Virus record (IMG/VR): IMGVR_UViG_3300018428_000101
Coordinates: 1 to 31,875 of that record
Origin: a virus
Length of the DNA: 31,875 nucleotides
Direction: 5' to 3' (one strand)
Part shown: in pieces, positions 1 through 31,875 of the stretch
Numbering within the stretch: the stretch's first letter is position 1
How the letters are laid out: each line of letters starts with the position of its first letter
Translations under genes and position numbers: made by a program
The notes under the pieces: generated by a model
Told to the model about the DNA's origin: nothing
Seen by the model: only the letters and a program-made list of their open reading frames with translations
The model's database searches: none

Positions 1-948
1 GAAAACAGAGATAGAAAATATGACCCTGATATTTACACATTACGTGCTATATACAATGTAAGTGATACAGATTTTAATTTAAGCCAGTTTGGATTATTTT
101 TACAAAACGATACTTTGTTTATGACTATACATATTAATAGTAGTGTTAAAACATTAGGTAGAAAAATATTAAGTGGCGATGTTATAGAGTTTCCTCATTT
201 ATTAGACGAATATGCGCTAAATGATTACAGTGTAGCATTAAAACGTTTTTATGTAGTAGAAGATGTTAATAGAGCAGCAGAAGGGTTTTCACAAACTTGG
301 TATCCACACTTATATCGTGTAAAATTAAAACAAATATACGACGGACAAGAATTTAGTGACATATTAGATTTACCAGCAGGAGATGATGCTGATAATACAT
401 TACGTGATGTATTAAGTACATTTGAAACTGAAATGAATATCAATAATGCTATAGTTGCCAAAGCAGAAGCTGATGCTGCTAAGTCAGGTTACGATACTTC
501 AAATCTTTATACGTTACAAGTAGATGCCGCTGGCACTCCGGAATTAGTAACAACAGATATTACAACACTTGATGCTTCGCAACAAGGATTATTAGTAGAT
601 CGTATTTCTCAAACTCCTACTCGAGAAGGATATCAAGGATATTTACTAGGTGATAATATTGCTCCAAATGGCGAATCGTTTGGTAGTGGCATAACATTTC
701 CAAGTGTAAATGTTAACGGTGATTATTTTTTACGAACTGATATGATGCCTAATAGATTGTTTAGGTATGATGGTTCACGCTGGCTGAAAGTCGAAGATGG
801 TGTACGAATGACTCTTACAAATACAAATACACGTTCAACACAAAAAACTTCCTTTATTAATAATACTACTACATCAAGTATCGGCGGCGAACAAGTTATT
901 GAAAGACAAAGTTTGTCAAAAGCATTACGAGCAAAGGCAGATAATTAA
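1..948 (+). CDS. 14: Neck protein gp14 (5' partial)
   Basis: The frame is open from the first base, so the true start lies left of the window; 315 residues are visible. T4 gp14 forms part of the neck, closing the portal after DNA packaging and joining head to tail. The visible N-terminal part carries the gp14-like pattern of an 'FGLFLQND' strand followed by 'SGDVIEFPHL' and 'RFYVVEDVNRA', resembling the T4 order 'NFGMQVQDE...GDLIYFP'. The C-terminal part has 'GDYFLRTD' and 'RLFRYDGSRW', an add-on I associate with marine T4-like phages. The visible portion is already longer than T4 gp14 (256 aa). It ends in TAATG, overlapping the gp15 start by one base, so the two are translationally coupled. 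The Met at 121 is an internal Met, because coding similarity continues upstream of it. Confidence 0.75.
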   Translation, partial: ENRDRKYDPDIYTLRAIYNVSDTDFNLSQFGLFLQNDTLFMTIHINSSVKTLGRKILSGDVIEFPHLLDEYALNDYSVALKRFYVVEDVNRAAEGFSQTWYPHLYRVKLKQIYDGQEFSDILDLPAGDDADNTLRDVLSTFETEMNINNAIVAKAEADAAKSGYDTSNLYTLQVDAAGTPELVTTDITTLDASQQGLLVDRISQTPTREGYQGYLLGDNIAPNGESFGSGITFPSVNVNGDYFLRTDMMPNRLFRYDGSRWLKVEDGVRMTLTNTNTRSTQKTSFINNTTTSSIGGEQVIERQSLSKALRAKADN

Positions 949-2438
949 TGCAACATTTTTATGACGGACAAGTTAAAAGATATTTAACACAAATAATTAG
1001 ATTAATTAGTGGGTTCAAATACAAAGATGGCAGCGGTACCGAAAAATCTATTCCAGTAGCTTACGGAGATTTAACAAGGCAAGTTGCTAACATAATTAAA
1101 GATAATAGCGAAAACAAACTTCCTAGTGTGCCAAGAATGGCAGTTTATATAACAGGACTAGAACTTGATAGAGAACGTCTTGCTGATGCTAGTTATGTAG
1201 AAAAGGTAAACATAAGAGAACGAGCATATAACGAAGCCGGAGAAGAATATTTAAACACACAAGGTAAAAATTATACTGTAGAAAGATTAATGCCAACTCC
1301 GTATTTGCTTAGAGTAAACCTTGATATATGGAGTAGTAATACGGATCAAAAATTACAAATTATGGAGCAAATATTAATGATGTTTAATCCTAGTTTGGAA
1401 ATACAAACTACTGATAATTATATTGATTGGACTAGTTTGACTACTGTATATTTAGAACAAATTATGTTTAGTAATAGAACACAGCCTATTGGAGTAGATA
1501 GCGAAATAGACGTAGGCACACTTTCCTTTAGCACTCCAATATTTATATCACCACCAACTAAAGTTAAAAAACTTGGCGTAATTACACAAATTGTAGCAAA
1601 CATTTTTGACGAAACAAAAGGCACTGTTGATTTAGGACAATCTATGCCTACATTAGAAGCGTATGCTGAAACACCTATCCCACTTACTAAAACAACAAGC
1701 ATCAACAGTGATCCTGCTACTAAAACAGATATCACTGCTAACTTAGATACACGAGGTACAATAGCAGCAACATTTAAAAATTATGGATTGTATGTTATTG
1801 GCACTACAGCACAATTAGTAGACAGATCTGTAGTAGGAAAAGTAAACTGGCGTAATGTTATAGAAACTTATCCAGGTACATACACTGCTGGATTAAGTCA
1901 AATTAGATTACAAACTGTAACAGGATCTTACATTGTAGGTTATATAACTATAAATCCATTAGATGAAACAAAACTTACTATTTCTTGGGATAGTGATACA
2001 TTACCAACTGGAGATGTTATTTCAGGACCAGCAAGAAATGCTAATTCTTACACTAGTTTTGACAAAATTGTAGAACCACAAAAATACAATCCTACCGAAG
2101 ATAAAGTAGCAGGTTTTAGAATTTTAGTATTAGATCCTATAAACAATAGTGAAAATGTAGGAGGAAATGTAGGAGATACACCGTACAACTATGTTTATGA
2201 CGGGCCTGACGCTTGGAAAAATAACGACGGCACTGACTTTGTAGCAAACGCTAATGATGTAATAGAATGGGATGGTGCTAGATGGCACACAGTAATTGAT
2301 TCAACAGATAGCACTAACGGTGTTAATCAAAAAAACTTAGCAACAGGTGTAATTTATACATGGACTGGCGAAGAGTGGATTCAAGCATACGAAGGTGAAT
2401 ATTCACATGGAACATGGCTAGTACTACTTGATCCATAA
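948..2438 (+). CDS. 15: Tail completion / sheath stabiliser gp15
   Basis: 496 residues. T4 gp15 caps the tail tube and sheath and connects them to the neck. The N-terminus 'FYDGQVKRYLTQIIRL' matches the gp15 opening of the type 'FYNSSFRRYATLM'. The next part contains 'PVAYGDLTRQ', 'LPSVPRMAVYITGLELDRER' and 'QIMEQILMMFNPSLEIQ', a layout typical of gp15 (T4 has 'QIVEQILPYFQPHF'). The protein is nearly twice the length of T4 gp15 (272 aa). The extra C-terminal half includes 'YNYVYDGPDAWKNNDG', 'VIEWDGARWH' and 'GVIYTWTGEEW', which resemble short beta-structured decoration repeats. The start overlaps the gp14 stop (TAATG). Only 8 bases separate its stop from the Nudix gene. Confidence 0.8.
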   Translation: MQHFYDGQVKRYLTQIIRLISGFKYKDGSGTEKSIPVAYGDLTRQVANIIKDNSENKLPSVPRMAVYITGLELDRERLADASYVEKVNIRERAYNEAGEEYLNTQGKNYTVERLMPTPYLLRVNLDIWSSNTDQKLQIMEQILMMFNPSLEIQTTDNYIDWTSLTTVYLEQIMFSNRTQPIGVDSEIDVGTLSFSTPIFISPPTKVKKLGVITQIVANIFDETKGTVDLGQSMPTLEAYAETPIPLTKTTSINSDPATKTDITANLDTRGTIAATFKNYGLYVIGTTAQLVDRSVVGKVNWRNVIETYPGTYTAGLSQIRLQTVTGSYIVGYITINPLDETKLTISWDSDTLPTGDVISGPARNANSYTSFDKIVEPQKYNPTEDKVAGFRILVLDPINNSENVGGNVGDTPYNYVYDGPDAWKNNDGTDFVANANDVIEWDGARWHTVIDSTDSTNGVNQKNLATGVIYTWTGEEWIQAYEGEYSHGTWLVLLDP

Positions 2439-2446
2439 CTATATAT

Positions 2447-2881
2447 ATGAAGAACATAGTTTGTAGTGGCGCACTTTTTTATACTTTAAAGTCTAGTAGA
2501 TTTTTACTTTTACATAGATGTAAAAGTCGACAAAATAATGTATGGGGATTAGTTGGCGGAACAAATGAAGATTTAGAAACTCCTTGGAAAGGCTTACAAA
2601 GAGAAATTGAAGAAGAAATTGGATTTATGCCTGATGTAAAAAAGGCAATTCCGTTAGAAACATTTATTAGTAATGATGAACATTTTAAATTTCATACATA
2701 TCTTTGTGTTGTAAATGAAGAATTTATACCCCAATTAAACAATGAACACGACGGCTACGCTTGGGTAAGTTTTGGAAAATGGCCTAAGCCATTACACCAA
2801 GGTTTGAATAATACTTTAAAGAGTAAAACAAATCAACAAAAATTACAAACTGTTTTTGAACTTATCAAATTGATTGCGTAG
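2447..2881 (+). CDS. Nudix hydrolase
   Basis: 144 residues. A complete Nudix box G-x5-E-x7-REUxEExGU is visible: G38, E44, R52, E53, E56, E57, G59 and F60, within 'GGTNEDLETPWKGLQ' followed by 'REIEEEIGF'. Nudix enzymes hydrolyse a nucleoside diphosphate linked to another group, for example oxidised dNTPs, NADH, ADP-ribose, nucleotide sugars or RNA caps; the box holds the catalytic metal. The substrate cannot be read from the sequence. The N-terminal strand 'CSGALFYTL' and 'FLLLHR' precede the box as usual. It starts 8 bases after gp15 with no clear Shine-Dalgarno, so it probably relies on coupling. Its last 39 bases overlap the 3' end of the opposite-strand repeat gene. A role in nucleotide-sugar turnover beside the glycosyltransferases is possible but speculative. 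Confidence 0.9.
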   Translation: MKNIVCSGALFYTLKSSRFLLLHRCKSRQNNVWGLVGGTNEDLETPWKGLQREIEEEIGFMPDVKKAIPLETFISNDEHFKFHTYLCVVNEEFIPQLNNEHDGYAWVSFGKWPKPLHQGLNNTLKSKTNQQKLQTVFELIKLIA

Positions 2882-5800
2882 CCATTTGTAATCATTAATT
2901 TTGTAAAGTTTTTCTTGATTGTTAGCAGCGTATTCGCCATATTTTTTGCCGTGATTAGCACCGTTAATCGCAGCATCTCCAAACTGTTTGTCTTTTCCTC
3001 TACTACACCAAGCATTTAATCTAAACTCGGTTTCTTCGTCTAATTGTCCGTCTATTGCTCGTGAACTAAGTTTTACACATTCTCTAAAAGCACTACGCCA
3101 TGTGCTAAACTCGTCTGTGTTAAATTTTGTTATATTACTTATTTGATTAATAGTTTTAAATAGCGGACTTATACTTGTTGTCATATCAGGCTTGTTAGTG
3201 TCCATATTAAGTGTTAAATCTCGTGGCAAAAGTTTGACAGCGCCATATCCGTAAATTAATCCGTTTATTGGATTTTTTGATTTCCAAACATGAACTGTTC
3301 TTTTACTATCTGGATCATATGTAGGTATATAATAATCAAAGTTAAAATTATCTACTATCTCAGCATCGGCATCAATAATCCAAATCATATCAGTCGAACA
3401 CAATTTTGCTGCCTCAATGTGTGCTTGATGAATACCTTCAACACCGTGAATACGTTTTGTTCTTGGAAATTTTTCTAATATGTTTTTATAATTTATATCA
3501 GCGTATTCTTCATCTTTACTTATGTATACAATATCGTAAGGTTCTGGCTGACTTGCTTGAACATCATATTGTTTTTTATTTGCTAAAAATCGCATTTTAA
3601 TTTCGCGTTCAGTAAGTTGTTGATGTTTAGGTACTAAACTAATACCGTCCCAAGCATTGCCATTTTTAAACACGTGATTTGTTTGTCTTTCAAATTGTTG
3701 ATCATGAGTAAAATATAGATCAAATTTGAAATCTTTTGAAACAGTGACTTCTTTTGGTATGATCCATAGCATTTCAGTTTTGCTAGTGTCAATTGCTCTT
3801 AAGTAATCTTTGTAAGTGTTAATAGTAAATCTATCATATACAACAGCACTAGAGGCTACAATATCCCATTCTTTGCGCCTAGCTATGGTTCTGTATTCTA
3901 TTTCTTTTTGTGTTAACGGTGCGTGTTTTGTAAATAAAAATAATCCATTATAGGTTTCTTTTCCATTTGCTTTGTGTTTAAAAGCATGATTGATTGTTCT
4001 GTCATAACTGTTGTGTATATCTATATACATACTCATATCAAAATCTTCATTTATTTTTATGTTAGGAGTTGTTCCCCAAAACATATTAGATTTAGATTCG
4101 TCAAATGCTTTTAAATAATCATTGTAAGTTTGTATGTTAAACACAGGAAATGCTTTTGGTATACTAGCAACAATATCATGTTTCTTTCTGTTAGCATACC
4201 ATCTGTGTTCAACTTCTTGTTGTGTCACAGGAGCATGTGTTGACATAAGTGCTACACCATCCCAGAACTCACCATTTTTAAAAATATGGTTTATCTTTCT
4301 ATCGTATTCATTGTCATGCGTAAAGTATTGATCAAATTTAAAAGAAAGTTCAACTTCTACATCACTAGGAATTGCCCAAAACATTTCAGTTTCAGTTGTA
4401 TCTAATGCTTTCAAATAATCAGAATAATTGTTTACAACAAATCTATCATACTGAACTTTTTTACTACCAATGTCGTTCCAGTGTTTAGCATTTACAATAT
4501 GCCTATATTCTATTTCTTTTTCAGTTACTGGGGCGTGTTTACTATATAAAAATAAACCATTTCTAAAATGTTTGCCATCTACTTCGTGTACGAATGTATG
4601 GTTAATTTTTCGATCAAATTCATTATCATGTGTAAAATAAAGATCAAAGTCAAAAGCCGTAGTATCAATATTCTTTGTATATCCATAAAACAGTTCGGTG
4701 TTACTGTTTTCTAAAGCATCTAAATAATGAGAATAAGTTTCAATAATAAACTCGTCATATACACATTCTTGGCTTGCTACAATATCCCATTCTTTACAAC
4801 TTGCTAAGTGCTTGAATTCAATTTCTTTTTTTGTTACTGGTTTATGTTTACTTAATAAAAATACAGCATTCCTATAAGGAAACCCGTTTACTTGATGAAT
4901 AAAACTATGATTTTCATTTCTGTCATATTCGTTATTCCAATCAAATGTTAAACTAAAATCGTATACGTCTGTATTACAATTTCTACTAATTGCCCAAAAT
5001 AATTCTGTACTTGACGTATCCATTGCTTGTAAATATTCATCATACGAGTCTACATGGAAAATATCATACGATTTATTCTTACTAGCAACTTTATAATGTT
5101 CTTTAGCGTTTACTAAAAATCTATGTTTAATTTCTTTTTCAGTAACTGGAGCATGTTTACTAAACAAAAAATAACCATTGTATGCACATGAATCTTCGCC
5201 TTGATTTATAAAAGCATGATTGCATTCTCTATCAAATATATTGTCGTGACTAAAATATGTATCAAATTTGAAATCGTGTGCTGTTTCTAAATGACTACAT
5301 GTTCCCCAAAACATTTCAGTTTTAGTATTAGCAAAAGCATACAGATAATCAGCATATGTATCAATTGTAAAACTAGAATAAGTTACAGGTTTTGATCCAA
5401 CAATGTTGTGTTGTTTACAAAACATAAAATGTCTATATTCTATTTCTTTTTGTAACACTGGTTTATGTTTTGAACATAAGAATAAACCGTTGTATAATTG
5501 CCTTCCATCAACATCATGTATAAATGCATGATTTTCCTTTCTGTTGTATGTGTCTGTGTGGTTAAAAACAAAATCAAAATCAAATGCCAAAGTGTTTATA
5601 TTTCTGCTACTCATCCAAAACATTTCTGTTCTAGACATTTCCATAGCTTGTAAATATTCGTCATACGAATCGATTAAAAAATAATCATAAGGTGCTGGCA
5701 CACTGAATACTGTGTTATGTTCTTTTCTTACTACAGGATGTCTATGTAAAATTTCATTTTCTGTAAGGGTATGATTTTTTGGTATAAGAAACACACCATT

Positions 5801-7324
5801 AAAACAAATTTTATCATCGCAGCTATGTACAAATGCGTGTACTTGATTCCTATCGATAATATTATGATGACTAATATAAAATTCATCTATACATTTTTGA
5901 TATGTTCTTAGTTGAGGACTAGACATCCAAAACATATCAGTTGTAGATTTTTCTTTGGCATATAAGTAGTCTTCGTAAGTATCAATTTCAAAAAAATCAA
6001 AACCTTTAGGAGTACTATAAACGACATCCCATTCTTTTTTCTTTGTATAAAACCTATGTTCTACTTCTTTTTTTGTAAGTTTAGAGCTGGTGTTATATAA
6101 AACAACACCGTCATATGATTCTTTATTTTTGAAAACATGAGTAATTTTTCTGTCATATAAATTATGATGTGAAAAATATAAATCTAAATCTTTTACTAAA
6201 TTTACATCATCTGGTACGCCCCAAAACATATCAGTTGTTGTATTATCTAAGGCACGTTTGTAATCAGAATAAGAATTTATTGTAAAAGTATCAAACTTTT
6301 TTGGACGGCTTGCTACCACCTCGTGTTCTTTTTTTACAGCTAAAAATCTATTATTAAATTCTTTTTCAGTAATTTTACAATGTTTACTCAACAGCATTAC
6401 ACCATCGTAATGTTCACCGTTTAGATAAACATGATTTATTTGTCTATCATATTGATTATGATGACTTATGTACAAATTTAAATCAAAAGAATCTTCCACA
6501 ATAATATCTTGTGGTATCCACCATACTAAGTCGTCATCTAATGTTTCTATAGTATCGCAATAATGTTGATAGTCTTTAAAACTCATTTGTTTGTAAGGTA
6601 AAGGTTTACTAGCAAGTATGCTTACGTCTTTCTTTTCAGCGTAGAATCTATGAGATAGTTCTTTTTTACTTGGAGTATAGTTTTTAGGAGCAAGAATTAT
6701 ACCATCTTTAGTTTTTGCTTTTCCGTTACTAAAAACATGAACATATTTTTGGCTCCAGTCATCAGGCATATAGGAAAATTTAAAAAACTCACTTACTTGT
6801 ACATCATTAGGGACAAGCCAAAACATATCTGTTTCGCTTTGTTTTTGAGCATCTTTATAGTTTTTTACACACTTGGCACTAGCAAACTTTTCAGATAATT
6901 TTTTAAATTCTTGATCTGATTTATTTCCTTGATAGAAAATATTAAAACTTTCTTTTCCACAAAGCACATCATACTTGGCACAAATATGTTTTTGCTCAAT
7001 ACGATATTGTTTGTTTAAGTTTTTCGTAGGAACAAGTTTAACTTTGTCCCAGCTTAATATTCTTTTACTTCTCTTGTACACATAAGGAAAACAATGGATG
7101 CCGTGTTCCTTAGGCTTAAAATGCCATGGAAATGTTCTTAGTGTTTCTAAGTCTTTATCTACAATCCAAACATAATCATAATCTTGATATTGATCTATAA
7201 TACTATAGTCCATTGTATCATTAGTATAATGTTTTGGATAACCATTTAAAAAATGATTTTTCAAAACATCCTGTCCATTGTAAACAGTGCGTCCATATCT
7301 ATTAAACTTGTCTACAGCTCTCAT
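2843..7324 (-). CDS. Giant repetitive glycosyltransferase-like protein
   Basis: 1493 residues. The C-terminal unit (about 1255-1493) looks like a GT-A-type glycosyltransferase or a close relative. It has a 'YDIVYIS' strand, 'GIHQAHIEAAKLC', then 'TDMIWIIDADAE' with D1318, D1320 and E1322 in the place of a metal/nucleotide-sugar D-x-D, and 'RTVHVWKSKNPINGLIYGYG'. The N-terminal unit (1-160) has 'YVWIVDKDLE' with D56 and D58. Between them are eleven tandem modules of 98-104 residues beginning near residues 165, 264, 364, 462, 566, 669, 773, 876, 979, 1079 and 1183. Each has the pattern T-[DE]-M-F-W, 'HDN..DR..NH.F', 'YNG..L.SKH', 'EIE.R', 'KEWDIVAS', 'YD.F.I..Y.DYL.A', and none keeps D-x-D. The ATG overlaps the preceding gene's stop (ATGA). 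No signal peptide or membrane segment was seen. The catalytic role is inferred; a sugar-binding scaffold is an alternative. Confidence 0.6.
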   Translation of the reverse strand: MRAVDKFNRYGRTVYNGQDVLKNHFLNGYPKHYTNDTMDYSIIDQYQDYDYVWIVDKDLETLRTFPWHFKPKEHGIHCFPYVYKRSKRILSWDKVKLVPTKNLNKQYRIEQKHICAKYDVLCGKESFNIFYQGNKSDQEFKKLSEKFASAKCVKNYKDAQKQSETDMFWLVPNDVQVSEFFKFSYMPDDWSQKYVHVFSNGKAKTKDGIILAPKNYTPSKKELSHRFYAEKKDVSILASKPLPYKQMSFKDYQHYCDTIETLDDDLVWWIPQDIIVEDSFDLNLYISHHNQYDRQINHVYLNGEHYDGVMLLSKHCKITEKEFNNRFLAVKKEHEVVASRPKKFDTFTINSYSDYKRALDNTTTDMFWGVPDDVNLVKDLDLYFSHHNLYDRKITHVFKNKESYDGVVLYNTSSKLTKKEVEHRFYTKKKEWDVVYSTPKGFDFFEIDTYEDYLYAKEKSTTDMFWMSSPQLRTYQKCIDEFYISHHNIIDRNQVHAFVHSCDDKICFNGVFLIPKNHTLTENEILHRHPVVRKEHNTVFSVPAPYDYFLIDSYDEYLQAMEMSRTEMFWMSSRNINTLAFDFDFVFNHTDTYNRKENHAFIHDVDGRQLYNGLFLCSKHKPVLQKEIEYRHFMFCKQHNIVGSKPVTYSSFTIDTYADYLYAFANTKTEMFWGTCSHLETAHDFKFDTYFSHDNIFDRECNHAFINQGEDSCAYNGYFLFSKHAPVTEKEIKHRFLVNAKEHYKVASKNKSYDIFHVDSYDEYLQAMDTSSTELFWAISRNCNTDVYDFSLTFDWNNEYDRNENHSFIHQVNGFPYRNAVFLLSKHKPVTKKEIEFKHLASCKEWDIVASQECVYDEFIIETYSHYLDALENSNTELFYGYTKNIDTTAFDFDLYFTHDNEFDRKINHTFVHEVDGKHFRNGLFLYSKHAPVTEKEIEYRHIVNAKHWNDIGSKKVQYDRFVVNNYSDYLKALDTTETEMFWAIPSDVEVELSFKFDQYFTHDNEYDRKINHIFKNGEFWDGVALMSTHAPVTQQEVEHRWYANRKKHDIVASIPKAFPVFNIQTYNDYLKAFDESKSNMFWGTTPNIKINEDFDMSMYIDIHNSYDRTINHAFKHKANGKETYNGLFLFTKHAPLTQKEIEYRTIARRKEWDIVASSAVVYDRFTINTYKDYLRAIDTSKTEMLWIIPKEVTVSKDFKFDLYFTHDQQFERQTNHVFKNGNAWDGISLVPKHQQLTEREIKMRFLANKKQYDVQASQPEPYDIVYISKDEEYADINYKNILEKFPRTKRIHGVEGIHQAHIEAAKLCSTDMIWIIDADAEIVDNFNFDYYIPTYDPDSKRTVHVWKSKNPINGLIYGYGAVKLLPRDLTLNMDTNKPDMTTSISPLFKTINQISNITKFNTDEFSTWRSAFRECVKLSSRAIDGQLDEETEFRLNAWCSRGKDKQFGDAAINGANHGKKYGEYAANNQEKLYKINDYKWLRNQFDKFKNSL
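3395..6832 (-). repeat. Eleven tandem ~100-aa modules in the giant protein
   Basis: Eleven coding repeats of 98-104 codons (the last, before the C-terminal unit, about 128). They are recognised in protein by T-[DE]-M-F-W at the start and 'DYL.A' at the end. At DNA level, words such as ccaaaacatttcag recur, but whole units have diverged, so this is an old amplification and not a recent slippage array. Units 4 to 8 and 10 are longer (103-104 aa) because of an insertion of the 'HEVDG' or 'HDVDG' kind in the middle; units 2, 3 and 9 lack it and read 'FKNG', 'YLNG' or similar. The order of long and short units is not strictly alternating. Confidence 0.9.
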
Positions 7325-7896
7325 AATTTAAAACTCTTTGTTCCATAATGGGCAATTTTTTTACTTAAATCCGCATCAATAAAAATATCAAATCCGGCAT
7401 CGTTAGCATTCTTGCAGAAATATATATCTTCTCCCATAAGTGTTTTAGTTTCTTTATGTTCTAAATATTGATGCCAAGGTTTTTCTAAGTATTCGTAAAC
7501 TTTTGTATTTACTAACATACATCCCATGCCGACTGCCCAAACTTTGTGTAAGCCTCCTATTTCATCTAACCTTTCTGAAAGATTATTAGGATCTGTAAAT
7601 GCTACACTTTGATAAGGTGGCATTCGTGTGCTGTAGCTGGCAGCTACAATTTCTTTGTTATGAGATAATAATATGTTTGCTGTATTTGCTGGCAAGTGCA
7701 TATCACTATCTAACCACAGTATATGTGTACAACCTTTTTCTAAAGATTCGCTTATCAATTGATTACGTTGTTCAGGTATCACAGTACCTAAATTCATTAG
7801 TATTTCGCAATCAATAGTTTTGGCAATTTTTGCCAATGATAACGCAAACCCTGCGTGAACTGTATCACGAGCAGGCACACATATTGATAATTTCAT
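7321..7896 (-). CDS. GT-A glycosyltransferase (GT2-like)
   Basis: 191 residues. The N-terminus 'KLSICVPARDTVHAGFA' is the usual first strand of a GT-A fold. 'QRNQLISESLEKGCTHILWL' leads into 'DSD' (63-65), the expected metal and nucleotide-sugar ligand. 'VWAVGMGCMLVN' (119-130), 'MGEDIYFCKNANDAGF' (154-169) with the acidic ED pair, and 'IAHYGT' with H183 fit the acceptor and catalytic half of family-2-like enzymes. It should move a sugar from a nucleotide donor to an unknown acceptor. It is a compact single domain with no membrane segment. The gene sits between the 127-aa gene (TAATG, 1-base overlap) and the giant repeat gene (ATGA, 4-base overlap), so the three are almost certainly one translationally coupled unit. 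Confidence 0.8.
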   Translation of the reverse strand: MKLSICVPARDTVHAGFALSLAKIAKTIDCEILMNLGTVIPEQRNQLISESLEKGCTHILWLDSDMHLPANTANILLSHNKEIVAASYSTRMPPYQSVAFTDPNNLSERLDEIGGLHKVWAVGMGCMLVNTKVYEYLEKPWHQYLEHKETKTLMGEDIYFCKNANDAGFDIFIDADLSKKIAHYGTKSFKL

Positions 7897-8279
7897 TAGG
7901 TGATTGTTTCTGAAATAGTATCTGTGTTAAGTGTTGCTTCTGCTGCTACTGTCTGATCATTTAGTTGTCTAGCTTTACTTACAGCAATAGTTACTGCATC
8001 AGTAAAATCTTCCTCACTTAAAGAACTCATCAGAACCATGTTTTCAGGTTGTACTTTTCCTAGTGTAATTAAATCAGCAGAAGCTAAATGCGCAATAACA
8101 TTTATCCAATGATGACGTTCGTCAGCCTCTGGAATATCCATGCTATCGATTGCTTCACAAACTTCTTTATAAAGTTCTGATTCTAAACCTAATTTTTCCG
8201 CTAGGTCTTTTTTTCTTTGTTTTGTATATGCTTGTGCTAAGTCAATATTAATAACTTCGTATAAACTTTTCATTTCCAT
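7896..8279 (-). CDS. Unknown 127-aa protein in the glycosyltransferase operon
   Basis: Not recognised. The chosen start is the ATG at 8279, giving 127 residues. A longer frame reaches a TTG at 8303, but that would overlap the 54-aa gene by 20 bases, and the likely ribosome site AAGGA lies about 10 bases before the 8279 ATG, inside the end of that gene. The protein is mostly helical and acidic: 'SLYEVINIDLAQAYTKQ', 'RKKDLAEKLGL', 'VCEAIDSMDIPEADERHHW', then 'LSEEDFTDAVTIAVSKARQL'. The last 20 residues are Thr/Ala-rich and probably disordered. No catalytic motif, signal peptide or membrane segment is seen. Its stop overlaps the glycosyltransferase start (TAATG). Its place between a small structural-type protein and the transferases would suit an adaptor or chaperone, which is a guess. 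Confidence 0.7.
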   Translation of the reverse strand: MEMKSLYEVINIDLAQAYTKQRKKDLAEKLGLESELYKEVCEAIDSMDIPEADERHHWINVIAHLASADLITLGKVQPENMVLMSSLSEEDFTDAVTIAVSKARQLNDQTVAAEATLNTDTISETIT

Positions 8280-8283
8280 TATA

Positions 8284-8448
8284 TTATGTTCCTTGTCCGC
8301 CAAATGTATCGCTCATTTGAATTGTAGTTCCAGCTGAAATACTCAAAAAAGCACCCAGCCCAGCCATAGTAATTGGAGTACCAGAACCACCAAAGTAGTT
8401 TCTAATCTCTGACATTGTAATTGCTGATCCGGTTGCTGGTAACGCCAT
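8284..8448 (-). CDS. 54-aa mini structural protein (fibre-motif)
   Basis: A short gene read from ATG at 8448 to TAA at 8284, with ribosome site AGGAAAG seven or so bases upstream. The product is 'MALPATGSAITMSEIRNYFG', then 'GSGTPITMAGLGAF' and 'GTTIQMSDTFGGQGT'. The pattern LP-[AS]-[ST]-G-x-I-[ST]-[ML]-S-[ED]-I followed by a second and third 'I-x-M-[AS]' repeat is one I associate with the short N-terminal segment of virion fibre or appendage proteins in T4-like marine phages; here it is a free-standing gene. It is Gly/Thr/Ser-rich with no membrane segment. It is the first gene of the glycosyltransferase operon, so it may be a virion peptide or a modification target, which is inference only. 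Confidence 0.7.
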   Translation of the reverse strand: MALPATGSAITMSEIRNYFGGSGTPITMAGLGAFLSISAGTTIQMSDTFGGQGT

Positions 8449-8466
8449 TTACTTTCCTATTGTACA

Positions 8467-8495
8467 AGTGTAACACACTATTTAAATTATGTCAA
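8467..8495 (-). promoter_or_regulatory. Sigma70-like promoter for the 54-aa gene operon
   Basis: On the - strand TTGACA (8490-8495, perfect -35) is followed after 17 bases by TACACT (8467-8472, 4 of 6 to TATAAT). Transcription would begin near 8460, about a dozen bases before the ATG at 8448. This would let the operon be read by unmodified host polymerase, separately from the late fibre genes. The late-type motif at 8532-8539 is an alternative start for the same operon. Confidence 0.5.
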
Positions 8496-8498
8496 CTA

Positions 8499-8524
8499 GT
8501 GTAGCCAAAATAATTTAGCTACAC
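8499..8524 (-). other. Stem-loop after the S74 fibre gene / operon leader
   Basis: A 7-bp perfect inverted repeat (gtgtagc / gctacac) with a 12-base loop. On the - strand it is not followed by a T-run, so it does not look like an intrinsic terminator. It starts about 7 bases after the late-promoter-like motif at 8532-8539, so it could be the 5' hairpin of a transcript beginning there. Confidence 0.5.
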
Positions 8525-8530
8525 CATATG

Positions 8531-11500
8531 TTATTTATCGAGTAATTTTTTTACCATTTCTTTCAGCTCAGCAATCTCTGCTGCTTGTGCTTCTAGTTTA
8601 GCATCTTGCTCTTTGATTGCTTCAATAAACAATGGAGCAAGTTTTTCATACTTAACAGTAATATAATCTTCACCTGATTTACTCTTATATTCTTTTTCTT
8701 CGCTATCCCAATATTGATCAAAAGGAGCCTTAGCAATCGCTTGTGGTAAAACTTTTTCTACTTCTTGAGCAATAACACCAGCATCATTAATTTGGTTATC
8801 AGGATAGAAACCTAAATCATTGACTTCAGCTTTCCAATCAAAGTTTACACCAGTTAACGACTTTATTTTAGTTAAAGCATTTTCAATTGGTACAATATTT
8901 TCTTTCAATCTTTTATCTGATGAATAGGCTGTAACTTCGCCTACAGCATTCATATTGCGACCAAATGTAACATCGTTATTTGTCAAGTTCCAAATAGCTG
9001 GCCATTGACTGTTTACTTGTGCCCAAGATGTTGAATCGTCTCCGCCACGTAAGATATAAAACAAGTCACTGTTGTTATGTAACATAGCAACATTGTGATT
9101 AGTATCACGGAAATATAGTGTTGGTGAAGTATTCCTAATATAAATGTTTTGGCTTGCTGTTGTAGTGCTACGCAAGAAACCTGAACTATCAATACCATCA
9201 AGTGTATCAGCATCACTAGCACTAACACCAGTTAGGTTACTACCGTCACCTGTAAAACTATTAGCAGTAACATTACCTGTAATACTAATAGAACCACCTC
9301 CACTAAGTGTACCTGAAAAACTATCATTAGTATCGCTGCGTAAGAAACTACCTGAAGATACACCATCAAGTGTATCAGCATTAAGTCCGCTGCCAGGACC
9401 ATCATTACCTTCGTGCCATACTTTGTAGTTGGTGCCACCAACATTATAAAGTAGACCATTTACCCCACTGTTGACATCAAGATATTCATCAGTTCTGTCA
9501 TTGTAGATACGCATTGCTCCACCATTTACATACTGAATATAACCTCTGCGTGTTCCTGCTTGATAGAAACTTATGTAAGGTGATCCAGTTGAACTTTGTG
9601 TTGCTAACCTAAGTTGTTCATTTGAATTCCTATTACCGGTAAGAAGTCCAGTATACGTATCATCAGCATTACTGCGTAAGAATGCTGAGCTATCAATACC
9701 ATCTAAGGTTGTAGCATCTACGCTTGTAAGTCCACTACCGTTACCAGTAAATGTATTTGTACCAATATTAACATCACCAAATCCGCTTGTTATACTACCA
9801 GCATTTAGTGCTCCAGTACCAGTTACGTTACTGTAAGTTCCGCTAAGTCTAGCATTAGGAACAGTTCCACTGCCTAAGTTACTTGCGTTAAGTGCTGTTA
9901 ATCCACTACCGCCACCGTAGAAAGTACCATTTGAATATACATCTTTAGCAACACCAATGCCGCCATCAACAATTAGTGCACCAGTAGTGTTACTAGTTGA
10001 CTGTGTTGTGTTATCGATATTGACAATAGTATTTGAATTAAAGTTCATTGAAGTAGCATTATCTGCTACAATAGTATCAACTGCTATGCTACCTACATTA
10101 GTAATGTTATTATCATTGAAACTTGTAGCACCTAATGATATAGCACCTGTAGCAGTTAATGAGTTATTTCCGATATTAATATTGCCAAAGCCGCTACTAA
10201 TAGCACCAGCATCTAATGTGCCTACTCCAGTAATATCTAATTGGTGTTGTACAACACTGCTAGAACTGATTCTACCATCTGGCACTGTACCAGAGGACAA
10301 ATTATCAGCATTTAGTGCTGTTAAGTTTGTACCTACGCCACTATATCCATTTGTGCCACTAAATGTAAATGCTGTTGTTGAAACAGTTACATTTACTCCA
10401 GGTATACTCAAAGAATTGTTTGTAGCATTACCAATTTGCATAAAGTTACTAGTGCTGTTAGAAGCTGGTTCAATGTCATAACCAAGGAATATGTTATTAT
10501 TACCTGTGGTTAATGTTGTAGCACTTAGGGCACCAAGTACAATGTTGTTATTACCTGTAACAATTTCTAAGGCCTGTAACCCTAATGCTGTGTTATTGCT
10601 ACCAGCAGTACTGTTTGCCATTGTACTCTTACCAACACTAGTATTACCGTCTCCAACACTAGTACGTTGTTCTTGACTGTCTGAACCAATTGCTGTATTG
10701 TTGTTTACACTAGTAGCAGCACTCAATGACGCAAACCCAACTGCAGTATTACCATCACCGGATAAGGCACCTGTCATTGATGTTCCACCGATACCTGTAT
10801 TATGTTCAGCAGCAGCAGTTAAGTTTTCGCCATGTCCAAACATTAAGTTTGTAGCGCCACTATTTCCACCACGTCCAGCATTGAAACCATGTACAGTAAT
10901 ATCACTTGTAAATGTTTTTCCTGCTTGGCTTGTTGGTAATCTAGCATCATTTACTGTACCACTTGACAAGTTAGTTGCATTCAGTGTTGTTAAGCCACTG
11001 CCATTACCAGTTAGTGTTCCGCCAACATGTAAGTTCTTAGCAATACCTACACCACCGTCGACTATCATGGCACCGCTTGTAGTGCTTGTTGCTTGTGTTA
11101 CATTATCTACGTTTACAACAGTTGAACTTGCGAAGTTCATACTTGAACCATTGTCGCCGCTAATAGTATCTAGTGCTAAACTTCCTACATTTGTAATGTT
11201 ATTATCGTTAAAAGATGTAGCGCCTAATGATATAGAACCTGTTGCTGTAAGGGCACTTGTTCCAATATTAATACTACCAAAACCGCTAGTAATACTACCG
11301 CCATCAAGAGCGCCGGTATTTTGTATGCTAGTATTGATTACTGTAGAACCAAGTGTTGTACTAGTAAGAACACTTGTATTGTTTACACGATATTCTTTGC
11401 CACTTATTACATTAACATTCTCGCTAAAGTCCCAGCTATCGTTAGCATTTGACCATGTAATAGTATGATCGGTTGCGCCTTTTAATGTAATACCACCGCC

Positions 11501-14500
11501 GTCTGCTGTCACATCAGTTGGTGTATCTACAGTGCCTAATTCAATGTTTTTATCATCAACTTGTAATGTAGTTGAATTAAGTGTAGTTGTAGTACCGTTT
11601 ACAGTTAAGTCTCCTGTAATATCAACATCACCTGCAATACTAGTGTCACCGTTTGTTCCGTTAATTACAAATTTATTTAAGTCAGTACCAAATCTAAACG
11701 ATCCCGCTTGATTAATTTGTAGTCTTGCTACACCTGCTGTAAAGAAATCTAAATCGTCATTATCAGACCCTGATGTCGTTTCAGCAACAATTTTTGTATC
11801 TTGATCAACATCAATAACACCGCCTAAACCGCTCCAGTTACTTCCGTCATATCCTTCAAATGTGCTATCTGTAGTGTTATAACGTATTTGTCCTTGAGCA
11901 TCTGTAGGACGCTGTGCTGTAGTACCAACAGGTAACTTAATTGCCGAAGTATCACTAAAGTTAGTATAACCAGTAAAGGTTGTGACTCCATCAGTGTCTA
12001 TAGTCATTCTTGTAGTTGCTGTTTGTACAACTTCGCCTGTTGTTCCTGTTTCACCAGTTTTTACAATAAAGTCTCCGCCTGTAGCATTACCTGTACCTAG
12101 GCCAGGTTGTATTGTTATATTACCACCTGCTACGTCTGTTCCAATTCCGCCTTCGCCTTTAATAATTGCTGGAAGAGGAGATGTTCCAAATTCTCCGCCG
12201 CCAATCACAACGTTTTGGTTTTTAAGAACAATAGTATTTTCTTTTGATATTGTACCAACTTGTGTAACAGCCGGATCAGCATTTACGTTTTGATTTGTTC
12301 TAATAGTAAATGATGTTGCGTTAGTAGTAGCACCAATAACTGGCCATTGTCCGTCTAAGTTAGTAATTGTACTTTGATCAATAATTACTGTATCACCAAC
12401 CCTCACGCCTAAAGTTAGAGGAGTATAATTAAATGAGATAGTTGTGCCTGTTAAAACACTACCTGTTAAATCATCACTTAAAAATACTTCGTTTTCGGTA
12501 ATACCAGTAACCGTTGTGTTAGCAGGAATACTACCGCTACCAGTAACTGTCATACCAAATGCAATTGAAGTAGTGTCGCTAAAAATTAAAACCTTTTCAC
12601 CGTTAGCACTAGCATCACTTGTACTTACTTGAATATCTGCTAAATTTACAACAACATCTTGAGTGTTAGTTGCCTCATATGTTTCTACAAAAGTGCTAAT
12701 ATTTCTACTTTCACTATTTTTACCAATTTTAACATTTTCAGCATCGCCGCCAATTTCAATTGTAGTCACATTGTCATTATAGATTTGACCTGTTGCTGTA
12801 CTACTTGAACTTAATCTAGCAGATCCAACATCTAGACCTTCAGCTAGATCGAGTGCTGTACCCCATTCAGGTACTGTTCCATTTGACTTTAAGAATGTAT
12901 TTACTCGACCAATATTTAATGTGTTTAAACTTGCTGCTGATTGAGCGTAGATGATATCACCAACAGCATACGTGGTTATATTTGTACCGCCACGTACAAC
13001 AGGCACAGGACTAGTTAAGTTTGCTGGGTTTAAAAAGTAAGCACTATCTAAACCATCTAATGTTCCAGCATCTACTATTCCATCCTTAATAAACACCTCG
13101 CCACTACCGTTTGAATTTACATCAAATTGTGTTTGTAGGAATCTACTTGTTCCAAGTGTTGAGAATGTTCCAAGTGGATCGTAGTCAGCGTTAGCTATAC
13201 CAATGTTTACTGGATCACCGTAGAATTCAGCATTTGAACTTGATCCTGTTAGTGTAATTGGGTTATCTGTTGTAGATGCTTTTTTGAGACTTTGAACAAC
13301 AGTATCATATCTACTATCACCAAATAATACTGTATCACTATTTGGTACTCCGCTGCCTCCAAGTCTACTTGGTGAAATTGTACCTGAAATAATATTTTCA
13401 GCATCAATGTTTGTAGCAGCAAGTGTATTCCAGTTTGATTTAATTCTGCTAGAAGTGTTAACAATTTCAGTAACTCTAACATTGCTCGGTGTAATTCTCG
13501 CACTACCAACACCTGCTGTACCAATATCTTTTCTGTTTGTAACAAGTCCATTAATACTGCTTAACGCATCTGAACGTAAAGCGTGTAATGTAAATGAGTT
13601 TGTTGTTACTGAACCTACAAAGAATCTTGCGCCATCTGTAATTTCTTTACCGTCAATATTAGGCAATGCATTAGAAGTTGATCCATCTGTTAAAGTATTA
13701 ATTCTAATAGCATCACCAGTAGTTAAACCATTATTTTGAACAAGGAGACTATCGTCTGTTAGGTTAACAGTGAATCTACTTAAATTATGGTTGTTGTTTA
13801 ACGGTGTTGTTAAAAATTCAATTTGATTAATCAAGCTATAATCGTCGTAAATTTCAATGGTATTGTCATCAATCTTTTTAGCGTAATATACTCTACCATT
13901 TAACATACCACCAATAGCAACGTTACCAATTGTGTCATATGTAACTGGATCACCATTTTCCAATCCATGATTAGTAATAGTAATTCTATCATCTGTATAG
14001 TTTACACTACCGCCACCTGCTATGGTACCAGCTAAAAAGTTTAAACTAAGAACGTTATCTAAACCAATATCAAACGCATTTACAACAGCGTCAACATCTT
14101 CAACAAAGTCAATACTTGATGTCGAAGCAACAAATAATTCTCCGCCTAAAATATTAACATAAGCACGTTTTTCAATTGCCGATACTTCAATTTGGAAATT
14201 ACTGCCGGCGCCACCTATGTCAGATGCATTACAACTAACAATATCAGCTACTTCATAACCAGTTCCGCCTCTACGTAAGTCAACATCACTTACTGCTCCT
14301 GCTGTAACTGTAATATCTGCTCTAGCACCAGAACCGGTCCCACTTACATTTGTAAGAGCAACATTTTCATAAATTTGATTACCTTGTGCTGGCAAATAAC
14401 CACTGCCGCCTGTTATATTAGCATTATCAACGTTAACAAGTACACCAAGACGTAGTTCTGTTACAGAACCTTGCGCACCACCATCAGCACTTGTTACAAC

Positions 14501-15103
14501 ACTTCTTACACTACCTGTTCTTGATGTTGTGCTAACATCTATACCTATGTTCTCAATTGTAAACGATGTACCAGATGGGATACTTATCACTTCTCCAAAC
14601 ACATTAAAGGTGTTGTCTTCTGTACATACAACTTCTACTTGGTTACCTACATTAAGGCCATGTGATCCATTTGTTACAATAGTTTGTATGTTACTTGCTC
14701 TAGCAACACTTGATAAATCTACAATGGTAAAGTTATAATCTTCAGTTGGATCAAGTAACAAATACTGACTAGTATTAGAACTTTTTAGGAAGAAGTTATC
14801 AATAATAGCACTTGATGCTCCTTTAGATGTTGGGTGTACACCTGAGTCTACGCCGTTTACAAACAAGTTTAGATTGTTTGTTACATCCCATGGATCACCA
14901 ACACTATCGTCAGTTTCGTCCCAAGCACCGTCGATAGTTGCTACAAGAATGTTTCCACTAACTGAGAAATTTCCTTTAGCATAACCTGTAGCACCAGTAA
15001 CACCTGGTTGTGTAATTGTATCTCCGTCTGTTGCGGTAATATTACCACTAAGTGTAAGTTCAACTTGTTCATAGTTTTCAGTAGCAATGTCTCCAGCTGA
15101 CAA
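8531..15103 (-). CDS. Giant fibre frame with YadA-like repeats and S74 chaperone end
   Basis: 2190 residues if begun at the TTG at 15103, the first accepted start codon after the stop. No in-frame ATG exists until hundreds of residues later and no Shine-Dalgarno precedes the TTG. The frame actually opens right after the TAA of the upstream gene, so this is probably the C-terminal part of that protein. Contents in order: beta-rich Gly/Thr/Asn segments; four 'TLDG.DS..FLR' type repeats (near 684, 1800, 1911, 1968); 'YDGSNWSGLGG' and 'DVDQDTKI'; a ~120-residue duplicated block (about 1268-1390 and 1632-1753); NTA.G repeats of the YadA-head type (about 1410-1545); and a C-terminal Peptidase_S74 intramolecular chaperone (from about 2055, 'SSDKRLKENI', 'GVIAQEVEKVLPQA'). 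S74 domains trimerise fibres and usually cut themselves off at the Ser. It ends in a coiled coil 'AAEIAELKEMVKKL'. It likely forms a trimeric host-binding fibre. Confidence 0.75.
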   Translation of the reverse strand: MSAGDIATENYEQVELTLSGNITATDGDTITQPGVTGATGYAKGNFSVSGNILVATIDGAWDETDDSVGDPWDVTNNLNLFVNGVDSGVHPTSKGASSAIIDNFFLKSSNTSQYLLLDPTEDYNFTIVDLSSVARASNIQTIVTNGSHGLNVGNQVEVVCTEDNTFNVFGEVISIPSGTSFTIENIGIDVSTTSRTGSVRSVVTSADGGAQGSVTELRLGVLVNVDNANITGGSGYLPAQGNQIYENVALTNVSGTGSGARADITVTAGAVSDVDLRRGGTGYEVADIVSCNASDIGGAGSNFQIEVSAIEKRAYVNILGGELFVASTSSIDFVEDVDAVVNAFDIGLDNVLSLNFLAGTIAGGGSVNYTDDRITITNHGLENGDPVTYDTIGNVAIGGMLNGRVYYAKKIDDNTIEIYDDYSLINQIEFLTTPLNNNHNLSRFTVNLTDDSLLVQNNGLTTGDAIRINTLTDGSTSNALPNIDGKEITDGARFFVGSVTTNSFTLHALRSDALSSINGLVTNRKDIGTAGVGSARITPSNVRVTEIVNTSSRIKSNWNTLAATNIDAENIISGTISPSRLGGSGVPNSDTVLFGDSRYDTVVQSLKKASTTDNPITLTGSSSNAEFYGDPVNIGIANADYDPLGTFSTLGTSRFLQTQFDVNSNGSGEVFIKDGIVDAGTLDGLDSAYFLNPANLTSPVPVVRGGTNITTYAVGDIIYAQSAASLNTLNIGRVNTFLKSNGTVPEWGTALDLAEGLDVGSARLSSSSTATGQIYNDNVTTIEIGGDAENVKIGKNSESRNISTFVETYEATNTQDVVVNLADIQVSTSDASANGEKVLIFSDTTSIAFGMTVTGSGSIPANTTVTGITENEVFLSDDLTGSVLTGTTISFNYTPLTLGVRVGDTVIIDQSTITNLDGQWPVIGATTNATSFTIRTNQNVNADPAVTQVGTISKENTIVLKNQNVVIGGGEFGTSPLPAIIKGEGGIGTDVAGGNITIQPGLGTGNATGGDFIVKTGETGTTGEVVQTATTRMTIDTDGVTTFTGYTNFSDTSAIKLPVGTTAQRPTDAQGQIRYNTTDSTFEGYDGSNWSGLGGVIDVDQDTKIVAETTSGSDNDDLDFFTAGVARLQINQAGSFRFGTDLNKFVINGTNGDTSIAGDVDITGDLTVNGTTTTLNSTTLQVDDKNIELGTVDTPTDVTADGGGITLKGATDHTITWSNANDSWDFSENVNVISGKEYRVNNTSVLTSTTLGSTVINTSIQNTGALDGGSITSGFGSINIGTSALTATGSISLGATSFNDNNITNVGSLALDTISGDNGSSMNFASSTVVNVDNVTQATSTTSGAMIVDGGVGIAKNLHVGGTLTGNGSGLTTLNATNLSSGTVNDARLPTSQAGKTFTSDITVHGFNAGRGGNSGATNLMFGHGENLTAAAEHNTGIGGTSMTGALSGDGNTAVGFASLSAATSVNNNTAIGSDSQEQRTSVGDGNTSVGKSTMANSTAGSNNTALGLQALEIVTGNNNIVLGALSATTLTTGNNNIFLGYDIEPASNSTSNFMQIGNATNNSLSIPGVNVTVSTTAFTFSGTNGYSGVGTNLTALNADNLSSGTVPDGRISSSSVVQHQLDITGVGTLDAGAISSGFGNINIGNNSLTATGAISLGATSFNDNNITNVGSIAVDTIVADNATSMNFNSNTIVNIDNTTQSTSNTTGALIVDGGIGVAKDVYSNGTFYGGGSGLTALNASNLGSGTVPNARLSGTYSNVTGTGALNAGSITSGFGDVNIGTNTFTGNGSGLTSVDATTLDGIDSSAFLRSNADDTYTGLLTGNRNSNEQLRLATQSSTGSPYISFYQAGTRRGYIQYVNGGAMRIYNDRTDEYLDVNSGVNGLLYNVGGTNYKVWHEGNDGPGSGLNADTLDGVSSGSFLRSDTNDSFSGTLSGGGSISITGNVTANSFTGDGSNLTGVSASDADTLDGIDSSGFLRSTTTASQNIYIRNTSPTLYFRDTNHNVAMLHNNSDLFYILRGGDDSTSWAQVNSQWPAIWNLTNNDVTFGRNMNAVGEVTAYSSDKRLKENIVPIENALTKIKSLTGVNFDWKAEVNDLGFYPDNQINDAGVIAQEVEKVLPQAIAKAPFDQYWDSEEKEYKSKSGEDYITVKYEKLAPLFIEAIKEQDAKLEAQAAEIAELKEMVKKLLDK
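8532..8539 (-). promoter_or_regulatory. Late-promoter-like octamer GATAAATA
   Basis: GATAAATA on the - strand, close to the T4 late promoter core TATAAATA. It overlaps the last codons and the stop of the S74 fibre gene. It lies about 84 bases before the 54-aa gene. The octamer is short and the region AT-rich, so chance is possible. The same motif occurs in the 19214-19322 gap. Confidence 0.4.
9845..11300 (-). repeat. Duplicated ~120-aa block in the S74 fibre
   Basis: Two copies, about 10935-11300 and 9845-10209. Each begins 'SGFG.INIG', continues 'LTATG.ISLGATSFNDNNIT', 'NVGS.A.DTI', 'ST..GA.IVDGG.G.AK', 'G.GSGLT.LNA.NL.SGTV', and ends '.ARL'. The intervening segment holds the YadA-like repeats. 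A third, shorter 'SGFGDVNIG...GNGSGLT' piece lies near 9710-9780. The copies are clearly homologous but diverged, so they come from domain shuffling within the fibre and not from a recent duplication. Confidence 0.85.
10480..10870 (-). repeat. YadA-head-like NTA.G repeats
   Basis: Within the S74 fibre frame, successive short repeats read 'NTGIGGTSM', 'NTAVGFASL', 'NTAIGSDS', 'NTSVGKSTM', 'NTALGLQAL', 'NIVLGALSA', 'NIFLGYDI', spaced about 15 residues apart. This is the pattern of the left-handed beta-roll head of trimeric autotransporter adhesins such as YadA. In a phage fibre it would be a trimeric binding or spacer segment. The role is inferred from family resemblance. Confidence 0.75.
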
Positions 15104-15151
15104 ATCAACAGCTGGAATATCATCTACTTGTAAAAGCCTTGATAGATAACC

Positions 15152-18100
15152 TTATGTGTTTGTGTTTGTAAACTGTCTAGTAGCAGGAATAAGTTCGCCA
15201 TTCAACTGACCGTTTGTGTTCAACTGAACAATAGCGCCTGGAACAGCCGCAGTAGACACAGTTTTGTCAACAAAACCACCTAGCCTGTTACCAATAAACG
15301 ATCTAATAGCTAACTGCGTAACCAATCGTGCATCACTTGGACCGCCAATTTCGTCATCACCTAAGTTAACATCAGTTGAAATTTCTTCAATAGCAACATC
15401 ACTCAAACTTAATTTCAACGCATCAAGTTCGTCCACCTGAACTTTGTTTCTAAATGTAATGTTACCAGTTCTGTTAAACGCTGTAATAAAGTCACCAACT
15501 TTAAAGTCACCAAGTTCGTTTGTACCTGATGAATAAACACGACCTGGTAATTCTTCATATTGTTCAAACTCAGATCTTGTGTTACCACCGTTTTGTGGTA
15601 GTGCGTTATAGTCTGTTCCTGAACCTGCGTATTCCCAAGTGTGTGCGGACGAGTTAACAATACTTGGTCTGTGGAACCAAATTTGCCTCTCGGGTAAGTT
15701 TCCTGTGTTTGTGATACTGCTACTTCCGTCTGTTGCTGTAATACTAAACGTTGCTGTACCTAACCCAAGTTTTGTTGATACTTCATTTATACTAATATTT
15801 GTATTAGGACTACCTGCGTGATCAGCACTAATAATGCTTGTAGCATCAAATTGTATTCTAAGAACACTTGATCCAACAGCAACTTCTTCGATACTTACTA
15901 CTAGTCTACGTTCTGCTGGTTCCCAACTAGAAACAAAGGCACTATTATTGTTTGCTCCTGTTGTACCTGTAATAGCTCTTCCTGGAACAAATTCATAACT
16001 TTCAGCACCAGACTCTAGTATCAATGTTTGATACGTAGTATGTGAACTTAAAATTTCTTCAACAAAGAATTCAATAATATTTGTTCTAAAAATATGATTG
16101 CCAGAGTTAGTTATGTTTTCAAATAGTTGTACTGGAAATTCCAAACTATCATCAAATGTTAAACTAAATGTATCAGGATCTAATACGTTAGCATAATAAG
16201 TCTGTTCGTCATCTAATCCACCAATTGGAATATTTCCATTAGCATCATAGATAAGTTTTTCACCATTTGTAAATCCATGCCCTGTAATTGTAAAAATACT
16301 TGTACCTTTATCAACATCAGCTGTTGAACTAAAAGTTGTTTCAGTTGGAGTTGGAATAAAGTCGTTTGTTACATCTCCTTCACTACTTACTTCTTGTGGT
16401 GCTGGAATTTCTTCTGGTGATCTAATTGCTTCACTTACAATGTTAAATCTACTTTGAACAAAATCTTCAATATCCGTTGTTATGCCAGTTTTGCCTGTAA
16501 TAACTGCGTTTGTATAGATAGCAGATTGTTGTATAGCAGCAATTGTTTGTAGTTCTTGTCCGCTAATACTACTACGTGAAGAGTCTGCTAAGTTAGCAGC
16601 AAAGTAACTTAATCCAGCACTACGAGAATATCTGTTACCTGTATCCCATGTATCTTTAGCAACAGCTTCAACAATTAATTTAGAATCTCTTAAACATTTT
16701 GCTTGATCATAATCAAAATTATACCATTTTGCTGCGTCAATACTTTCGTTAATATACTGTGTTACTCTTTGAGCAATGTTAATTGCGCCTATTTCATCTA
16801 ATCTTATAAAATCATCTTGTAAAGTTTGACTTACACCAAGAGCAGTCAAATCAGGGTTGATCGGGTCTGCTAATGTTCCAGCATTGGTTTGAATATGTTG
16901 AATAATTTCATCTATTCTAGCTTTAGCAAAATCTGCTTCTGTTTGTGTAGCAGCAGTACCGCTTGTATCTTGTGTAATGATGTTTCCTGAAGACACTGTA
17001 ACTGCTTCTTCTTTAACAATCTTTTCAACAATCTCTTTCATTCTGCCCCAAGCTGCGACAGTTTCTTCTTTTTGTCCTGTACCGTATACAGCAGTACCGT
17101 CAACAAAATACTGTTGAGCTGCTATCAAACTTTCTAAGTTACCGCCAGTGGAAAGATCATATGTTATAGCATCTACAATTTTACTAGCATCGTTTTCACA
17201 TGCTGCTACATTATATACAAATCCTGTAGAGAAAGGAGCAATATTTCCAGCAACTTGAGCATTAATCCAAGCTGTTAATTCTTTTTGTATAAATGTTCTG
17301 TTTGCTAACAATTGTGCTACAGCATTACCACTATTGGTGTTGATAGCAGTAGGCAATACTCTAGCATCAACTAATTCGTCTCCTGCTATGCTCGCACTAC
17401 TACCAGCACCAAGAATTTCTATGATTTCATCCCAAAGTGCATCTGTTCTTGATTCAAACGTTGAATCTTGTACAATACCCGCTGTAAAAGTTTTAGCATT
17501 GCCATAAGCATCAATATGTTGATCTTTTTGCGCCGCAAATAATGAAGCATCAAACCTACCATTAAAATATGTTAATGCTGCGTTGATAGTTCTAGCGTTA
17601 CTATTTAAAGCAGCATCATATCTAATAGATTCTATAAGTAACCTAGTGTCTCTTCTACATTTATCTTCGTTATATTCAAAGCCAGCATAAATGCTTGGAG
17701 AACCAGCTGCGTTAGAAATTTGTAAGTTAATCCAATCAACTGTATCTTGGGCAATAGCATCTCTTTGATTTAAAATTAAAGTATACGCTCTTTTATAACC
17801 AGGATCTCTGTATCTTAAAATAAATTCTTCAACAGGCGCATCACGATTTACACCAACAATAGTAATTGTTTGTTTACCTTCACTAGCACCAGTAGATACA
17901 ACATGTGCTCTGTCAAATTCAAATGCTTTTGGTGAATAACCACTAGATCTCAACGCATACAATCCAAAGTTTGTAGCGGAGTTAGTAATGGAACAATAAC
18001 CACCTGACTGTGTGTAAACACCGTTTAGTAGGAAAATTTGGAAACACGAAACGATCTGTGCGTAAGCATCGTTAAGTAGACGCCAGCCTGTACCACCAAA

Positions 18101-19213
18101 TGAAAGCATGGTGTATGCGTTAGCAACCATTGATTTACCTTGCTCAGGTGTGGCTCCTACAACTGGATTCTCAGCTTCAATATTGTAACGAGGAACGTTT
18201 GGAGATTCAACCAACGCACCATCAATCTTAGCACCACTACCTCCCAAGAACGAAATAATGGAACAGTTCTGCGTATATGGTGAAGTAACAATAGTTGGTT
18301 TTGTGTTTGGTAAGTTTGTGTATTCGCTTCTATCTGTTATATCAGTAGCATTAGGATCGTCAAACACTGTAGCATAGTCCCAAGTAATAAGTGGAACTTG
18401 GTTATCGTCAACACCGTCACGGAATGTAAATTCACCAAAGTAACAAGCATTACGTACACGAAACATGTCCAAGTTAGCATTAGCTGGACGTACAATACAA
18501 CCACGCAAACCGTCGCCTTTAACAACAACATTGTCTGGAATAATAAGTGGGTTATCTTCTGTATAGTCACCAACCGCAACTTTGATATTAACTCTTGTAC
18601 CTGTAATTGTTCCATCTGGATTGTAAACAATAGCACTGGCTAATTTACATGCTCTTTTAATTGTTTTTACTGGAGCACTTTGTCCATCGTTATCATCGTC
18701 GCCTTGTTCAGCACTGACATAAATTACGTTACCGCCAAAAATATCAGGATCTCCAAATGCTAGATTTCCGTTACCGTCTGTTTTTAAAATTTGTCCAACA
18801 GTACCATTAACTAGAGGCAGAGTTAAATCATAACTGTTTGGAAGGTTATCTGGTGCTTTAAGACTAATCCCATCTTCACCCGAACCGATACTTTCTCTAA
18901 AAGTAAGTTTTGTAGCATCTTCTAAATCAACATCGTCTTTTATATTAAATCCAGCATTAGTCACTGTCATTTTTTCATCGCCGTTAACACTCATGCTGAT
19001 CTCAGCACTTGCGCTATCTAACAAGTCGTCTACTCTAACTTCAGTATTACCTTCAAATATTCTTTTTGTAATATCTTGGACAGTGTTATCATCTCTTAGT
19101 AGATATACTTTACCGTCTGCTGTGTTGATGGCTAATTCGCCGGATTCAAGTTGTGCTACACTAGGTTGATTACCAGCGACCGCACTTCGCTTGTGTCTAA
19201 TTGTTGTTGCCAT
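15152..19213 (-). CDS. Large fibre/structural protein with beta-helix and K-C-x-R-D modules
   Basis: 1353 residues. It starts at ATG 19213 behind a near-perfect ribosome site TAGGAGG. The N-terminus 'ATTIRHKRSAVAGNQP', 'QLESGELAINTADGKVYL' is the short attachment segment typical of phage tail fibres. Next are 'SYDLTLPLVNGTVGQILKTD' and, from about residue 163, a right-handed beta-helix-like domain beginning 'VIYVSAEQGDDDNDG' with 'VNIKVAVGDYTEDNPL' and 'VVVKGDGLRGC'. Three helical modules around 509-929 carry Y-[ND]-x3-C-x-[RN]-D. The C-terminal part has 'HTWEYAGSGTDYNALP' and 'LGDFKVGDF', also found in the 2617-aa neighbour. It stops at TAA after 'RQFTNTNT'; the same frame continues open for over 2200 codons, giving 3560 residues if the TAA were read through. 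It may therefore be a truncated or regulated N-terminal form. Likely tail fibre or baseplate-attached. Confidence 0.8.
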   Translation of the reverse strand: MATTIRHKRSAVAGNQPSVAQLESGELAINTADGKVYLLRDDNTVQDITKRIFEGNTEVRVDDLLDSASAEISMSVNGDEKMTVTNAGFNIKDDVDLEDATKLTFRESIGSGEDGISLKAPDNLPNSYDLTLPLVNGTVGQILKTDGNGNLAFGDPDIFGGNVIYVSAEQGDDDNDGQSAPVKTIKRACKLASAIVYNPDGTITGTRVNIKVAVGDYTEDNPLIIPDNVVVKGDGLRGCIVRPANANLDMFRVRNACYFGEFTFRDGVDDNQVPLITWDYATVFDDPNATDITDRSEYTNLPNTKPTIVTSPYTQNCSIISFLGGSGAKIDGALVESPNVPRYNIEAENPVVGATPEQGKSMVANAYTMLSFGGTGWRLLNDAYAQIVSCFQIFLLNGVYTQSGGYCSITNSATNFGLYALRSSGYSPKAFEFDRAHVVSTGASEGKQTITIVGVNRDAPVEEFILRYRDPGYKRAYTLILNQRDAIAQDTVDWINLQISNAAGSPSIYAGFEYNEDKCRRDTRLLIESIRYDAALNSNARTINAALTYFNGRFDASLFAAQKDQHIDAYGNAKTFTAGIVQDSTFESRTDALWDEIIEILGAGSSASIAGDELVDARVLPTAINTNSGNAVAQLLANRTFIQKELTAWINAQVAGNIAPFSTGFVYNVAACENDASKIVDAITYDLSTGGNLESLIAAQQYFVDGTAVYGTGQKEETVAAWGRMKEIVEKIVKEEAVTVSSGNIITQDTSGTAATQTEADFAKARIDEIIQHIQTNAGTLADPINPDLTALGVSQTLQDDFIRLDEIGAINIAQRVTQYINESIDAAKWYNFDYDQAKCLRDSKLIVEAVAKDTWDTGNRYSRSAGLSYFAANLADSSRSSISGQELQTIAAIQQSAIYTNAVITGKTGITTDIEDFVQSRFNIVSEAIRSPEEIPAPQEVSSEGDVTNDFIPTPTETTFSSTADVDKGTSIFTITGHGFTNGEKLIYDANGNIPIGGLDDEQTYYANVLDPDTFSLTFDDSLEFPVQLFENITNSGNHIFRTNIIEFFVEEILSSHTTYQTLILESGAESYEFVPGRAITGTTGANNNSAFVSSWEPAERRLVVSIEEVAVGSSVLRIQFDATSIISADHAGSPNTNISINEVSTKLGLGTATFSITATDGSSSITNTGNLPERQIWFHRPSIVNSSAHTWEYAGSGTDYNALPQNGGNTRSEFEQYEELPGRVYSSGTNELGDFKVGDFITAFNRTGNITFRNKVQVDELDALKLSLSDVAIEEISTDVNLGDDEIGGPSDARLVTQLAIRSFIGNRLGGFVDKTVSTAAVPGAIVQLNTNGQLNGELIPATRQFTNTNT
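16425..17685 (-). repeat. Three K-C-x-R-D helical modules in the 1353-aa protein
   Basis: The modules open with 'YNEDKCRRDTRLLIESIRYD', 'YNVAACENDASKIVDAITYD' and 'YDQAKCLRDSKLIVEAVAKD'. Each has the Cys, the acidic end of the first helix and a following small aromatic segment. The second has lost Lys and Arg around the Cys (AACEND). They are homologous to the ten modules of the 2617-aa neighbour. Confidence 0.8.
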
Positions 19214-19267
19214 ATTGGCTGCCTCCTAAATAGGTAACGGGTCAGGTCCGAAGACGCCCAAATTAAA

Positions 19268-19283
19268 AACGATAGAGATCGTT
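19268..19283 (-). other. Leader stem-loop before the 1353-aa fibre gene
   Basis: Inverted repeat aacgat / atcgtt with a 4-base loop, followed on the - strand by a run of T. It begins five bases after the GATAAATA motif, so it would sit at the very 5' end of a transcript made from there. It could protect the mRNA end, or act as a weak attenuator. Confidence 0.4.
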
Positions 19284-19288
19284 AATAC

Positions 19289-19296
19289 TATTTATC
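19289..19296 (-). promoter_or_regulatory. Late-promoter-like octamer GATAAATA
   Basis: GATAAATA on the - strand, one base off the T4 late core TATAAATA. It lies in the 109-base gap directly after the terminator of the 2617-aa gene and 76 bases before the ATG of the 1353-aa gene. Its position between a terminator and a gene with a strong ribosome site is the best positional support in the window for a late promoter. Confidence 0.6.
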
Positions 19297-19300
19297 ACGG

Positions 19301-19333
19301 AGAAAAAGTAGTAGCTTTTTATTTAAAAGCTAC
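19301..19333 (-). terminator. Intrinsic terminator of the 2617-aa gene
   Basis: A perfect 9-bp stem (gtagctttt / aaaagctac) with a 5-base loop is followed on the - strand by TACTTTTTCT. The upstream arm includes the final codons of the 2617-aa gene, whose TAA stop lies partly in the loop. The GC content of the stem is low, so termination may be partial. Confidence 0.65.
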
Positions 19334-22300
19334 CACCATCTATTGTGTCAGTCCAAACTGGCGTTGCGTCAGCATCAGCTGTTACTGTAAGAATCTGGAA
19401 ACTATTACTTGCGTCAGCACTTCCAGCAGCGGCAGTAACTTGTACTGGATCAGCAACATTACCATAAAGGATACCATTTTCAGTAAATGTACTTACACCT
19501 GTACCACCATATTGTACTTCTAAATCTGTAACTAATGTTAGTGTGCCAGCATCTAGTGTTGTAACAACAATTCTGTTGTTAATAGCATCGATCATCTCGG
19601 TGCTATCATCAGCAAAGATACTTCCTCTAAATCCTGCTGCGTCAAGAATACCTGTTACAAATAAATCTTGATCAATTTGAACATTTGTTGTGAATGTGCT
19701 TGTATCTTCACTTATTCTAAGTTTTTCTACATCTGCGCCATTAATTGTAGTAGTTACTACCATGTCAAAGTCTTCTTGACCAGTTGTAACATCAGTACTA
19801 ATAGCTTCAATCTTAGCACCATTTACAAACAAATTGTTTGTTGTTTCAATTTCAAAATTTAATCCAACACCTGAACCTGCTGATGCTGTTCCTGATTGGT
19901 TATGATGGGCTAGTGTAATTGGTGTACTAATACTTGATGTTGTACTATCGCCAGCATCAGTAATAATTTTAAATCCATCAGTAGATTGAATTGTATTAGC
20001 AGGTATTAAAATTTTATCTGTAGCTTTTTCAGTAAGTTGTAGCACATCAGATTCGTTGCCACTTATATAACCTCTTACATGTAAGTTACGAGCGATTCCG
20101 ACACCACCTTCTACAGTCATAGCACCTGTTAAGTAATCAGTGCTTTCGGTTGTATTTTCTAATACTGTAAGCACACTATCACGGATTGTAAAGGTGGTTG
20201 TGGTTAGTTCTAAGCGCTCTACACCGTCGGTAAAGAAGTCTAATGTATCTTCGTCTGCTCCTGGGCTCGATTCAGGACGTATAAAGGTGTCTTGGTCAAC
20301 ATCTTTGACACCGCCAAGTGTTCCCCAGTTAGCACCGTCATATCCTTCAAACGTTTCGTCTGTTGTGTTAAAACGTATTTGACCAACTGCTGCTGTACTA
20401 TCTGCTCCACGTTGTGCTGTTGTTCCTACTGGAATCTGTAGTGTACCGACACTGTTGAATATTACAATCTCACTGTTTACTTGGAACACACTGTCTGTAG
20501 ATACAGCACCTATGTTTATTTCTGTAGCATCACCAAACGCATTTACTGTTTGAACATTAGTGTTTAACAGATTAAAAGTATCAAGTATGTTTGTTGTAAT
20601 ATCACCACCGTCGACATTTAGATCTAAGTCAATGTCAACATTGTGTTTGATAGTTGTAGTACCAATGCCAACAGCACCGATTGTTAATTGTGTTGTGCCA
20701 CCAAACGCATTTACAATATTAGCGTTGTCATTTAATAAATTAAATGTTGTAGCAGTAGTAGTTAAGTCACCGCCGTCAACTGCTAAATCAGCATCGATTT
20801 GTACATCGCCTAATACTACTCCGCCTGTAAGTTTGTTGAGATATCTGTTTTCAACATAGTTTGTAACAGCAACTTGTGTTGGCACAGTGTTTTGATCTGC
20901 TTGACCAGTGCTGGCTCTTAAGTCTGAACTGTTACTTACTTCTTTTAATTCAACACCAACTGGAATACCAAAACGCTTGAACGGTCCTATACTAGCAATA
21001 CCACTTAAATTAATTTCTTCAGCATTAAGTGTAATAGCGCCGCTTAGTGCGTTAACACTAAAGAAGTTACCAACTCTAAAGTTACCAATTTGGTCAACTG
21101 TACCACCAGCAAATACTTTACCGTTGTCTGTCTCTGTAATTTCGTTTTCAGCAATAGCACTACCGCCAAAGAACGGAAGTGCGTTATAGGTAACACCTGC
21201 GCCAACATATTCAAATGCGTGACCCGAAGTACTTACAGTTGAAACGTTTTGCATACTACCTAATGTTCCTTCAGCAACGTATGTTAACTGTGGGAATAAT
21301 GTTAGTTCAGCTACACCGCCATATTCTAGGTTTAGCAATCTAATTGCTTCGTCTTCAATTGCTTGTTCATCTGCTAAAACAATTGTACGTTTAGCATTGG
21401 CTGTTGTATCTCCAAGAACGTCATAAAAATGATCTATTTCGTATGGTAATTCTGGAGCAGTTCCTGCGCTAATAATTTCAGCAATTTTAGTAATATTTGC
21501 CACTACAGATGTAGTAGCTTCATTTGTTCCGCCAACTGTGCCATAAGTTTGTGTAAGTGTAACACCATCGCTTGTTGTAACAGTTTTATTCTGTCCAATT
21601 TGCGACATTAAGTTTGCTAAATGTTTATAAGCAAATTCTGTAACACCTTCTTGATCAGCATTACTTCCTGCTGTTGTAATACCAGCTAAAATTGTACCGG
21701 TGTAATATGCTTCACCTGCTCTACGTGTTTGCTTGTTACCGCCATACATCATATCATACAAAGCAGCATCAATAATATATTTTGTATCTCTTTCACACTT
21801 TGTTACATTATACGAAAAGCCTAGTATGTTTTCTTTAATAAATGTAATAACACCTTCTTGTACTACAGTGCTATTTGCCAACAATACATCTAATGGAGCA
21901 ACCATTGTAGCAAGTGCCCAGCTTGTGTCAGGTTCTTGATCACCTGGAGTACTTAACAAGTTTCCGGCATTTATAGCATCAATAGTAATGTTAAACAAGT
22001 CATTTGATGTTGTTACTTCATTTGAAGTTCCATATGTTCCAACTAAACTTTGTGTTTCGGTATTACCTGTTGTAGGCGTTACCGCAATACCTTGAATTAC
22101 TTGACCTGCTACTTGTTTTAATCTAGTTAATGCTGTAGTAGTTTGGCTTTCTTGTCCATACACTTGACTTTCATTATTGTAAAAATAACTTCTAGCACTT
22201 AACAAAGAACTTTTGTTACCTGTATAAAGTAAGTCATGTGTAGTAGATTCAATAAGATAGCCTGTGTCTCTACGACATTTCTCTTGATTATAACTAAATC

Positions 22301-25300
22301 CATTTAAGCTATTGTTTATGTAATCAATAACACTTTGTACAAGATCAGCACTCGAACTATCTCCCGCACTTAGAATTGTTTCTCTTGTTGCTTGAGTAGT
22401 AGCGTTAGCACCTACTAGTGTTGGTACTGTTTCAGCTGGTAATACTGCTAATGTGTTAGCATTCACTGTGTTTTCAATAATATCTGCTAATGCTTTTACA
22501 GCAGCAGAATCGTCTGCGTCAGCTGCTCCAGCACTAGTATTTTGTCCAGCATATGTTCCTAAACATACTTGTTCAGCAATTATACCTAATTGGTTTAGTG
22601 CGCCAACTGTTTCTAATCTTTGATCATATGGTAAAACACTTACAGCACCTTCAAAGTATGCTCTAGCGTTTTGTATGCTTGCTAGGTTTGTTTCATATTG
22701 AATATCATGTGATAAAGCATCAACAATCAGCCCAGTATCTCTTTCACACTTGCTTTGATCGTATGTTAAGTAAGGATATGTTGTATTAATCCAAGTTATT
22801 AATTCTGAAATGATATATGCTCTATTATTCTGTAACATTAATCGAGCATTTGTTTTACTTGTATCGCCTGCTGGATTTGTCCATACTAGAGCGTCGGCAT
22901 TGCCTTCACCGTTTTGTATAATGTCGATTATTTCGTCAAACAAGCCATTTAAAATTGTTACACTAGCAGTATCGGCAGAAACAGCCGCAGCAGTTTCAGT
23001 TTTTAAATGCGTAATTGCTGCTACAGTTTGTGTAATTTGATCGCTAATAACATATGCGCTGTTTGCTCTGTAATAAGATCTTCCAGCTGTGATACTGTTG
23101 TAATTTGTTCCAGTAACTAAGTCATTTGTAACTGCGTCTAAAATCAATTGCGAATCTCTAGCACATTTTGCTGAATCATATACAAAATATTGATCATTAA
23201 TGTAAGCAATTGTTTCTTCTATTAAGAATGCTTTGTTATCTTGTAATTGTCTAGCAGCATCAATTAATTCTTGACTTGCTGGTGTAGGTGACGGATATGT
23301 ATATCCTTCACTAGGCAATGTTCCATTTTCTAATAACTCAAGCACAGTATCCCAACCATCAGTTACTCTAGATGTAGCAATAGAACTAGCTGTTAAGTAT
23401 GTTAATGATAGTCTTTTTGCCTCACGCATAGCAAGTATAGTTGCTGGAAGTTGGTCGTTTGTTACAACACTTGATACACCTTGTAAATATCTTTGACCTG
23501 CTACAATAGCATTGTGGTTAGAATTTAATTTAGCATCTCGGATAACAGCTTGTAAAATTAAGTCAACATCTCTTTTACACTTTTCTCTATCATAAGTAAA
23601 TGTTGGAAAATTTTCTAAAATATAATTTGTAGTTTCAGCAGCGAAGTTGTCTTGTTGTCCAAAGACTGACGCAAATGCTGTTTGTAATGAAGCAGGAGCC
23701 CAATCTGTTACAGCGTTATTTTTTGCTACAATATTTGTTGTGTTACCTGCTGTTAACACGTCAATGATTATTTGTATTAACGATGTAGAACTTGTTACTT
23801 CTGCAGCACTTGCTGGTTCGTTTGAAGTATTTTGTGTAAGTGTATTACCTGAACTCTTTGATAATGCTGATTCTAAAAGTATACCTGTAACTACACCTTG
23901 TAAGTGCGTGTACGCATCTATAGTAGCAGTTGTTTCTTCGGCAACAGTTCCTAATTGATTTGTTGTTCCTACAAAATAACTTAGTGCTGTTTGACGAGTA
24001 GCACTATTGCCTTCGTACAATATATCATAAATTAATGCGTCAACAATATATCCAACGTCTCTTTCGCATTTCTTTTGGTTGTATCCTAAACTTGGAAAGT
24101 TTTGATTTATATAAGCAGCTATTTCAGTTTTTATAAATGTTTTGTTAGCAAGTAACTGATTTTTAGCATTTACTCTAGTTGTAATTACTCCTGTTGGATC
24201 TGGATAAACTATTGTATCAGCATTAGTAATATTACCTATAGTAATTTCTTCGATTACATCATCTTGTATTGTTGATTTGTTAGTTTTCCAATTTGTTGTT
24301 GCTGTTTGCAATCCTGCTGTTGCCCAAGTAATTGAAGGTTCAATAAGTGTTGGCATACCTGCTACACTATTCGCTGTAATTACATCAGCAATAATGCTTG
24401 CTAGTCCTGCTACTTCGTCTACTTCAACAGATGATGCTAAGTTACCGTTTGTTGTTTGTCCTGGATAATTTTCTATTACAATTTGACTTAAAATATTGTT
24501 TGCTAAGTGATTGTATGCTGCGGCAGTAATTGGTCTTTGATCTGCTGGAAGCTGACTTGTTGTTCCTTCAAAGTACGCCTCTGCTGCTCTCCTAGTAGCA
24601 AAGTTTCCTCCGTACTGAACATCAAATGTAATAGCATCAACAATATACTTTGTATCTCTAGCACACTTAATTGCGTCATAATCTAAAGAAGGATAATTTG
24701 TTTGTATCCATGTGTTCAATTCAGTAGATATATAAGTTCTGTTAGCTTGTAATAATACTCTAGCATACTCTTTATTAATATCGCCGCCGGTTGGTGTGTT
24801 AAACACAAGAACATCAGCACTTGAATCTGTGCTTACTGCTCCGTTTTCTATAATGTCAAGTATTTCATCAAACGCTGCATTTGATCTAGATACAGCAGTA
24901 GTATCCGATGCCATATAGGTATCGCTTGCTATTTGCTTCATGTATTCATATGAAGCAATTGTTTGTTGGAATTGAGCACTTTTTACATACGAACTGTTTG
25001 CTCTTTGATAAGAAAGACCTGTAGTCACTGCGTTATAGTTTGTTTCTAATGCTACATCAAATGCCACACTATCTACAATTTGCCCAACATCTCTTCTACA
25101 GGTAGTTGTATTATAAGCCCTACCAGTAATTATGTCAATGACTTCGTCGTATCCTGCTTTTACTCTTGCTACCGCTGTGCTATCTGCTGCTACATCTGCT
25201 AGTGCTAGTGCTAAATCTCTAATATGAGTATATGCTGCTACTGTAACTTCAAGTTGTTTTTCTGCTACAGTAGTTGCGTTTGCCCTTGCGTAAGATAATC

Positions 25301-27176
25301 CTGCTGTGACACTGTTATAGTTTGTTCCTAATGCTGTATCAAATGCTACTGCTTCAGTAATTAATCTTGTGTCTCTTTCACACTTGTCTTGATCGTAACT
25401 TAGATCAGTAAATTGTTCAGCAATATATTTTATAGTTTCTTCTACAATAAAATCTTTGTTTAAAAGAATATTATCTTTTGCTGCTACAGCACCATTACTT
25501 GTAGCATTACTATCATCGTATACAATGTCAGGAGCAGCACTACTATCTTCTTCAGCAATAAAATTTGTAATAATAGCTATTTTTTCAATAACATCGTATC
25601 TAAATTGTTCATTTGCTGGATCGCTATCTGGTATACGTGCAAGTATCTCGTCTCTTACTGCTTCAATACCAAATATAGTAGGTTGTAATTGTTGATTTAA
25701 AACTTTAGCACTATTAGCACGTAAGTAACTTCTACCAGCAGATATACTTTGATAATTTGTACCTAATGCTATATCTCCCATTACAGCATCAATAATTCTG
25801 TTTACATCTCGCCTACAAACTGTTTCGTCGTATATAAATGGCTGAGTTGTAATGTCATTACCAGTTACATAGTAAACAGTAGAATCACCTTCAAATTTAA
25901 TAATACTACCTGTCTGTGGAACGTCTCGTAAACTGTTTACAACAATACTTTGATTTTTAATTAAGTTAGCAGTAGCAGTCGCTTGAGAAGTAAATCCTCC
26001 TCCTGTAAAAGTAATAGTTGGCTGCGTTTGATACCCACTGCCTGGGTTGTCAACTGTTACAGATGTAACTTCTCCTCTTAATGCGTCAACACTTGCTGTA
26101 CCTTGAGCGGTAACACCTCCTGGTGTTTCAGGCGCTCCAAATGTAACAGTGGGTACTCCTGTGTATCCTGCTCCTGTGCTGTTAACTGTTACACTACCAA
26201 CACTTGAAGTGTATGTTTGTGACGGTCGAGCTGTAGTATAAACTTTTTCAAATAATCCGTCAGCAATAATACCAAATGTACCAAAGTCACTAACTGAGTT
26301 TGAGATACTAAGATAACCACCTTTAGTGGTCATAAATCCAATACGTGTAAAAACTGTAAAGCAGCTAACAATCTGTGTATAACCAAAGTTAGTAATATGG
26401 AAACCAATACCACCTTGAGCAATTTGTGTAAACGCATCCGCAACAAAACTGAATACTAACGAACGCTGGTCGTAATCGTTACCGTCAACAAGGATACCAT
26501 TACCCCCGCCATTTTCATTAACACGCTTTGCTAATGGTACATTAGGATCGTTTTCAATTGGTCGAGCAGTAGCAGGTACACCTTCGATTTGTTCAGTTAC
26601 AAATGGTGTAAATTCAGTACCGTCATTCAACCAAGGACCGTTCATGTTTGTACAGTTTTGTACATATGGTGATACTGTTACTAGTGCTCCAGGTTTAATT
26701 CTTGCACACCAGCCCGGATCTTGTAAAGCTCTAAATGTTAATTGGAACAAATAACACGCACAATCCATAAGGAAAATGTCTGATGTAGAATTATTTGGAA
26801 AAATTTGTGTATTACGCAAACTGTCACCGCGTACAGTTTGTCGTTCTTTCATTGTGATAGGATTGTCTTCATAAAAGTCACCAGGCGCAACTTTAATTGT
26901 TGCTCCAGCTGGTGCTGCTTCTACCGCAGCTTTTACTGATCTTTTAGCCCTATCTTTGCCGGCACCTAAGCCGTCATTGTCATCGTTACCTTCAAGTGAT
27001 ACATAAAATGTAAGGTTATTAGTTGGACCAGAACTCGATCCTGAAACTGCTAAGTCACCATCAATAGTAACCTTACCTGTTTGTGGTGTAATAGACACAT
27101 TACCATCTGCATCAATAATAAGTTCTTTATTATCAATTTTGCGTCTGTATAAACTTTGCTTTTTAATAAATTCCAT
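19323..27176 (-). CDS. 2617-aa beta-helix and repeat-module fibre/structural protein
   Basis: The largest gene, starting at ATG 27176, six bases after the 110-aa gene. The N-terminus 'RRKIDNKELIIDADGNVSIT' and 'GKVTIDGDLAVSG' lead to a beta-helix-like domain (about 55-330) beginning 'LTFYVSLEGNDDNDG', with 'GATIKVAPGDFYEDNPITM' and 'RQTVRGDSLRNTQIFP', paralogous to the one in the 1353-aa protein. Two 'GYTGVPTVTF' / 'GYQTQPTITF' repeats follow. Residues about 442-1950 contain ten helical modules of roughly 100-190 residues with Y-[DN]-x3-C-x-RD. The end has 'HAFEYVGAGVTYNALP', 'GNFRVGNF', two 'LAVDGGDLTTT' / 'LNVDGGDITTN' units with 'TFNLLN..', 'YDGANWGTLGG', 'DVDQDTF' and 'LTGAMTVEGGVGIARNLHV'. 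There is no S74 domain. Likely a long tail fibre or other virion appendage. It is paralogous at both ends with its neighbour. Confidence 0.8.
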   Translation of the reverse strand: MEFIKKQSLYRRKIDNKELIIDADGNVSITPQTGKVTIDGDLAVSGSSSGPTNNLTFYVSLEGNDDNDGLGAGKDRAKRSVKAAVEAAPAGATIKVAPGDFYEDNPITMKERQTVRGDSLRNTQIFPNNSTSDIFLMDCACYLFQLTFRALQDPGWCARIKPGALVTVSPYVQNCTNMNGPWLNDGTEFTPFVTEQIEGVPATARPIENDPNVPLAKRVNENGGGNGILVDGNDYDQRSLVFSFVADAFTQIAQGGIGFHITNFGYTQIVSCFTVFTRIGFMTTKGGYLSISNSVSDFGTFGIIADGLFEKVYTTARPSQTYTSSVGSVTVNSTGAGYTGVPTVTFGAPETPGGVTAQGTASVDALRGEVTSVTVDNPGSGYQTQPTITFTGGGFTSQATATANLIKNQSIVVNSLRDVPQTGSIIKFEGDSTVYYVTGNDITTQPFIYDETVCRRDVNRIIDAVMGDIALGTNYQSISAGRSYLRANSAKVLNQQLQPTIFGIEAVRDEILARIPDSDPANEQFRYDVIEKIAIITNFIAEEDSSAAPDIVYDDSNATSNGAVAAKDNILLNKDFIVEETIKYIAEQFTDLSYDQDKCERDTRLITEAVAFDTALGTNYNSVTAGLSYARANATTVAEKQLEVTVAAYTHIRDLALALADVAADSTAVARVKAGYDEVIDIITGRAYNTTTCRRDVGQIVDSVAFDVALETNYNAVTTGLSYQRANSSYVKSAQFQQTIASYEYMKQIASDTYMASDTTAVSRSNAAFDEILDIIENGAVSTDSSADVLVFNTPTGGDINKEYARVLLQANRTYISTELNTWIQTNYPSLDYDAIKCARDTKYIVDAITFDVQYGGNFATRRAAEAYFEGTTSQLPADQRPITAAAYNHLANNILSQIVIENYPGQTTNGNLASSVEVDEVAGLASIIADVITANSVAGMPTLIEPSITWATAGLQTATTNWKTNKSTIQDDVIEEITIGNITNADTIVYPDPTGVITTRVNAKNQLLANKTFIKTEIAAYINQNFPSLGYNQKKCERDVGYIVDALIYDILYEGNSATRQTALSYFVGTTNQLGTVAEETTATIDAYTHLQGVVTGILLESALSKSSGNTLTQNTSNEPASAAEVTSSTSLIQIIIDVLTAGNTTNIVAKNNAVTDWAPASLQTAFASVFGQQDNFAAETTNYILENFPTFTYDREKCKRDVDLILQAVIRDAKLNSNHNAIVAGQRYLQGVSSVVTNDQLPATILAMREAKRLSLTYLTASSIATSRVTDGWDTVLELLENGTLPSEGYTYPSPTPASQELIDAARQLQDNKAFLIEETIAYINDQYFVYDSAKCARDSQLILDAVTNDLVTGTNYNSITAGRSYYRANSAYVISDQITQTVAAITHLKTETAAAVSADTASVTILNGLFDEIIDIIQNGEGNADALVWTNPAGDTSKTNARLMLQNNRAYIISELITWINTTYPYLTYDQSKCERDTGLIVDALSHDIQYETNLASIQNARAYFEGAVSVLPYDQRLETVGALNQLGIIAEQVCLGTYAGQNTSAGAADADDSAAVKALADIIENTVNANTLAVLPAETVPTLVGANATTQATRETILSAGDSSSADLVQSVIDYINNSLNGFSYNQEKCRRDTGYLIESTTHDLLYTGNKSSLLSARSYFYNNESQVYGQESQTTTALTRLKQVAGQVIQGIAVTPTTGNTETQSLVGTYGTSNEVTTSNDLFNITIDAINAGNLLSTPGDQEPDTSWALATMVAPLDVLLANSTVVQEGVITFIKENILGFSYNVTKCERDTKYIIDAALYDMMYGGNKQTRRAGEAYYTGTILAGITTAGSNADQEGVTEFAYKHLANLMSQIGQNKTVTTSDGVTLTQTYGTVGGTNEATTSVVANITKIAEIISAGTAPELPYEIDHFYDVLGDTTANAKRTIVLADEQAIEDEAIRLLNLEYGGVAELTLFPQLTYVAEGTLGSMQNVSTVSTSGHAFEYVGAGVTYNALPFFGGSAIAENEITETDNGKVFAGGTVDQIGNFRVGNFFSVNALSGAITLNAEEINLSGIASIGPFKRFGIPVGVELKEVSNSSDLRASTGQADQNTVPTQVAVTNYVENRYLNKLTGGVVLGDVQIDADLAVDGGDLTTTATTFNLLNDNANIVNAFGGTTQLTIGAVGIGTTTIKHNVDIDLDLNVDGGDITTNILDTFNLLNTNVQTVNAFGDATEINIGAVSTDSVFQVNSEIVIFNSVGTLQIPVGTTAQRGADSTAAVGQIRFNTTDETFEGYDGANWGTLGGVKDVDQDTFIRPESSPGADEDTLDFFTDGVERLELTTTTFTIRDSVLTVLENTTESTDYLTGAMTVEGGVGIARNLHVRGYISGNESDVLQLTEKATDKILIPANTIQSTDGFKIITDAGDSTTSSISTPITLAHHNQSGTASAGSGVGLNFEIETTNNLFVNGAKIEAISTDVTTGQEDFDMVVTTTINGADVEKLRISEDTSTFTTNVQIDQDLFVTGILDAAGFRGSIFADDSTEMIDAINNRIVVTTLDAGTLTLVTDLEVQYGGTGVSTFTENGILYGNVADPVQVTAAAGSADASNSFQILTVTADADATPVWTDTIDGGSF
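21325..25850 (-). repeat. Ten K-C-x-R-D helical modules in the 2617-aa protein
   Basis: The module openings read 'YDETVCRRD', 'YDQDKCERD', 'YNTTTCRRD', 'YDAIKCARD', 'YNQKKCERD', 'YDREKCKRD', 'YDSAKCARD', 'YDQSKCERD', 'YNQEKCRRD' and 'YNVTKCERD'. Each is followed by '.I.DA...D', then 'G(T)N...S..AG.SY.RAN' or 'GN.AT...A..YF.GT', and later a 'D.I..II.NG' helix. Two sub-types are visible: one with 'TNY.S..AG.SY.RAN' (1, 2, 3, 7) and one with '.GN..TR.A..YF' (4, 5, 10). The Cys is invariant in all ten. The modules are of unequal length because of inserted segments. Confidence 0.9.
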
Positions 27177-27182
27177 TAGACT

Positions 27183-27515
27183 TTAAACTTCCAGATAACT
27201 AATTGTTGCGCTCAGCCTGTTTGAATCAGGACTGTTTAATACCACTCGATCACCTTCCTCTAAAATTAAACGTTCTGTGTTAAAAGAAAAAGTTTCCTGA
27301 GCTGGCATTGCTACGGCATTTAATACTTTGTTTGTAACGCTTTTTACTCCTCCTGAGCCTGCTATTACATGCATATCAAATTGACTATCAAACGATGCGT
27401 CTGTAGTAGTAGCATAATTACAAACCACAATAGTAGTAATCGCATACTTTTTGCCAGCAGGAACACTTAGTATTGTTGTATCTGTTGCTAATATGTTTAC
27501 ACTGCTTATTGCCAT
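27183..27515 (-). CDS. Small virion-type protein, 110 aa
   Basis: Function not recognised. It starts at ATG 27515 with ribosome site AAGGAAAG, which overlaps the stop codon of the 350-aa gene (TAAGGA). The N-terminus 'AISSVNILATDTTILSVPAG' and 'KKYAITTIVVCNYATTTDAS' suggests a beta-sandwich, ending with 'RLILEEGDRVVLNSPDSNRL' and 'ATISYLEV'. Small beta-rich proteins of this kind, with an 'AITTIVVCN' core and 'EGDRVV', are common in phage fibre and decoration clusters, so a structural or decoration role is inferred. There is no membrane segment. It ends six bases before the 2617-aa gene. Confidence 0.75.
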   Translation of the reverse strand: MAISSVNILATDTTILSVPAGKKYAITTIVVCNYATTTDASFDSQFDMHVIAGSGGVKSVTNKVLNAVAMPAQETFSFNTERLILEEGDRVVLNSPDSNRLSATISYLEV

Positions 27516-27525
27516 TTTGCTTTCC

Positions 27526-28578
27526 TTAAAATATTATACTATATAATAGTGCTTTGTTTCTACTAATCAATTCGTCTTGTGTTTCAGATTGATTTACAAA
27601 AAATAATCCAGTACCACCGTCTCCTTCAGCTTTACCATATAGCTTCACACCGTCAGTTGGTGCTGTTGGATCTGTAGCTGTAACAGGAAATAATGCGTCT
27701 GTAGTAAACTCAACACTGCCTGTACCGTTACCTCCAATTTTTACATTACCATTAATATCTAAACTTGTTAAAGTATCACTATCAATTTTTAATTGTAAGA
27801 GATCAATTGATGTTTGATAAAACCTAGCAACTTCTGTTCCGTCAACTGTAACAAGTGCTAAACTTGGACTACTAGTTTCTTCTGAATCTGCTACGCTTAC
27901 AGTTGTATCAGCACTTTCAATAGTGTCTGTAAAATTGTAAGTGTTATATGCTCTAACATAATCTTTTAATGCTTGTACATTAGGAATGATATCTGGATCA
28001 ATTGGATCAGACAATCTATCTAGATTATTTACATTAGGTTCTATTACATCGCCTTGATAAGTAAATACTTGTCTTTCATAGGACGTAGTACCTGTTACAG
28101 ATACAGTTTTTGTTCCTTCGCCTAGCAAAACTAGATCTTGATCAAAAGTTCCTACAAAGTTAGTGAATATACCAATAGTTTCGTTATTGTTGTCCTTGAA
28201 CGCAAAAGCACCTGTAATACTTGTTGTGCCACCTAATCTCGAATCATACCAATCTAAATCTTCATCATATAGAAGTTTCGCATCAGGATATGATCCTCTT
28301 TCAATAATTAAGCCAGCTGTATTAGTCCCATCTGGACCTGTGCTAACACCAGCGCCTGTTTCATCTTTGTTGACTGTGATAGTTTTATCAGTAATAGATA
28401 ATTCACTAGTTTCAATTGTCGTAGTAGAACCAACAACATTTAAGTTGCCGAAAAAATTAAACGTACCAGTTGTAGCTGGAGTTAAACCGTCACCAGCCAC
28501 AAACGATACTGATCCACCATCGTTAATTGTTAATTTGTAAGTATCAACATCATGAGATATAAACTTAGCGCCAGGCAT
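27526..28578 (-). CDS. Virion structural protein, 350 aa
   Basis: Starts at ATG 28578 behind GGAG, 13 bases after the 143-aa gene. The N-terminal part has 'GTFNFFGNLNVVGSTTTIET' and 'LSITDKTITVNKDETGAGVS', followed by 'AGLIIERGSYPDAKLLYDED', a segment I associate with fibre-shaft or structural proteins of marine T4-like phages. The middle is beta-rich and Thr/Asp-rich. The C-terminus 'TGLFFVNQSETQDELISRNK' and 'ALLYSIIF' also fits this group. 'TTTIETSELSITDKTITVNK' is related to 'TTTLNSTTLQVDDKNIELG' in the S74 fibre, so these proteins share shaft modules. A virion role is likely; the exact position in the particle is unknown. Confidence 0.75.
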   Translation of the reverse strand: MPGAKFISHDVDTYKLTINDGGSVSFVAGDGLTPATTGTFNFFGNLNVVGSTTTIETSELSITDKTITVNKDETGAGVSTGPDGTNTAGLIIERGSYPDAKLLYDEDLDWYDSRLGGTTSITGAFAFKDNNNETIGIFTNFVGTFDQDLVLLGEGTKTVSVTGTTSYERQVFTYQGDVIEPNVNNLDRLSDPIDPDIIPNVQALKDYVRAYNTYNFTDTIESADTTVSVADSEETSSPSLALVTVDGTEVARFYQTSIDLLQLKIDSDTLTSLDINGNVKIGGNGTGSVEFTTDALFPVTATDPTAPTDGVKLYGKAEGDGGTGLFFVNQSETQDELISRNKALLYSIIF

Positions 28579-28591
28579 TCAAATCTCCAAC

Positions 28592-29023
28592 TTATTGACT
28601 TGGTAATGCTACTGATAGTACTGCGTTTGGCACTGCTGAGTTTTCTTTAGCACTTGCGTCAAACCCAACGTTGTAAATTGCTTTGTCGTTATCCTCAAGT
28701 TGTACTGTTCTGTTGTGTAAACGTGTAACTTGGTAAGTTGTTGAATCTGAGCCTACAGCATCAATTCTAAATTCACCTGCTACCATTGCTCCGTTAGCTT
28801 TGTTTACAAGTGTCATTACTTCATCACTAGCATGTGTTCTTGGTGAGAACGGTCCACCACCGTCGTTGTTTGAATCTAATCTAACCACAAACTTGTTTGA
28901 GGCAACTTGTCTTACAATGTGTGCTGCTGTTGTAGCTTCTGCTCCGCCTGTAAAAAAGTGGCGGCTAACTGCGATACGACCTGAACCGTATCCTAATTTT
29001 TGTTTGTTTATTGGACGTCCCAT
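28592..29023 (-). CDS. Conserved phage protein of unknown function, 143 aa
   Basis: Starts at ATG 29023 with a strong ribosome site AAAGGAG. The N-terminus 'GRPINKQKLGYGSGRIAVSR' is typical of a small conserved protein family in marine T4-like phages whose role I do not know. The rest is beta-rich: 'IVRQVASNKFVVRLDSNNDG', 'GEFRIDAVGSDSTTYQVTRL' and 'HNRTVQLEDNDKAIYNVGFD'. The high content of small polar residues and its place between the capsid and fibre genes make a virion-associated role plausible. It follows a 92-base gap with a late-promoter-like motif and a hairpin, so it may head the fibre operon. Confidence 0.7.
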   Translation of the reverse strand: MGRPINKQKLGYGSGRIAVSRHFFTGGAEATTAAHIVRQVASNKFVVRLDSNNDGGGPFSPRTHASDEVMTLVNKANGAMVAGEFRIDAVGSDSTTYQVTRLHNRTVQLEDNDKAIYNVGFDASAKENSAVPNAVLSVALPSQ

Positions 29024-29050
29024 TTGTTTCTCCTTTATGACGTTCTAAGT

Positions 29051-29072
29051 CTACGCGGTGGGTACCGCATAA
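29051..29072 (-). other. Leader stem-loop before the 143-aa gene
   Basis: On the - strand a stem around GCGGT / ACCGC with loop ACCC extends to about 8 bp when one G-U pair is allowed. It is GC-rich against an AT-rich background. No T-run follows, so it is not a terminator. It is flanked by direct copies of aagtct (29047-29052 and 29071-29076). It falls in the 5' leader of the structural operon, about 14 bases after the TAAATA motif. Confidence 0.5.
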
Positions 29073-29086
29073 GTCTTTTGACATTA

Positions 29087-29094
29087 GTATTTAG
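29087..29094 (-). promoter_or_regulatory. Late-promoter-like motif CTAAATAC
   Basis: The - strand reads GGCTAAATACTAATG in the 92-base gap before the 143-aa gene. The core TAAATA fits a T4-like late promoter, although the first bases differ from TATAAATA. The related GGCTAAGTATTA occurs just before the 62-aa gene (29320-29329), giving a shared GGCTAARTAYTA. Supported mainly by position. Confidence 0.45.
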
Positions 29095-29115
29095 CCTTTT
29101 TGTTAAAATGGGTTA

Positions 29116-29304
29116 TTAAGCCTCAATAGACACATTCTCAGCATAAGATCTGTTATTTTTTCTTACAATGTCAAATGTAAGTTTGTCTCCTATTTTATAT
29201 TTTTTATCTTTGTTATCAAGGATTACATCTCTTCTATTAGAACCCCATTCGTCAGGTCTGATAATTGCTTTGGTACCACTGTGTTTGTATATTTGTCCTG
29301 TCAT
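29116..29304 (-). CDS. Small cold-shock-domain-like OB-fold protein, 62 aa
   Basis: Starts at ATG 29304 behind AAGGAG. The layout 'MTGQIYK', then 'IIRPDEWGSNRRDVIL', then 'IGDKLTFDIVRKNNRSYAEN' and 'VSIEA' follows the cold-shock domain order (MTG.VKWF..KGFGFI.PD.G..DVFVH...G..V.F......AANV). The aromatic RNP1 residues (KGFGFI) are replaced by 'GTKAII' and RNP2 'DVFVH' by 'DVIL', so the usual RNA-stacking surface is missing. It may bind nucleic acid differently or be a small structural OB-fold protein. It stands alone between the gp23 terminator and the 143-aa gene, with its own ribosome site. The match is by eye over a short protein, so it is tentative. Confidence 0.5.
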   Translation of the reverse strand: MTGQIYKHSGTKAIIRPDEWGSNRRDVILDNKDKKYKIGDKLTFDIVRKNNRSYAENVSIEA

Positions 29305-29329
29305 ATTAACTCCTTTTTAATACTTAGCC

Positions 29330-29358
29330 AAAAAAATAGGCCCCGTAGGGCCTATTTT
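29330..29358 (-). terminator. Strong terminator after gp23
   Basis: An 11-bp perfect stem (aaaataggccc / gggcctatttt) closes a four-base loop. As RNA on the - strand the loop is C(UACG)G, an exceptionally stable tetraloop, and the stem runs into seven U. It lies about 18 bases beyond the gp23 stop codon. It should end the gp21-gp22-gp23 message and allow the capsid transcript to be kept separate from the fibre genes. The opposite strand also has A/T-rich flanks, but no gene faces it there. Confidence 0.9.
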
Positions 29359-29375
29359 ATAATATTTAACTACGC

Positions 29376-30548
29376 TTATGTGAAGCTTAGGTTTGCTGTT
29401 GTAACAGCAACTTTGCTTAGGTAGTCTGCTGCGTTACCCAAAGACGAAGCAGTGTTTGTTAGTTCAACATAACCATAACGTGTCATGAAGCTAACTACTG
29501 GCTCGAATGTATCTGGGTCTAGTACAACACCACTGCTCATCAATGGAATGTATGGGCAGTAGAACGCTGCTGCGTCTGACTCTGAAGTACCTTTGTAACC
29601 AACAAGTACATCATCGCTAGTAGCATATGTGTTTACATATACTTTCATTGCGTTGTTTAATGTACCAACTAGTTTTGTGTTGGTTGGTGCTTCGAAAGTA
29701 CCTTCTGTTGTACGTGCGAAAGCAGAAGTTGTAGCACTTTGTAACAGTGTTAGTACTGTTGGTGATACAACAGCCCAGTTACCTGCGCCTCTGCGTGTAC
29801 GCTGTGCGATTAAGTTTGATACTCTGTTGATTGAAACAGCAAGAGCTGCATGCTCGTCACCAACAAAAGTAGCTGTACCTGAAACTGCGTTTTGGTCATA
29901 TGTTTCTGGCGCAGTACCGGCCAATGAAGTCAAACTTGCGATAACTTCTTGGTCGATTTCAGCAGTAATCTCTTGAGCAAGTGCTGCCATGATTTCTGCT
30001 TCTACGTCGATGCCGTGTTGGCTTTGAGCGTCCTGAGCCGCTTCAAATGTCCAACGTGCTGACAACTTACGTGACTTCGCTTCAACAGTCTGTTTCAAGA
30101 TCTGAATGCTTAGTCTGTTACCAGCTGCACCTTCTAGTGCTGATGTAGCTGCTGCTTTGTCATCAGCTGCACCAGAATAACCTTCAGCAATTTTGAATGG
30201 GCTAAGAGCTTCATCGCCTGCTGCGGTATCTGTTCCACTTGTTGAGTCGAACGCATCTGCGTAACGTACTCTAAGTGTGTGAATTTGGCCCACTGGACCA
30301 GTCATTGGTTGTACACCTACCAATTCGTTAGCGATAACGGTTGGCATTACACGTCTGATCACTGGAAGGATCACACGATTTAGTGTTGCTACGTTACCAG
30401 CAGAAGTTGCACCAGCTGTTGCGGTTTCCATCAAATGCTTACGAGTATTTTCAAGAGTTGTTTCCATAACAGCTTTTTTGTTGCCTGCGAGGCCTTCAGT
30501 TAAGGCACCTTTTGTCTCCTGCCAGCGACTTTCTAATAGTTCTGACAT
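29376..30548 (-). CDS. 23: Major capsid protein gp23
   Basis: 390 residues. It starts at ATG 30548 with a strong AAAGGAG ribosome site, 11 bases after gp22. The hallmark region is 'NRVILPVIRRVMPTVIANEL' followed by 'VGVQPMTGPVGQIHTLRVRY' (from about residue 56), matching gp23 of T4-like phages. A prohead-protease site of the [LI]-x-E type, 'LME' (39-41), lies just before 'TATAGATSAGN', so the N-terminal arm (41 residues) is probably removed by gp21 in maturation. Other landmarks are 'RKLSARWTFEAAQDAQSQHG', 'EITAEIDQEVIASL', 'GNWAVVSPTVLTLLQ' and 'GYKGTSESDAAAFYCPYIPL'. It is shorter than T4 gp23 (521 aa), implying that the T4 insertion domain is reduced. It assembles the hexameric capsid lattice. 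Confidence 0.93.
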   Translation of the reverse strand: MSELLESRWQETKGALTEGLAGNKKAVMETTLENTRKHLMETATAGATSAGNVATLNRVILPVIRRVMPTVIANELVGVQPMTGPVGQIHTLRVRYADAFDSTSGTDTAAGDEALSPFKIAEGYSGAADDKAAATSALEGAAGNRLSIQILKQTVEAKSRKLSARWTFEAAQDAQSQHGIDVEAEIMAALAQEITAEIDQEVIASLTSLAGTAPETYDQNAVSGTATFVGDEHAALAVSINRVSNLIAQRTRRGAGNWAVVSPTVLTLLQSATTSAFARTTEGTFEAPTNTKLVGTLNNAMKVYVNTYATSDDVLVGYKGTSESDAAAFYCPYIPLMSSGVVLDPDTFEPVVSFMTRYGYVELTNTASSLGNAADYLSKVAVTTANLSFT

Positions 30549-30559
30549 TATCTTCTCCT

Positions 30560-31645
30560 TTATAATCCAGCAAGACGTTTAATGTCTACGACATTATGTG
30601 TACTTGCTTCATTAGAACTTTGTGTTTGTTTATTGCCTGTAATTTCTTTTGCCTCTGTAAGCTGCGCCTTCTGCTTTGCTGGACTGTTACCATCAATTAC
30701 TGATGGAAGGTACTTATCAAATGCTGAACGTAGTCTAGCAGTTTGAATTGATTCCAGTAAGTCTGTCATAATTTCTTTTTGGTCCTTACTTAAAGGTCCA
30801 AGAAGTTCATTCATTACTCCTGTGCGTTGTTGTGCTTCAACAAGACGCTTTACTTCTGCGTCTTTTGCTTCAGCAATAGTTTTAGCTTTTAGTGCTAATT
30901 CTTTTGCTTCAGCAATTTGTTTGTCTTTGACATCAACAACTTTAAGTAGTTTTTTGGTCTCTGATTTCTCATTTAAATGAGAACCCATATATTCGTTAGC
31001 AAACGCTTCGAAAATTTTGCGACCAAAATCGTTTTTACGTGCTGCGTTAATATCTTCTTTGAGTTGATTAATTTCTCCTTTAAGAGCTTTGTCAACTGTT
31101 TCTGATATAGCTTTAGCACTTCTTTGAATAAAGGTAGTTTTTACTTTATTCAAGTGTTCCTTGCCTTCACGTACTAAACGTACTTTAGTTTCAGCAAGGT
31201 CTTTTTTGTCTTCATTGAACTCAGCAAGTTCTTTAGCAAGTTGATCTACAACAAATTCTTCAAGAACAGCAAATTTATTTGCCATTGCTTTTTGATCTGC
31301 GTGTAGTTCTGAAACTTCTTTAACAAGTGCTTCTTTAGTGAAGGTACTTAGTAAAGTAGCATGTTCTTTCATCGCGATAGCATATTTTGCTTTTTGTTCA
31401 GCTAGTTGCTTGCGATCTTCATTGAATTCTGCCATTTCTTCTGAAAGTTTTTCAGTCATCATAGCATCAATTGCTTCAATCATAACACCTTTGTCGTGTT
31501 CATATTTTTTAGCAAACTCTTCACGAAGTTCAGCAGTAGCATTAAGTTTATTTTCTTCAACTTTAGCAGTCCATGCTTCCTCGATTTCAGCTTTCATTGC
31601 TTCTGAAATTGCGTCACTCTCTAAAAGGGATTTTAGTGCTTCCAT
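30560..31645 (-). CDS. 22: Prohead core scaffold protein gp22
   Basis: 361 residues. ATG at 31645, with ribosome site AAAGGAG overlapping the gp21 stop codon (TAAAGGAG). It is strongly charged and almost entirely helical: 'EKLSEEMAEFNEDRKQLAEQ', 'LAKELAEFNEDKKDLAETK', 'KAISETVDKALKGEINQLKE' and 'AKELALKAKTIAEAKDAEVK' form coiled coils. The near repeat 'LxEEMAEFNEDRKQLAE' / 'LAKELAEFNEDKKDLAE' (about 69-90 and 135-155) shows an internal duplication. Many [LI]-x-E triplets ('LLE', 'ISE', 'LAE', 'IAE') are potential gp21 cleavage sites. In T4 gp22 forms the inner prohead core and is degraded to small peptides before packaging. Gene order 21-22-23 supports the call. Confidence 0.88.
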   Translation of the reverse strand: MEALKSLLESDAISEAMKAEIEEAWTAKVEENKLNATAELREEFAKKYEHDKGVMIEAIDAMMTEKLSEEMAEFNEDRKQLAEQKAKYAIAMKEHATLLSTFTKEALVKEVSELHADQKAMANKFAVLEEFVVDQLAKELAEFNEDKKDLAETKVRLVREGKEHLNKVKTTFIQRSAKAISETVDKALKGEINQLKEDINAARKNDFGRKIFEAFANEYMGSHLNEKSETKKLLKVVDVKDKQIAEAKELALKAKTIAEAKDAEVKRLVEAQQRTGVMNELLGPLSKDQKEIMTDLLESIQTARLRSAFDKYLPSVIDGNSPAKQKAQLTEAKEITGNKQTQSSNEASTHNVVDIKRLAGL

Positions 31646-31656
31646 TTATTTCTCCT

Positions 31657-31875
31657 TTATTGGAGCCTGCTTATTATACCTAATAAGCTCTCTGCAATAT
31701 ATTTTTGTGCCTTTTTGTCGCCTTGGACTTCTTTTGAAGTTAAAATTGCCTTGTATCCACCTCTTTCATTCATTATATGTTCGTAAATTGGTGTAGGATA
31801 CGCACCGGGGGCGCTAGGCTGAGCCACAACGTCCACAGTAATTATTTCAAATCCGGCAACGTTGCCGCCGCCGTC
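31657..31875 (-). CDS. 21: Prohead protease gp21 (C-terminal part only)
   Basis: The frame enters from the right edge and ends at TAA 31657-31659; 72 residues are visible. 'AGFEIITVDVVAQPSAPGAY' matches the gp21 segment that follows the catalytic Ser ('T.D.V..PS.P.A'), in the herpes-like protease fold of T4 gp21. The catalytic residues themselves lie outside the window. The tail 'YIAESLLGIISRLQ' contains an [AIL]-x-E triplet and may be self-cleaved. gp21 cuts the scaffold and capsid proteins at [LI]-x-E sites. Its stop is 11 bases from gp22. A hairpin (31669-31688) lies inside its 3' end. Confidence 0.75.
   Translation of the reverse strand, partial: DGGGNVAGFEIITVDVVAQPSAPGAYPTPIYEHIMNERGGYKAILTSKEVQGDKKAQKYIAESLLGIISRLQ
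31669..31688 (-). other. Stem-loop at the 3' end of gene 21
   Basis: An 8-bp perfect inverted repeat (gcttatta / taataagc) with a 4-base loop, lying in the last codons of gene 21 and 24 bases before the gp22 ATG. It also contains a perfect -10 element TATAAT on the - strand (31673-31678), but no good -35 is present 16-18 bases upstream. It could be a processing or pausing hairpin or a weak promoter; neither is shown. Confidence 0.35.

Follow-up and report, generated by a model that had tools for sequence, protein, structure and literature searches.

A phage glycosyltransferase joined to an array of degenerate GT-A half-domains, a putative scaffold for glycan addition

What use might a bacterial virus have for a protein in which eleven degenerate copies of part of an enzyme stand in front of a single unit predicted to be active? 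The question is raised by a 1493-amino acid protein of an uncultured large phage (IMG/VR record IMGVR_UViG_3300018428_000101), of which positions 1 to 31,875 were analysed; this whole stretch of 31,875 nucleotides is referred to as the window. An initial annotation, made from the letters of the sequence, described eleven degenerate glycosyltransferase-like modules between two units with D-x-D motifs. The ORF at 2843-7324 exists, with the correction that it lies on the minus strand, and the motifs quoted for the modules, together with D1318-A-D1320-A-E1322 and D56-K-D58, are all correct. The features of the locus are given below; the modules were delimited with an HMM, and residue numbers are those of the array protein.

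948-2438, plus strand, T4 gp15-like tail sheath stabiliser; conserved flank
2447-2881, plus strand, NUDIX hydrolase, convergent with the array gene and overlapping its 3' end; conserved flank
2843-7324, minus strand, array glycosyltransferase gene, 1493 aa (N-unit, 11 modules and C-terminal GT-A unit)
2846-3538, minus strand, predicted C-terminal GT-A glycosyltransferase unit (residues 1263-1493)
3365-3373, minus strand, DxD metal motif D1318-A-D1320, invariant in 53 of 53 relatives
3566-3865, minus strand, module 11 (1154-1253), part of the AF2 model
3866-4177, minus strand, module 10 (1050-1153), part of the AF2 model
4178-4474, minus strand, module 9 (951-1049)
4478-4786, minus strand, module 8 (847-949), modelled singly with flanks, pLDDT 93.2
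4787-5092, minus strand, module 7 (745-846)
5096-5407, minus strand, module 6 (640-743)
5408-5716, minus strand, module 5 (537-639)
5717-6028, minus strand, module 4 (433-536)
6029-6319, minus strand, module 3 (336-432)
6323-6619, minus strand, module 2 (236-334)
6626-6916, minus strand, module 1 (137-233), most divergent of the eleven
6917-7324, minus strand, N-unit (1-136), weakly GT-A-like, optional across the family
7321-7896, minus strand, 191-aa glycosyltransferase (phrog_1574/phrog_12406, weak Anp1) with a WLDSD motif; its 3' end, with the stop codon, shares 4 nt with the start of the array gene
7896-8303, minus strand, 135-aa protein (phrog_1409), third member of the conserved block
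8531-15103, minus strand, tail fibre protein of 2190 aa, immediately upstream of the conserved block
15152-19213, minus strand, 1353-aa tail fibre protein
19323-27176, minus strand, 2617-aa tail fibre or virion structural protein

The N-unit is followed by eleven modules of 97-104 residues (137-1253) and a C-unit of 231 residues (1263-1493). An HMM built from these eleven modules scores them at 104-149 bits and also picks up the C-unit at 7e-8, but the N-unit only at 0.41; pairwise identity among the modules is 18-52%. An artefact of assembly is excluded, since the same gene is found on other IMG/VR contigs, full-length in two (L001 and L004), and each module has its counterpart in the relatives.

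On the evidence of sequence and model, the C-unit is a GT-A glycosyltransferase with predicted activity. Its D-[AG]-D motif, which follows the central strand, is invariant in an alignment of 53 diverse relatives. An almost invariant F-R-E (1413-1415), in the helix where the catalytic base (xED) would be expected, is an uncertain candidate for that base; a C-terminal His was not located. The AF2 model of modules 10-11 plus the C-unit (pLDDT 92.7, pTM 0.80) contains a Rossmann-like GT-A core. All 50 PDB matches listed for this model are glycosyltransferases (best E 2.7e-6), with K4 chondroitin polymerase, ppGalNAc transferases, WrtF and SunS at the top. The C-unit shares its fold and DxD motif with these GT2/GT27-type enzymes, but differs from them in falling below the Pfam GT2 cut-offs and in being preceded, across the family, by up to 16 degenerate half-domains. 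K4 chondroitin polymerase has two complete GT-A domains and no array. Weak Pfam GT2 matches (E-values 7e-5 to 0.06 at best) occur in 18 of the 53 relatives; none reaches the curated cut-off for PF00535 or PF13641, and the C-unit of the window has no match. PDB sequence profiles gave noise only. The family of about 230 residues to which the C-unit belongs is large, relatives being encoded on at least 421 stretches in IMG/VR and 97 in bacterial genome records. The homologs on bacterial chromosomes are single-unit enzymes; they lie on contigs of Streptomyces, Micromonospora, Nocardia, Roseibium, Ruegeria and others (L109, L116, L141, L159, L162 and others). For the homologs tested, NCBIfam gave no match, and Pfam none over threshold for the part that corresponds to the catalytic unit.

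The modules are best described as degenerate GT-A half-domains which have probably lost the metal site and kept the core fold, a view supported by profiles as well as by models. When a profile built from 111 modules is aligned to that of the C-unit family, the match covers the central part of the C-unit (hhalign, 97%, E 8e-11). Furthermore, class-A C-units reach 15-31 bits with a module HMM from which all C-units had been left out, compared with 13.5 for the best of ca. 10,600 shuffled sequences, so the likeness is not due to chance. Class-B units stay below this mark, for which reason the modules are most likely descended from a class-A enzyme. The first aspartate of the DxD is lost in 111 of 111 modules, being replaced by S, P, T or another non-acidic residue. 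The initial annotation had called the modules non-acidic at this motif; that holds for the first position (0/111 acidic) and fails for the third, where N (59), D (34) and E (6 of 111) are found. In the model of a single module (pLDDT 93.2) the order of strands and helices equals that of the corresponding part of the enzyme in the model of modules 10-11 plus C-unit; what the module lacks is the strand and helix with which the enzyme fold begins, and the helices at its C-terminus. Its best ca. 43 PDB matches (Foldseek) are GT-A-type folds, individually weak (best E 0.09, TMq ca. 0.4). The proposal that the array arose by copying a GT-A unit, with loss of the metal site and retention of the fold, is thus supported by the profile alignment, the element order and these weak matches; in the structural searches suggested for modules and C-unit, the best matches listed are GT-A-type folds for the module and glycosyltransferases for the model with the C-unit. 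The modules could be assigned to no meaningful family in PHROG, Pfam or NCBIfam. Their composition is acidic and aromatic (net charge -29, pI 6.1, 21% F/W/Y/H), and the conserved polar residues of the module alignment (H75, R71, E103 and R107) could have a role in packing between modules. No transmembrane-like stretch was seen in the array protein.

The N-unit is a more distant relative of the modules (profile-profile comparison, 75%, E 2.6e-5). Its D56-K-D58 had been taken as the sign of a second active end. At this site N-units carry DKN, DKD, DSN, DDS, DKS, DKR, EEG, NKN, HED and others, many arrays have no N-unit, and some have no catalytic C-unit. The idea of two active ends does not survive this comparison; with its metal motif not conserved, the N-unit was dropped as a candidate for a further active site.

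Relatives were collected from IMG/VR with the C-unit, the N-unit and a subset of modules, the profile of all modules being too diverse. Across hundreds of related phage genes the number of modules standing before the C-unit in one reading frame is 0-11 or 16. The initial annotation had named only single-unit relatives, in marine T4-like phages; in IMG/VR, however, arrays are common, with all module numbers between 0 and 11 represented and also 16. A tree of 47 C-units holds thirteen module-count classes and requires at least 25 changes, and array length differs widely between close relatives. Positional orthology of the modules runs inwards from both ends, the expansion lying in the middle. 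In the pair L035 and L037 the two genes, 90-96% identical elsewhere, differ by an exact indel of 312 nt, i.e. one 104-codon module in frame. Length changes by whole modules, in frame, for which recombination between modules would be the simplest route. The modules are under purifying selection (dN/dS 0.08-0.13), the values for the catalytic unit being broadly similar (0.01-0.17).

In six window-type jumbo-phage contigs, two of them of 236 and 256 kb, the syntenic gene ends after the N-unit and seven modules and has no catalytic domain. Two distinct array-only versions give a dN/dS of 0.063 at a dS of 0.39. A gene-by-gene check was made for one of the six, L229, in which the tail fibre, a 132-aa protein, the small glycosyltransferase, NUDIX and gp15 are all present. 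In a clade of three contigs (L049, L074 and L089) the array is spread over two overlapping ORFs split at the same place, by programmed frameshift or coupled re-initiation, both of which are possible; L210, with an in-frame stop within the array, was left out as evidence for split genes. Since the array-only orthologues are constrained and a split-array clade exists, it is very probable that the array has a use of its own even when not joined to the enzyme.

Two side observations belong here. The split sites, at L049:5237-5268, L074:5689-5720 and L089:4747-4793, are out-of-frame overlaps on three divergent contigs. L229 lies on the same 256-kb contig as L294, so that an array lacking the catalytic unit and a distant 6-module array possessing it are found together; the second of these sits among modification enzymes.

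Among 42 distinct window-type loci with upstream sequence, a small glycosyltransferase of the 191-aa type lies directly upstream of the array in every one; the two ORFs overlap by 4-17 nt in 39, and all 42 enzymes carry a WLD[ST]D motif. When loci are counted with repeats of some contigs included, the 135-aa gene lies upstream of the glycosyltransferase in 92/92, NUDIX is present in 82/85 and gp15 in 85/85. The link between the array and the 191-aa enzyme consists in this adjacency (42/42) and overlap (39/42). The suggestion that the array serves as a capture scaffold for this enzyme has gained support from the adjacency and from the constrained array-only orthologues, the partnership being read from gene order. 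Tail-fibre genes lie upstream of the block both in the window and in L229. A tail fibre of L229 (L229:3-7736) was compared with the two fibres encoded at 8531-19213 of the window: for most of its length it is 55% identical to the one of 2190 aa, and a stretch of 235 aa is 79% identical to the one of 1353 aa, in a pattern that reads as mosaic exchange between fibre genes. In other array families the neighbours are a class-B glycosyltransferase and several radical SAM/SPASM genes in a row (Pfam). The 198-aa protein upstream of the class-B genes shows no likeness to the 191-aa enzyme. On contigs with array glycosyltransferases, 21 radical SAM (PF04055) matches were recorded in L062 (IMGVR_UViG_3300047378_000694, 170 kb) and 14 in L078 (IMGVR_UViG_3300022922_000794, 47 kb); some of the radical SAM genes near related arrays are of the SPASM type.

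As a tentative explanation of the whole, close to evenly balanced in our estimation, we propose a GT-A enzyme with an array of pseudo-enzymes as acceptor-holding scaffold, whose target would be a tail fibre or another surface glycan. Its parts deserve separate judgement. We are highly confident that the array is a constrained series of GT-A pseudo-enzymes; its putative role as scaffold stands about even; the tail fibre, as putative substrate, is possible rather than probable. According to sequence and model, the modules arose as copies of the N-terminal portion of an enzyme of this family, in which the first aspartate of the metal site and the helices at the C-terminus were lost. The array would then have gained a function of its own, its length shifting by whole modules in frame, most simply via recombination between them. 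As a multivalent scaffold its aromatic- and histidine-rich modules may grip a long repetitive acceptor, to which sugars would be added by the attached GT-A unit, the co-encoded 191-aa glycosyltransferase, or both, while the array holds it. With 21% F/W/Y/H and a net negative charge, a carbohydrate or protein acceptor fits better than a nucleic acid. Because the array gene lies behind tail-fibre genes, the acceptor would most likely be the phage's own tail fibre (virion glycosylation), the main alternative being a host surface glycan. We infer this link between enzyme and fibre from gene order, and the radical SAM/SPASM surroundings of the array in related loci could point to another substrate.

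The host-glycan alternative supposes that the glycosyltransferases modify LPS or O-antigen during infection, e.g. to block superinfection, while the array grips the growing polysaccharide. Pelagimyophage host-recognition clusters are reported to contain radical SAM cassettes together with tail fibres and glycosyltransferases, and for the glycosyltransferases of these clusters such a role is preferred by the authors (PMC7029224). Related array loci also sit among modification enzymes, including radical SAM/SPASM genes (Pfam) and, judged by eye only, amidinotransferase-, SGNH- and methyltransferase-like genes. But the array protein has neither membrane anchor nor transmembrane-like stretch, and the window-type loci lie within the virion structural block, behind tail fibres; we regard this alternative as unlikely though of some weight. 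Less probable in our view is a role in which the array, rather than binding acceptors, assists either the 191-aa glycosyltransferase or the tail fibre as chaperone or assembly factor. COSMC, a GT-A pseudo-enzyme which acts as chaperone or scaffold for T-synthase (PMC7185993), offers a precedent; array and 191-aa enzyme are always co-encoded in window-type loci, and the array-only orthologues are constrained. A fixed client, however, would not need the wide variation in length between close relatives, and relatives with 0-2 modules exist, though outside the window-type operon. Gene order behind the tail fibres, a tandem architecture of variable length and aromatic-rich modules would also suit a virion component, i.e. 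an extended, fibre-like adhesin with modules binding host glycans. We consider this quite improbable in the face of the invariant DxD and the conserved catalytic core of the C-unit, of homologous single-unit enzymes on bacterial chromosomes, and of the further glycosyltransferase or radical SAM genes that accompany it.

The remaining readings carry little weight. DNA-modifying phage glycosyltransferases are cited in PMC12619734, and an enzyme of this kind, its array tracking along the DNA, might glycosylate modified phage DNA; the modules are acidic (net -29, pI 6.1) and the gene lies among structural, not replication, genes. Mainly on module charge and gene context this was rejected as very improbable. 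The earlier reading of a processive ruler with two active ends draws on the DxD-like D-K-D of the window N-unit, but that motif is not conserved among N-units, many arrays lack the N-unit and some the C-unit, and this two-ended form of the ruler is extremely improbable. Lastly, frequent gain and loss of modules might be expected of a neutral, decaying repeat expansion, to which we give next to no credence: a dN/dS of 0.06-0.13 and long open frames in many contigs speak against it, and neutral decay of the array is refuted by the selection data.

How much of this is new? That glycosyltransferases occur in phage host-recognition clusters is already known. The novelty is that degenerate half-GT-A modules, as many as sixteen of them, form an array, which is absent from the open-licence literature, Pfam, PHROGs and NCBIfam searched; no arrays of degenerate glycosyltransferase domains were found in that literature. 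Four queries, namely the complete array protein, its C-unit, a relative with two modules and a class-B unit, found nothing by tblastn against INPHARED (ca. 50,000 phage genome records), the C-unit query being negative even at E 10; a control query matched 1805 records. A structure search of BFVD gave matches over two modules and the glycosyltransferase for A0A6J5LK21 (E 1e-29) and A0A6J5L5L5 (E 1e-27), uncharacterized proteins of uncultured Caudovirales phages which are only 16-17% identical to the array protein and probably share its architecture. Pseudo-enzymes usually take the form of a single domain beside an active partner. One such is COSMC (C1GALT1C1), the pseudo-glycosyltransferase chaperone of T-synthase; like the modules it is a GT-A copy without the metal motif, and it supports an active glycosyltransferase (PMC7185993). 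Unlike the array it is a single full-size domain, eukaryotic and on a separate chain, whereas the phage array consists of tandem half-domains usually fused to an enzyme predicted to be active. We know of no pseudo-enzyme arrays in the glycosylation systems of mycobacteriophages or PBCV-1. These systems, namely mycobacteriophage virion glycosylation and the PBCV-1 glycosyltransferase on the major capsid protein (title of PDB 2p72), are likewise virus-encoded and near to, or acting on, virion proteins.

With some reserve, we suggest that there may be a widespread and hitherto undescribed phage scaffold class in which 1 to 16 catalytically dead GT-A half-domains form a grip of adjustable length for glycans or glycoproteins, evolving as whole modules are gained and lost and working with glycosyltransferases in cis or in trans, the catalytic domain having been wholly replaced in some jumbo phages. 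A glycosyltransferase has here been turned into a tandem array of freely changing length, and the array can outlive the enzyme. The relatives, with 0-11 and 16 modules, form a natural series of lengths in which repeated pseudo-active sites could be tested as a device for processivity or acceptor length, and the array singles out many contigs from uncultured aquatic phages as likely makers of unusual surface glycans. The family suggests that dead copies of an enzyme became a scaffold of adjustable length for a machinery that adds glycans.

Follow-up and report, generated by a model that had tools for sequence, protein, structure and literature searches.

Organisation of the fibre locus

The window, that is the whole stretch of 31,875 nucleotides analysed here (IMG/VR record IMGVR_UViG_3300018428_000101), carries on its minus strand two adjoining open frames that are separated by a single TAA. 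The first of these (15152..19213) starts with an ATG preceded by AGGAGG, comprises 1353 codons followed by the TAA (15154-15152), matches tail fibre families in PHROGs and forms the proximal, N-terminal part of a fibre gene. Beyond the stop the frame stays open in the same register from 15151 to a TAA at 8531, giving a distal, C-terminal part (8531..15151) of 2206 sense codons and a stop, which ends in a Peptidase_S74 or chaperone of endosialidase domain (profile match at the C terminus, E 2.8e-17). The residues read after the internal stop are GYLSRLLQVDDIPAVDL. Positions 8531-19213 thus span 10683 bases or 3561 codons, in agreement with the first-pass annotation of this DNA, which had described the same layout and had pointed out that the downstream frame has no ATG near its start, only a TTG at 15103 (15101..15103, minus strand) lacking a Shine-Dalgarno sequence. 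We found no ATG in the first 114 codons past the stop, and the TTG is the only nearby start-like codon.

A paralogous fibre protein of 2617 residues is encoded on the same strand (19323..27176), shares modules with both halves and has PHROG tail-fibre matches. Residues 1184-1310 of the proximal half align with residues 1979-2111 of this paralogue (32%, E 4e-13), which continues for about 506 residues past the shared module, bearing out the earlier observation that the matching domain is followed there by more protein. The distal half aligns with the paralogue as well, over residues 1065-1201 and 2240-2384 respectively (45%).

Near the fibre gene, the window encodes a gp23 major capsid protein (29376-30548; PF07068, E 1.8e-102) and a gp15-like sheath stabiliser (PF16724, E 2.6e-22), a combination that marks the virus as T4-type. 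The gp23 is closest to those of jumbo T4-like phages (Sinorhizobium phage Phosso, 71%; Vibrio phage 2.275.O, 70%; PA5oct group, 67%), and parts of the fibre match cyanophage fibres at ~30-52%. Jumbo-phage-like gp23 and cyanophage-like fibres together amount to a mosaic of structural genes. A search for the host in genome_contigs found no relative. Elsewhere in the window, the TTG start listed for the ORF at 7896-8303 is probably false; the homologue in locus L090 begins at an ATG that aligns with an internal in-frame ATG (MKSLYEV...) of this ORF. A protein of 1493 residues (2843-7324), adjoining a glycosyltransferase-like gene, has no match in Pfam or PHROGs, and its homologue in L090 (4613-9103) reads as a long series of similar repeats in which the motifs 'TEMFW' and 'FDR..NH.F' recur.

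The stop site in homologues

Two scans of IMG/VR with the junction yielded 80 loci, in every one of which exactly one codon separates the two flanking matches, to the end of the proximal half and to the start of the distal half. That codon is a sense codon in all 53 distinct sequences (AAT 21, GAT 10, CAA 8, GAA 6, AAC 2, AAA 2, GCA 2, CCT 1, CCA 1), in searches that may omit records very near the window's own, where an identical TAA-bearing copy could be hidden, and that kept two contigs 99.9% identical to it. The variety of sense codons indicates that the site tolerates N, D, Q, E, K, A or P. In the fibre frame of these 53 relatives, 160,563 codons in all, there is no internal stop, and the 25 relatives that are complete at both ends have lengths of 3161-3930 codons. 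A pattern scan of viral_contigs found no TRR codon within the junction motif, compared with 77 stretches, including a few unrelated sequences, when any codon was allowed there.

Among cultured cyanophages, the giant fibres of the Kyanoviridae (Synechococcus phage DSL-LC03, WJZ47903.1; S-SCSM2R, XQU50025.1) have matches to both halves, in order, inside one long CDS; they share only ~30-47% identity with the window fibre over parts, and differ from it in that the window gene has an internal TAA. Judged by these sequence comparisons, the fibre family is one gene spanning both halves, and the single open frame of an S74-tipped T4-like fibre is interrupted in the window only and intact in all relatives. 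We consider it very probable (roughly 95%) that 8531-19213 is likewise one gene, encoding a tail fibre of ~3560 residues in a T4-like phage, and that the TAA stems from a single G-to-T difference in this record.

A homologue of the window's S74 tail ends the fibre in 40 of the 42 relatives whose sequence includes the 3' end. The remaining two (L015 and L026, a single lineage) have a different, unrelated tail in place of S74, and the fibre tip appears to be exchangeable.

The same homologues bear on the alternative of two separate genes, with TTG 15103 as the start codon of the second. The window shares its TTG at this site with 27 of the 39 other sequences examined, but as an ordinary leucine codon, for which 12 of 40 sequences have TTA, CTT or CTA. 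All relatives read through the junction as one frame, and none provides a conserved start and ribosome-binding site for a second gene; two genes with a conserved second start were what the first-pass annotation had named as speaking against a single fibre, and the homologues have one gene instead. Two separate genes are accordingly highly improbable. Restart of translation at TTG 15103 was also rejected, since the leucine codon is not conserved as TTG and has no Shine-Dalgarno sequence.

Readthrough and recoding

Programmed readthrough of the stop, giving short and long fibres, would be consistent with the intact frame beyond it and with a 132-nt stretch that folds somewhat better than shuffled sequences (z -1.7; 9/200 as good). 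The stop itself, however, is unconserved, being present in 0/53 homologues and in nothing recovered by the viral_contigs scan. The two nearest relatives, which have GAA and no stop, carry an identical copy of a hairpin located ~38 nt downstream, and most other relatives have lost or rearranged it, so that it serves no stop. Among the related genes with an intact extension we found neither a conserved stop nor a conserved stimulatory context or RNA structure after it, and a literature search for readthrough in tail-fibre genes found nothing close. Short and long products from one start, as readthrough would give here, are made by the P2 E / E+E' frameshift, the extension of which is also found on similar proteins of several P2-like phages (PMC3091744), whereas the window stop occurs in one record only. 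Nor is TAA recoded here: it terminates 12 of the 14 listed ORFs, a count that includes the 1353-aa ORF, and an alternative code was rejected on the ground that TAA ends most genes in the window. We regard programmed readthrough as very unlikely, and give just as little credence to a TAA that is real and maintained in one phage population, with mostly short and few full-length fibres made through leaky termination or a host suppressor tRNA.

Origin of the stop

The window is 99.9% identical to two contigs, IMGVR_UViG_3300022923_000071 and IMGVR_UViG_3300020601_000047, both of which read GAA at its TAA. They jointly cover the whole window with no indels, and on this ground assembly breakage at the stop site was rejected. 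The window differs from one or both of them at 27 positions, comprising 23 synonymous third-position changes, two conservative replacements (I/V and T/S), one intergenic change and the stop. Where all three overlap (14809-17862, 3054 bases), the stop is the sole change private to the window, and the window's base at 15154 was seen in 0/78 outgroup alignments. Given GAA in the nearest relatives and the absence of this base from the outgroups, the stop either arose very recently by one coding-strand G-to-T at codon position 1 or is unreal. Of the three explanations offered in the first-pass annotation, a recent nonsense change and a sequencing error stand as a class, the stop being private and one base from GAA, and readthrough falls with the lack of a stop in any homologue; the guess that CAA had changed to TAA gives way to the GAA of the nearest relatives.

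Five differences from IMGVR_UViG_3300022923_000071 (L086) fall within 38 bases of the fibre gene (14935-14972), compared with ~1 per kilobase elsewhere, and we propose that in that contig this cluster reflects either a short recombined segment or locally mixed strains.

Within the single-gene reading, the TAA may be a technical error, the true base giving a sense codon and the consensus being wrong at one position owing to low coverage, template damage at that base or an artefact of mixed strains. G-to-T is often discussed as an error of the damage type; the stop alone among the differences from the two near-identical relatives is disruptive, it interrupts a gene that all relatives keep whole, and it is the odd one beside 26 other differences that fit viable variants. 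Against this, the record looks clean, with no other suspicious differences across the window, and an error would have had to strike an unlucky spot, as only 3.6% of random single substitutions in the fibre frame are computed to yield a stop (23% being synonymous). Alternatively, the TAA may be a real private nonsense mutation in a genome that is defective or conditionally viable, or in a variant able to do without the distal fibre. The record's other differences resemble genuine population variants, which suggests that the assembly tracks a real strain; but only 2 of the 25 other coding differences among the near-identical strains are replacements, a strong depletion that makes a large truncation at consensus frequency unlikely, and no other relative has a truncation.

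In a rough weighing, ~23 synonymous differences would imply in the order of 100 mutations and ~3-4 stops before selection, and with replacements surviving at only a few per cent, fewer than ~0.1 surviving stops would be expected. If the consensus is taken to be wrong at a rate of 1e-5 to 1e-4 per base, ~0.01 to 0.1 erroneous stops would result. As the two expectations are of the same order, error and real mutation are weighted nearly equally: we give technical error an even chance and put a real nonsense mutation at slightly under even odds.

Consequences for the fibre

If taken at face value, a single coding-strand G-to-T would have turned the glutamate codon of the nearest relatives into TAA, and the gene as written would yield a stub of 1353 residues without the distal half and the S74 folding domain. 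S74 fibres need their C-terminal chaperone for folding. With no credible restart site, almost no distal product would be expected, and a genome with this stop would probably be defective, unless the stop was introduced by sequencing or assembly, or is by chance suppressed in the host. Structure prediction for 314 residues around the junction, using the sequence of an intact relative, gave a mean pLDDT of 50 with low confidence at the junction itself, and a confident beta domain that starts ~23 residues past the stop position; a PDB fold search with this poorly predicted model returned no significant match.

Ordinary nonsense (ochre) mutations of phage tail fibres likewise interrupt, by one base change, the frame of a fibre gene that is whole in all other respects, although the window stop, unlike these, is known only from an assembled environmental sequence. 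We conclude that the TAA is an isolated nonsense change or a wrong base within a single fibre gene that is unremarkable elsewhere, and no regulatory device, and we read the window fibre as an S74-tipped single-gene member whose copy is either broken or misread in sequencing. Were the stop real and maintained, the phage would make two fibre lengths, against which the comparison with its relatives speaks. For annotation, automatic gene calling would list two fibre genes at this locus, with the S74 half as a separate TTG-start protein, instead of the single gene of about 3200-3900 codons found in the family.
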